Positions 1 to 64,000 of a DNA stretch of 64,000 bases are shown here, piece after piece. Each line of letters opens with the position of its first letter. The first letter of the stretch is position 1. The stretch is from positions 124,001 to 188,000 of the forward strand of contig WHVD01000017.1 in NCBI GenBank assembly GCA_015178975.1, read 5' to 3'. The DNA comes from Hysterangium stoloniferum (taxonomy: Eukaryota; Basidiomycota; Agaricomycetes; Hysterangiales; Hysterangiaceae). The notes under the pieces were generated by a model. It saw only the letters and a program-made list of their open reading frames with translations. It was not told where the DNA came from and searched no databases. Both the position numbers and the translations under genes were made by a program.

Positions 1-2650
1 ACTCTCAAAGGTTGTGAAACGAGATCTGATCGTTGCCAATGCACAATCAGCTCCCGACGGATTTCCGCGCGTGTCAGTTTTTCACGTACAAGCTACACTT
101 GTCGCGTGTGCTCATTCCCCCCCCTTTATTTGCAGTGCTGCTCTCGTGAACGGACAATTCCCCGCCCCAGTTATAACGGCTCAAAAAGGAGATATTCTTT
201 CAGTACGTTGTAGTCTACCGCGTCCACTGCTTGTACTCCATTCCATATTATTGTAGCTCAATGTCAAAAATCGCTTGACTGATCCGACTATACGTCGCTC
301 GACCTCGATCCATTGGCACGGATTGTTTCAACATCGGACAGCGGCGAATGACGGCCCTGCATTTGTCACCCAGTGTCCCATTGCTCCCGGACACGACTTC
401 TTGTACCAGTTCCCCCTCAATGACCAGGCCGGAACATACTGGTACCATGTACGAGTTCCCGCTCTACCGCTCATGGTTTTGTAAATTTACACATATCCCC
501 GCCCGCCAGAGCCATCTATCCACACAGTATTGTGACGGGATTCGGTGAGATTTTTTTTTTTCGAAATAGACTTGAATCTAAATATTATCACAGAGGTCCT
601 TTGATCATATATGATCCCGATGATCCTCTCAAGTACCTCTACGATGTCGATGATGAGAGCACCGTAATCACCCTCGCAGACTGGTACCACACCCCAGCTC
701 CCGCATTAACCCAAACGTCTGCACGTTCATCTTCCCGGGCATAGAAACCCTGACCGAGTGTTGTGCAGATTCATTAACGTGACACATGCCGTGCCCACCC
801 CCGACTCTGGCCTAATCAACGGCGCCGGACGTTTCATTGGCGGACCAGCGGTTCCGTTCTCGATCGTCAATGTACAGGCTGGAAAACGATATCGACTCCG
901 TGTTATTAACATTGGTTGCCGGCCTTTCCATAGCTTTTCCATCGACGGGCACAAGCTGACTATTATGTGAGTCGATAAAACATGTCGCTCTCCTATTGTA
1001 TGGCTATTATTTATGCATTGGTGCTACAGTGAGGCAGACGGGTAAAGTAGTTTTTCAGGAGAAGCCTGCTATTTATTCATTGCATCGTTAGTGTCTTACA
1101 TGAACCTCTGGAGGTCGACGAATTCGATATCTTCGCGGCTCAGAGATATTCTGCCATCGTAAGTTATGGGGCACAGGCACCCTCTTGACGTTCTGACATT
1201 ATTTGCAGCTTCACGCTGACCAACCTGTCGGCAACTACTGTAAGATATATGTTTTTCGCTAGATTAGACCCTCTTTCCTCATACGCTGAATTCCCCTGCT
1301 AGGGATTCGTGCTCCCTTAACTGGTGGTACACCGGCCAATCAACCGAACGGCAATCCCAACTGTAAGTCATTGAGTCACTTATTAGCCTCTTTCTTGCTG
1401 CGACTCACTTGATAAAATGGATGGTAGTGGACGTCACGCTCATCAAAGCCATTTTGCGCTATGCTGGCGCACCCAATGAGGAGCCCACGACACCCGTGGT
1501 CAACGCTACGAATCCCCTCGTCGAGCAAAACCTCCATGCGCTTATCAACCCTGGGGCGGTAAGTACCTTTCGGCACTACGGTCAACCTTCCTCAATTACC
1601 TACGCCCATTCTCGAAACAGCCCGGAGGGAGCGACCCCGCCGACGTGCCACTGACGCTCCAAATCAGCGTCCCCAACGCTCCTTTCTTCGCAATAAACGG
1701 CGTCACCTTCCAGCCGCCGTCGATGCCGGTGCTTCTGCAGATATTGAGCGGTGCAAGCCAACCGACCGATTTCTTGCCCAGCGAGAATGTCATTCTGCTC
1801 CCGAGGAACAAGACCATCGAGATTTCGATTCCCGGAGGAGGGGCACATCCATTCCATTTGCACGGCGTAAGCAGGACAAGTGCCATAGAGGTGGTAAGGG
1901 AGGCTGATGGCGTATCCACAGCATGTGTTTGATGTTATTCGTACTTCGGGCTCGAATGTGACGAATTTCGTGAACCCGTGCGTGGCGTCTATTAGATTTG
2001 ATTTGGGGACTCGTACTAATAAATGAAATTGCAGGCCGAGGAGGTAATTCTGCTTAGAATTCAGCTCTGTTGTAGTGCTAAGTTAGATATTCAGAGACGT
2101 TGTCGCCGTTAATGGAGGTAACATGACGTTCAGGTTCCGTACTGACAATCCTGGTATGTTCTCGACCTGGTCCGTGTCTTGTAGTCATTTTCTGATGATA
2201 AAATAGGACCTTGGTTCCTGCATGTAAGTGGAAAGCTTAAAAGAGTTTGATAATTATGATAGTCTAAACCTGAACCTTTTCTTCTTCAAGTGGTTAGTAA
2301 AGTATTTGGTATTACGTGACATTTGCTGATATTACTGACAGCCACATCGATTGGCATCTCGAAGTGTACGTAACGCACACTTTGGGATGTGATGGCCTGG
2401 AACTGATTCCTATATAGTGGTTTAGCTGTGGTGATGGGCGAGGCAGTCCAAGATGCAGTAGAAGGACCCCAATCACAGATCATCCCCCCTGCGTGGGACA
2501 AGCTGTGTCCTATTTACAATGGTGGGTCCGTTTATCTATGGGTTGCCTCACTTGACCAAATGTTCGAATATTTGCAGCACTGGATGAGTCTGTAAGTGTG
2601 ATTGTGTCTGCTTTGAGCTTGTCTAACGTGGTTGGTTGCAGTTGCAATGA
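1..2650 (+). CDS. laccase (multicopper oxidase), 5' end outside window, 20 visible introns
   Basis: Secreted copper enzyme that oxidises phenols with reduction of O2 to water (known of the family). All four laccase copper signatures can be read: HWHG followed by DGPAFVTQCPI (L1), WYHSHLSTQYCDG (L2), HPFHLHG (L3) and HCHIDWHLEV (L4); the residue ten after the L4 Cys is Leu, the axial position of medium-potential laccases. Exons by eye: 1-72, 136-202, 257-448, 510-544, 594-716, 769-966, 1030-1041, 1092-1158, 1209-1239, 1303-1362, 1428-1558, 1621-1866, 1922-1977, 2035-2043, 2095-2153, 2207-2223, 2291-2292, 2342-2365, 2418-2521, 2578-2591, 2642-2650. These give 508 residues ending ...NALDESLQ and a TGA. 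Only the signal peptide and the first few residues of the mature protein seem to be missing, since basidiomycete laccases usually have about 520 residues. No stop or frameshift is seen, so it looks functional. The intron at 717-768 is the least certain junction. Confidence 0.93.
2291..2292 (+). other. 2-nt microexon in the laccase L4 Cys codon
   Basis: The exon before ends in CAT (His) at 2223 and the next well-supported exon starts CCACATCGATTGG at 2342, so the conserved Cys codon TGC lacks its first two bases. They are supplied by TG at 2291-2292, which sits exactly between an acceptor (CTTCTTCAAG, ends 2290) and a donor (GTTAGT, starts 2293). The flanking introns would be 67 and 49 bp, normal for this gene, whereas one intron of 118 bp would be an outlier. 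The summed exon length stays in frame only with these two bases. Confidence 0.78.
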
Positions 2651-2978
2651 GAGACACCACATTTCTAATGGTTTGTTTTTTGGTAGCCTCTCTGGTGTCT
2701 TTCTCTTCGTGTCCTTCACGATAACCATACCGCTCCTTCATCGTTTTGTATGATTTAATTATAAATATATCCTCTCGCGTCCCGACTTGGGTCTGATTAT
2801 TTTCCCACGAGTGACTCGCGCTAAGTTGGCGAGATCATTTCCCCTCGCCCTCGCCCTCGCCTTGCCCCAGAGCCCTTGCACCTTTTCATGTGCACCACAG
2901 CGTTTTGTGCCATTCGGCCTTCATTTTGAGGCTTCTACTTCTTTTTGCCTGGGTTCGACAGCTCCAAGGATAGGGTTT

Positions 2979-2990
2979 CATTGGTTAGTG
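2979..2990 (+). promoter_or_regulatory. conserved promoter motif with inverted CCAAT box (DUF6699 gene 1)
   Basis: CATTGGTTAGTG lies 62 bp before the ATG of the DUF6699 gene. The same 12-mer stands before its paralogue (16170-16181) and again at 54109-54120, far upstream of an unrelated reading frame. ATTGG is an inverted CCAAT box. For the two paralogues, shared descent explains the match as well as function does. Confidence 0.35.
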
Positions 2991-3052
2991 ACAGCAGTGA
3001 CGACGTTCTGTGGAGATACTCACTGTGATTATCGTGATAACAAGAACCTACC

Positions 3053-6000
3053 ATGTCCATGATAAACGTCCCCGTGCTAGGATCTCCTGATACCTTACGA
3101 CGCCAGCTGCGAGCCGGTGTTGTTTCCGCGATACCACATTCTCCAGAGCGGAGCAATCTCGCTCGTGGCGTTCCACAAACTATGCGTCCGAAACGCAGCA
3201 GTGTTCATAATCCGCCTCAAGTCGTCGGTGCCGGCCACAACGAGCGTAGACCTGAGCCGAGGAATATGTATCGACATCGCGATCCTACCCCACATCCACA
3301 TCGCCATTCCCCCGTTGTGCGCGATTTTGCGTATCCCGATACCGTTCATGCTAAGCCTAGTCGGAGGACTGAGGATCTAATTGCCCACGTAGGTAACCGC
3401 AATGCTAGTCGTCAAACTGCAGGGAACGATCATCCGAGGAGCAGTAGAGACTATCCCATTGTAGATGACAACAAGACCGGAGGAACGTCAAGTGGGCCAC
3501 TCAATAGAAGATTAGGTTTGAGACGAACCAGTCGAAATCCCATACCTGCACCAATTCCTATTTCTTTCGACTATCATCGTACCAACGACAATAACAATGA
3601 TATCAACAATAATCGAGAACCGGCTCCGATACCACCACTGCCCCGTTCCGCCATACGCCAGAAAGTCGCACAATTGCGCTTTCGTCGAGCCCAAGAATCC
3701 AACCAACACCCAAACCCCCAGCCAAATATCCCCATCATCACACCTGACCCCGACCCCGACCCTCCACCCAACTCAAATAATGATCTTCCAGACCTACCAA
3801 CCCTCCGACGCGGCTTTTTTGCTTTCCCAGACAAGTCGCGATACTTTAACTTCATGCGCAAGAACAACACCATACCCGCCGCCGACTCCGCTATCGATTC
3901 ACAATCTTCAAAGCGCGTCCGATTTAAAAGCATCTCCTCCAGGATTGGGGGGGATGCTTGGAGGAAAAGCAAGGGTCGGAGTCAGACTCCTGGTCCCGCC
4001 GGAAGACGAGAACGACCAAATGGCTCCTTGATGCCTGCTCCCTCTAGCCCCGCCCCCGTTCCGCATCGAGTGCCCAAGTCGAGAATTCCATCCGAAGCAC
4101 GCAGAGGACGCGTTTTCGGTGCCAACGACGTTCCTAATATTGACATTCAGCCGCCTACGCCGCCGCTTAGCAGCACGGGCGCACCGCCCATTGGTGAACC
4201 GAGGCGAAAAGGCTACGGCCGTATGTCGATACGTATGCCTAGTGTGCGGGTACCGAAAGTACCGAAACTCGGATTTCCGAAGTGGAGGACGGCGGGTGCT
4301 GGGGTGGATGTTGGCGGTGGTGAAGGCGATGGGTTAGCGAACCGCGGTGCTGCAGCTGTGGATGGGGATGGAACTCTGATGCAGGACCGACCACGTTCTA
4401 TCAGACAAGGGCGGGCACCTTCTTTACTTCAAGATCATCGACAGTCTTCGCCTCCTAGTCGACATGATCGCACGTCGTCGTTGGTGCAGGACCGCCCGGC
4501 TTCTGTCAAAGAACGCGCGCCTTCCATCCGACAGCGCGCGACATCTCTGCAATCGAATCGGCCGCCTTCCATTCGACAACAACCCGCCCCGTCTTCGGGA
4601 TCGATTCGGTCGCCTTCCGTCCGACCGCGCGCGACGTCTCTGCAATCGTACCAACAGCCGTCCGTTCACCAACCCGCCCCGTCCCTGCAATCGAATCGGC
4701 CGCCCTCTACTCGACAGCCTGCCCCATCTCTCCACTCACACCACCCGCCCTCCATTCGACACCCGCCCTCTCTACAATCAAACCAGCCGCCGCCGCTTAG
4801 CCGACAACACCCTGTTCCTCTGCAATCACACCGCCCGCCCTCCATCCGCCCACGCATAATGTCCCTGCAATCAGACCAGCCGCCCTCCATCCGGAATCGA
4901 CAGGGTCCAGGCCAAACACCCTCCGCCACGATGCGCCACAGCCGCGCACCGTCGCCGGCACCGGCACCGGCACCAGCACCACGCCCGAGCACGGCGCTGT
5001 CGAATCGAGACCCCGCGGCTCGACTCTCCCTTTCACGCTCGATTGTCCTGACGACGGCGAAGACGAAGCGGGGTGGCCACCTCACGACGCTGCAGCTGCC
5101 CCTGCGGATGTGGTCGCGGAATAAATGGCGGAAGCCTGAGATTCTGGTGTGGCGCAAGAAGAGGGGGGTGCTGGAGCCGGTAGATGTGGGCGGGGGCGGC
5201 GTGGCGCCTGAGCAGCTGGAGGCTCTGCGGCTTGTGCAGACGTCTTCTCGGGATCGTGACAGGCTTACTCCGTCGCCTGGTATGTGTTGTATTTATCCTT
5301 GTTATTCCTGTCATTCCATTTTATTGATGGTGTCTCATCCGTCTGTCTCCGTCTTGTGTCCTGGTGCTTGTTGCGTGTCTTTTTTTCGCCTGACTCGGGT
5401 TTTTCCAGTCTTCATCCAACAACCACATACACGGACGCGAGCGCTACGACGTTCTACACGTCTCTTGCTCCATCCGCTTCTTCTGACGCCGACGCTGTTG
5501 CGGCCTGCGAGGCTGCATTGGGATGTGCGGGATCCGCGGTTGACACAGAGAGTGGTGGCTGAGAGGATTCTCAAAGGTAAGCGGGATCATCAGTCTCGTT
5601 TGTGCGATACTCCATGGGCATGCGTCGTTTGTCGTTGGTTTTGTCACCGTTCGGTTCGGGTCGGGTCGGGTCGGGTCGGGTCGGGTCGCGAGCCTTTCTT
5701 TTTTTCTCGCTTTCGCCGTCGTCTTTCCTTTTGTAGCCCGTGATCATCCAACACTGACATCACGCTCTCTTCTCTTTCTCCCCCAGAGCCATTCATAGCC
5801 CTCACAGCCACAAGCACAGCCATGCACGACTCCCTTTCACTTTCCATCCCCATCCCGCGCCACGCTGCCTCTGCCTCCTTTTTGCCCTTTGCATCCCTCA
5901 CATCCCTCACCAACATCACCTCCAAAAAGCGCGCTAATAAATACTGGACGGTCACTCTCCCCGCCTTCTCCTCCTCCTCCTCCTCGTCGTCGCTCATCCC

Positions 6001-6420
6001 ACCGACGGTGCTCCAGATCCTCGGGATCATTAGCACGGCTCTCCGTGTGCGTGCGACACCCCATGAACTCGCGGCGCTGTATGATAAGCGGAACGCGAGG
6101 TATAGAAGGGAGGTGGAGGAGGTGTTTAGGAAGCGGTGTCGGAGGGAGGATGGGGAGAGGGAGAGGGAGAAGATTGGCACTGGGACGGGAGCGGGGACGG
6201 GAGGTAGGGCAAGGAACAAAGGGGGCGGAGGGCGGCAGGAGAGAGTGGGGATAAGGAGAGTGGATTTGTTAGGGAGGAAGACAAGGTGGGCTTGTATATC
6301 CCCCCCCCCCCCCCCCGCTGTTTACCGCGCTGACTGTTCGCATCTAGATGGTTGGGTCTGGAGCGTGGGAGGGACGTTGAGGGGTGGGTTGTTAAATTGG
6401 GAAATATGAATATGCAATGA
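3053..6420 (+). CDS. DUF6699-like protein with long disordered N-terminus (paralogue 1)
   Basis: Four exons by eye: 3053-5279, 5409-5576, 5787-6285, 6348-6420, total 2967 nt and 988 residues, frame closed by TGA. Residues 1 to about 740 are low complexity, rich in Pro, Arg, Ser and Gln, with a degenerate repeat of the type RPPSIR-ATSLQS in the last third and an AP dipeptide run. The globular end starts at LHPLLL and LHWDVRDPR (exon 2), followed by an exon with KYWTVTLPAF and VLQILGIISTALRVRA and a final WLGLERGRDVEGWVVKLG: the pattern of the fungal DUF6699 domain, whose function is unknown. Gene structure and all splice phases are the same in the paralogue at 16252-18963, which supports the model. 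The start was chosen because the paralogue's ATG lies 9 bases downstream in alignment. Confidence 0.82.
4440..4905 (+). repeat. coding minisatellite, Pro/Ser/Arg/Gln-rich units
   Basis: Imperfect tandem units of roughly 50-60 bp encode variants of SLQSNRPPSIR. Unit number and sequence differ from the paralogous gene, so the stretch is evolving quickly within a disordered segment. Confidence 0.7.
5658..5685 (+). repeat. (GGGTC)n intronic microsatellite, G-quadruplex motif
   Basis: Six GGG tracts, each separated by TC, lie in intron 2 (5577-5786) of the DUF6699 gene. The paralogous intron has only a GGTTCGG stub at the same place. The G-rich strand is the transcribed RNA sense strand. Confidence 0.85.
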
Positions 6421-6562
6421 AAGGGGTCGATGGCAAAGCCGAAGGGGTATGGATGTGGTATGCTGCTGTAATGCTCTCTTTTTATGTGCATGATTAATCC
6501 TGCTATGTATCTTTATGAAATATAATTAAGGCAATTAACGTATCGCCAGACTCGTATCGAGT

Positions 6563-7885
6563 TTACTTCAATTGCGGAATAAGTACCAACACCCCCACCG
6601 CACCCAAGGCAAGCGAGACCGACACCGGCGTGATATATTTCCTCACGTCCATTCCCACATCACCTCTTAACACACCCCAGAGCCAGAGCCAGTACTTCTC
6701 CATCTCTTCGACGGTTGCCATCGAGGCTGAGGCGCTACTTGGCAGATCGGTTTTGAGCCTCTTAATGCCGCGACACCACTCTTCCTTCGACGCGTTTGGG
6801 CTCATGAGCCAGAGTAGACGGGTAGCGGAGGGGAGGGGGAAGTGGAGGTCGGAGGGCCAGTGCCAACCGTGGCGATCCCACTTCCATGTGGAGAAGGGAG
6901 AGCCGTTGTGCTGAGGATAGGCAGCCATTGTCGCAGGATCTCCCTCCCCAGCTGCGTCCGCGATGTGTGGAAATCCAAATGCATCGTTGACGACCACGAG
7001 GACGGCGCGATCTCCATGCATCAAGTATCGCGGGGTCAGACGGCGAAAAAATGACGACTGATATAAGGACTGCGTACCGTTCAACCCCCCCTGATCGTCA
7101 AGATCACCCACCGTCGTGCGTGAATGCACCACAGCTTCTTTCCCTCCCCCTGTTCCGAGCTTCCCGCTCCCGACTACAATCCCCCTCTTCCTGACCTCCT
7201 CCCTCGCCTTTGCGCACATCACAACCTCCTCTTTCGTCAGCCCCTCCGCCTCCCCCACACTCACCATCTCCTCTCTCAGGCACAGGCGCACAAAGCCCTC
7301 TCGCATCCACGGGGTGTACTCGTACTCCCGCCCCAGCCTTATCTTCGTGAGCGGGTCGGTGATGTGCGTGGAGAGAAGACGCATCGCGAGCGCCTGGAGG
7401 GCCGTCATGCGGAAGCGCGTGGAGAGGCGGAGGATGGCGATCCATTGCGGGGCGGAGAAGAGCAGACAGGGGGAGTCGGTGGGCGGATTTCTGGACATAT
7501 AAAAAAAAATTGAGTTAGCCTCGGGCGGTCGGTCAGGGATGAAAACCGTGCAATTTTTGGTGAACACGGTGGGTGCGGTGCGTACAGGGGGTATAGGAAT
7601 GTCAGCAAGTGTTCGAAATCGGCGCTGGTGACGTCGGGGAGTGCGATGGATGTCGATTCATCCTGGGACGAAGACGCTTCCGCTATCAAATCCGCAAGAA
7701 CAGCTGAGGAGGTTTCGAGCAGATATCGCGGGACTTTGAACAGTGTATTCTCGACCTAAGTAAGGGGCGTTTGCGCTGAGTGGGTCAGAGTTCTAATGCG
7801 AAAGGTGGCTGATATTTTCGCTCACCAGAAAGGTCACACCGTCCTTTAAATAATACCGTGGGTGAATACGCACTTCGGTTGTCAT
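6563..7885 (-). CDS. BTB/POZ domain protein
   Basis: Exons on the minus strand by eye: 7885-7826, 7755-7586, and 7490-6563 read as one open frame. The N-terminus reads MTTEVRIHPRYYLKDGVTFL, then VENTLFKVPRYLLETSS and IALPDVTSADFEHLLTFLYP, the usual agaricomycete BTB layout (a dimerisation/scaffold domain). It continues with WIAILRLSTRFRM and REYEYTPWMREGFVRLC, the helical part after BTB in this family. The C-terminus carries a hydrophobic tail (VSLALGAVGVLVLIPQLK) that could be a tail anchor. A further intron near 7070 (donor-like GTACGC) is possible, and then the residues around there would differ. It converges with the DUF6699 gene, with 142 bp between the stops. The 3' end was copied along with that gene to 19100-19292. 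Confidence 0.78.
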
Positions 7886-8479
7886 CGTAGATGCTAGGTA
7901 TATGGGCGGATTTATGTGCTCCCTCACGATGCTTTTATGGGAACTCCGGCGCCGCTACCACGCATAGGGATCGAGGCTACCACATGGGTGTGATGTATTA
8001 ATGTCTGCATATCCTTCCTTTGCTCCAGGTCGTCGTTTACTCGTCGTACAGCGCTATCAAAGTGTAGGTGTATCAGAGAGATAGATCTTACCCTCTGCCT
8101 TTCGATAGGTACAACCCAAAAAGGAACCATCGTTCGATTCCAGGGCTTACACACCGCGGTATTCCGGGGTACAATTACTGCCACGGGACCACATGCGTAC
8201 TTACGCAGTCCCCGCGCAGTTTGTAAGGGCCATGATCACCCATACTGGCCCGTAGTACTAATTAATTCATTAGGCGAAACAACGGGCACTGATATGCAGG
8301 GATATCGACGGGATAGTATCCCGTGTTGTCATTGAGGACGTTGTAATACAGGCGAACACCTGTAACAAATTCTTATGATTCGCATGTGTTTACCTGCCAG
8401 TCACCGAGCTGATATGTATAGTACGCCAAGCTACCTTACACTTACCTTTGTCCGCTTACCCGTGTAAGAGAAGTCTATG
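7886..8479. other. intergenic, nothing recognised
   Basis: No coding signal or repeat seen. The first 150 bases probably hold the BTB promoter. Confidence 0.5.
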
Positions 8480-8900
8480 CCGCTCCTTGGCATTCAAACT
8501 TGACTTTAGACATTTCCTATGGTCATAGATGTACACCGTGAGCCAGTTTACGCTCGTTGTTTTATTTTTATTTTTATTGAGGCAGTTAGAGGCGCCATGA
8601 GATAAGATAGCTTCAATCATGCAGTCGACGCTGTAATGTACTCGATTCCGGTCTTCCAATGCTTTACCCCGATACAATTATCATCGCTGGGAGACATCTT
8701 GCCTACCCCAGACTGGGCTTTATTAGGAAGATCCCCATTGCGGTAACAAGGTACATTTAGCAGACGTCCCTCACGTCTCCTTGAACTCGGTCAGCTATCG
8801 ATCGTTTGTAATGAGTTGATATCATAATTTCCACAGTGACTATTGAATGAAATCACGGGTTGTAGCGAGCTGAATTATATTTGATAGGGGTGTAATATGA
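8480..8900 (-). pseudogene. relic matching the 3' flank of the DUF6535-HEAT genes
   Basis: The minus strand has RGKALEDRNRV where the downstream flank of the giant gene (about 21840-21900) has RGKTLNGRDRV, and the following bases stay alignable up to a shared GGGGTGTA. It shows that a further copy of the DUF6535 locus, or of its flank, once stood here. Strongly decayed. Confidence 0.45.
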
Positions 8901-11350
8901 TGAAAAAGATGTAGCATCTGTAATGGTCGACATTCGTGACCCGTTTCATAACTTGTAGCAGAGGAATAGCTTTTGCTTCATCTCCTTATACCTTGAATGG
9001 TGGTTCACCGTAATTTCGACCCCATTCTTGGGATGGGTCCCTTTTTTGCTCTATGGGAGCCTGTAGCTTGCTGTTCAGTGACTAACACATGGTCTCGTTA
9101 AATATCTTGCGAGCACTCGCCATGGGTAAAACCAAGTTTGAAATCTATTCAAAAATAGGTTCAGATTCCATCTATAATCCTCTTATCGCAAGAAATCTGT
9201 ATCCACAAAATGAATTTAATTTGTTTTGTTGAGATCATCAGGAAAGTGGGAAGATCAGTAAGTATGCCGTCTATATTGTCTAGAGCCATCTAGGAGAGCT
9301 AGCTAGCTCGGCTAGACACGGCTAGACACACTACTTTTGCGAGATCCCTATTTACTAGTCGGTATAAAAGCTTACCATAGATCTAGGGAGGCTAGGAGGC
9401 TAGGGAGTCTACATAATGGGTGTAGACATTCCCAAATCCCTGATAATATTTGTCTACATGACGTGACAGAACTTGTTAAACACATAAATCCACACGTTAA
9501 CCGAGCTAACCATATTCCTTTAACATCGATATGCAATACGAATTGTGCGATACCGATGGGCTAGTGAGTGGAGTAGCGATCAGGCATAAAAGAGAGTGGA
9601 CATGGCGAAGGAAATTTCACAGAAATATGTCTCGTGGGTTATGACCGGGGTTGCGTCATAATCCGCAAGAATATGAACAAGAATAGAGCAGTTTGCACAT
9701 TGAGCTATAAGCTTCAATGTAATCTTTATGTGTACAGTAAACCAGGACAACTTCGATTGTAGAGTCTCTCGCGTTAGTACCATACTGGCATGACAGAATT
9801 GTGCATGAATCAAAGACTGCCGGAGGGGAAAAAATCTACAATAAAATCCATGATCGAAGAAATCACATTTGGATGGTCGCCGTGATCCGTGAATAATATA
9901 TCTTCGTCCAAGAAAGTCTGAAAGGCGCGGATGAACTCGTAGAAACGATCAGTATCACTTAAATCCAAATAAAGGCTCCTGAAGGCTAATGGCATTTGTC
10001 CCATTATGTCATTTACCAGGACATGCAACATATTTCCAGAAATGTTTCTGAACCAAGGGTCTTGATCCACGCAAAGCACAAAAAGGGTAATGCCACAGCA
10101 ACATTCTGGACTATCGCTACATCTGCATCCCTGGCGGTTGTGTCAGCATGCGTAAAGGTATTTATAGGACGACACACGGTTGTAACTAGAATTCAAAGTA
10201 GCCTCTGATGGCAGCGAGTTCTTCTGCAGACAGCTGACGCGTGCAGTGTACATATATTACGATACTCAGAAGGGCAATTATGAGGAGGAAATAGCAATTA
10301 TCAGGGCAAGATAAATAGCGCGCAATGCTTACAATGAATGGAGACGCGGCCTCATTGAAATTGGTGTGCAGCGGTACTTTGATGATGGCATTGTAGAGGG
10401 ATGATGTAATTGCAATTGACAGATCTTCATCCCGCCATGTAGTGTCAGAGCAAAATAGGAAGACATGACCCAACAACCCCATAAACTGATATTCGATCCT
10501 CGGCGATAAGTTCTGATAATATCATCTGGATTTCTCCAAAACCCTCCTCGCTCGTTATCGAATTTGATGGGGGTATTGTGGGTCTACAAAGGCGAGTGGT
10601 AGCTCGAGTGTATCTCTGTGTCTGAATGCTAAGTTATTCCTACCTCATTAAATCAACGCTCTTTGAATTAATCTTCCCAATCTTTGTGTAGTTAAATATT
10701 TGGGCCGGAGTCTGTTGGGTACCTTGTCTAGATCCACCATGCCCAATTACAAGGTCAATTTTGCCATCAACATGACTTCCTTTGCCTTGGAGAGAAGTCT
10801 CGCCACAACCCTTTCCAGAAACACTCCACAGTAATACCCGGTCCAATTTCAATGCCTGAAAATGTTTCGTGGTCCTGTGGATCCACTCCAAGTCCCCAGT
10901 CCTAACCGTGACTGGTGATTGGCCCCCCTTGCCATGTTTACAATAACCGGTAGTTCACGGCAGCTGGTTTCTCCTTGGCACTGAAAACGTTGGGTGTCAT
11001 TTCCGTTATATGTACATTCTCAAATACACACCAACTCGTCGATCCAAACCTCTAGATGGTTTTCAGACAGTGGTATGTGCTGATCGTCGTCAAGGGCTCG
11101 AAAACATAAAACATGACCAGGATCGTTACAAGCTCACCGTTTCCGAAGCCATTATCTCCCTCATTCTCGCAATGACCTGACCTCGTTGATCTGAGCTTAG
11201 CACAACTAGGGGAGGTAGTTCCTCAATACTTTCGACGGAACCCTCGGCGGGTAGTTCGTTCATCTCGTAGCTGTTGGACGGAGCGTTACTATAACACAAC
11301 TGCCTGGGCGTCCGAAGATAATCGACTCTTGTTTGACAAAACAAACCCAC
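8900..11350 (-). pseudogene. decayed local gene family, copy 1
   Basis: Segments align in the same order with 19293-21500, 30390-31980 and 32340-34480. Best remaining coding pieces on the minus strand: 10079-9810 (FRSLYLDLSDTDRFYEF, then DILFTDHGDHPNVI), 10482-10186 and 11350-11126 (ELPPLVVLSSDQRGQVI). The copy at 32929-33180 has RILFADHGDQLGVVF at the matching place, so the frame was once coding. The family was not recognised; it may be a C-terminal part of DUF6535 proteins without HEAT repeats. Interrupted by the MITE at 9236-9445. Confidence 0.5.
9236..9445 (-). mobile_element. MITE, family 1, copy 1
   Basis: About 208 bp, inverted relative to the copies at 21505-21691 and 45681-45895. 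Ends are imperfect inverted repeats (CATCAGGAAAGTGGGAAG at one end, CATCAGGGATTTGGGAA at the other, read inward). The interior is rich in CTAG/GCTAGC motifs. No coding capacity. The matching place in relic copy 4 (about 32685-32700) lacks the insert. Confidence 0.75.
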
Positions 11351-14300
11351 CTGTTTTAAAATACATTATACATATGGGGAAGGTAGAGAGAGTCTGCTGC
11401 ATTTTACTCGTGAGATAAATCGTGTGTTGGAACTTTGCTATGCAAACTCTTCAAAATTGTTACATCACCATCAATTTAAATGAAAGAAGAAAAAGGGTAA
11501 ACGAGTTAACAGAGCTACCTACAATGAAGTGCCTCTTCTTGTTGTCAGTGCAGGACCTGTTTCCTCCTGCCGATTTCACAATGGGCGCTTCCATTTCAAA
11601 TTATCTTCTTTAAACATCTAGGTCTTGGATCGATTGGGTCACCTAATTATATTTTCAACTCGTGTCCAAGCCCTATGAGAAGCTACTACCATTAGCAAAA
11701 CTCAAGGAGATATCCGTTTAATGACAGCTAAACTTTGTCCGTGAAGCGGAGAAACTCAACTTCAGTTATAATCAGTGTCACTTTATATAGACAAAAATTT
11801 TCACTATTACTTATTATTTACCAATTGTTAAATGTGCAGTGGTCATCGATTGAAACCTGTCTGAGTTGCAACCTACGGTGTAATCTTCATTCTTCTACAA
11901 AGATTTAGGCTATAACATCTAGAACGAGATCCATGCGTTACGTGGATCGTAATGGGGTCCCCCCCTGACAGTGTTGTTATCGATATACACAGGTATATTT
12001 CGACCATCATCAGGATGGACGGTAGGTGGATGAACAATACGCTTTTAAAGGACAAATCGCGGAGACAGATGCAGACGTCGCTATGGGTTGGCCTTTGCTC
12101 AGAGGCACAAGAACGGGGATAAGGTATATAATACCTGACTTTGATATTCTTCCTATACCTTGCAAGGCGTAGACCAATGCACACTGCTTTGTGGATGATC
12201 CACATTAATGAAATGTGGTCAAGATTCGAGTGCTGACGCCGCCACATCACACATCACGAGCGATTCTGGGAAGCATTAGGCCATATCTATTGCTTCGTCG
12301 ACCCAGCCTCAAGTTTGCTGCACTACCGCGGGAACGTGGAGACATTGCGTAACACGATGTTTAAGCAGCCAAGAGTAATCGTCATCGTCACATGGATTGT
12401 GGACTCGTCGTTCTTATGGACGTCCAAGCACAATATGAGATGCTTAAAGACGAAGCGCAACGACGCTAACCTGCATTTCACACCCAAGCGACGGGTCTTA
12501 CTGAGGCTCACTGCCTTCATCATGGAATAACTTTTGGGTATAGAATGTAATGGTAGAAGAACGACGACACGCGACAGCAAAATATCCTCTCAATAAGCAT
12601 CTCCACCACATCAAGAAATCTGTCCCCTTTGTGCCCCTCCTGTCAGAGAGCCGATGGAGCTGATTTTCAGTTATTATTTCTTGTCACTAACACTCCAAAT
12701 TGTACAATAAGATGAGATCTGACCTGCTTTGCTCCCTCTTCAAGTTCCCAGAGCTCTTCCGCTTCATTCACGACTCTGGTCATTTTAGAGAAATACTCGG
12801 TGCCTTTGTGGTCGAATAACGTTGCACATGCGAAAGTCAGTGTACTCTCCTCCTCTTGTCGCTACCTCCTCTCCCTTGCCGATAACTTCACCAATACGTG
12901 ACGAAAACATTATGAGTTTCATCTAGCCATCTGGGGGAGTGCAAAGACCTAGAATACCGCAGTGGTTGATTGAAACTAACGTAGTATGTATTATCTTGCA
13001 TGGGGTGCACCCTAATAGATAAAAATAGAAAATGAAAAAGGGTAGGGGATCCTTGCGTTTACAGATATCTGTCCCTCACAGACAATAAGATCGACTTAAC
13101 AAGAAATAATTTCCGCTTGCATTCCTAAGCCAGTGCACCCACACACTCTAGTGATATCAAGCATTGATGCAAGGAACATCTCAGCGCAGAAATCTATACA
13201 TTGGCTTTCAAGTTGATCTGTCGGAAACAAGCGGAAGGACACCAGTCAGTATTCTCTTCCTTGTGCTTCGCCTTTTGGAGCTCACATTCGATGGTTTCGG
13301 CCAGAAAGGGACATAGCAGCTTGAACAGACATTATTTTCAATGGTTCCGTTGGTCCTGGTTTTGTGACCAGTTGAAGATTCGAAAACCGTCCATCCTGGA
13401 TGTATTTTCCTGCACACGTCATCGATATTTTGGAAATGCATATATAATCTCCAGAAACAAAAATCGTGTCAAAATATATACGGATTGGTGATTTACGTTT
13501 GACTGTGTAAAACGTGAGGATAACGTCATATTCGCACGAGGGCCGTATCTTAATGTTCAAGTTCGATCGACATCATGGCGCGTGAATTGTACGTTACAGT
13601 AATGAGATCGTCTGTTGCCAAAAGCGTGCATGACCACTGATGATAGTTTTGCGTTATCACCGCAACTCACAAGTTCTCGAGCGCTAGAGTCCGAGACGGT
13701 CTGGCTTTCTATTATTCGGGAAGTGAGACCCCCATGGATGATATGAATCCAGTGGATGCCATCCAAAGCTATACGGCTACTACCACAGCCGCTTTCGACC
13801 TCAGGCCCTATCTAACATCGCGCCGACAGACGTGAAATCCCCACTCCCAAATGCGGATACTATCGAAGTGGATTGGTACACGTCAGGTCGACGTACATTA
13901 TGAATGGGGAAGGAAATTCCAGCAAAACCCCGCCGACGTGGCAGCTGTTTTTGATGTAGTATTCTGGGGTTATCCTTATGCTTGACTCGTAGCAGTCAAA
14001 ATGTCGCAACGATTTGATTGAGCAATTATACTGTGGGGACGACATTTCCGTACACAGCCTTCAAGTTGTCCGATAAAAAAGTGATAAGGCAATATATGAG
14101 ACATCTCTCACACTCTTCTCGTAATAATCAATACTATCCTATTGATTAGTCCAACGCCAATAGCATGAGACGCTTGTACGGTCAATTTTGCAGCCAATCC
14201 ATCAATATATCCAAGTCCTTTCCGTAGAGATCAAGGAGAGGAGAACCTATATTAAGCTAGCCTTAGTTGGGACCGTTAGGTGAACAACTGAGGCGATAAA

Positions 14301-14900
14301 ATTTTTCCAACTAGGATATATATAACCTCGGTTAGTCGCATGCTCCCCCTGCCTCATACACGGTTGGCTTCGGTTATTACAACACCTTCCACCACTCCAC
14401 TGGGAGCATCCTGCACCCCCGGCCAGCCTGGACATCTGGTTGGAGACATATTCGTGCCGCAAATGAACCTTGACCCGATCGTCCCAGAGATACATCATAC
14501 GAGTATGCCCATAAAACATGACTAACCAAAATTGACGAGGAGTGTCAAGAGTTCGTCCCCAAGACAACTGAGACATGTGGCATATGTTCTCCACTGGCAC
14601 GATCTCTGAAAGGTAATGGATGAGGAAGGGATTTGGATTATCAGTGCAAGCTACATAACGAGAATGTGTGCAACGTAGATGCAACCTCATTTAAATTATT
14701 GTGCAACGGTGATTTGATTAGGCAATTGTGAAGTGAGGACCGAATCTTGTTATTAGTGTAATAATCACCTTGTAATGGGGTGGTGGGAATGACATCTTGG
14801 GGACCGAATCGTAACTTTGGGAGACATCATTCATTTTGTTTAGATTCTTTAATGGATGATGTCACAATTAGGCTGCACAGCTTGAAGAGGTTAAGAAAGT
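11351..14900. other. gene-poor stretch with diffuse relics
   Basis: No convincing gene. 13600-13960 aligns with 31390-31870 and in part with 19750-19880, so it belongs to the decayed local family. 12840-12725 on the minus strand could be an exon remnant (LFDHKGTEYFSKM), but no neighbouring exon joins it in frame. 14690-14247 is open on the minus strand without recognisable family features. Confidence 0.4.
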
Positions 14901-14924
14901 GGAGATGAACTTGCGCATGGAAAA

Positions 14925-15695
14925 AAATACAGAATCATGGCTGTTCTTGTAAGTTTAGTGCCCTGAATATTTTAGGAATCCGTTACTTCAATTAACTCTT
15001 CATGAAAAAGGCCAGAGAAAAGTTAGGGACTTACTCCAGTTGCTTTTGATGTGTTGTGGATTATCTGGGACTATGACCATTGGACTAAACAAACAGCTCA
15101 TACAAATTGTAAAACCTATTGTTGATGCCATTGGAAGAGTGGTTTCTCATCTAGATTAAGATGTTGATTCCATGTTTAATATGATATGCTCCCATAATAT
15201 GGACTTCGTGATAATAATGAAAAGTGCTGGAGGGGTGCAAAGCCGAATATCTGAAGTAGTTTGGTCAAGTTCTACAATCGTGGTGACTGCGAAAATCGCA
15301 CGACTTGAGCCGTGCGTGGTGGGCTGACCTACGTAACACTTAGCATTGAAGAATACCTCCTCAAATCTTTGGCCATGATTTTATTCATCATTGTTCCACA
15401 TAGCACTGAAGTCGAACAACCCTTCAATATTGGTGGAACCCAACCACCTCGAATATTTAATCTCTCTGTGGAGTATTTCGCAACACTTGGGAAGCTGAGA
15501 CCCGTTATACGGAAGCTGTCAAAACTCTACTTTGACGCCAGCATGGTCACATGCACTCCTCAGGAACCTGGCAAAGTTGACATCACAGTTGGTTATGGTA
15601 TCAATGAAAATCATATTACGCCACCATCTTCTGCACTGTCAGTTGAGTTCTTCTTCGAAGACCCGGAAGCAATATCTCCTAAGGAGATAGAGTGA
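14925..15695 (+). pseudogene. unrecognised decayed coding stretch
   Basis: The longest open part is 15312-15695 (127 residues, with LSVEYFATLGKLRPVIRK). Upstream, the same strand gives protein-like stretches (KPIVDAIGRVVSHLD and MKSAGGVQSRISEVVW) broken by stops and frame changes. It looks like a degenerate gene; I do not recognise the family. Confidence 0.3.
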
Positions 15696-16169
15696 GCACA
15701 GACGGGTTGGTTCCCAGATTGGTTAGGAATAATCCACATTTTCTTAATTTGAATATCAGGATTGCTGAAAAATTTGATTTTAGCCAATTTGATATCATTG
15801 ACAAAGGCATTGGCCCCGCCGCTTTTGTGGATTCACGTTCACCGTAGCAATGGTGCATCAGCCTCAGACTTGGGTATAGATGAATATTAATTATACGGGG
15901 CTTAGAGGTGGGTATATGATGTAGTTAACTGCTACTATATTTACAAGTATATAGCCCGCAGGCAGAACTTGAACAGGAATCTTGCCCACGACACTATCCC
16001 TGGCGCTGAGTTACTTTCCCATGAGTGGCTTGCGCTATGTTGGCAGCATCATGACACGTACTGTCATCATTTTCCTTAGTCCTCATCCACTGTTCAGGCT
16101 TTCATGTGGTGGTGACTGCACCACAACATTGACTCTTACGTGTTTACGAGACCGACAGGTGTAAGAATT

Positions 16170-16181
16170 CATTGGTTAGTG
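16170..16181 (+). promoter_or_regulatory. conserved promoter motif with inverted CCAAT box (DUF6699 gene 2)
   Basis: CATTGGTTAGTG lies 70 bp before the ATG, as in the paralogue. Conservation continues a short way downstream (AGTGACGA) while much of the surrounding promoter has diverged. Confidence 0.35.
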
Positions 16182-16251
16182 ACATTAGTGACGATATTTC
16201 TGTAAGGATACTTACTGATATTACTGTGATAGCAAGAAAGCTAACACGGCC

Positions 16252-18963
16252 ATGATCCTAGGATCCCCTGATTACTCACGACACCAGTCGCGGACCGGTG
16301 TTGTTTCCGAGGCACCCCATTCTCCAGAGCAAAGGAGCCTCCGCCGCAGCGTTCGACAATCTTTCGGTCCGAATGCCAAACATAAAAGTGCCCATTATGA
16401 GTTTAAAGACGTCGAACCTAGACCTGGTCCGAAAAATATGTATCGACATCGCCATCCTACCCCACACCCACACCCACACCCCTCTGTTCAAGCTGTGCAC
16501 GATATTGCGTATCCCAGTGCCATTCATACCAAGTCTATTCAGAGGACTGAGGAGGTAACTGCCCACGTCGGCAGCCACAATGCCAGTCGTCCGATGCCTA
16601 CAGGGAGCGAAATTATTGGTCGGTTGAGGAGCAGTAGAGACTATCCCATTGCGGACGTCAACAAGACCGGAAGATCGTCAACTATACCACCCAATAATAT
16701 ATTAAGACTGAGATCGTCCCGTCGAAAACCTATCCCTCCACCATTGCCTGGTTTTCTCGATAATGATCTCGACGACAATAACAGCGATACCAATACCAAT
16801 ACCCATAACAACAACAATAGAGAACCCACACCGATACCACTAATGTCCCGTTCCGCCGTACGCAAGAGAATCGCACAATTGCGCTTGCGTCAACCCCAAG
16901 AATCTAACGCACACCCAATCCCCTCGCTTATTATCCCCATCATAAAGTCTGACTCTGATTCTTCACGCAACTCACACTCTAACTCAAGTGACCATGCAGA
17001 CCCGCCAACCCTCGGACGCGGTTTTTTTGGCTTCCCAGCCAAGTCGCGATACTTTAACTTCGCGCGCAAGAAGAATGGCGATGTGCCACTTCTTAGTGAA
17101 CCGAGACGAAGAGGCTATTGCCATATGTCGATGCCTGCCCTACGTATTCCTAGTATCCTGTTACCAAAACGGCTCGGATTTCCGAAGTGGAGAACGACAG
17201 GGACTGCGGTGGATGTTGGTGATGGCGATGGCGGCGGTTTAGTGAACCGCAGTGCAGCCGTGTATGGGTATAGAGCTATGGTGCAAGACCGACAGCGTTT
17301 TTTCAGAGAAGGGGGGACGCCTTCCTTACTTGAAAATCGGCCACCTTCTCCTTCCATTCGACATGATCGCACCTCGTTATTGGTACATGACCGCGCGACT
17401 TCTGTCAAACAGCGTGAACCTTTTGTCCGACAACGCGCGACATCTCTGCAGTCGAATCGGCCGCCTTCCATCCGACCACGCGCAACTTCTTTGCAGTCAT
17501 ACCAACCGCTTTCCGACCGACAAAATGCGACTTCTTCACAATTAACCCGTCCGCCTTCCATCCGACCACGCGCGACTTCTTTACAGTCATACCAACCACC
17601 TTCCAACCGACAAAATGCGACATCTTCACAATTAACCCGTCCACCCTCCATCCGACCACGCGCAACGTCCCTACAATTAAACCGACCGCCCTTCGGTCTC
17701 AATCGACAAGGTCAAGGCCAAACAACCTCCGTCACGAAGCACGATAGCCGCGCTCCAAGTGGTGCAGGCGAGGGTCGGTATGGGGTGGTGCCTAAACAGC
17801 GCGAGACTGTGCATTTCGTAAAAACGTCTTCGCGTAACAGTGAGAAGCCTCCTTCGTCTCCTGGTATGTTTAATGTCCATCCTTATTATTTTTTCAACTT
17901 TTATTCACGGTGTCTCCCATGCATCTCTATCCTTGTCTCGAACTGCATCCCTGGTTCCTGTTATGTTTTTATCGCCTGACTCCATCCTTCCAGCCTTCAT
18001 CCAACAGACACAAACACGGATGCGGGCGCCACTAGGCACTACATGTCCATTGCTTCATCCGCTTCTTCTGACGCCGACGTCGTTGCGATCCGCGAGATTG
18101 CATTGGGATGTGCGGGATCCGCGGCTAACACAGAGAGTGGTGCCTGACCGCCTTCTTAAAGGTATGAGGGATCATCATTCTCGTTTATTAAATACTCCAT
18201 AGGCATGCATCGTTTGTCGTTGGCATTGTCACCATTCGGTTCGGTTTGCGACCGTTTTCCTTGTCACTCTTCACGGTCGTGTTTCTGTGATTTGTATCCG
18301 TGAACATCTAACACTGACACCATGCTCTCTTCTCTTTCTCCACCAGAGCCATTCATAACCCCCACAGCCACAATTTCGGCCACACGCGACTCACTCTCAC
18401 TCTCCATCCCCATCCCTATCCCAGCCGCCTCTTCCTCCTTTCCCCCCTTCACATCTCTCACCAACACCACCTCCAAAAAGTGCGCCAATAAATACTGGAC
18501 AATCCTTCTCCCCGCCATTTCCCCCTCTTCGCAATACAGCCTCAGCCCACCGACGGTGCTCCAAGTCCTCACCACCATCAGCACGGCCCTCCGTGTGCGT
18601 GCGAAGCCCCATGAACTCGCGGCGCTGTATGATGAGCGGAACGTGAGGTATAGAAGGGAGGTAGAGGAGGTGTTTAGGAGGCGGTATGAGAAGGAGGATG
18701 GAGAAAGGAAGACGGAGAGGGTTAGCACTGGCAATGGGATGGGGATGGGAAGTAGGGCGGGGGGTGGAGGGAGACAGGAGAGACTGGGGATAAGGAGGGT
18801 GGATTTGTTGGGGAAGAAGACGAGGTGGGTTGCGTTTCCATGCCCCTCCCGCTGTTTATAACGAATGCTGACCAGACTTTTCGCATATAGATGGTTAGGT
18901 CTGGAGTATGGGAAGGATGTTGAGGGGTGGGTTGTTAAATTGGGAAGTGTGAATTTGCAATGA
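16252..18963 (+). CDS. DUF6699-like protein with disordered N-terminus (paralogue 2)
   Basis: Exons by eye: 16252-17863, 17994-18161, 18347-18824, 18891-18963; total 2331 nt, 776 residues, closed by TGA. Splice phases and exons 2 and 4 have the same lengths as in the paralogue at 3053 (168 and 73 nt). The globular end again reads LHPLLLTP, LHWDVRDPRLTQRV, KYWTILLPAI and WLGLEYGKDVEGWVVKLG. The disordered part is about 200 residues shorter and its repeats are arranged differently. The start is MILGSPDYSRHQ. It belongs to a duplicated block (about 16000-19292 matching 2787-6745) that includes the promoter and the 3' stump of the BTB gene. The intact frame in both copies suggests that both are functional. 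Confidence 0.8.
17458..17690 (+). repeat. near-perfect 102-bp tandem duplication in coding sequence
   Basis: The unit encoding RPPSIRPRATSLQSYQP plus a DRQNATSSQLT-type segment occurs twice in a row with few changes, followed by a partial third unit. 102 bp keeps the frame. The paralogous gene has other unit combinations. Confidence 0.75.
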
Positions 18964-19099
18964 GAAGTTAGGCGGATGCGCGATGGTCGAAGGTTCAATG
19001 GTATGAAGGTGGCATGCTATCGTAATGCTCCTTTTTATGTCCATGATTAATCCTGCTATGGATCCTCATGAAGTATAATCAAATCAATTAAAGTATTGG

Positions 19100-19292
19100 C
19101 AGACTCTTATGTCAACTGTAGGATAAGCACCAACACTCCAACCAGCATCCAAAACAAGCGAGGCCCTACACCGGCGAAATAAACTTCCTCAGATTCATCG
19201 TCCAACCTCTCTTAACACACCCCAGAGCCAGAGTCAATACTTCTCCATTTCTTCGACGGTTGCTATCAAGGCCGAGGCGCTATCTGGTATGG
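19100..19292 (-). pseudogene. 3' stump of a BTB gene
   Basis: Aligns with 6553-6745, the C-terminal coding end of the BTB gene (segment with EEMEKYWLWLWGVL). Homology stops abruptly at 19292, so it marks the right border of the duplicated block. Too short to be functional. Confidence 0.75.
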
Positions 19293-21500
19293 CGAGAGGT
19301 ACAAGATGATGAAAATAATATAGGATCTTTAGTGGTCGAGATTCATGATTTATCTCATAACAGGTAGCAGAGGAATATTATCAATGTTTTGTTTCATCCA
19401 CTGGGGTTTGAATACCTTAAATGCTGGTTCACCGTATTTCGAACCTAAAATTGAAATCGGCGCATATAGTCCTGTTCTTTACTCCATGGGAGCCATGTAG
19501 CTTGCGAGCACTCTAAGTGGGTAAAATCATGTTTTAAATCTACCTTAACAATAGTTTCAGGCCTCAACCCATGGAATCGTCTTATCGCGAGCAGTCTGTA
19601 TCCAGAACTGTAAGTGTATTCATCTGTTCGTCGTTTTCTACATTGGGTGACAGAACCCTGATCAACATGTAAAACCGCATCACAGGTGTCATCCTTTCTG
19701 AGCTGCTTTCAATGTCGGGACTATGTCCGGCGAAATTGTGCGCCTCTTTTTCAGATTGTGTGTAGTGAGTTATCTTATCATCACAACTCAAGAATTCTCG
19801 CGAGTGACAGTCAAGGGAACTCTGACTTCTTTATTATCGGAAAAGTGACATCGCCATGGATAATTTCGATGCAGTGACCATTATGGATACCCCCCAATAT
19901 TCGTAGAAAATACAAGGTTTTCCTATCAAATTTCTTTTTTGAAACTGCGGAAATTTCATAAATTATAATTCGATTTTCTTGGGCATTTCCCGAATTGAGA
20001 AATTTTTGAAAGGGTTTTCAATACCGGAATAAGGAGTGTGGATCATTGATGGATTCCCCCCTGTCCTAACGTTACGTGTCTTGTACGTAGGAATTGTTTA
20101 GAAAATAGAAAATTTCCTTTATTTGTCGCCATAAGAGTGTAGCTCCCTTTTTAGTTGGAGGCACCTATTCTCATTAAATATTTTGGGACCATTCATGGTT
20201 GGCATGTTGGATATCATCCCGTCTAATCATCATTTCACAGGCCAGTCGGTATCCAAAGAAGTAATTGTAGAGGTACTACTCATGATTGTCTAAATGACAT
20301 AACAGAATCGCGTTAAATAGGTAAACCCCCACTATCACCAGATCAATAGTATTTCTTTAATACCGATATACAGAGACGCATGCATTCATCGTCTCTTGCA
20401 CAGGGCAAGGTCCCAATAAACGTAAATGGGAGGAAAGAAAGAAGGGCATTATTGACACGCTGTAAACCATGATTTAATTGAACAATGGCAGTAGAGACTA
20501 TAGCGCTGACGTCCACAAGACGTCTAAGACGTCTAACTGATTGCAACGGGGAATTGCTGCAAGCCATGGGGTTGACTGTTCAAGCAGGGGGTGATGGATC
20601 TCTTCGACATTGTTGCTGGAGTCATGGGGTGTTCCTTCTAAGGCACAGTCTGTACAGTAGGGAATGTATTTTCCAGAAATAAATTGGATTCCAGCTTCGA
20701 AAGGCCGAAATCGAGTATACAGCCTACTTGTAATATAGTTGCTTTATCCCATGATGGATATATCGGGTTTGACATCAAGTGAGTGGCGTAGGACAGAATT
20801 ATACGTGAATCCTGAAGTGAGAGAAATTCGCAACCGCATCGTACTGTGGAATTCGTCGGCGGGGAATCACAATTAGCTGGTCTATATGATCCATGAGCAG
20901 TGTCCTTTCGTTCAAGAATGAAGTGGTAATCTCAATTACCATATTCAGTTGATAGATAGTGGGCGATGGGTACGGTGGATGTAGATGTAACCTCGCCCAA
21001 GTTGGTATGGATTATGCAATTATACAGTGATACTCTTGAATTGGTCTTCCCAGTTTCGGCAAGAGTCAAAGACTTGTATTGGATTAGCGAGCACGTTTTA
21101 GTTCCAAGGTCCCATGGTCAAGAACAAAGGCTCGCGATATATTCTTTTCTTTTTTAAGCTATTTGGCATACTACGTGATTCAGAAAATCCTTAGGTGGCC
21201 TACTTAATACTACCTTCTGTGTTCGGTCACTTTTACTTATTCCACTTACCTAGTTATTATTATTGTATCTGGGTAAACCTATATAGCTATTCGGCATACT
21301 ATGTGCAAATGCTGGGGTATTATTCTTGTATCTAACATTACTTCTCACATTGGTTACGCGCCTCGTGTTGAGAGTTGTCAACCGTTTCCCATTAAATTGT
21401 CAACTTTGCCATCACCATAGCCTTCTTTGCGTTGTAGAGGAGTTGTCGCAACCCTCCCCAAACAGACTCCAATACCCTGGATATCGCCCAAACTGTCGAG
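19293..21500 (-). pseudogene. decayed local gene family, copy 2
   Basis: Same segment order as at 8900-11350, without any long open frame. Shared landmarks include GTAGCAGAGGAATA near 19365 and the stretch 21380-21500, which aligns with 10740-10840. It ends at the MITE at 21505. Confidence 0.5.
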
Positions 21501-21504
21501 GAAC

Positions 21505-21691
21505 CATCAGGGATTTGGGAATGTCAACATCCATTATGTAGACTCCCTAGCCTCCCTAGCTTCCCTATAGTAAGCTTTTATATCGACTAGTAAATAGGGA
21601 CCTCGCGAAAGTAGTGTGTCTAGCCGAGCTAGCTAGCTTGGCTCTAGACAATATAGACGGCATACTTACTGATCTTCCCGCTTTCCTGATG
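21505..21691 (+). mobile_element. MITE, family 1, copy 2
   Basis: About 187 bp with the same inverted ends (CATCAGGGATTTGGGAATGT on the left, CTTTCCTGATG on the right) as the copies at 9236 and 45681. Its right flank (GCAGAG...ACAAT) is shared with copy 3, because the two were copied together with the DUF6535 locus. Confidence 0.75.
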
Positions 21692-22233
21692 CAGAGCACA
21701 ATGAATGCAAATCGTAAGTCAGAAGCTTACAGTCGACGTCACTGGAGAGTTGGAAAATAAATCTTGTGGAGGTAGTAAGGACGGAAATGGTGGTGTGTTC
21801 GTTCATTTGCCACGTGTCAAACCGCGTTTGTTCGTCGTGAGGTAAGACAGGTTTAATCATGTAGTCCATGTCCTACTCGATCCCGGCCATTCAAAGTTTT
21901 ACCTCGATCCAATTATCTCAACTGGTAAATATATTGCCTACCTTTGACTGGGCTTTAGCAGGAACCTCATTGCTGCCGCAAGTGGATATCAAGAAAAGCT
22001 ACCTCACCTCGATATGAACGGACTTAGCGCTATAGCTTCCAGCAATCGACTGTTTAATAAATCAAGCCGAGCTAATAATATTGAATGGGGTGTACAATCT
22101 AGTGAAAAGGCTGTGTGGGGTAAATACGAATGGCACAAGGTACCGAGTGCATAAGGATTTGGCGTGAGCCATGTGTAAATGTAGGTGGAATTTTCACCGT
22201 GCAACAACTGTTAGACCATAGTAGTGTGCGAGG
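21692..22233. other. 3' flank of the first DUF6535-HEAT gene
   Basis: Noncoding as far as seen. Conserved at 37690-38193 and 45896-46228, which shows that the duplication unit reaches beyond the gene. Confidence 0.6.
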
Positions 22234-25200
22234 CTACAATGTTGTCAAGAGTCCGTGTCTATCCATTTCCAGTATCAAGGCCCGAATACAATCAGAAGGA
22301 ATATCACCCATAAAATGTATCATGAAGGACAAAATATGAGCAACTTCAAGAATGGTATGGCTTACAAAAGCTGGAAAAATTGGCATTCATACAACTAGAA
22401 GATGGAAGCACTCACCATCCTCCAAGAGGATTTGAATCAGCGTGCCACGGTGTAGGAGGGGTGGTTCAGGTAGATAGAATTGGCACAGTGCAATGAGGAC
22501 GATCTGCAGCTTGAGGTTGGAAAAGTAACCTGAAAGACGGTAAAAGGAGTCAACGCCCGGATGCAATGAAAGCATACCATATTTAGAAAAAGCAGCAAAC
22601 AATTTTACACCGAATGAAACAAATTCATGTTCCTCGGCAGCAACGAGGGATGCACAGTGATGTTCTAGGTTACAACGAGCAATTGGATCACGAAAGCAAT
22701 CTTTGAAAACGGATCTAAGAAGAAACTGTTGACTTGGGCGTTAAGGCACGCACCGTGTGTTGATAGCTTGAGGAGCAAGACTACAACATGTGTTGGATCG
22801 GATGAGTATGTATCCTCCAAAAGTTTAACAATACTAGGAATAGCACGCGTAATGGCAAATCTAAATCCCGCTAAGGTCAAATGTCAGCTGGAATCCGATC
22901 CGATTATGATGCACTGAACCCTGGCATGAAAGCTTCGCCAAGGCCGATGAAGCGTCTGATCTAACACGGGACAAAGGGTTCTTCAAACATGCAACAATAT
23001 CGGGGATAGCAAGCGACACGGTAGCTTGAAATTCGGCTGGGGACAATGTCACTCGGAGTCCCATCCCATTATGATGCATCGCACCTTGCTCTGAAAGCTT
23101 GGCCAGGGACGATGCTGCGTTTGAACGAACAAAGTCGTCAATGTCCTTCAAAAGTGCAACAATGTCAGGGATGGCACTCAAAATGGCAGGCCGAAATTCG
23201 GCTGTGATCAAATGTCAGCTACATTGCCATCCCATTAGGAGGCACCGCACCATGCTCGGAAAGCTTGGCCAGGGCCGATGCTGCGTTTGAACGAACAAAG
23301 TCGACACTGTCCTTCAAAAGTGCAACAATGTCGGGGATGGCATTCAAAATAGCAGGGCGAAATTCGGCTGTGATCAAATGTCAGCTACATTGCCATCGCA
23401 TTATGCGGCACCGCACCTTGCTCGGAAAACTTGGCCAGGACCGACACTGTGTTTGCACGAACAAGGTCGACAGTGTCCTTCAAAAGTGAAACACTGTCGA
23501 GGATGGCACTTAAAATGGCAGGGCGAAATTCGGCTGTGATCAAATGTCAGTTAGATTGCTATCCCATTGTAAAGCACCACACCTTGCTCGGAAAACATGG
23601 CCAGGGCTGATCCAACATTTAATTGATCGGATGAGTAGGAGTCTCGCAAAAGTATGACAATGTCGGGGATGGCATTCACAATGGCAGGTCGAAATTCGGC
23701 TAGGGTCAAATGTCAGTCGGATTCCCATTCCATTATGATGCAACTCACATTGCTCTGAAAGCTTGCCCAAGGCCGACGATGCGTTCAAACGAAGGAAGAG
23801 GTCAGAGTGATTTAAAAGTGCAACAATGTCGGAAATGGTACTCGAAATGGCAGGCCGAAATTCAACTGTGATCAATGTCAGCTAGACCCCCATCCCATTA
23901 TGATCCACCGCACCTTGCTCTGAAAGCTTCGCTAGGGCCGACGCTGCGTTTGAACGAACAAAGGCCTCAGTGTCCTTCAAAAGTGCAACAATGTCGGGAA
24001 TGGCATTCGAAATAGCAGGCCGAAATTCGGCTGTGAGCAAATGTCAACGATGTTCCCATCCCATTATGAGGCACCTCACCTTGTCCTGAAAGCTTTGCCA
24101 GGGCCGATACTCCATTTAATCGCATAGATGACCTAGAGTCCTTCAAAAGTACACCAATGTCGGGAATGTAACCCAATATGGCAGCGTGAAATTCGGCTAT
24201 GTCAAACGTGAGCAAGCTTCCCATCCCATTTAGAGGTACTGGACCTTGCTCTGAAAGCTTCGCTAGGGCCGATACTCCGTTAAATCCATCCGATTGGGGC
24301 CAGTTCTTTAAAAGTGCAACAATGTCGGGAATGGCACTCGCAATGGCGGGGCGAAATTCGGCTGTGGGTAAATGTGAACTGGATTCCCAACCCATTATGA
24401 TGCCCCGTACCTTGCTCTATAAGCTTGGCCAGAGCTGAAACTCCGTTGGATCCAACGAGGCCGTCCGAGTCCTTCAGAATTCCAACAATGTCGGGAATAG
24501 CATCCGAAATGGCAGGTCGGAATTCGGCTGTGATCGATTGTCAGCTGGATTTTTATCCCATTGAGAGACGCCCCACCCCGTTCTGAAAGCTTGCCCAGTA
24601 CCGAGACTGCATTGGACCGAACGGTGTTATCAGAGTCTTTCAAAAGCATGACAATATCAGGAATGGCACGGGCAATGGCGGCTCGAAATTTATCTGGAAA
24701 CCCATCAATTATAGCAGTTTACAAGGAGTCGGCGCCATACCAAACACATGGAGAGTAATCACCGCCTGTACAAGAGCCAATTTTCCTTCACGCACTCTGA
24801 GATTGAAGCTGGGTAATGTGAGGCCAAAATTTTGTGCTTTTAAGTAGTTTGGAAATTGGGCAATGAATAATATATGAATATATGAGGTCTCTTCACGTAC
24901 ATGTCATCGTTAACTGTTGAAAGATCTTGATGCCTTCATGACGCCGAATACTGTGAGTACTCTGTAAGAGATCCATAGTCGACCAGAGACGGCGCGTCGC
25001 GAATTGGGAGATGTGGTGTATGTCGGGCTTATTGACTAGATCACTGTTATATGTATGAGTATGGGGTGGGGCAGAAGGGGGGATGGTCAAGCTTCGGAGT
25101 GGAGTTGAAGGGGGATTGTGCGGCGATGGCCGCATGCTGTCAGACAAACCTACAGCATCAAGTATGTGACCCCTGATAAGAGGAAGGAGCTTCGCTACGG

Positions 25201-28200
25201 AGACTTAAGGAAAATGCTTCATAAAGAATTATTGGACTACCTTTCTCAGATAGCTTGGCCAGGAGAAATGCTGCGCTTGATCGAACGGGGGCATGAGAGT
25301 ACTTCAAAAGTGCAACAATGTCAGGAATAGCACCCTCTATGGCAACTTGACATAGCGCCATGTTCAGATCTCAGCTGGATTCACATCCCATTATTGAGGC
25401 ACCGCACCTTGCTCTGAGAGCTTTGCCAGGGCCGATACTGCGTTTGATCGAACGGAGGGGAAAAAGTGCTTCAAAAGTGCAACAATTGCGGGAATGGCAT
25501 CCAAAATGGCAGGTCGGAATTCGTCTGTGGGGAAATATCAGCTAGATTCCCATTCCACTGTGACGCATCCCACCTTGCTGTGACAGTCTGGCTAGGGCCG
25601 ATACTCCTTCTGACCCAGTGGATTCGACCCATTCTCCTAAAAGTGCAACGATGTCAGGAATGGCATACACAATGGCAGCTCGAAATTCGGCCGTCGTCGA
25701 GAGGGTAGTCCGGAATTCGACTGTGGTCAAATGTCACTTGGATTGCCATGCCATTATGTGGGACCGTACCTTGCTCTGAAAGCTTCGCCAGGGCAGATGC
25801 TGCGTTTGATCGAACAGAGGACCTAGAGTCCTTCAAAAGTGCAGCAATGTCGGAAATCGCACTTGAAATTGCAGCTCGAAAGTCGGCTGTCAACAAATGT
25901 CAGCTGGGTTCTCATCCCAATATGAGGCACCGCACCTTGGTCCGAAAGCTTGACTAGTGCTGATACACCATTTAATCGAACAAATTCGTGGGAATCTTTC
26001 AAAAGCATGACAATGTCGGGCATGGCATCCACAATGGCAGGTCGAAATGTGGCTGGCGTCAAATGTCAGCTGGGTTCCCATCCCATTATGCGGCACCGCA
26101 CCTTGTTCCGAAAGCTTGGCCAGCGCTGATACACAGTTTGATCGAATGGATGCGTCGAAGTCTTTCAACAGTATGACAATGTCGGGTATGGCATCGACAA
26201 TGGCCGGTTGAATTTCGGCTGGGTTCAAATGTCAGCTGGGTTCCCATCCTATGAGGAGGCGCTGCAACCTTGCTTGGAAAGTGTGGCCAGTGCTGATACA
26301 CCATTTGATTGAACCAATTCGCTAGTGTCCTTGAAAAGTGCAAAAATGTTGGGAATGACATCAGCAATGGCAGGCCGAAATTCGGCTGTGGTCAATTGTG
26401 AGCTGGGTTCCCATTCCATTATGGGGCACCGTACCTTGTTCAGAAAGCTTCGCTAGTGCTGATAGACCATTTGATCGAACGGATGCGTCGGAGTTGCTCA
26501 AAAGTATGACAATGTCCGGTATGGCATCCACAATGGCAGATCGAAATTTGGCTGAGGTCAAATGTCAGCTAAGGTCCCATCCCATTATGGGCACCGCACC
26601 TTGTTTCGAAAGCTCGGCCAGTGCTGATACACCATTTGATCGAACGGATTCCTCGGAGTCTCTCAAAAGTATGACAATGTCGGGTATGGCATCCACAATG
26701 GCAGGTCGAAATTCGGCTGGGGTCAATTGTGAGCTGGGTGTTCCCATCCCATGAGGATGTAATGCAACCTTGCTTTGAAAGCTTGGCCAGTGCTGATACA
26801 CCATTTGATCGAACCGAGTGGTCAGTGTCCTTCAAAAGCGCAACAATGTTGGGAATGACAACAGCGATGACAGGCCGGAATTCTGCTGTGGTCAAATGTC
26901 AGCTGGGTTCCCATCCCATTATGAGGCACTGCACAATGGTCTGAAAGCTTGGCCAGGCTCGATACTCCGCTCGAACGAACAGAGAAGTCAGTATCCTTCA
27001 AAAGTGCAACAATGTCCGGAATGGCACGCGAAATGGCGACTCGCAACTCGGCTGCGATTAAATTTCAGCTGGCTTCCCATCTTATTATCAGGCACCGCAC
27101 CTTGTTCTGAAAGCTTGGCCAGGCTCGATACTCCGCTCGAACGAACAGAGAAGTCAGTATCCTTCAAAAGTGCAACAATGTCCGGAATGGCACGCGAAAT
27201 GGCGACTCGAAACTCGGCTGCGATTAAATTTCAGCTGGCTTCCCATCTTATTATCAGGCACCGCACCTTGTTCTGAAAGCTTCGCCACGGCCGACAGTCC
27301 GTTTGAACGAACCCAGCTGTCCATGTCCTTCAAAAGTGCAACAATGTTGGGAATGACATCAGCAATGGCAGGCCGGAGTTCGGCTGTGGTCAAATGTCAG
27401 CCAGGGTTCACATCCCATTATGGGGCACTGCACCCTGTTCTGAAAGCTTGGCCAGGGTCGATACTCCGTTTGAAAAAACGGAGTAGTCAGCGTCCTTGAA
27501 AAGTGCAACGATGTTGGCAATGGCACCCGAAGTGGCAACTCGAAATTCGGCTGTGATCAAATTCTAGCAAGATTGCCATCCCATGAAGAGTCACCGAACC
27601 TCGTTCTAAAAGCTTCGCCAAGGCCGATACTCCGTTTGATCGAACGGTGTTGTCAGAGTCCTTCAAAAGTGCAATAATGTGGGGAATGGCCCCACAAATG
27701 CCAGTTGGGAAATTCACTAAAAAAACGCTGCATATTATATCAAACTCCTTTTCCACTTCACATACTCTTACCACATTTCACCAGTAATTGTTCTCCGGGA
27801 TCAGTTCCATTTTGAAAGTCGTTCGTACTACATTTTGCTAGTCTCTTTATCCACTCGTTCCCTTTTCCGGCCGTGCGAATACGTTAGCGACGTGTATTTT
27901 CATCCATGTAAAGAGGACAGTTCACCTACTATAACACCCTTCCCTTCGAGCATTCTCCGGCAATCTTCTGCTCATCCATCAGTTTCTTTCCTGTAGCATG
28001 ACAAATGTCCTTACTAAGATGCCAATATGCCAATATTACCTCTTCGCAGCTTGCACGTAGGTCCTCTTTCTCTGACAATGCTCCATCAATAGCAGCCATC
28101 ATCAATGTCTGTCGCTCGTAAGGTGCTGCACCCAGAGTGATCAGAGTTTCGATATCTGAGTATGTCGACACCCCTAGGTTACCGTCATCCATGTTTACCT

Positions 28201-29675
28201 TAATACCAATAAGTACCGCCAACCCCAACATCTTCAGGCAAGGCTCTAGACTGTCCAACCGATGTAAAGGTCTCCCGACCTGTATCAGGGTTTTGAAGGG
28301 GGTAAGGTACTCTTCGTCTATCAGTCTGTCTGTTCGTGGCGACAGGAATCGAGACATTGCAAGGAGAGAAACTTCAGCAAGCTTTGCATCACGTACGGTG
28401 ACGACGCCCGCGGTAACGTGAAAGCAACTTTCAAAGATTTTGCACAGTTTTTCCGTTACCGCTCGTTGGCACAAGGCTATTCGCAACTGTTCACATGGTT
28501 TCGCACCTGCTACAGCCCTCAGTGCCTCCTGAACTGCCTCCTCCGACATAGATTTTGCAAACACCCATGCCAGGACATCAGCTTCAAGTTCGGCCCGTTG
28601 AGGCTTGCGTTGTGCTTCGACCAAGAACCGAGAGACGCTCTCTAGCCATTCGGAAATTCTAAATGGATCTGTCCATGTCGATGAAAAAGACCCAGGATCG
28701 TCTAATCCGGACGTCCCATACTTTGCGCCTGCAGAGACGACCGGGAAAAAGCGTGACATTGTTGTCTGAAAGGGACAGGCGGGGGAAAACAAGGGACATA
28801 ACGTGCCGAGTATATATAGCGCGATTCCGCATCCGGTCAAAAAAAGCATAAGTACGCCTAAAGCTACGCTGTTATTCCAGGTGAACAAGACGAGACCTGC
28901 AGAAAAAAGAAAGAGAGCTAGTTGGATCAGAAGCGGGATGCCAGTAACAACTGACTCGAGGCGCCACTGCTGCGCTCTCTTAACACGAAGGAGACGTTGA
29001 CATGCATCACTTGAGCGACTTCCTGGGGATACAGGAATATACTTCGCCAGCCATTCCCTTGCAAGTACAGCACAAAGCGCACTGAAGAGGGTCAGACCGA
29101 GACTACCGAACCACAAATAGTTGATAACAAGGGAAGATTTGGAGACTTCAAAAGACGGAGAGGTAGTCGCAGCGAACTGATTTTGGAGTGTGTTCAGGAT
29201 TTCCTGAAGAGGATCTACCTGCAAATCCTTCCTACTTTCGATCAGGAAAGCGGTAAGAATCCCTCCAAACAATCCTGCCTGAGAAAATGTGAATTGAATA
29301 TCACGTCAAAGGAGAATGAATTCAGTTTACAAATATGAGAAGCTCGTCGATACCAACTTGCAATGAATTGGCAAGTTCTTTGTCCTCTTTTTCCGTTTCC
29401 CTTAGATATAACGACCATATGGTTGAATCCGATTGAAAGTGCTTGGCATAGGGGTTGCCTTCCTCGCTATCTAGGCCATCACCACCACTGGATGCCCCCT
29501 TAGTTGGGGTTGAGGGAACCGTGGTAGCCAGCCGCGAAGGTTGAAGGTTGGTCGTTCCTGATGCTTCCGTTTGCGTGCTTCAGTTAAGGAAAAGAGTAAA
29601 ATCTGATGTAATACCTGCGGCAACCGGTATCTGTGATTCAGCGGAGCTACTGTCTCCTGCATATTGCGAAGACAT
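22234..29675 (-). CDS. DUF6535 membrane domain - HEAT-repeat array protein, copy 1
   Basis: Starts at ATG 29675 (MSSQYAGDSSS). Exon 1 is 29675-29615, exon 2 29557-29331 (ends DELLIF), exon 3 starts at 29278 (AGLFGGILTAFLIES). The DUF6535 pattern continues with SLGLTLFSALCAVLAREWLA, two more hydrophobic segments (GIPLLIQLALFLFSAGLVLF and ALGVLMLFLTGCGIALYI) and a helical region to about 27940. About 27 HEAT exons follow (15 in 27720-25300, 12 in 24690-22800), each encoding one repeat of the type FRPAIADAIPDIVALLKD with VRSNGVSALAKLSEQ. A non-HEAT segment (25147-24700, with RRLWSTMDLLQ and LTLPSFNLRVREGKLALVQ) separates the two blocks. The C-terminal exons hold CNLEHHCASLVAAEE, LIALCQFYLPEPPLLHRGTL and HFMGDIPSDCIRALI, ending at TAG 22234. 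DUF6535 is a common N-terminal module in agaricomycete proteins of unknown function. Most splices are clear; those at 27940-27720 and 22740 are not settled. Confidence 0.75.
22800..24690 (-). repeat. HEAT exon-intron array, C-terminal block (12 units, gene copy 1)
   Basis: The unit of about 166 bp consists of an exon of about 117 bp (one HEAT repeat) plus an intron of about 49 bp (GTGCGGTG...GACCACAG with a CTGAC branch site). The core ATTCCCGACATTGTTGCAC recurs at regular spacing. Since 166 is not a multiple of three, the introns must be removed to keep the frame; 117 is. Confidence 0.85.
24690..25150 (-). other. non-HEAT coding segment between the array blocks
   Basis: Conserved with 40830-41330 in the other gene copy. 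It contains NPPSTPLRSLTIPPSAP, NKPDIHHISQFATRRLWS and NLRVREGKLALVQAVITL. The first part is proline-rich and the second helical. An intron probably lies near 24850-24900. Not matched to a known domain. Confidence 0.6.
25300..27720 (-). repeat. HEAT exon-intron array, N-terminal block (15 units, gene copy 1)
   Basis: Same unit as in the C-terminal block. One unit near 25700 carries a short extra in-frame piece (reading VEFRTT ahead of TAEFRAA), also present in the second gene. The block starts with a divergent unit (NFPTGICGAIPHIIALLKD) after an acceptor near 27725. Confidence 0.85.
26940..27271 (-). repeat. recent tandem duplication of one HEAT exon-intron unit
   Basis: 26940-27105 and 27106-27271 are nearly identical, in part of the exon and in the intron. 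The second gene has only one such unit at the matching place (about 42925-43090). Confidence 0.8.
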
Positions 29676-30380
29676 CAGTTTGACTTAGGGCTAGTTGGGC
29701 GCTTCAAATACAAAGCTCGACAGCATACCATCGCCGCAAGCCATTTTTCCCACAGTCTCAATGGCTTGGGGCGCGTGAGTGCCCTGCTCCCCGTAAAATC
29801 ATACAACACAATCATCTCCCTAAATAAAACACTTGTTTAAATTTATCTTATTCTTAATTTATACTGCAAGAACAGTGTGAAATATTCTGTTGTGTATGAC
29901 CGGAAAAAAGCTTGTTCTGGCACGGTCAGTAGTGGGTGGGACACCACTAATCTACATTGATAGGAAGCTTATATTTTGATGAAGTTTTTCTCTGTACCTA
30001 AAGTTCAATTGCCCATCTGTTTATGACGTTTTCCACTGAAATCGACAGCAAGATATGGATATCAAGAGTTCTCAATTGCGCGCCGCACTTTCAATCCACT
30101 GAGTAAGCCCATTTCCCAGCATTAGTTACAGAAAAATAAGTATCTATAATGTATTCATGGCTTTTTTCTCAGAGAAATTTAGCACAGTTATGGAATAAAA
30201 AGTGCGCGGCGGATTCTGGTGGCCCAAGTCTCACGGAGGCCATAAAACGGGAAAATCGTAAGACGTGTCCAAGATACAGATCTAACCTTTGCAGAAAGCT
30301 TTTCTCCGACTTAAATCTATCACCTTCCCCTTTTCCCCATCATCGTAACCGAATACTCAAATGGCCCAACGGGGTCAACT
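29676..30380. other. upstream region of DUF6535-HEAT copy 1
   Basis: Presumed promoter. 29800-30260 aligns closely with 47600-48080, upstream of truncated copy 3, but is missing upstream of copy 2, whose 5' flank changes soon after about 45560. Confidence 0.5.
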
Positions 30381-30389
30381 TAACAAACT

Positions 30390-31980
30390 GAGCTCCTTTG
30401 TTTCACAACATGTAGCAGAGGAACATTATTGACGCTTTTGTTTCCTCCCCTACCAAAAGTGTGGTTCGAATTCCTTGAATGGCACTTTCACGCAGTTTCA
30501 AATTTGTTCTGCAAATTGGCGCATACAGTCCCTTTTTTTGTTCGATGGAGGGCAAAATTTCAAAGCTTGCAGATAACTCAAAATCCTGAGGATCCACTCC
30601 GAGTACCCAGTCCCAACCATGACTGCGATATGGACTGAGATCGGATGTGGTGTCCATGGCCCTCCTTCCTATCTTGACGATGGCCATGGTAGGTCTGCTA
30701 TCCTTAGCACTGAAAATGTCCAAGTGTCATTCTGGATCCGTTGTACATACATTCTCAACTACACACCAATTCGTCTATCTCAATTCTAGGTGATTAGCTG
30801 ACAGTGGTATGTGATGAGTGTCAGCAGGAGCTTATACATCATGGCTAGGATCCTTACAAGCCCACCATTTCAGAGTTTTTTGCGAAACATCTCCCTCACT
30901 TCCACAATGATCTGACTTTGTTGTTCTGAACTCATCACAGCTGGGGAAACCAATGGAGGTCGTTTCTCGAGACAGCTTCGACAGAAACCTCAGCGGGCAC
31001 CTCGTTCAGCTCGTGGCTGCATGCACTCGGTTTGTTGCATGTAGGTATTGGTGTACTGGAGTTGTGCTCACACGAAAGTGAGTACAGATATTGCGCATGT
31101 ACGGTTGAGTCCGATAGCCTAGACGTGGCATCGGGGCCATCCTTGCACCGAATTCACAGCCTTGTTCCTTTCTCAACTGCTTTCAATCCCTGGGTCATAT
31201 TCAGCAAAGCTGTGCTATTTCAGGTCTATGAATAATACCTGCAACGACCTAAGCCCAGGTTATCCTCTGCAGTTAACCGAGGCCCATTCATCATGATCTC
31301 CAGTGATTCATACAGACTTCAGGACACTCTCAAGTTGTCCTACTACTTTCCCTCACTTCATGAGATCGTCGACCATCAAAAGGATGGATGGCAGATGATA
31401 ATAGTTTAGTTAGTGAGTTATCACCGCAATCAAGAGTTCTCCAGCGTTTTAATCCAATGCACTCTAGCTTCTCTATTATTCAAGAAGTTACATCAACATG
31501 GATAATATGAAGGCAATAGATGCTAATCCGGAACTATGCAGCCGCTACCCCGGCTACCCTCCAAGTCAAGTTACACTCTCTGACAGACAACATGAAATCC
31601 CCATCCTCAGATGCCCAATGCCGTCTAAGAGGGTTGGCAGACATGCACAGCCACGTCCCCAGTGACATGTAGCCATAGCACAGAATTTCTTTTTACTGAA
31701 GGAACCACGTATATTCAGTATCATACAGCCACTCACATCAGTCCGGGTGAGAATCACTCAATCTTCGGTTCGAACTGCATTATACACCCGAGTGAGGGAC
31801 TTCCAGCGGGAACCCCGCCGAGGCGGCATCTGCTTTGAAGCAATATATCTGGTATTCTGGAGTTGTCCTCACAGTGAAAGGTTATATTGTGCGATTTAGG
31901 GCATAGTCCGATCATGAATTCACTGGCATAGCAACTGGCCCTTACTCCTGTATTGGCACAGGAATTACAGAATCTCATTC
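30390..31980 (-). pseudogene. decayed local gene family, copy 3
   Basis: Aligns in pieces with 8900-11350 and 32340-34480 (for example CTGCATGCACTCGGTTTGTT near 31017 and again near 34117). The longest open piece is 30723-30403 on the minus strand. No intact gene. Confidence 0.45.
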
Positions 31981-32339
31981 ATCACCTCAGAGCGCGTGCC
32001 TGTTCGCGGGTCTGAACAAAAACCGGCCAAGACTAGTGGGATCCTTCGTGAATTCGCAGCCATATTGCTTGCAGCTGGAAGAAGTCACAAAAAGTGGCCA
32101 AAATAAGGACCATAGACACGAGTTTCTTGACCATGATGTATTTACGCCTCTTCTTGGAAATGACTTGTAGTCCCAAAAAATACAGGATGTGTGTGTGTGG
32201 GGGGGGGGGAAGGTTGATTGTAGCCCCTCATTCGTGATCTCACTCCGACTAATAAAACACCCCAATCACAGTCTTACATGACAAGTTCGGTAAAATCACC
32301 ATTTACGGCTAGTCAATAGTATTACAAAGGGGGGTGAAA
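31981..32339. other. intergenic between relic copies
   Basis: Holds a GT/G-rich run (32190-32210) and nothing else that I recognise. Confidence 0.4.
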
Positions 32340-34480
32340 TATTGGTGAAGAAGAGATGGTCGACATTCATGGTTAGTTTCAAACATGTAGCAGAAAAACG
32401 TATTCCCAACGCTTTTGTGTCATCCCTTTACATAAGGTGTGTTTTGAATACCTTGAATGGTGGTTCATCGTAATTTCAAACCTATTCTTGTTGGAGCATA
32501 TACTCCCTGATTTGCTCTATGATAGCCATGTGGCTGGTACTCAGTCGTTGACGTTAAACATCTTGCTAGCACTCATCGTGGGTGAAATCATGTTTCAAAT
32601 ATACACTGATAATAGTTTGAAATCCCATCCCATGGAATCCTCTTGTTTCATGCAGTCGTATCCAGAAATGTTACTGTATTCATTTTGCTGAGAAATTGTC
32701 TGTCACTTCCTACATAAGGTGACAGAATCCTGTTAAACATAAACTTGTAAATCCACACCAATCATATGCCTTCAATACCGATATGAAATACGAATTGTGT
32801 GATCCTGACAGAAGAGTGAACTGAGTAACGATTAGGTATAGAAGAGAATGAGCGTGGTGAAGGAATTCTTCACAGGACCCAAACATGTATACATCGTGGG
32901 CTAAGTGTGGTTTTGTCTGACATCAGAATCATGGTGGTAGGACAGAATTATGCGTGAATTCAAGACTCTCCCAGTGCAAGAAAAAATCACAAACACACCT
33001 TAATATGGGATCCACTAATGAAAAAACCACACCCAGCTGGTCGCCGTGATCTGCGAATAATATCCTGTCTTTGAAGAAAGTCTCCAGGGTATGGATACTT
33101 GCAATATCTTCTGAGTGTGAACAACCTTGACATGTGAGGAATGTGATGTCATTCATTACCCTTTTTACTGCGATATGCAATATGTTCCCCGAAAAGGTTC
33201 TAAACCAAGGATCTTAATGCACACAATGCACAAAAAGGGGAATCCCACTATGGTAATGTGCTTGAGAATGCCTGTATCCCTGTCGGTTGTGTCTATGATG
33301 GTTGTTTCAGCACAATGTAAAGATATGATTGAGCAACACATGGTTGTACCCAGTCTTCAAAGTAGCCTCTGTTGAGAGTGAGTTCCTCTACCCACAGCTG
33401 ACAGTTGTGACATCCGAATATTACAAAACCCTGAGGGGATCTACAAGGGAAGAATGGCAATTATCCGAGCAAAATAAATAGGGGGCAAGAATTAAAGTGA
33501 ATACAGATATAACTTGACTCAAGTTGGTGTGCAATGATGATTTGATTGTGGAATTATAGAGGGATGATGTAATTGCAGTTGCCCCATCCATGGCAGAATA
33601 GAAAGATATTAGTATTATATTAGCTAAGTAACAATCTTAAGTTCTCACCTTCCGTGCTTGGCTGCAAATAATCATATTACCACGTGTAATCTTCCAAAAC
33701 CATCATCGCCACTCCACAGTCCATGCCATGATTGCCATATGGGTTGAGAATGGATATGGTCTGTGTGGCCCTCTTTGACAGCTGTACAATAGTCAGTGGG
33801 TCATGATAGGTCATTTCTCATTGGCATTACAAAGTTCAGGTGTCATTCTGTATCCACTATATTTAAATTCTCAAATACATACCAACTCGTCAATCTGAAC
33901 CTCTAGATGATTTGCACATAATGGCATGTGCTAATCGTCATTGGGAGTTTAATACCATAAACCATGACTAGGATCCTTACAAGCCCACTGTTACAGATAT
34001 TTTCTCTCTCATTCCCAGTTGTTCTGATCTCATCACAGCTGGGGAAACCAATGGAGGTAGTTTCTCGAGACAGCCTTGACAGAAACCTCAACAGGTACCT
34101 TGTTCATCTTGTGGCTGCATGCACTCGGTTTGTTGGATGTAGGCATTGGTGTGCCAGAGTTGTGTTCAGGTGAGTATACATATTGCTTATTTATGGTAGA
34201 ATGCAATAGATTAGCATTGGGACTTTGCTTGTGTGGGAATCACTCTTTCTTGGCAGCGGCAATCTCATTGCTATATCCTGCAAAATTGTCCAGTTCACAT
34301 TCAAACTGGTTACTTGTGTTTCATGTTCAAGTTGTAAACTTCTTTTTGAATCCATGTTCAACTCTATCAATATTGGGGACAATGGGAAACACAGTCCAGG
34401 GTTCAGGATCCCTGCAAGTTGGCCCAATGATTTCTTCCACTTCTTGATATCATCTCCCACCAAAAGCACACATGACTGCT
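32340..34480 (-). pseudogene. decayed local gene family, copy 4
   Basis: The best alignable relic. The minus-strand piece 33180-32929 (DRILFADHGDQLGVVF) matches copy 1 (DILFTDHGDHPNVI). It lacks the MITE found in copy 1 at the homologous site (about 32690), which gives an empty-site reference. Confidence 0.5.
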
Positions 34481-34899
34481 GACAATTGTTTTACATTATT
34501 ACTGCATAATGCTCCATCACTGTGCTTTTCTGAGACCCGGGTATTGCTACCATGTATAGAAATGGTGGCCACCAGTTGAGTGTCATACTTGTGATTTGAA
34601 AATACCTCTTAAAGTTTGTAAAAAATACAAAGTTTGTGGACTTACAAAGACTCCCCCAAATGCTTTTTTATTTTCTACTGTTTAAAATGGTGTTAAATTA
34701 TATATATATGGTAATTAAATTTCTCTGGGCACTTTCCAAATTAAGCTACTTATTCCTGCAAGGGGAAGCCCCAGTGTCACCACTACATACTAGAATTGTG
34801 CCTACCACACACATGCTTACACATATGTATGAATAGCTACACAGCTATGTTTTAAAGTCAATCATATTATGGTTGCCATTCCCAGAGATTTAGGAAAAC

Positions 34900-37200
34900 A
34901 AACCTTGTGGAGGTAGTTGGATGCCACCCCAAAGGCAGAGATTGTTATCCTTTCATCACTGTCTTTCCTCTGGTGTCAGTTTACCATCAGTGCCAAGCTT
35001 GGTACTTAAGTTGTCCTTTGGCTTGGCTGCAGAGGTTCCAGTATTGCTGTTTGAGGCTGCAACATTGTTAGGGGTTGAGTCAGTCCTGTTTTTCTTCTTG
35101 GACTTCTTTGAGGAGTGGTTGCCATTGGTGTTGTTTGATGTGGATACCTGTTTGTTGTCTTGGTTGTTCTTTGCTGGGCAGTCCAAAGGTGTTTCATAGC
35201 TAATCTCAGTGTGCCACTTCCAATAGCGAGCATTGCATTGCTGAGCTTTCATGTGCATATTGATGAGCATAGTCAGCTTGCTATCACTGTGACAAATGTC
35301 ATCCTTAAAATGAGATGGAAGGCTGGAATGAAACTTATGGCATAGGGCAGAATCACCCCAATTGATGAGTGTGGCAAGGGAGTTAAACTGGACAATAATG
35401 CACAGTTGTTGAGCCAGCCAGGTTGATATGCATCAAGATTATTGAGTGCCAGTTCAAACCAGTTTATGGTGGTGCCCTGGAGAAATGATAGTGTTAGGAT
35501 CCTCACCCTTTTAAGCCTTCACAACTTGGTCTTACCTTGATAACCTTTCCAGGACCCTGACATCAGTGCCTCAGACTATGGAGCCACTGCCTTGGGACCC
35601 CAACACTTGGTTTATGTTGTTATCTCTGTCTTTTGGCCCTGCAACTTGTTTGTACCCTTGTAACCCTCCAGCACCCTGACATCAGAGCCCCTGGAACATG
35701 GTACCACTGCCTTGGCATCCCAAAACCTGTTTCATTGTAGAATACCCCTTTAGGCATTCTGTTCCATCCACATTCCAATACTCTCCCTTCATCTGTTTTA
35801 CATGTAAACCTTATTTGCCACCTCATACCTTTTAGAATACTTTTTGTTACATCACATTTAGTTCTAGCTTGTTCCTTGTTCCTTTCAATACTTCTTTCAA
35901 CCTGTCATGACTCTTGCTTCTCCAATCAGCTCTCCAATCAGCTCTCCAATCATCCACCCACCATAGTATAAAGCTCTTTCTATGTATGCTACAGTTCTCT
36001 AGTTTGAAACTCAACCTGGATTACCCTCCTCTTGCTTAATTCCTCTTAATACACTTCACTCTACAACTCTTAGTATTTTTGGCTTTCTGGTTGATTGAGC
36101 TACTGTAAGTGTTGTCTTTAGTCTTTATCATACTATCTGCTCTGTTTGAAATACCAGAACACCTTAACAGTTCATGTGAGGGTGAAACAACATACATTGA
36201 AGCCAAGCTCCACTTTGCCTTATAGAATTGGACCCTGATTAGTACAATTCACCATTTTCAGACCTCTGAAATCATCCCCTTTTGCCCCCCTGCTTAACCC
36301 TTAACAGATAGTGTGAATATAACCTTGCTTCTGTCAGTGGTGAATTTGTCAGAGTGGTCATTGAAATTCAGGTTGCATTGCATGAGGAATGGCTACAGCT
36401 TTGAAGTGTCAGTTCCATGAAAAACATTGAGTTCCTTAACCTTGGCATACCAGGCAGCCCTCCCTCAATTGTTTTCAAGGAAAGTGGTGAGCCCTTCAAG
36501 TGCTGTCCTAAGACTGGGTTCAGGAATTGCTACAGAACCATGAGATGCCTGCCAAACTATTGCCAGAGTGATGAGAACTGTGATTTGAACCAGGGTGTGA
36601 GCTGTGGTGTGAACTTGGGGGTTTGCCACCCAGAATACTGTGGTAAGAGCTGGGGTGTGAGTTGTGATGAGAACTATAATGGAAACTTGGGGGTCTGCCA
36701 CCAAAACTATGGTGAGATCTGGGAGGACCACTGCTGTGAGAGCTAGATGGGCCACTGCTGGGATGGCTACTGCAATAATGTTAGTATACCATCATTTCAG
36801 ACCTCCATGACTTGTTTCCCACTAGAAATCCTCCACCATCTCATTATTGGAACCTCTGTCACATCATCACCCCTTGCAGTGCCCCTGATACATACATATT
36901 TATATTACATTCCTGCCCTGTTCCATCTCTGCTCCACCTGTTCCTCCATTTCTGTCTCTATATACATGTATACTCTTATTTTGCCACCTAGTATTGTTTC
37001 TTAATACCATGCATTAGTTTCTATCTCTCTCCACCTCATCATCACTTCCTGTGATCCATCCTACACTTTGCCTCTTTGATCAGCCTTCCAATCACCCATC
37101 TCAATGTAATATAAAGCTCTTTTCATGTACACTACAGTTCTTTAGTTCCCATAATTGTAGAGTCTCATGCATTTCGACCCAGTATCTTTGTGAGGAGATA
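34900..37200. mobile_element. LTR retroelement fossil, probably Ty3-type, fragmentary
   Basis: 34930-35510 on the minus strand has gag-like features (FLQGTTINWFE and LGTDGKLTPEERQ), as in basidiomycete Ty3-type gag proteins. 35489-36171 on the plus strand looks like a terminal repeat (TGTTA at one end, TAACA at the other, TATAAAG near 35969), and part of it recurs at 36830-37190 with TATAAAG near 37111. A cysteine-rich open stretch of unknown nature (36417-36746) lies between. The element is broken, rearranged and lacks most of pol; it looks old. Confidence 0.5.
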
Positions 37201-38193
37201 CATAGTGATTCATTTTTCAAAGACTACATGCCCACTAAAAGGCTGGCAAGAACGGATTAAGTGGTGTCGAGCAGGCATCCTGGGCTTTAAAAGTACTGAG
37301 GCTGTTGACCTGAAGGAGTTGTTGCAAGGCAAGGGTCGAATTAGTCAAACTGTCGGCGAGAATGGTTGTTGGTCTTCCAGGACCAGAAAAGTCACAGCGT
37401 GATTTAGATTCAAAAACTTCATCGCCGTGTGTATTCCCGCGGGGGGGAAGTCTAACACCCCCACCCCATACTAGAATTGGGCCTACCACATGCACGCGCA
37501 AGTATGTATGAAAAGCTACAGCTATGTTTTAACCGTCCAAGGAGCCATTTACACCTATTACAGTATTCCAGTCTTAAAACTCGGATATTAATAGGTAAAC
37601 CTTTCCTTCCAATACAAAGCGGATCATCGTTCAATCGTGGGAATTAGTATATAGTTGGGATGTCCCAGAGTACAATGACTTCCAAATCTTAAGTCAGCTT
37701 ACAGTCGACGTCATTGGAGATTTATACATAAATCCTGTGGAGTTAGTAAGGACAGGAATGTTGGTATGTCAAATCGCCTTTGTTCGTTGTGAGGTAGGAC
37801 AGGTTTAATCATGTAGTCCATGTCCTACTCGATCCCGGCCATTCAAAGTTTTACCTCGATCCAATTATCTCAACTGGTAAAGATATTGCCTACCTTTGAC
37901 TAGGCTTTAAAAGGGACCTGATTGCTGCCACAAATGGACATCAAAAAGAGCTCCCTCACCTCGATATGAACGGACTTAGCGCTATAGCTTGCAGCAATCG
38001 ACTGTTTAATAAATCAAGCTGAGCTAATAATATTGAATGGGGTGTACAATCTAGTGAAAGGGATGTGGGGTAGACACGAATGGCACAAGGTACCGAGTGC
38101 ATAAGGATTTCGCGCGAGCCACGTATAAATGTGAGTGGAATTTTCGCCGTGCAACAACTCTTAGTTCATAGTAGTGTGCGAGACTATAATGTT
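37201..38193. other. junction and 3' flank of DUF6535-HEAT copy 2
   Basis: 37690-38193 aligns with the 3' flank of copy 1 (21710-22233). 37201-37689 is a junction zone with retroelement-like pieces; no gene seen. Confidence 0.5.
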
Positions 38194-41100
38194 GTCAATA
38201 GTCCGTGTCTATCCATTTCCAGTATCAAGGCCCGAATACAATCAGAAGGAATATCACCCATAAAATGTATCATGAAGGACAAAATATGAGCAACTTCAAG
38301 AATGGTATGGCTTACAAAAGCTGGAAAAATTGGCATTCATACAACTAGAAGATGGAAGCACTCACCATCCTCCAAGAGGATTTGAATCAGCATGCCACGG
38401 TGTAGGAGGGGTGGTTCAGGTAGATAGAAGCGGCACAGTGCAATGAGGACGATCTGCAGCTTGAGGTTGGAAAAGTAACCTGAAAGACGGTAAAAGGAGT
38501 CAACGCCGGATGCAATGAAAGCATACCATATTTAGAAAAAGCTGCAAACAATTTTACACCGGATAAAACAAATGCATCTTCTTGGGCAGCAACGAGAGAT
38601 GCACAGTGATGTTCTAGGTTACAACGAGCAATTGGATCACGAAAGCAGTCTTTGAAAACATTGTTGAGAAGCAACTGTTGATTCGCATGTCAAGCCACGC
38701 ACCGTGTGTCGATAGCTTGATGAGCAAGTCGACAACATAATCTGGATTGGATGGGTGTCTATTTTGTAAAAGTTTAACAATACTAGGAATAGCACGTGCT
38801 ATGGCAGATCTAAATTCCGCTATGGTCAAATGTCAGCTGGATTTCCATGCGATTATGAGGCACTGAACTCTGGTCCGAAACCATCGCGAGGGCCGATGAA
38901 GCGTTTAGTTGAACATAGTCCCAAGTATCCATCAAAAGGGCAACAATATCGGGGATAGCACGCGACACGGCAGCTCGAAATTCGGCTGGGGACAATGTCA
39001 CTAGGGGTCCCATGCCATTATGATGGACCGCACCTTGCTCTGAAAGCTTGGCCAGGGCCAATACTCCGTTTGATCGAAGAGCGGGGTTAGCGTCCTTCAA
39101 AAGTGCAACAATGTCGGCGATGGCACTCAAAATGGCAGGCCGAAAATGGGCTGTGATCAAATGTCAGCTAGATTACCGTTCCAATATGAGGCACTGCACC
39201 TTGCTCTGAAAGCTTGGCCAGGGCCGACAATCCGTTTGATCGAACAAAAGGCTCAGTGTCCTTCAAATGTGCAACAATGTCGGGAATGGCACCCGAAATG
39301 GCGGCCCGAAATTCAGCTGTGATAAATGTCAGCTGTGTTCTCATCTCATTTTCAAGGCATCACACCAAATTCTGAAAGCCTGGCCAGTGCTGATCCAATA
39401 TTTGATTGACCCCACGGGTCAGGGTCTCGCAAAAGTATGACAATGTCGGGTATAGCATCCACAATGGCAAGTCGAAATTCGGCTGGGGTTCAAATGTCAG
39501 CTGGGTTCCCATCCCACTCTGATGCAAAGCACCTTGCTCTGAAAGCTTAGCCAGGGCCGATGCTGCCTTTGAACGAACAAAGACCTCAGTGTTCTTCAAA
39601 AGTGCAACGATGTCAGGAATGGCACGCGACACGGCAGCTCGAAATTGGGCTAGGGTCAAATGTCAGTCGGATTCCCATCCCATTATGATGCAACTCACAT
39701 TGCTCTGAAAGCTTGGCCAGGGCTGATGTTGTGTTTGAATGAAGGGCGAAGTCAGAGTGCTTTAAAAGTGCAACAATGTCGGGAATGGTACTCGAAATGG
39801 CAGGCCGAAATTCAACTGTGATCAATGTCAGGTAGATTAGGATCCTATTGTGACCCACCGCACCTTGTTCTGAAAGCTTCGCCAGGGCCGATGCTGCGTT
39901 TGAACGAACAAAGTCGTCAGTGTCCTTCAAAAGTGCAACAATGTCGGGAATGGCATTCGAAATAGCAGGCCGAAATTCGGCTGTGAGCAAATGTCAACGA
40001 TGTTCCCATCCCATTATGAGGCACCTCACCTTGTCCTGAAAGCTTTTCCAGGGCCGATGCTCCATTTGAGCGTATAAATGACCTAGAGTCCTTCAAAAGT
40101 GCACCAATGTCGGGAATGGTACCCAAAATGGCAGTGCGAAATTCGGCTATGTCAAACGTCAGTAAGCTTCCCATCCCACTTAGAGGTACTGCACCTTGCT
40201 CTGAAAGCTTCGCTAGGGCCAATACTGTGTTGGATCCATCCGACTGGCGCCAGTCCTTTAAAAGTGCAACAATGTCGGGGATGGCACTCGCAATGGCGGG
40301 GATGGCACTCGCAATGGCGGGGATGGCACTCGCAATGGCGGGGATGGCACTCGCAATGGCGGGGATGGCACTCGCAATGGCGGGGATGGCACTCGCAATG
40401 GCGGGGATGGCACTCGCAATGGCGGGGATGGCACTCGCAATGGCGGGGATGGCACTCGCAATGGCGGGGATGGCACTCGCAATGGCGGGGATGGCACTCG
40501 CAATGGCGGGGCGAAATTCGGCTGTGGTTAAATGTCAACTGGCTTCCCAACCCATTATAATGCACCGTACCTTGCTCTAAAAGCTTGGTCAGAGCTGATA
40601 CTCCGTTTGATCCAACAAGGCCGTCCGAGTCCTTCAAAATTGCAACAATCTCGGGAATGGCACCCGAAACGGCAGCTCGGAATTCGGCTGTGATCGATTG
40701 TCAGCTGGATTCCTATCCTATTGAGAGACGCCCCACCTCGTTCTGAAAGCTTGGCCAGTACCGATACTGCGTCGAACCGAACGGAGTTATGAGAGTCTTT
40801 CAAAAGTATGACAATGTCAGGAATGGCACCGGCAATGGCGGTGCGAAATTCCTCTGGAAACCCATGGACTATGGTAGTTTGCAAGGAGTCGGCGCACATA
40901 CCAAACACATGCAGAGTAATCACTGCCTGTACGAGAGCCAATTTTCCTTCACGCACTCTGAGATTGAAGCTGGGCAAGGTGAGGCCAAAATTGTGCGCTT
41001 TCAAGTAGTTTGGAAATTGGGGAATGAATAATATATGAAATAATATGAGGTCTCTTTACATACATGTCATCGTTACCTGTTGAAGGATCTTGATGCCTTC

Positions 41101-44100
41101 ATGACGCCAAAGACTGTGAGAACTTTGTAAGAGATCCATAGTTGACCAGAGACGGCGCGTCGCGAATTGGGAAATGTGGTGTATGTCGGGCTTATTGACT
41201 AGATCACTGTTATATGTATGAGTATGGGGTGGGGCAGAAGGGGGGATTGTCAACCTTCGGAGTGGAGTTGAAGGGGGATTGTGCGGCGATGGTCGCATAC
41301 TGTCAGATAAACCTACAGCACCAAGCATGTGACCCCTGATAAGAGGTAGGAGCTTCGCTACGGAGACTTAAAAATAAAATGCTTTATAAAGAATTATTGG
41401 ACTACCTTTCTCAGATAGGCTGCCCAGGAGAAATGCTGCGCTTGATCGAACGGAGGCATGAGAGTGCTTCAAAAGTGCAACAATGTCAGGAATGGCACCC
41501 TCTATGGCAACTTGACATAGCGCCGTGTTCAGATCTCAGCTGGATTCACATCCCATTATTGAGGCACCGCACCTTGTTCTGAAAGCTTGGTCAGGGCCAA
41601 TACTGCGTTTGACCGAACGGGGGTCTTCAAAAGTGCAACAATTGCGGGAATAGCATCCAAAATGGCAGCTCGGAATTCAGCTGTGGTGAAATGTCAGCTA
41701 GATTCCCAGCCCACTGTGACGCATCCCACCTTGCTCTGAAAGTTTGGCTAGGGCTGATGCTCCATCTGACCCAGCGGATTGGTCCCATTTTCCTATAAGT
41801 GCAACGATGTCAGGAATGGCATCCACAATGGCAGCTCGAAATTCGGCCGTCGTCAAGAGAGCAGTCCGAAATTCGACTGTGGTCAAATGTCACTTGGATT
41901 GCCATCCCATTATGTGGGACCATACCTTGCTCTGAAAGTTTCGCCATGGCAGATGCTGTGTTTGATCGAACAGAAGGCATAGAGTCCTTCAAAAGTGTAG
42001 CAATGTCGGAAATCGCACTTGAAATGGCAGCTCGAAAGTCGGCTGTCAACAGATGTCAGCTGGGTTCTCATCCCAATATGAGGCACCGCACCTTGGTTCG
42101 AAAGCTTGGCAAGTGCTGATACACCATTTGATCGAACATCTTCGTGGGAGTCTTTCAAAAGTATGACAATGTCGGGCATGACATCCAGAATGGCAGGTCG
42201 AAGTTGGGCTGGGGTCAAATGTCAGCTGAGCTCCCATCCCATTATGAGGCACCGCACCTTGTTCCGAAAGCTTGGCTAGTGCTGATAAACCATGTGATCG
42301 AACGGATGAATCGGAGTCTCTCAAAAGTATGACAATGTCTGGCATAGCATCCACAATGGCAGGTCGAAATTTGGCTGGGGTCAAATGTCAGCTGGGCTTC
42401 CATCCCATTAGGGCACCGTACCTTGTTCCGAAAGCTTGGCTAGTGCTGATAAACCATTTGATCGAACGGATGCGTCGGAGTCTCTCAAAAGTATGACAAT
42501 GTCCGGTATAGCATCCACAATGGCAGGTCGAAATTTCGCTGGGGTCCCATGTCAGCTGGGGTTCCATCCTATTATGAGGCACCGCACCTTGGTCCGAAAG
42601 CTCGGCCAGTGCTGATACACCATTTAATCGAACTGATTCGTCGCAGTCTCTCAAAAGTATGACAATGTCGGGTATGGCATCCACAATGGCAGGTTGAAAG
42701 TCGGCTGGGGTCAAATATGAGCTGGGTTCCCATCCTATGAGAATGCAATGCAACCTTGCGGTGAAAGCTTGGCCAGTGCTGATACACCATTTGATCGAAC
42801 CGAGTGGTGAGTGTCCTTCAAAAGTGCAACAATGTTGGGAATGACATCAGCAATGGCTGGTCGGAATTCGGCTGTGGTCAAATGTCAGCTGAGTTCCCAT
42901 CCCATTATGAGGCACTGCACAATGGTCTGAAAGCCTGGCCAGGCTCGATATTCCGCTCGAACGAACAGAGAAGTCAGTATCCTTCAAAAGTGCAACAATG
43001 TCGGGAATGGCATGCGAAATGGCCACTCGTAATTCGACTGTCATTAAATGTCAGCTGGCTTCCCATCTTATTATGAGGCACCGCACCTTGTTCTGAAAGT
43101 TTTGTCACGGCCGACACTCCGTTTAAACGAACCCAGCCGTCAGTGTCCTTCAAAAGTGTAACAATGTTGGGAATGACATCGGCAATGGCAGGCCGGAGTT
43201 CGGCTGTGGTCAAATGTTAGTCAGGGTTCCCATCCCATTATAAGGCACTGCACCCTGCTCTGAAAGCTTGGCCAGGATCGATACTCCGTTTGAAAGAACG
43301 GAGTGGTCAGTGTCCTTCAAAAGTGCAACGATGTCGGTAATGGCACCCGAAGTCGCAACTCGAAATTCGGCTGTGATCAAATGTGAGCAAGATTACCATC
43401 TCGTTGTGCGCCGCCGCACCTTGTTCTGAAAGCTTCGCCAAGGCCGATATTCCGTTTGATCGAACGGTGTTGTCAGAGTTCTTCAAAAGTGCAATAATGT
43501 GGGGAATGGCCCCACAAATTCCAGTTGGAAAATTCGCTGAAAACCGCTGCATATTATAGAAACTCCTTTTCCACTTTGCATACTCTTACCACATTTCACC
43601 AGTAATAGTTCTCCGGGGTCAGTTCTATGTTGAAGGCGCTCGGTGCTACATTGTGCTAGTCTCCTTATCCACTCGTTTCCTGTTCCCGCCGTACCAATAC
43701 GTTAGCTGCTAAGTGTATTTTCATCCATGTAAAGAGAACAATTCACCTACTATAACACCCTTCCCTTCGAGCATTCTCCGGCAATCTTCTGCTCGTCCAT
43801 CAGTTTCTTTCCTGTCGCCATAACAAATGTCCTCACTAAGGTGCCAATATGCCAATAGTACCTCTTCACAGCTGGCACGTAGGTCCTCTTTCTCTGACAA
43901 CGCTCCATCAATAGCAGCCATCATCAACGTCTGTCGCTCGTAAGATGCTGCACCCAAAGTGATCAGAGTTTGGATGTCTGAGTCTGTCGACACCGCTAGG
44001 TTGCCCTCATCCATGTTTACTTTAATCCCAATAAGTACCGCCAAACCCAATGTCTTCAGGCAAGGCTCTAAACTGTCCAACCGATGTAAAGGTCTCCCGA

Positions 44101-45492
44101 CCTGTATCAGGGTTTTGAAGGGGGTAAGGTATCCCCCGTCTATCAGTTTGTCTGTTCGCGGCGACAGGAATCGAGACATTGCAAGGAGAGAAACTTCGGC
44201 AAGCTCTGCATCACGTACCGTGACGACGCCCGCGATAACGTGAAAGCAACGTTCAAATATTTTGCATAATTTTTCCGTTACTGCTCGTTGGCACAGAGCA
44301 ATTCGCAATTGTTCACACGGTTTCGCACCTGCTACAGCCCTCAGTGCCTCCTGAACTGTCTCCTCCGACATAGATTTTTCAATCACCCATGCCAGGACAT
44401 CAGCTTCAAGTTCGGCCCGTTGAGGCTTACGTTGCGCTTCGACCAAGAACCGAGAGACGCTCTCTAGCCATTCGGAAATTCTAAATGGATATGTCCATGT
44501 CGATGACAAAGACCCAGGATCGTCTAATCCGGACGTCCCATACTTTGCCCCTGCAGAGACGACCGGGAAAAAGCGTGACATTGTTGTCTGAAAGGGACAG
44601 GCGGGGGAAAACAAGGGAAATAACGTGCCGAGTATATATAGCGCGATTCCGCATCCGGTCAAAAAAAGCATAAGTACGCCTAAAGCTACGCTGTTATTCC
44701 AGGTGAACAAGACGAGACCTGCAGAAAAAAGAAAGAGAGCTAGTTGGATCAGAAGCGGGATGCCAGTAACAACTGACTCGAGGCGCCACAGCTGCGCTCT
44801 CTTAACACGAAGGAGACGTTGACATGCATCACTTGAGCGACTTCCTGGTGATACAGGAATATACTTCGCCAGCCATTCCCTTGCAAGTACAGCACAAAGC
44901 GCACTGAAGAGGGTCAGACCGAGACTACCGAACCACAAACAGTTGACAATAAGGGAATATTTGGAGACTTTAAAAGACGGAGAGGTAGTCGCAGCGAACT
45001 GATCTTGGAGTGTCTGAAGTATTTCCTGAAGAGGATCTACCTGCAAATCCCTCCTACTTTCGATCAGGAAAGCGGTAAGAATCCCTCCAAACAAGCCTGC
45101 CTGAGAAACTATGAATTGAATATCCATAAAAGAGAATGAATTCACTTTACAAAGATGAGAAGCTCGTCGATACCAACTTGCAATGAATTGGTAAGTTCTT
45201 TGTCCTCTTTTTCCGTTTCCTTTAGATATGACGACCATATGGTTGAATCCGATTGAAAGTGTTTGGCATAGGGGTTGCCTTCCTCGCTCTCTAGGCCATT
45301 ACCGCCACTGGATGCCGCCTTGGTTGGGCTCGAGGCAACCGTGGTAGGCCGCAGCGAAGGTTCGCGGTTGATCCTTCCTGATGCTTCCGTTTGCGTGCTT
45401 CAGTTGAGAAAAGCGGAAAAACCTGATGTAATACCTGTGGCAACTGGGATCTGTGATTCAACGGAGCTACTGGCTCCTGCATACCGCAACAT
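38194..45492 (-). CDS. DUF6535 membrane domain - HEAT-repeat array protein, copy 2
   Basis: Paralogue of 22234-29675 with the same layout. Start ATG 45492 (MLRYAGASSSVESQ), then an exon with SDSTIWSSYLKETEKEDKEL ending DELLIF, an exon from about 45110 with AGLFGGILTAFLIES and four hydrophobic segments down to about 43740, about 25 HEAT exons (13 in 43540-41470, 12 in 40830-38770) around a conserved non-HEAT segment, and a C-terminus ending at TAG 38194. One HEAT exon (around 40281-40511) contains a 21-bp minisatellite of 11 units that lengthens its first helix in frame. The 1-nt difference from copy 1 near 43822 falls in what may be a short intron, so it need not break the gene. Likely membrane-anchored by inference; substrate or partner unknown. 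Confidence 0.73.
38770..40830 (-). repeat. HEAT exon-intron array, C-terminal block (12 units, gene copy 2)
   Basis: Units align one to one with 22800-24690, except that one exon is enlarged by the minisatellite at 40281-40511. Spacing is otherwise about 166 bp. Confidence 0.85.
40281..40511 (-). repeat. 21-bp coding minisatellite, 11 units, inside a HEAT exon
   Basis: The unit ATGGCACTCGCAATGGCGGGG (plus strand, 21 bp) is repeated 11 times with no visible differences. In the gene's frame (minus) it encodes the heptapeptide AIASAIP. The other gene has a single unit at 24322-24345. The insertion keeps the frame and adds 70 residues. Confidence 0.9.
41470..43540 (-). repeat. HEAT exon-intron array, N-terminal block (13 units, gene copy 2)
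   Basis: Two units fewer than the matching block in copy 1; one missing unit corresponds to the recent duplicate at 26940-27271. The unit near 41850 has the same short extra piece as in copy 1. Confidence 0.83.
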
Positions 45493-45680
45493 CAGTTTGA
45501 CTTAGGGTCAGTTGAAGCTCGGCAGGCGCGGGCTTCTTGGAAGCAACTTTCCCACAGTCTCAAGGGCTACCGACAGGGGCGCTGCGACCGCGTGAGTGAC
45601 GCACTCCCTGCCTATCGATCGACACGACACAACAGATCATTCCTCTATCGTAGAAATTAGTATATAGTTGGGCTGTGCCA

Positions 45681-45895
45681 CATCAGGGATTTGGGAATGT
45701 CTACACCCATTATGTAGCCTCCCCAGACTCCCTAGATCTATAGTAAGTAAGCTTTTATACCGACTAGTAAATAGGGATCTCGCGAAAGTAGTGTGTCTAG
45801 CCGTGTCTAGCCGAGCTAACTAGCTCTCCTAGATGGCTCTAGACAATATAGACGGCATACTTACTGATCTTCCCGCTTTCCCGATGCAGAGTACA
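45681..45895 (+). mobile_element. MITE, family 1, copy 3
   Basis: About 215 bp, CATCAGGGATTTGGGAATGT on the left and TTTCCCGATG on the right. It lies in the 3' flank of truncated copy 3 exactly as copy 2 lies in the 3' flank of gene copy 1, so it moved by segmental duplication rather than by independent insertion. Confidence 0.75.
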
Positions 45896-47471
45896 ATTAA
45901 TTGCAAACCGTAAGTCATAAGCTTACAGTCGACGTCACTGGAGAGTTGGAAAATAAATCTTGTGGAGGTAGTAAGGACGGAAATGTTGGTGTTCGTTCAC
46001 GAGGCATCATTTGCTATGTCAAACCGCGTTCGTCGTGAGGTAAGACAGGTTTAACCATGTAGTCCATGTCCTACTCGATCCCGGTTATTCAAAGTTTTAC
46101 CTCGATCCGATTATCTCAACTGGTAAAGATATTGCCTACCTTTGACTGGGCTTTAACAGGAACCTCATTGCTGCCGCAAGTGGATATCAAGAAGAGCTTC
46201 CTCACCCTGATATGAACGGACTTCGCGCAAAGATTTTGCACAGTTTTTCCGTTACCCCTCGTGTTGGCACAAGGCAATTCGCAACTGTTCACATGGTGTC
46301 GCACCTGCTACAGCCCTCAGTGCCTCCTGAACTGTCTCATCAGACATATATTTTTCAATCACCCATGCCAGGACATCAGCTTCAAGTTCGGCCCGTTGAG
46401 GCTTGCGTTGTGCTTCGACCAAGAACCGAGAGACACTCTCTAGCCATTCGGAAAATTCTAAATGGATATGCCCATGTCGATGAAAAAGACCCAAAATCGT
46501 CTGATCCGGACGTCCCATACTTTGCGCCTGCAGAGACGACCGGGAAAAAGCGTGACATTGTTGCCTGAAAGGGACAGGCGGGGGAAAACAAGAGAAATAA
46601 CGTGCCGAGTATATATAGCGCGATTCCGGATTCGGTCAAAAAAAGCATAAGTACGCCTAAAGCTACGCTGTTATTCCAGGTGAACAAGACGAGACCTGCA
46701 GAAAAAGAAAGAGAGCTAGTTGGATCAAAAGCGGGATGCCAGAAACAACTGACTCGAGGCGCCACTGCTGCGCTCTCTTATCACGAAGGAGACGTTGACA
46801 TGCATCACTTGAGCGACTTCCTGGGGATACAGGAATATACTTCGCCAGCCATTCCCTTGCAAGTACAGCACAAAGCGCACTGAAGAGGGTCAGACCGAGA
46901 CTACTGAACCACAAATAGTTGACAATAAGGGAAGATTTGGAGACTTGAAAAGACGGAGAGGTAGTGGCTGCGAACTGATTTTGGAGTGTGTTCAGGATTT
47001 CCTGAAGAGGATTTACCTGCAAATCCTTCCTACTTTCGATCAGGAAAGCGGTAAGAATCGATCCAAATAAGCGTGCCTGAGAAACTATGGATTGAATGTC
47101 CATAAAGGAGAATGAATTCAGTTTACAAAGATGAGAAGCTCGTCGATACCAACTTGCAATGAATTGGCAAGTTCTTTGTCCTCTTTTTCCGTTTCCTTTA
47201 GATATAACGACCATATGATCGAATGTGATTGAAAATGCTTGGCATAGGGGTTGCCTTCCTCGCTATCTAGGCCATTACCGCCACTGGATGCCGCCTTGGT
47301 TGGGGTTGAGGGAACCGTGGTAGGCCGCAGCGCAGGTTCGCGGTTGATCCTTCCTGATGCTTCCGTTTGCGTGTTTCAGTTTAGAAAACGCGTGAAATCT
47401 GATGTAATACCTGCGGCAACTGGGATTTGTGATTCAGCGGAGCTACTGTCTCCTGCATACTGCGAAGACAT
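45896..47471 (-). pseudogene. DUF6535 gene copy 3, HEAT array deleted
   Basis: Start region MSSQYAGDSSSAESQ at 47471, an exon region ending near 47130, then RLFGSILTAFLIESRKD and the following membrane segments to about 46252. At about 46228 the sequence jumps from the middle of the DUF6535 exon (matching 28430) straight to the 3' flank of the gene (matching about 22030). The rest of the exon, all HEAT units and the C-terminal module are gone, about 6.4 kb. The DUF6535 part also has small disruptions (the frame changes near 46510 and 46700). Probably non-functional, though a short membrane protein cannot be excluded. Confidence 0.7.
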
Positions 47472-48081
47472 CAGTTTGACTTAGGGTCAGTTGGGCGCTT
47501 CAAATACAAAGCTCGACAGGAGCGAGCTTCATGTAGCTTTCAAGGGCTACCGACAGGTGGGGAGCTTCGACAGCATGAGTGAGTGACGCGCTCCCTGGAA
47601 AAATCATATAACACAAATAATCTTCGTAAATAAAACACTAATCTTTAAATTTATCTTATTCTTAGTTTATACTTCAAACACAGAGTGAAATATTCTGTTG
47701 TGTATGACCGGAAATAAGCTTGTTGTGGCAAGGTCAGTAGCGGGTGGGACACCACTAATCTACATTGGCAGAAAGCTTATATTTTGATGAAGGTTTTCCT
47801 ATACCTAAAGTTCAATTGCCCACATTTTTATGACATTTGCCACTGAAATCGACAGCAAGATGCGAATATCAAGAGTTCTCAATTGCGCGCCGCACTTTCA
47901 ATCCACTGAGTAAGCCCATTTTCCAACATTGGTTACAGAAAAATAAGTATCTATAATGTATTCATGGTTTTTTTCTTAGAGAACCCCAGCAGTCATGAAA
48001 TAAAAAGTGCGCGGCGGCCTCTGATGGCCCAAGTCTCAAGGAGGCCATAAAACGAGAAAATCGTAAGGCGTGTCCAAGATA
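47472..48081. other. upstream flank of copy 3
   Basis: Aligns with 29676-30260 upstream of copy 1. Homology ends where the LTR-like element begins at 48082. Confidence 0.5.
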
Positions 48082-48575
48082 TGTCGGAAAATTCCGAAAA
48101 CCCTGAGCATGCCTTAACAGGCCGATCAGGCGCTCAGGTTCGCCGAACGGCTGATCAGGCCTGATTTGGTTAAGAGTTCAGAAGGCCCTGACCAGGGAAC
48201 CGGATACATGGAGCAGGCAATCAGCATGACGCCCTGTCCAGGCTCGTCAGGTGACCTGTCCAGGCTCATCAGGTGACCTGTCCAGGCTCATCAGGTGACC
48301 TGTCCAGGCTCATCAGGTGACCTGTCCAGGCTCATCAGGTGACCTGTCCAGGCTCATCAGGTGACCTGTCCAGGCTCATCAGGTGACCTGTCCAGGCTCG
48401 TCAGGTGACCTGTTCAGGCTCATCAGGTGACCTGTTCAGGCTTGGACAGGCCACGTCAGCTGTCAAATAAAAAAAAGAAAGCTGTGGGTCTTGGGACTCC
48501 TCATTCGAGAGACACCATCCCGCTTAATGCAGGTAACTTAGGCGCCCAAGAGGAATATATACTAAATAATACAAC
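48082..48575 (+). mobile_element. LTR-like element with internal 22-bp minisatellite, copy 1
   Basis: Shares both borders with 56673-58431 (starts TGTCGGAAAA, ends AATAATACAAC). The left part is rich in TGATCAGGCCTGAT-type palindromes; the right part has a TATA-like AATATATAC close to the end, as in a terminal repeat. No coding capacity and no clear target duplication. Solo LTR is my best guess; a non-autonomous element of another kind is possible. Confidence 0.45.
48233..48440 (+). repeat. 22-bp minisatellite, about 9.5 units
   Basis: Unit CCTGTCCAGGCTCATCAGGT plus GA. Most units have CCTGTCCAGG, the last ones CCTGTTCAGG. The same array in the other element copy is about seven times longer. 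Confidence 0.9.
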
Positions 48576-48723
48576 GACCGTAGCTTCAAGGGTCTCCACC
48601 CTGACTTTGTTTGACTGTAGCTTCATCATTGTCTAGGAATATCAACCGTGCACCGTGCTGGGGACCGTGACGCGTGACTGCTGTTACAAGCAATTCGAAA
48701 ACCTTTATTCCTCTCCAAGACCT

Positions 48724-50091
48724 ATGGCAGATCGCCACGCAACGCCTCGTGTCCTAGCACTCTTGAGGTTGATGGGAAAGCAAGAGAATGTTATGGATAA
48801 TCCGCCGCTGGGAACTGCCAGACGCATTGGAGCTACCACTTCGACTTTCGACGTGCCAGCTCACAAACTCCTGCAAGCTGTGATCGAGTACTCCCCATCT
48901 CCAGAAACGATAGCTAGAGAGTTTTTGGTGGAACTTAGCAAGTGTGGAATCGTGGTTGTGAAGGAATTCGGTGAAGCCCTTCTTCTTTGCATGGAGTCTA
49001 GGTTAAAATATTTGAAGTCGACGCTCTGGACAGCGATTGCCCTTGCGGCCCGGAGAACTGGGCAGCAATTGTGCATCAAGAACTGACACACAACGCTGCA
49101 AACCTGGCATTTGTCACGGATCTTGGAAGTCATTACTTGTCCCATCTCGTTATCGCATGCAAGTTGCAATCTCTGTTGATTTTTAGTGGCTAAAACTTCT
49201 GTTTTCCTAGTCAGAAATCCGGGGGGTAAAAAAACCCCTGAAGTTACCACACATCCTACTCCCAATATTGCGCGGATAGAACAGATTGAAGCGTTGTTAC
49301 AAGATGCCACTACTAATCGAAGTCAATCAGCTTTGAGAGACCTTGTACGTTTCGATCCGCCGCCTACCACGACTGCAGACCCACTAAAATATTCATTAGG
49401 TCTTGCTTCGGGATGGGAATCGTTGCCTCGTTACCCGTTACGCATTTACTGGGGCTAGGCTTGTGACACCCCGCTGCGCGCACATCATTCCGTTCTCCGT
49501 CCATTCAAAGGTATAAACAATATCAAAGGATATTTCTCCACCCGTTTATGTATTATTCAGCCACTCGTGCATCAGGCGATTGAGACTTTTACAGGCCAGA
49601 AGTTGACGGCAGAGGTCATCCAGCACTTCATAAACCATCCTGCTAATGCCATCAATATAGAAATTAATGCCCATGATTCAATGGATCAGAAACTAGCCTG
49701 GGGCATTGAAGCCAGATCAGCCAATCATAAGGTGAGGTTATGAGGCTATACAGTCGCGACGTTGATATCACGTAGTAAATAGTGCACATACCATTTCCGA
49801 GTCGTTCGACCAACACATGTATCACCCACCATTTCCCTCGACGATGGTGATGAAATAGAATTTGGAAAGGGAAATGGTGGCAATACGGTTCAATTACCTA
49901 ACCCTCACATTTGCAATCTCCATCTAGCTGTTGCCCGGGTCTTTGCAGCCTCCGGAGCCGCGGATGTATTCGATAAATATCTCGAGGACGATGAGGATGA
50001 CATGATGCAAGTTCCAGTTTATTTTGGCGGTCCATTTGTTGCCGATGATGTGCTCATGCGTAGATTGGAGGGGTTAATTTTGTCAATGTAG
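48724..50091 (+). CDS. HNH endonuclease-family protein
   Basis: Exons by eye: exon 1 from ATG 48724 (MADRHATPRVLALLRLMGKQ) probably to 48970, then 49211-49344, 49400-49510, 49561-49731, 49793-50091 (TAG). Exon 3 reads VLLRDGNRCLVTRYAFTG and then CAHIIPFSVHSK, the Arg-Asp-Cys and AHIIPFS hallmarks of the fungal HNH nuclease family that is abundant in Agaricomycetes. The last exons give INIEINAHDSMDQKLAWGIE, CNLHLAVARVFAASGAADVF and PVYFGGPFVADDVLMRRLE, the usual C-terminus. Family members are predicted nucleases; their biological role is unknown. The junction between exon 1 and 49211 leaves a long intron (240 bp) and could hide another exon. The 3' half was copied to 51366-52366. Confidence 0.72.
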
Positions 50092-50463
50092 GAAGTAAAT
50101 ACATTTGAATGAAGTGTTCTAGGCACTTCATCTAAGTGTGTGAAAGACCTCATAGTAGTATTCAAACACTGATTTAAGGCCGCTAAGTGATTGTTGGATG
50201 ATCCCTTGAACAGATTCTAAATCGGACAAATGTCACTGCATATTTTTTCACTTCAGTTGATAATCCACTTCAAAACAGTTCATTAAAATAGCAAATACAT
50301 TGAATAAAAATAGTAATTACACTGAGTGACATCCAGTAAAACATTGTAAAGCACCGCCACTGTTATCCGCTGCTGCCACAGCATCCACACCAACACCAAC
50401 ACCCATTGCATCTCCTTTTGTTCCCTTTTATTCCTACCCCTGCCCCCAACATCACCCTGCCCA

Positions 50464-50553
50464 CAAGTAAACAATAAAAATGTGATGGTGCCATTGTCCC
50501 CTGTGGTACCTGGGGCCCTAGAATGTCGCCATCACATTTTTATTGTTTACTTG
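50464..50553. mobile_element. 90-bp foldback element, copy 1
   Basis: Ends are perfect inverted repeats of 25 bp (starting CAAGTAAACAATAAAAATGT) around a 40-bp centre containing GGTACC. A second copy lies at 52256-52345. No coding potential. Confidence 0.7.
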
Positions 50554-50619
50554 CAGTTAGACATGCAAAATAAAAACACTCTCCCCTGTGCTAGCAGTGA
50601 GAGCCTCCAGGTTTTCAGT

Positions 50620-50945
50620 GGGTCACCCACTTGATGACAAATCAACTGGCTTTGGGGTGGGACAAAAACATCCAATATGACCTTCACCATTGCATCTATA
50701 GCAGTTTCTTAGCCATTTCACAATTGGTGAGTCTGTTTTTGCTTTCAGGGCAAACTGACCATCAGTGTCCTTCTGGCCCTTCAAATGGCTCTCCTCTTCC
50801 ACCAGCACTGTGGAAATATCCTCAATGGTAAGTGATCCTACTTGCTGCATGAGAGCAGTCACAACTGCACTAAACTCTGGAGCTAAACAATAGATAAGGA
50901 CATCTGGCACATCCTCCTACTCCAATTGCTCAAAGTTGTGAAGTA
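50620..50945 (-). mobile_element. Ty1/copia-type gag fossil
   Basis: A fragment with the gag pattern LTIEDISTVLVEEESHL and a zinc knuckle CYRCNGEGHIGCFC (CX2CX4HX4C). Only this part of the element remains; no terminal repeats seen nearby. Broken and without pol. Confidence 0.6.
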
Positions 50946-51009
50946 AGAGTCAGAATCCTGTGTACATATTCCATCACCAGCTTTTTGACATTGTGACAGT
51001 ATGTATGTA

Positions 51010-51222
51010 CAGTAGGGGACAAAACTGTCCCAATGTTTTGATAATTCCCATTAAATGTTGTAACACTAATTACATAAATTTCCTAAAATGGTGAAACTAT
51101 TCTAGCAGATTCCCTAGCATACTAATGTTCATATTCCCAAGTATTACATAATACTGATGGAAATTGGTATCATAGTGAATATTTAAAAGTAACCGATCAT
51201 TGGGACAGTTTTGTCCCCTGCT
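51010..51222. mobile_element. Tc1/mariner-type MITE (213 bp)
   Basis: Terminal inverted repeats of about 25 bp, CAGTAGGGGACAAAACTGTC on the left and its reverse complement with small changes on the right (GACAGTTTTGTCCCCTGCTC). Preceded by TA. The interior is AT-rich and noncoding. Confidence 0.7.
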
Positions 51223-51365
51223 CTTTTTGAATCAGATATCTTGTTATTCTAATATTTGTATGGCCTCCCTTGGCCTTTAGTACAGCAGTTAGTCTTCTTG
51301 GAATACTTGCTATAAGTTTCTGACACTCCTGAGGCTCAATCTTTGGCCATTCCACTTCCACCTTT
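51223..51365 (-). mobile_element. Tc1-like transposase C-terminal stump
   Basis: The minus strand reads EWPKIEPQECQKLIASIPRR then LTAVLKAKGGHT, the typical C-terminus of Tc1-like transposases (S-PRR--AV-KAKGG-T). The catalytic part is absent; the fragment is cut at 51365, where the HNH duplicate begins. Confidence 0.65.
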
Positions 51366-51866
51366 ACAGGCCAGAAGTTGACGGCAGAGGTTATCCAGCA
51401 CTTCATAAACCATCCTGCTAATGCCATCAATATAGAAATTAATGCCCATGATTCAATGGATCAGAAACTAGCCTGGGGCATTGAAGCCAGATCAGCCAAT
51501 CATAAGGTGAGGTTATGAGGCTATACAGTTGCGACGTTGATATCACGTAGTAAATAGTGCACATACCATTTCCGAGTCATTCGACCAACACATGTATCAC
51601 CCACCATTTCCCTCGACGACGGCTATGAAATATAATTTGGAAAGGGAAATGGTGGCAATATGGTTCAATTACCTGACCCTCACATTTGCAATCTCCATCT
51701 GGCTGTTGCCCGGGTCGTTGCAGCCTCTGGAGCCGCGGATGTATTCGATAAGTATCTCGAGGACGACGAGGACAACATAATGCAAGTTCCAGTTTATTTT
51801 GGCAGTCCATTTGTTGCCGATGATGTGCTCATGCGTAGGTTGGAGGGCACGGTATTGTTAATGTAG
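51366..51866 (+). pseudogene. partial HNH endonuclease duplicate
   Basis: Copies 49592-50091 and the downstream flank up to about 52366. It begins inside an exon (FTGQKLTAEVIQ), so it lacks the HNH core. Compared with the source it has an in-frame stop (TAA) at about 51631, where GAA stood. Not functional. Confidence 0.85.
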
Positions 51867-52255
51867 GAAGTAAATACATTTGAATGAAGTGTTCTAGGCA
51901 CTTCATCTAAGTGTGTGAAACACCTCATAGCAGTGTTCAAACACTGATTTAAGGCCGTCAAGTGATTTTTGGATGATCCCTTGAACACACTGATTCTAAA
52001 TAGGACAATTGTCACTGCACATATTTTTTCAATACTTAATTCAGTTAATAATCCACTTTAAGACAGTTCATTAAAATAGCAAATACATTGAATGAAAATA
52101 GTAAATACACTGAGTATCATCCAGTAAAACATTGTAGAGCACCGCTGCCGCTATCCACCACTGCCGCCACTGCATCGACACCAGCACCAACAGCCATCAC
52201 ATCCTTCTCTTCTTCCCTTTTATTCCTGCCCCTGCCCCCAACGTCACCCTGCCCG

Positions 52256-52345
52256 CAAGTAAACAATAAAAATGTGATGGTGCCGTTGTCCCCCGTGGTA
52301 CCTGGGGCCTTAGCATGTCGCTGTCACATTTTTATTGTTTACTTG
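52256..52345. mobile_element. 90-bp foldback element, copy 2
   Basis: Same element as 50464-50553 at the same position in the duplicated HNH flank, with one mismatch in the inverted repeat arms. The insertion is therefore older than the HNH duplication. Confidence 0.7.
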
Positions 52346-52366
52346 CGGTTAGACATGCAAAATAAA

Positions 52367-53040
52367 AATGTTCCCTCCATTTTATCATCATCATCGCCAC
52401 TGCTCTCTACCTCAAACCACTCCAGAAAAAAGAGGGACTCTGGGCAAATGAGGGGCTTCACAGTGTGGTGCCTCCTCTGAAAGGTCTTCCGAGGTGTGGC
52501 TAGCTCTTCAGGGTACAAAAGACCATACTGATATGTCCAGTTGTGAAGAGTAACCTGAGTATTGAGATATTCACTCAAGCAGGGAAATGGAACCCCCTCT
52601 CTCCTGCTCTCAAAAGACTCATTCAAGGTTTCACTAACAGGAGCATGGTAATTTCCACTGGAAGTGGCCATCAAGGAATCAGAGGCCGTTGGCGATACCT
52701 CTTTTGTTGCGGCATCACAGTCCAACCTCCCCTCTCTCACCACGTTTGCAGGGTGGATTGGTTCAGGACCTGTGGTATTCAAAGGTGAAGAATGTTAAAT
52801 TTGATGATGAAACACACCTTTTTATAGGGGGAGTCCACCAATTATTGCAACTTTTCATATGAAGATGCTAATTGTGGACCATGCATTTGGAGGTTAATGT
52901 GTGTCAGAACCACTATACACCTCCCAGAGCATCCAACCTATATTGTCAGGAGGTGCTACACTAACTGACACAAGATATTGAGACACAAAGTACTTCTATT
53001 ACAAGCTTCTTAAACCCTTGTATATTGTGTATTGCAATAG
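52367..53040 (-). other. unrecognised open stretch
   Basis: The minus strand 52782-52339 is open for 147 residues (with LHNWTYQYGLLYPEELATPR and an acidic ESSGDDDDK). The last part overlaps the duplicated flank, so the reading frame as a whole is a chimera. I recognise no family. 52800-53040 shows nothing. Confidence 0.25.
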
Positions 53041-54591
53041 AGTCAACTCATACTATTTTTAATAAAGAAGTCATACTCACCGAATCAATAGCCACTCGTC
53101 ATTGAACAACTCTCTTGCTCCACACAGGAATTGCACTTCGAACTGTGCCTCGACGAGTAATTGGTTGATTAATTTTGGCCATATTGGACAAGAATGTGTT
53201 TATTTGGTTTTGTTGCATGCGTGTTATTGTTTAAAACCTAGTGGGTGATCAGTCTGCTAGTAGAGAATATCAAAATAATACGAAGTTGGAGACAAAATAC
53301 TCAAAAAGTGTAAAGGTTCGGCTCTGGATAAAGCGTGATCCTTCTAGTGAGCTCTTGCAAAGTGAACGTACAGAGTAGGAATAGGCTAATAAAACTAGAG
53401 ACAAATATGTAACTCAGTATTTGTGCGCAGTTGCGAGCAAATGACTATATATGTATTTACCTAGAGACAAATATGTAACTAGTAAATGCATGTAAGTGAA
53501 AATGTAAAGACCACAAAAATAAGAAAGGGCATTTACCTCAGTATTTGTGCGCAGTTGCGAGCAAATGACTGAGGTATAACTAACTAAAAGTCAAGTATAT
53601 ATATTGTGCAAAGACAATAGAGAACAAAGGACAATAGCTAACAAAGGACAATGAGTAACAAAGGATAATGAGTAACAAAGGACAATAGGTAAACAATAAC
53701 AGGCTTTTGTTCTCGTGTCCCTGCACGAGCAGCATACTCCGAGAGTCAAGACTATAATGCGCTTGCTATTTTTAACATAGGCTCCAAGTCGAAAAAGACT
53801 CCTGTAACTAGTGGGAAGTTAACTATTTATGCTAGTAATCGTAGACTAAACCCCCCTTACAACCAATAATAGAAGTAAAACACTGTAATGATCGGAAAAT
53901 TATTGTACCCTCTCTTTTATCCTTTTTCTTCGGACGCACTGGTTGTGACCGGCCCAGTGCCAAGTCCATCACCAAGTCCGCTCCCGTTACAAGTGTACTG
54001 TTCCTCAAGGCCTCACGATTTGATCGCTATGCCTCCTATGCTTTACTCTTCGATTTATCCATTCGATCTCATGGTTTTTGGGGTCTATTAACGTTTATAG
54101 CACAGGCTCATTGGTTAGTGGCGTTACAATGCATGGTCTCAATTTTTCCGTTGGGTAGCCCTCTTATCGAATGGGAGCTGTTCACATTCATCGCGCATTG
54201 GTTCATTGGCCAACACGTTACATGATCTCTAATTCTCTCACATTTTGCAATATATTACTAGGAATTTACCTTCCATCCCTAAGGAAACACTCAACCCACA
54301 AGTGATCCGGGATCGCCGCGGGCTGACCAAACATCCTTCATAACCACTTCGTCGTTCGTGACGTCTTCATCTTCGCTGCTTTCTCTCTGCGGTTGGACGA
54401 CTGCTCATTGCAACAAGCATCGCTGGAAGTTTTAGTTGTGTTTTGGTGCATCGATTAACATCCATCCCCATGAACCATCATCTATAGCCCACGCAGTCCG
54501 TACGGCACCTTCACGCAACATATCGCTGATTTAGCACTTGTGATCAAAACCTACACCGCCTCTGTTTCAAGTCAGGACTACCACCAGTATC
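53041..54591. other. AT-rich intergenic stretch with short local repeats
   Basis: A 34-bp stretch with TATTTGTGCGCAGTTGCGAG occurs at about 53414 and 53539. Units of the type GTAACAAAGGACAAT recur four to five times in 53620-53690. CATTGGTTAGTG at 54109-54120 equals the motif upstream of the DUF6699 genes. No gene seen. Confidence 0.4.
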
Positions 54592-54829
54592 ATGGCCCTT
54601 CCCCCACACATCTCTACTGCCTATCGTCCCGCCGGCCGTCACCCTGGCACTTTCAAGTCTCGACATAATGCTGCCGCCGCAGATTCTGCTCCCTGGCTAG
54701 CCGCCGTAGGACGTTCTGTGACTGCACAGCTATCTGCTCCAGCTGCTTTTGCTCACGCAATTGACGATTTTCCGAGATTTGTAGAAACATTGCCGGTGGA
54801 AGATATTAGGTATAATGAGTATTGCAGAA
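54592..54829 (+). CDS. first exon of an unrecognised gene
   Basis: ATG with a good context (ATCATGG), 79 residues (MALPPHISTAYRPAGRHPG, ending DIRYNEYCR), then a perfect donor GTAAGT at 54830. GC-rich and codon-like, unlike its AT-rich surroundings. No convincing second exon follows before the mobile elements from 55146 on, so the gene is either cut off or has a long first intron. Confidence 0.4.
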
Positions 54830-55145
54830 GTAAGTATTAAAATCTTTTAATTTTCTAGGACTTCGTGTATGAAAAAGGTGAGACAAAATGTCTCGAGAAG
54901 ACGTAATGAGTTATGATGTTCAATCTCCTCTTGAATGTACTATTATATACGCGTAGTATAGTTAGTGAATCTCTCAGTGAACATTTAACCGCTGAGATAC
55001 TTAAACGTCTTTACTAATTTATTCAGTAGTTTCATCTGGTGCTGACATGTGCTCTCTGTCCTTCTGCTTTCAACTCCGCCAATCCATTTTTGAAGGCTAG
55101 CAAGCATTTATTTTCCCATCAGTAAGAATATAAGGTCCCCTCAAT

Positions 55146-55499
55146 TTGAGTCAGAGTCCAAACTCCCCAGACATGCAAGAGGAAACTGAAAATGTTCAAC
55201 TGCAATCTGTTGACACCTGCACAGTTGACACTACTGCTTCCACATCCCAAAGGGACGTATCCCACCCCTACACTGTGCCTCTCGAATCTCCTGCCTCCAT
55301 ATCCCAAAGGGAGACATCCCACCTCCACACTATCCCTCCCATGCACCAATTGGAGCCATCCCCCCTTATGCCTCTCAAAGGTACTACCACCATGCCCCAA
55401 ATGGAGGCATCCCAGTTGCGTGACACAAACTTCCATCCTGGAATCAATGCTGCTCCCCCAAATATTCAACTTGAATTCCTGTTAAGAACTGGAAACTGA
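55146..55499 (+). other. open frame with Ser/Pro/His repeats, cut by an LTR
   Basis: 117 residues, MSQSPNSPDMQEETENVQLQ at the start, followed by imperfect repeats of the form SQR-TSHLHTIP. It runs directly into the terminal repeat at 55497. Beyond that repeat, 56210-56440 is again protein-like on the plus strand (PSFDHANTVRLLERCFPDT and CSSCGN). Probably part of an older element; family not recognised. Confidence 0.35.
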
Positions 55500-56200
55500 C
55501 TAATATCGGCGGCCGACAGGGACCGATCGGAAGGACTTGGCTTCAGCTTATGTGCTGCGCCCTCGCAAATATCCGTAGGATGTCCTTAAATTTCGGGCGG
55601 GCGAAGACTAGTCCTAATGAGTACCTTTCGGCGTGATACCGATCGGAATCGAAGGACAAGTCAAGTGTCGGGCCAAGGGGTCGGGGCCGAGAGTGGGCGA
55701 GCGCACGCAAAGGCGGATGGGGGGATTCTTAGTATGAGACTGATACAGGTGTAAGAGGGTATTCTGAGTCGATATTCTGATTGCCTAGTAACTACAATTA
55801 CAGTGGGTTCATATACAAGTAACAGGCGTCTGGAAAATACTAATGGGGAGAAGGGCAGAACACGGTATTAACAATAAGCTTGACTAGGAACGGGAAGTTT
55901 ATGATTAGTTCGGAGGCCGATGATAACTGGAAGCGGAATTACGATAAAAGGAAATGGTTCGAGGACTACAAATATAGATAGACATATGTGAAACATAAGA
56001 TTGAACGGATCAACATAATAAAAGGGGACGTATCAAAGTTTGACCAGACAATACGAGTTATTTGACGTGGGCGTAAATGGAGTTTGATCTTCGCGAAACA
56101 TTCGTCAGCTTCGGGGCCGATGGTTTCCGAGAGGATGACTTGAAACGTTGACAAGTGGCGATAACCTCGGGGCCGATAGGGTTGCGACACGGTCATAACA
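55497..56200 (-). mobile_element. solo LTR
   Basis: 704 bp that reads TGTTATGACCG...TATTAGTCA on the minus strand, with TG/CA borders and no internal region. Part of it matches the repeat at 58828-59595 in the opposite orientation (GCTGAAGCCAAGTCC). Typical of solo LTRs left by recombination; family probably Ty3-like, not certain. Confidence 0.55.
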
Positions 56201-56672
56201 ATTCCCCAAGGTCGTTGCCACCACCTCTGAGATCAAGCTGCCCTCGTTGAGATCCAGAGCCCTATCCCCAAGACAGGCTTATTAGTCACAGACACACTCA
56301 TCCCCAAGCAGCCATCTAATTTCTGGGACAGGAATGATGCAGTGTTCATGCCGTCTTTTGATCATGCAAACACCGTCCGCCTCCTGGAGAGGTGTTTCCC
56401 TGATACTTGCAGCTCATGTGGTAATGGTAAGAATGTCCAATAGGTCCTCGTACAATTAACCGTGCTAAACATCTTCCAGCAATAAACATGGAGCTCCGTC
56501 CTCCATGGCCCTGTCCTCAATGTGGCCATATAGTGTAATGGGAGCAGACATGGTGGCGGACTTTGAATCGGGTGGGTAACCACCCTAGTCTTAGATGGTA
56601 AGGAGTAAGGCGAAGACACTGGAAGTTTTCGATCATTAAAGGGTTCCAGACTTATTAGGTGTTGTCAGGGGA

Positions 56673-58431
56673 TGTCGGAAAAATCCGAAAACCCTAATCA
56701 GGCCTGAGCATGCCTTAACAGGCTGATCAGGTGCTCAGGTTTGCCGAATGGCTGATCAGGCCTGATTTGGTTAAGAGTTTAGAGCAGGCCCTGACCAGGG
56801 AACTGGATACATGGAGCAGGCAACCAGCATGACGTACCCTGTCCAGGCTCGTCAGGTGACCTGTCCAGGCTCATCAGGTGACCTGTCCAGGTTCATCAGG
56901 TGACCTGTCCAGGCTCATCAGGTGACCTGTCCAGGCTCATCAGGTGACCTGTTCAGGCTCATCAGGTGACCTGTTCAGGCTCATCAGGTGACCTGTTCAG
57001 GCTCATCAGGTGACCTGTTCAGGCTCATCAGGTGACCTGTTCAGGCTCATCAGGTGACCTCAGGCTCATCAGGTGACCTGTTCAGGCTCATCAGGTGACC
57101 TGTTCAGGCTCATCAGGTGACCTGTTCAGGCTCATCAGGTGACCTGTTCAGGCTCATCAGGTGACCTGTTCAGGCTCATCAGGTGACCTGTTCAGGCTCA
57201 TCAGGTGACCTGTTCAGGCTCATCAGGTGACCTGTTCAGGCTCATCAGGTGACCTGTTCAGGCTCATCAGGTGACCTGTTCAGGCTCATCAGGTGACCTG
57301 TTCAGGCTCATCAGGTGACCTGTTCAGGCTCATCAGGTGACCTGTTCAGGCTCATCAGGTGACCTGTTCAGGCTCATCAGGTGACCTGTTCAGGCTCATC
57401 AGGTGACCTGTTCAGGCTCATCAGGTGACCTGTTCAGGCTCATCAGGTGACCTGTTCAGGCTCATCAGGTGACCTGTTCAGGCTCATCAGGTGACCTGTT
57501 CAGGCTCATCAGGTGACCTGTTCAGGCTCATCAGGTGACCTGTTCAGGCTCATCAGGTGACCTGTTCAGGCTCATCAGGTGACCTGTTCAGGCTCATCAG
57601 GTGACCTGTTCAGGCTCATCAGGTGACCTGTTCAGGCTCATCAGGTGACCTGTTCAGGCTCATCAGGTGACCTGTTCAGGCTCATCAGGTGACCTGTTCA
57701 GGCTCATCAGGTGACCTGTTCAGGCTCATCAGGTGACCTGTTCAGGCTCATCAGGTGACCTGTTCAGGCTCATCAGGTGACCTGTTCAGGCTCATCAGGT
57801 GACCTGTTCAGGCTCATCAGGTGACCTGTTCAGGCTCATCAGGTGACCTGTTCAGGCTCATCAGGTGACCTGTTCAGGCTCATCAGGTGACCTGTTCAGG
57901 CTCATCAGGTGACCTGTTCAGGCTCATCAGGTGACCTGTTCAGGCTCATCAGGTGACCTGTTCAGGCTCATCAGGTGACCTGTTCAGGCTCATCAGGTGA
58001 CCTGTTCAGGCTCATCAGGTGACCTGTTCAGGCTCATCAGGTGACCTGTTCAGGCTCATCAGGTGACCTGTTCAGGCTCATCAGGTGACCTGTTCAGGCT
58101 CATCAGGTGACCTGTTCAGGCTCATCAGGTGACCTGTTCAGGCTCATCAGGTGACCTGTTCAGGCTCATCAGGTGACCTGTTCAGGCTCATCAGGTGACC
58201 TGTTCAGGCTCATCAGGTGACCTGTTCAGGCTCATCAGGTGACCTGTTCAGGCTCATCAGGTGACCTGTTCAGGCTCATCAGGTGACCTGTTCAGGCTTG
58301 GACAGGCCACGTCAGCTGTCAAATAAAAAAAAGAAAGCTGTGGGTCTTAGGACTCCTCATTCGAGAGACACCATCCCGCTTAATGTGGGTAACTTAGGCG
58401 CCCAAGAGGAATATATACAAAATAATACAAC
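56673..58431 (+). mobile_element. LTR-like element with giant 22-bp minisatellite, copy 2
   Basis: Same borders as 48082-48575. Left arm 165 bp, right arm 135 bp, the rest is the tandem array. The arms differ from copy 1 by few bases, so the size difference comes almost only from the array. Confidence 0.45.
56838..58296 (+). repeat. 22-bp minisatellite, about 66 units
   Basis: Unit CCTGTTCAGGCTCATCAGGT plus GA. The first five units carry TCC instead of TTC; all later ones are TTC and almost identical. One unit near 57058 lacks GTT. Each unit contains the interrupted palindromes CAGGTGACCTG and CCTGTTCAGG. Confidence 0.95.
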
Positions 58432-58545
58432 TGTTTACAATGGGAATTGAACCCATGACCAAGAGAGATTACCAATACAAAATACATAAACAAAATACAA
58501 TTACTATTACACCACAGAACTGACATATGTAGGGCCTTCATTTAA
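58432..58545 (-). mobile_element. tRNA-like SINE candidate
   Basis: The minus strand has a box-A-like TGGTGTAATAG (58514-58504) and a perfect box-B-like GGTTCAATTCC (58453-58443) in a T-arm-like stem ATGGG/CCCAT. The acceptor arms do not pair and the spacing is about 61 nt, so it is not a working tRNA gene. It abuts the LTR-like element exactly at its right border. Confidence 0.35.
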
Positions 58546-58827
58546 GCCCCATAACCATCAATAACTAGCTCACTATTATTTAATAATAACCAAGATATCG
58601 ACACTAAACTGCCGCTTGCATAGATTATTTCACATGTGTAGGATTTTTTTTTTTTTTTTTTGATATATTTGTATCCCACTTCAAGTAACAAGGACTAACT
58701 GTGGCCAGGGGCATGGTGTCCCCACTAAACTATGCTATGGAATTACGAAGTGCCAAGTGAGCTACATGGGTATGAGGGATTTTGGTGGGAGGGAAGCAGT
58801 CTGGGTTTTTGGTGGGAGGTGGAAAGT
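58546..58827. other. spacer with T18 run
   Basis: A T run at about 58646-58663 followed by ATATATTTGTATCCCA resembles the antisense 3' tail of a retroposon; a similar tail follows at 62532. No gene seen. Confidence 0.35.
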
Positions 58828-59595
58828 TGTTATGACCGGACAAATCCCGCCGGACTCCGGGCACTAACCCGTACACCCCCACGTGCTGCAAGTGCCAATT
58901 GTCTGTTTATAGGATTTCCCGCCTGGACTCCATTACATCAAGACTCGTTACATTCAACCTCATTACGACACACATCAGTTACCAGACTTCCCCGGACTCC
59001 ATCTCTGTCTATGTCCGTCTTCGTCCCACGCACCAGTCACCGGTCCCCACTTAGAATCCCGTCACCACTCTAATCGAGCCCCATTCCCATTTTAGTCAAA
59101 TGACCTGTCACGATTTAGGACTCCGCTCCTGCTCTGTTTCCCGTTATGGGTTATGCTTTGTCACAATTCGGACTCTGCTCCATTCCGTCCTGTTCCTAAC
59201 ACCAAACTTGGTGTTTACTATTCCCGTTTTATGTTTTGTTAGTTTCATTTCGCCATTACTGGATTTGGTATGTCATGCACTCCATGGTCTATATAAACTA
59301 GCAGATGTTGTACATACAATCCAGTCAGAAATTAGCTTAGATTCCCCCCAGTAATCTAATATATTTTCTGCTCTAAAACCTACTCTTATCAGACGGCTCA
59401 CACTAGTCGGAGCCCACGGGCTCCGACCCATCTATCTCTCTCAACCATCTCGACTCACGACCCACAACCTCCGACCTACGACCTATGACTCACGAACCCC
59501 ACCCGGACTCCCTGGGATTCCCGTCCGCCTGTTCGAAATTGGACAGTGCGATCTAGCGAAAGTGCAGCCTATAAGCTGAAGCCAAGTCCTACCAG
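58828..59595 (+). mobile_element. LTR fragment, plus orientation
   Basis: Starts TGTTATGACCGG, as the solo LTR at 55497-56200 does on the other strand. It has a TATATAAA near 59292 and shares the GCTGAAGCCAAGTCC stretch near the end. The right border appears to be lost. No internal region. Confidence 0.5.
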
Positions 59596-59799
59596 ATATC
59601 CCGCGGGTTTCTCCGGAAACCTGCCCTGTGTGTGTATCCTAACAGAAGTGGGGGTTGTAGGCACAAAAAGAAAGAGACACAAGAGGATAATACAAGCATG
59701 CAAAGGGGATATAAGTACGCAAATGAAATACAAATAGCTAGAAGGAGACTTTTCTGTGTCCAGGAGATAGGAGGTGTAGGTCAAGTGGGAGGTCCATGG

Positions 59800-60590
59800 C
59801 ACAGTAGGGGGCCTCTAGGGTGGGTCGTGAGTCTGTGTGGTTTCAGGCGTCCCAGGTTGGGTCGAAATGGGGTTCTGAGGTCTGTTAGGCTGTTTCACAA
59901 AGGCAGCAGTTTGGAAAATGAACTTAGAAACCACCCTGAGCCCCGACTTCGTGCCCAAGAGGAAGGCTAGGTCGAGTCCACACGAGACCTTGCACAGGAG
60001 GGAGCAGTGTCCTTCAAAGAGGGAGCAGCTGGTGAGGATGTGTTCGCACATCTGGAGAGTGCAGAGCCACATGGACAGGCAGTGGAGAGGTTGGGAAGAA
60101 AGCAAGAGTAGTACTCCCCAAGGAAGCCATGCCCAGTGATTGCTTGGATGAGGTGGGTGTGTTGTGCTCAGGAGCTGGGGAAGTCCTTGTGGATGGGAGA
60201 GAGTTTGAGCGATGGCAGGCTAGTGAGGACCAGAGCTGAGGCATTTGAGTGCGGTTTGGTGGCCCAATCCCTGCCCCATTCTCTAACTGAGCGGACTTTG
60301 GCCCTTTCCTGGGCCCAAGTGATAGTCGAGTGCAGTACTGGCCTGGCAGAGGTGGCCTTCTTTGCCAGTGTGTCGGTGCGTTCATTGCCTTGAAAGCCTG
60401 AGAGGTGAGCATGGGGAAGCAGGAAGTCGCCATCAGCAGGGGATGATGCTAGTGCAGAGGTCCAAGATGGTTGCACCTTTGACTCGATGGAGAGGAGCAG
60501 TGGCTCAGCGCTGCAAGGTAAAATAATGGATGTGCGAACTTCGGGGGACAGAGAAGAGCAAGCTGCACTCGACATTGTACCAAGCCTGGA
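59800..60590 (-). mobile_element. LINE 3' end (Tad1-like), decayed
   Basis: The minus strand shows the end of an RNase H domain (LSGFQGNERTDTLAKKAT) and the cysteine-containing tail after it (LQMCEHILTSCSLFEGH and LAFLLGTKSGLRVVSKF), as in Tad1-type LINEs of basidiomycetes. The pieces lie in different frames, so there are at least two frameshifts, plus stops. The reverse transcriptase is missing. Confidence 0.65.
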
Positions 60591-60943
60591 TCATGTGTAG
60601 GTGTGACCATTGATGTTATTCACGTTGTGGCAGGTTTCGTAGTGGATGTAGCACTGGGTTTCTTGCTTAACAAAAGTCGGCCGGGATGCCTTCACTGGTT
60701 GTATGCAGGGTGGATTGCACTCCGTGGTATATCGTGATGTTGTGTTTATGTTTGCATTCGCTGTCTTTGTCATGTTGATTTTGTGTTTCTGCTCCAGTGC
60801 TAGTCCCTCAACACTGTTGGTTTACATTCCCTCCCGCCTTCGATGCTGCCAATGTGTCTCTCCCGCCCTCCTTCCACAGGTTCTAATCTCCCACCCTCCC
60901 CGCTCTTTCTCCTTTCCACTTTCTGTCAGGATGTGGTGCTGCT
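60591..60943. other. spacer, nothing recognised
   Basis: No coding or repeat signal that I trust between the LINE fragment and the orphan HEAT array. Confidence 0.4.
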
Positions 60944-62270
60944 GATACCCCCAGGACCGATATTGCACTTGCTCGAACGTCAGAGTCAGAGTCCTTCAAT
61001 AGTGCAACAATATGGGTAATGGCAGGTGCAATGGCAGCTCGCCATCTGGCTGTGGCTAAATGTCAGCTGGATTTCCATCCTATTATCACACCACACCTTT
61101 CTCTAAAAAATTTGCCAGGGTCGATACTGTGCTTGATTGAATGGAACAGTCAGAGTCCTTCAAAAGTGCAACAATGTTGGGAATGCCAGGCCTAATGGCA
61201 GCTCGAAATTCGGCTGTGGTCAAATGTGAGCTGGACTCCCATTCCATTATCACACCGTACCTTGCTCTGAAAAGTTCGCCAGTTTATGTACTGTGCATGA
61301 TCGAAAGAAAGGTTCAGAATCCTTCAAAAGTGAAAGAATGTCGGGAATGATACCCGCAATGGTGATGCAAAATTCGGCTGTGGTCAAATTGGATACCCAT
61401 CCCGTTATCACACCACACCTTGTTTTGAAACATTAACAAGGGCCACTACAGTGTGTACTTGAACAAAATGATGAGAATCGTTCAACAGGGCAACAATGTT
61501 GGGAATGGCAGGTGCGATGGCAGCTCGAAATTCGGCTGTGTCAAATGTCGGCTGGACTCCCATCCCATTATCACACACTGCACCTTGCTTTGAAAATGTC
61601 CCCCAGGACCCATACTGTAAACTGTCAAACGGAATTATCAGAGTGCTTCAACAGTGCAACAATGTCAGGAATCGCATGCGCAATGGCTGCTCGGGGTTCG
61701 GCTGTCATCAAATGTCAGCTGCATTCTCATCTCGTTATCACACACTGCACCTTGCTCTGAAACCTTTTCCAGGGCCAATACTGCCTGTGATTGAACATCA
61801 GAGTCAGAGTCCTTCAACCGTGTGACAATGTTGGGAATGACAGACACAATGGTGGCTCCCGATCCGGCTTTGGTCAAATGTCAGCTGGATTCCCATTCCA
61901 TTATCACACCACACCTTGCTCTGACACCGTCCCCAGGATGGAAACTGCACTTGATCAAACATCAAAGTTAGACTCCTTTAACAGTGCAACAATGGTGGTA
62001 ATGACACCCTCAATGGCAGCTCGAAATTTGGCTTTGGTCAAATGTCAGCTGGATTCTCATTCTATCACCACACTGTACTGTACCTTTTTCTGACATCTTC
62101 CCCATGAATGATACTGCTCTTGATCACACATCAGAGTCACTGTCCTTCAACAGTCCAACAACGGTGGGAATGACACCCTCAATAGCGGCTCAAAATTCGA
62201 CTGTGGTCAAATGTCAGCTGGATTCCCATCCCATCATCACAACCCACCTTGCCCTGAAACTCGTTGCCTG
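60944..62270 (-). pseudogene. orphan HEAT exon array, about 8 units
   Basis: Eight units with the same exon-intron design and about 165-bp spacing as in the giant genes (cores near 61003, 61168, 61332, 61488, 61655, 61825, 61985, 62155). More diverged from those arrays than the arrays are from each other, with several weakened VRSNG-like positions. No DUF6535 exon lies upstream (to the right), and no C-terminal module downstream. Either a relic of another gene copy or the middle of a gene broken by insertions. Confidence 0.65.
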
Positions 62271-62501
62271 CCTAATGGCTTCTGGAACTATGTAATGAGC
62301 TGTGATACAATGAGGTCACTAATGGCTTCGGCAGTCTTCATAAAGCAGTCCCTTTAGATCCACATAAAAAGTTATGATACGATTTTGTCTAGCCTGGAGA
62401 TCATAATTAGCTTTGTAGTTCCTAGTCAATGTCAAGATGAGTGGCACCTGTATGGTTGGGTAGAGGGAGAGTGGTTAGCTCTCTGCATATGCATGGGAAG
62501 A

Positions 62502-62544
62502 CTCGCTGCCTACCCAACCTTAGGCAGCGAGTTTTTTTTTTTTT
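62502..62544 (+). other. perfect 11-bp hairpin followed by T13
   Basis: CTCGCTGCCTA, an 8-nt loop, TAGGCAGCGAG, then 13 T and AATACATTTGTATAC. In a fungus this is more likely a retroposon tail (A-run on the minus strand) or a Pol III end than a terminator of the bacterial type. Confidence 0.5.
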
Positions 62545-62723
62545 AATACATTTGTATACGGCATCGCATAACGTAGATACATAGCAGTTGGGAGCAGGTA
62601 GGCAGTGATATTTCTGACAGAAAGGTTCGCTATGTGGTGTGATGCAATTTGCTCAAAGGCTCAATGTACACTTCATATGCCAGTGATTTCCATCTGCCTG
62701 CCAGTCTCACTATCTCAGGGTCA

Positions 62724-64000
62724 TCAGTTCCCCATCTTCATCTTCCCAGTCATCCTGACAGCCCTTGGCCTTGTTTTCTGTTTCTCTTTCCCCACCTTCC
62801 TACTCTCATCCACCACTTCCCCAGTACTTGGGTGTTGCTCTGGACCTGTATGCTTCGACCTGAAACGGTTCAAATGATTCGGTGGGAGGCTCTCTGTGAC
62901 ATTGGATGTGTCACAAGTGATGGCACCTGATCTTGGGGCATGACTGGGATGGGGCTTAGGGGGAGCTGGTGGACTTGCAAGTGGGGTGACATCTGGAAGG
63001 AGAGGCATCCCGAATGGGTCCAAGCTGGCCATTAACAACGGCAATGTTTGGGTGCTGTCTGAGTTGTCACCATCTGAGTCATAACAATTAGCACTACCAG
63101 TACCGACATTCTCCCTGTCATGTATTGTAGTTACTGATTGATCTTCTGAGTGTGATCCAGTGGCTTTGAGTGCAGCTAGAATTGTCTTTGCAGAGTTTCG
63201 TGACTGTTGAGGGATGGCCATGGTCTTTGTATTGGTTACACCGTAAAGTTGTTCATTCCACACATTTAGTATTTTCTTGACTATGCCATTATTGACCGAA
63301 AGGAATTCAAGGTAGGTATAAAAATCTTCCTCATAATCTATATGTGTTGCCGAACCTTGACGCTGAAAGTGTGCATCATGCGATAGGGCAAAACGAGCCT
63401 GTAAAACAAACAAATAATTAGTAAATTAGATATACTTAAAGTGCACTATTTACACAGATTGCAGTCGCAGCAATAGCTCCTGGGGTAATTTCGGATATAC
63501 CCCACTTACTCTCCTTGAGCCCCCGGACATTATTTGGTTGCTCCAGTGAGCCTGGGCCACATATAATTGCCTTGTAAACCTGTAGATACTGTTAATAAGT
63601 TGAAAATGAAAATGCCTAAATATGAGTCACTCACCTGAATGAGGACTGGATTGAGGAACAGTTTGTTGATGTCAATTTTACTGCAGTAGTTGTGGTGAAG
63701 GATAGGTGCAAAAGGTTCATAATAGCTTTCGCCATTGTCACCCTCCACCCACCCAATAAATTCACGATAATCTTTTTCACACCAGTTGTGATTTACGAAA
63801 TCAGCCATGTTGGATATGTTGAAGAGATGCAGGCTACAGATGCGATGAACACGAGCGATAGCATCAGAACGAGCCTGGTTCATTCCCTCTGGGTTGCGGT
63901 AGTCAGGTGGGAGCACCTTCAGCAGGTCAAGGTACTCCCCCTGTTGCTTACTGTTACGACCCGTTCCCGGATGTTTCAATATCTGACTTCCGATCTCTGA
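62724..64000 (-). CDS. DUF6698-like protein, 5' end outside window
   Basis: Exons by eye on the minus strand: 64000-63635, 63579-63454, 63398-62724 (stop). Reads SDAIARVHRICSLHLFNISN, YREFIGWVEGDNGESYYEPF, NKLFLNPVLIQ joined to VYKAIICGPGSLEQPNNVRG, then KWGISEITPGAIAATAIC joined to ARFALSHDAHFQRQGSATHI. The block ITPGAIA-TA--ARFALS followed by FYTYLEFL and a late NVWNEQLYG fits the DUF6698 pattern, a domain frequent in Agaricomycetes, often in or near mobile elements; function unknown. The C-terminal third is Ser/Pro-rich and ends basic. All three visible exons join in frame without stops. It may be a host gene or cargo of a transposon; I cannot tell. Confidence 0.65.

Follow-up and report, generated by a model that had tools for sequence, protein, structure and literature searches.

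Layout of the DUF6535-HEAT genes

The window analysed is a 64,000-nucleotide stretch of contig WHVD01000017.1 from Hysterangium stoloniferum. It contains two sister gene copies whose HEAT units are encoded on the minus strand, with HEAT exons spanning 27716..22754 in copy 1 and 43536..38703 in copy 2. The gene model for copy 1 occupies 29675..22234 (minus strand); it extends past the interval of 22800-27720 given in the original prediction. Both models were predicted from genomic DNA, and, except within the regular units, exon ends were placed to suit the reading frame and GT-AG splice sites. For copy 2, this resulted in 34 exons that join into one frame of 1,827 amino acids with no internal stops, and 32 of the 33 introns are in phase 1.

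The copy 2 model (all features on the minus strand) begins with exon N1 (45435..45492), which carries the start codon, was placed by frame and GT-AG, and is followed by a phase-1 intron. The DUF6535 domain begins in N2 (45151..45383), after which the model places the sole phase-0 intron, and continues in a hydrophobic exon (43747..45100). A linker exon, LNK (43590..43679), is in phase 1 on both sides and has an open counterpart in copy 1. The proximal HEAT array of 13 exons, P1-P13 (41406..43536), is followed by the non-HEAT exons X1 (41064..41198, with a start perhaps at 41312, or else part of a second gene) and X2 (40902..40997, phase 1 on both sides), and then by the distal array of 12 exons, D1-D12 (38703..40853). 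Within D3, which is 327 bp long, Tandem Repeats Finder (TRF) identified an in-frame minisatellite of 21 bp (40270..40511; 11.5 copies, 99% matches) that encodes AIASAIP repeats. The C-terminal exons (together 38184..38649) are C1 (38649-38527), C2 (38479-38366) and C3 (38320-38184, including the stop codon), separated by phase-1 introns.

Copy 1 was modelled along the same lines on the same strand, with N1 (29675-29615) and N2 (29563-29331) within 29331..29675, the DUF6535 exon at 27926..29278, an open LNK at 27772..27861, and a proximal array of 15 exons, P1-P15, at 25241..27716. X1 (25035-24901, perhaps from 25149) and X2 (24836-24741) lie within 24741..25035, the 12 distal exons D1-D12 at 22754..24693, and C1-C3, stop codon included, at 22234..22700. 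When compared with copy 2, the copy 1 DUF6535 exon shows, close to its end, a 1-bp deletion together with a nonsense codon, so that the DUF6535 frame stops short of the array. Two further relatives lie on the minus strand of the window: copy 3 (46228..47462), in which the N-terminal exons and part of DUF6535 abut the 3' flank with the array absent, and a separate decayed HEAT array (60920..62351) of eight units and a partial one. Outside the window, the DUF6535 ORF gave no pattern matches against viral contigs, and neither the 47 pattern matches of the HEAT alignment against viral contigs nor the 21 of DUF6535 against genome contigs were confirmed by tblastn.

The domain assignments of the original prediction were examined on the spliced pieces of copy 2, and both were borne out. 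N1, N2 and the DUF6535 exon, when joined, matched PF20153 (E=7e-44) over positions 1-177 of the 177-position profile. The proximal array with the linker and X exons matched the HEAT profile PF02985 with E=5e-40 and 132 bits (cut-off 23.5), and the distal piece, with D3 left out, matched it with 75.2 bits (E=1e-21). Among solved structures, the proximal array matched the PP2A scaffold subunit A best (E=1.5e-16). AlphaFold2, given one unit with 46 units as the alignment, returned the predicted HEAT fold with a mean pLDDT of 92: two antiparallel helices, at residues 2-17 and 22-37, joined by a four-residue turn. For DUF6535, a structure prediction from three sequences, the third a fragment, reached a pLDDT of 37. 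The hydropathy peaks of the copy 2 protein fall inside residues 87-267, and the product of the DUF6535 exon likely contains several membrane helices. Neither NACHT nor NB-ARC was among the Pfam families listed for the three pieces of copy 2 (D3 left out; for the proximal piece, the best 25 of 29 families), and an NLR (STAND) identity was rejected on this basis.

The repeated exon-intron unit and its origin

The unit counts were as predicted, with 15 proximal and 12 distal units in copy 1 (27) and 13 proximal and 12 distal units in copy 2 (25). Each exon corresponds to one HEAT repeat and is symmetric, being in phase 1 throughout both arrays. The expected length of about 117 bp was exact in 25 of 27 exons of copy 1 and 21 of 25 of copy 2; the others measure 147 and 105 bp in copy 1 and 147, 108, 105 and 327 bp in copy 2. 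All of these exon length variants are multiples of three, whereas the intron lengths are not. The phase-1 frame is open in 27/27 and 25/25 HEAT exons, and the five other readings are open in 0-19 of 27 and 0-17 of 25. Simulated substitution from the consensus, for which only the exons of exactly 117 bp were used, predicted 17.4 stops in copy 1 and 14.3 in copy 2, with minima of 5 and 4 in 5000 runs; none was observed.

The introns had been described as about 49 bp long and of one sequence type that includes a CTGAC branch site. The length holds as the commonest value: from P1 to D12, it is shared by 17 of the 28 copy 1 introns and 15 of the 26 copy 2 introns. CTGAC, however, is present in only 14/28 and 17/26, which rules out its occurrence in every intron. 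The array donors also vary, and several are off consensus. Just ahead of the final proximal unit (P15 of copy 1 and P13 of copy 2), the intron has no AG at the expected position; there the model takes an AG 12 nt downstream, which keeps the frame. Exon and intron together form a repeat unit of 166 bp. Taken together, these features very probably describe a protein with a membrane-embedded DUF6535 N-terminus and a long HEAT array, predicted to be built from one 117-bp exon per repeat with phase-1 introns of about 49 bp.

The tandem array is not unbroken as had been assumed: positions 25240-24694 of copy 1 form a non-HEAT interruption of about 550 bp, which represents either linker exons or a gene boundary. 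If it is a boundary, the DUF6535 domain and proximal array would end near P15 (P13 in copy 2), and a second gene would start within the interruption at an ATG in the X1 frame and comprise the distal array of 12 HEAT exons together with the C-terminus. This arrangement carries appreciable weight, although we lean against it. The interruption differs in kind from the units, and only 11 of 205 sites of the long intron upstream of X1 differ between the copies, compared with 60 of 558 sites across the trimmed introns of the 14 unit pairs. The final 110 nt of this intron, which align with five differences and without a gap, are open in the X1 frame in either copy and include an ATG before X1, followed by a pyrimidine-rich stretch. 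The donor consensus is GTRNGT, which the donor of the last proximal unit, GTAGTC, matches poorly, but some other array donors, such as GTTGCA and GTCCAG, are equally weak. A 2-nt gap separates the copies within the initial 95 nt of the long intron, and X1, X2 and their flanking introns suit phase 1, so that the whole of copy 2 reads as one frame.

Within the proximal arrays, median exon and intron identities are 0.73 and 0.76 in one copy and 0.74 and 0.77 in the other; the corresponding values for the distal arrays are 0.71/0.73 and 0.74/0.71. Because the introns along the array are about as alike as the exons, the unit that was duplicated is the exon with its intron, 166 bp in all. The introns are all of one sequence type, as they would also be had introner-like elements been put singly into an intronless HEAT array, but intron divergence roughly equals that of their own exons. 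In addition, P4 and P5 of copy 1 were doubled with the intron: their exons are 97% alike at the DNA level, the introns before them are identical, and the 166-bp segments are 98% alike. One-by-one insertion was rejected on this doubling and is very improbable.

A unit tree was constructed from 26 of the 27 copy 1 units, 23 of the 25 copy 2 units and seven from the decayed array. A copy 1 unit was the sister of 19 of the 23 copy 2 units, and the copy 1 units D8 and D9 grouped with one another as sisters (support 0.98). Two other copy 1 units, P4 and P9, had no partner of their own: P4 fell outside the pair of copy 2 P4 and copy 1 P5 (pair support 0.80), and P9 fell outside the pair of copy 2 P5 and copy 1 P6 (0.85), a placement that fits loss from copy 2 as well as gain in copy 1. 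These comparisons of the predicted units show that the sister copies differ in unit number and local unit order. In-register unequal exchange or gene conversion would allow units to be gained, lost and shuffled, and we consider one of these the probable motor of unit turnover. The suggestion that the structure permits quick evolution of solenoid length holds in that the copies differ (15 versus 13 proximal units); the introns are not needed for it, since repeat number is variable in the NLRs of Podospora as well.

That every HEAT exon is symmetric means that any set of skipped exons leaves the frame intact, and combinatorial skipping to produce isoforms with differing repeat number, as in NLRP3, was considered in this light. 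Besides the variable donors, precedents include a modular LRR exon skipped in human NLRP3 (PMC6642158) and, in a junction analysis of Schizophyllum commune, a listing of 1,527 cases of skipping within coding regions (PMC5034255). In the transcript analysis of that paper, however, skipping made up 1% of coding-region events and intron retention 44% (PMC5034255). Imprecise splicing would be costly here, because 26 of the 28 introns from P1 to D12 in copy 1, and 22 of the 26 in copy 2, introduce a premature stop when retained singly. A uniform design is also expected from the duplication of one unit, without any need for selection for skipping. On the genomic sequence, combinatorial exon skipping is unlikely, and the introns would rather be passengers of duplication. 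The possibility that the arrays are decaying, non-functional tandem repeats with leftover open frames is also improbable, if somewhat less so. In favour of decay, the frame of copy 1 breaks off between DUF6535 and the array, the array is missing from copy 3, three of the eight units at 60.9-62.3 kb contain stops (the partial ninth was left out of the count), and exons are no more alike than introns. Against this, the 52 HEAT exons of copies 1 and 2 have no stops, 20 paired exons with 250 substitutions have none where 8.7 were expected, the exon length variants preserve the frame, and codon position 3 is the most variable within the arrays (0.375 and 0.381 versus 0.229-0.270). Decay is credible for copies 1 and 3, but not for copy 2, which is open across its 34 predicted exons.

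Relation to known repeat arrays

The original prediction knew of no such system in fungi. A literature search that left most subscription journals outside its scope likewise found no fungal array of one-repeat exons of this kind, but close designs are in print outside fungi. The closest known design, judging from the accessible part of its description, is the 90-bp phase-2 LRR exon arrays of Tetrahymena (PMC6564038), for which the authors knew of no match in other eukaryotes. Both systems consist of uniform tandem exons with an extreme bias to a single intron phase, both have exon-intron repeat units whose number varies between close paralogues, and unequal crossing over has been put forward as the motor in both. 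Tandem exons of one exact length and one phase account for 25/27 and 21/25 HEAT exons here, at 117 bp and phase 1. The Tetrahymena introns are longer (about 257 bp in T. thermophila versus about 49 bp), and the ciliate arrays encode LRRs, in genomes with more than 1,000 LRR genes in most species, and have a link to retrotransposons. The resemblance appears to be one of design only. Human NLRs, according to the parts of the report available, have LRR domains built from modular exons, and like the fungal arrays place repeat modules on small, mostly frame-preserving exons; NLRP3 is a case of animal LRRs with demonstrated alternative splicing, whereas the fungal arrays are known from genomic sequence (PMC6642158).

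Among fungi, the NLRs of Podospora (het-d/het-e and relatives, with WD40, ANK, TPR or HEAT repeats) vary in repeat number, and one listed locus is of the HEAT type (PMC4986451, PMC12222747). The available text of these reports also proposes repeat exchange and describes a few positions per repeat that change faster, in WD40, ANK and TPR repeats. Unlike the families listed for copy 2, they carry NACHT or NB-ARC. The one-exon-one-repeat layout was not encountered in the accessible portions; the words intron and exon are absent from the main text of PMC4986451, as is intron from that of PMC12222747. The conserved Podospora class has more than 85% internal identity, defined over at least 100 amino acids, while the 45 other units here are 37-76% identical to the first. 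Duplication of an intron-bearing repeat in a basidiomycete gene is known from Cryptococcus CNN00420, where it led to the gain of two introns within a population, compared with 25-27 units in copies 1 and 2; the available part of that report mentions neither HEAT nor DUF6535 (PMC2395259). The arrays described here follow the known design of uniform exon arrays, but with HEAT repeats, 117-bp exons and phase-1 introns in a fungus. They provide a clean natural case in which the units of gene structure, protein structure and duplication coincide about 25 times over, and under this layout the number of repeats can rise or fall with the reading frame preserved. Its occurrence in a fungus, with a different fold and a different intron phase, would show that the design has originated repeatedly.

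Divergence between the copies and a putative recognition role

The explanation that we favour, and hold to be reasonably likely as a whole, combines the predicted architecture, unit turnover by exchange, a scaffold or recognition function and passenger introns. The copy 2 product is predicted to be a HEAT scaffold that is anchored in the membrane and shuffles its repeats, and it may be a recognition protein; the putative solenoid would bind proteins and diversify at helix-turn positions as recognition proteins do. The recognition role, taken separately, is plausible but falls somewhat short of an even chance. A more speculative proposal is that mushroom-type fungi, independently of ciliates, possess exon-array receptors that are anchored by DUF6535, carry one-exon HEAT units and form a recognition family outside the NLRs. 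The HEAT sensor of such receptors would consist of interchangeable units, with unequal exchange driving their turnover and diversification concentrated near the helix turn. This offers a concrete way into the DUF6535 family and suggests a receptor-like role that is putative and testable.

Divergence between copies 1 and 2 gave a dN/dS of 0.27 for DUF6535 (420 codons), 0.37 for the X, C1, C2 and LNK exons, and 0.73 for 16 pairs of HEAT exons, with a bootstrap range of 0.52-1.06 that includes 1. The 16 pairs consist of 11 proximal pairs and D1, D2, D4, D5 and D6. Excluded from the estimate were P4 and P9 of copy 1, which are unpaired, P10/P8 as the weakest pair, P14/P12 and D3 because their lengths differ, the reshuffled D7/D8, and D9-D12. 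With D9-D12 added, the distal set by itself (nine pairs) gave 0.84. The HEAT value could reflect relaxed constraint, a reading strengthened by the break in copy 1 upstream of the array. Across 14 pairs of 39 codons, dN was 0.149 and dS 0.120 at ten variable positions, picked from the same data, and 0.058 and 0.118 at the remaining 29 positions. When positions were defined on one array and tested on the other, the direction held (dN 0.166 versus dS 0.058, and 0.106 versus 0.095), with few synonymous changes and dN/dS values given without a significance test. Judged from these two gene copies, certain residues around the helix turn appear to undergo amino-acid change more quickly than the others. 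Between paired exons, codon positions 1, 2 and 3 differ at 46, 37 and 56 of 546 sites each, the third position being only slightly the fastest.

Gene layout and open frames

The minus strand of the window carries two long sister copies of a single gene design, with predicted exon models running from 29675 to 22234 (copy 1) and from 45492 to 38184 (copy 2). Each copy consists of two short N-terminal exons (N1 and N2), a long DUF6535 exon, a small linker exon, a proximal HEAT array, a stretch without HEAT, a distal HEAT array, and three C-terminal exons (C1–C3). The proximal array contains 15 HEAT exons in copy 1 versus 13 in copy 2, and the distal array contains 12 in both. The exon count confirmed the 27 and 25 units of the original prediction, in which one exon corresponds to one HEAT repeat, and the array described there is real and well described, subject to corrections such as the HEAT-free interruption of about 550 bp. 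Exactly 117 bp was found for 25/27 HEAT exons in copy 1 and 21/25 in copy 2, and the off-length exons (147 and 105 bp in copy 1; 147, 108, 105, and 327 bp in copy 2) are each divisible by three. The 327-bp HEAT exon holds an in-frame 21-bp minisatellite (40270–40511; 11.5 nearly identical copies by TRF) that adds 210 bp, or 70 residues of AIASAIP repeats, to the normal 117-bp exon. The introns between the first proximal and last distal units (P1 to D12) measure 49 bp in 17 of 28 cases in copy 1 and 15 of 26 in copy 2. The boundaries of regular units were set by the repeat itself and other exon boundaries were picked by frame and GT-AG, so the gene model is a prediction; in it, the 34 exons of copy 2 form a single frame of 1,827 amino acids plus a stop, with no internal stops and with phase-1 introns in 32 of 33 positions. 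The final proximal unit (P15 in copy 1, P13 in copy 2) has no acceptor at the normal site, and the model takes an AG 12 nt downstream.

The phase-1 symmetric frame is open in every HEAT exon of both copies (27/27 and 25/25), whereas the remaining five frames are open in anywhere from 0 to 19 exons of copy 1 and from 0 to 17 exons of copy 2. Simulations in which the consensus was randomly substituted up to the observed distance, limited to regular-length exons and assuming an independence that real units do not have, predicted 17.4 stops for 25 exons of copy 1 and 14.3 for 21 exons of copy 2, with none observed; the fewest in 5000 runs were 5 and 4, respectively. Comparison of 20 paired exons, which partly escapes the non-independence of units, revealed 250 substitutions between the copies and no stops versus 8.7 expected under uniform substitution. 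A separate, decayed HEAT array on the same strand (60.9–62.3 kb), with stops in 3/8 units, serves as an internal control.

Protein domains and predicted fold

Joining the first three exons of copy 2 (N1, N2, and the long one) gave a match to the full PF20153 (DUF6535) profile with E=7e-44. The spliced copy 2 arrays matched HEAT with E=5e-40 and, for the distal array queried without the minisatellite exon, 1e-21. The best solved-structure match of the proximal array was a PP2A scaffold subunit (1.5e-16), and designed alphaRep proteins were listed too. A single-unit structure model, built from an alignment of 46 regular units, contains two helices (residues 2–17 and 22–37 of 38 modelled; pLDDT 92), which places the exon boundary between helix B and helix A of the next repeat. 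Hydropathy peaks in copy 2 fall at residues 87–267, within and adjoining DUF6535. The minisatellite likewise exceeds the hydropathy threshold, so the reading of DUF6535 as a putative membrane part, judged from hydrophobicity rather than a dedicated predictor, hangs on the hydrophobic DUF6535.

Divergence of units and copies

Median identity along the proximal array of copy 1 is about equal for exons (0.73) and introns (0.76), indicating that the duplicated unit is the 166-bp exon-intron. A 166-bp period extends over 22754–27716 and 38703–43536; fungal nucleosome spacing is close to this value. In a tree of the units, 19 of 23 copy 2 units have a copy 1 unit as sister, so most units are older than the split between the copies. 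Since then, the proximal arrays came to differ by two units, which may reflect gain in copy 1 or loss in copy 2. In copy 1, the P4 and P5 exons are 97% alike and the introns preceding them are identical. Among the distal units, the counterpart of copy 1 D7 is copy 2 D8, and copy 1 D8 groups with copy 1 D9 as its sister (support 0.98). The putative HEAT solenoid of one-exon units would turn over through exchange between units.

Between the copies, dN/dS is 0.27 for the DUF6535 exon (420 codons), 0.37 for the linker, X (non-HEAT), and C1–C2 exons, 0.73 for HEAT exons (16 pairs; bootstrap 0.52 to 1.06), and 0.77 for N2 by itself; intron divergence is 0.116, near dS. Differences in paired exons number 46, 37, and 56 per 546 sites by codon position, the third being just slightly fastest. 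Ten variable repeat positions (5, 8, 9, 16, 21–24, 29, and 30) have dN 0.149 versus dS 0.120 and the other 29 have dN 0.058 versus dS 0.118 (14 pairs in each case), numbers that are small and come from sites picked on related data, with copy 1 possibly under relaxed constraint. Positions 21–24 cover the last part of the turn and the first residues of helix B. Picking positions on one array and scoring them on the other gave the same direction (0.166 versus 0.058, and 0.106 versus 0.095). The pattern is consistent with a conserved fold and a diversifying surface, a lead rather than proof.

Compared with copy 2, the DUF6535 exon of copy 1 carries two changes late in its sequence, a 1-bp deletion and a nonsense codon, and the DUF6535 frame of copy 1 therefore ends ahead of the linker and array. 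The copy 1 linker, HEAT array, and C-terminal exons have an open frame of their own. In copy 3, an array-less relative (47.5–46.2 kb), the DUF6535 exon runs straight into the 3' flank at a junction at 46228, and the HEAT array was apparently lost through one deletion.

Alternative readings, known systems, and neighboring sequence

The non-HEAT exons X1 and X2 have phase 1 at both ends and join the proximal and distal arrays in frame, which argues against two genes, the second beginning within the interruption. The long intron before X1 is nevertheless more alike between the copies (11 differences in 205 sites) than the trimmed introns of 14 paired units (60 in 558), and its final 110 nt are open in the X1 frame and include an in-frame ATG in both copies. 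Given these features, the true start of X1 may lie upstream of the modelled one (at 25149 in copy 1), or a second gene could begin there, which we consider possible but doubtful. The introns raise a further alternative, as the original prediction proposed combinatorial exon skipping. The frame would survive omission of any set of HEAT exons, and a junction analysis in Schizophyllum commune reported 1,527 skipping events within coding regions; however, skipping made up 1% of coding-region events there and intron retention 44% (PMC5034255), and retention of one intron between P1 and D12 would introduce a premature stop in 26/28 cases in copy 1 and 22/26 in copy 2. Podospora NLR repeats are reported to be polymorphic in number (PMC4986451, PMC12222747), so introns are unnecessary for frame-neutral change in repeat number. 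We therefore think that the introns ride along as passengers of the duplicated unit.

The best reading is a DUF6535-anchored HEAT scaffold, a solenoid of one-exon units exchanging among themselves, and perhaps a recognition protein. The nearest design is in Tetrahymena, where LRR exons of 90 bp, separated by phase-2 introns, were described in tandem, unequal crossing over was proposed, and the authors stated that they were unaware of like uniformity in other eukaryotes (PMC6564038). The present design is a uniform exon array in fungal, phase-1, 117-bp HEAT form, its ciliate counterpart being already known; from the differing repeat, phase, and length we infer an independent origin. No one-exon-one-HEAT array in fungi was found in the literature searched, most subscription journals lying outside its reach; a single paper within it mentions DUF6535 by name. 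Human NLRs share the layout of repeats on modular, mostly frame-preserving exons, with LRR instead of HEAT, and skipping was demonstrated for NLRP3 (PMC6642158). For fungal NLRs, repeat-number polymorphism is reported, including at a locus classed as HEAT type, as is positive selection on WD40, ANK, and TPR repeats (PMC4986451); unlike these NLRs, the present gene shows neither a NACHT nor an NB-ARC domain in the list of Pfam families for copy 2. Expansion of an intron-bearing repeat is reported in Cryptococcus (PMC2395259).

Elsewhere in the window, two look-alike long ORFs on the plus strand (3041–5743 and 16219–17979) contain repeated RPPSIR-like segments and match no Pfam family at E values up to 0.1. 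Two arrays share a nearly identical 22-bp unit (56838–58298, 66.5 copies, 99% matches; 48233–48442, 9.5 copies, 97%). Pfam matches identified pieces of a multicopper oxidase (PF07731; 1480–1932) and a BTB domain (PF00651; 7405–7755), and a DUF6698 piece (62724–63425) matched slightly under the cut-off. Segments 8639–8729 (77%) and 9236–9444 (92%) resemble sequence downstream of copy 3 and are perhaps a dispersed repeat.
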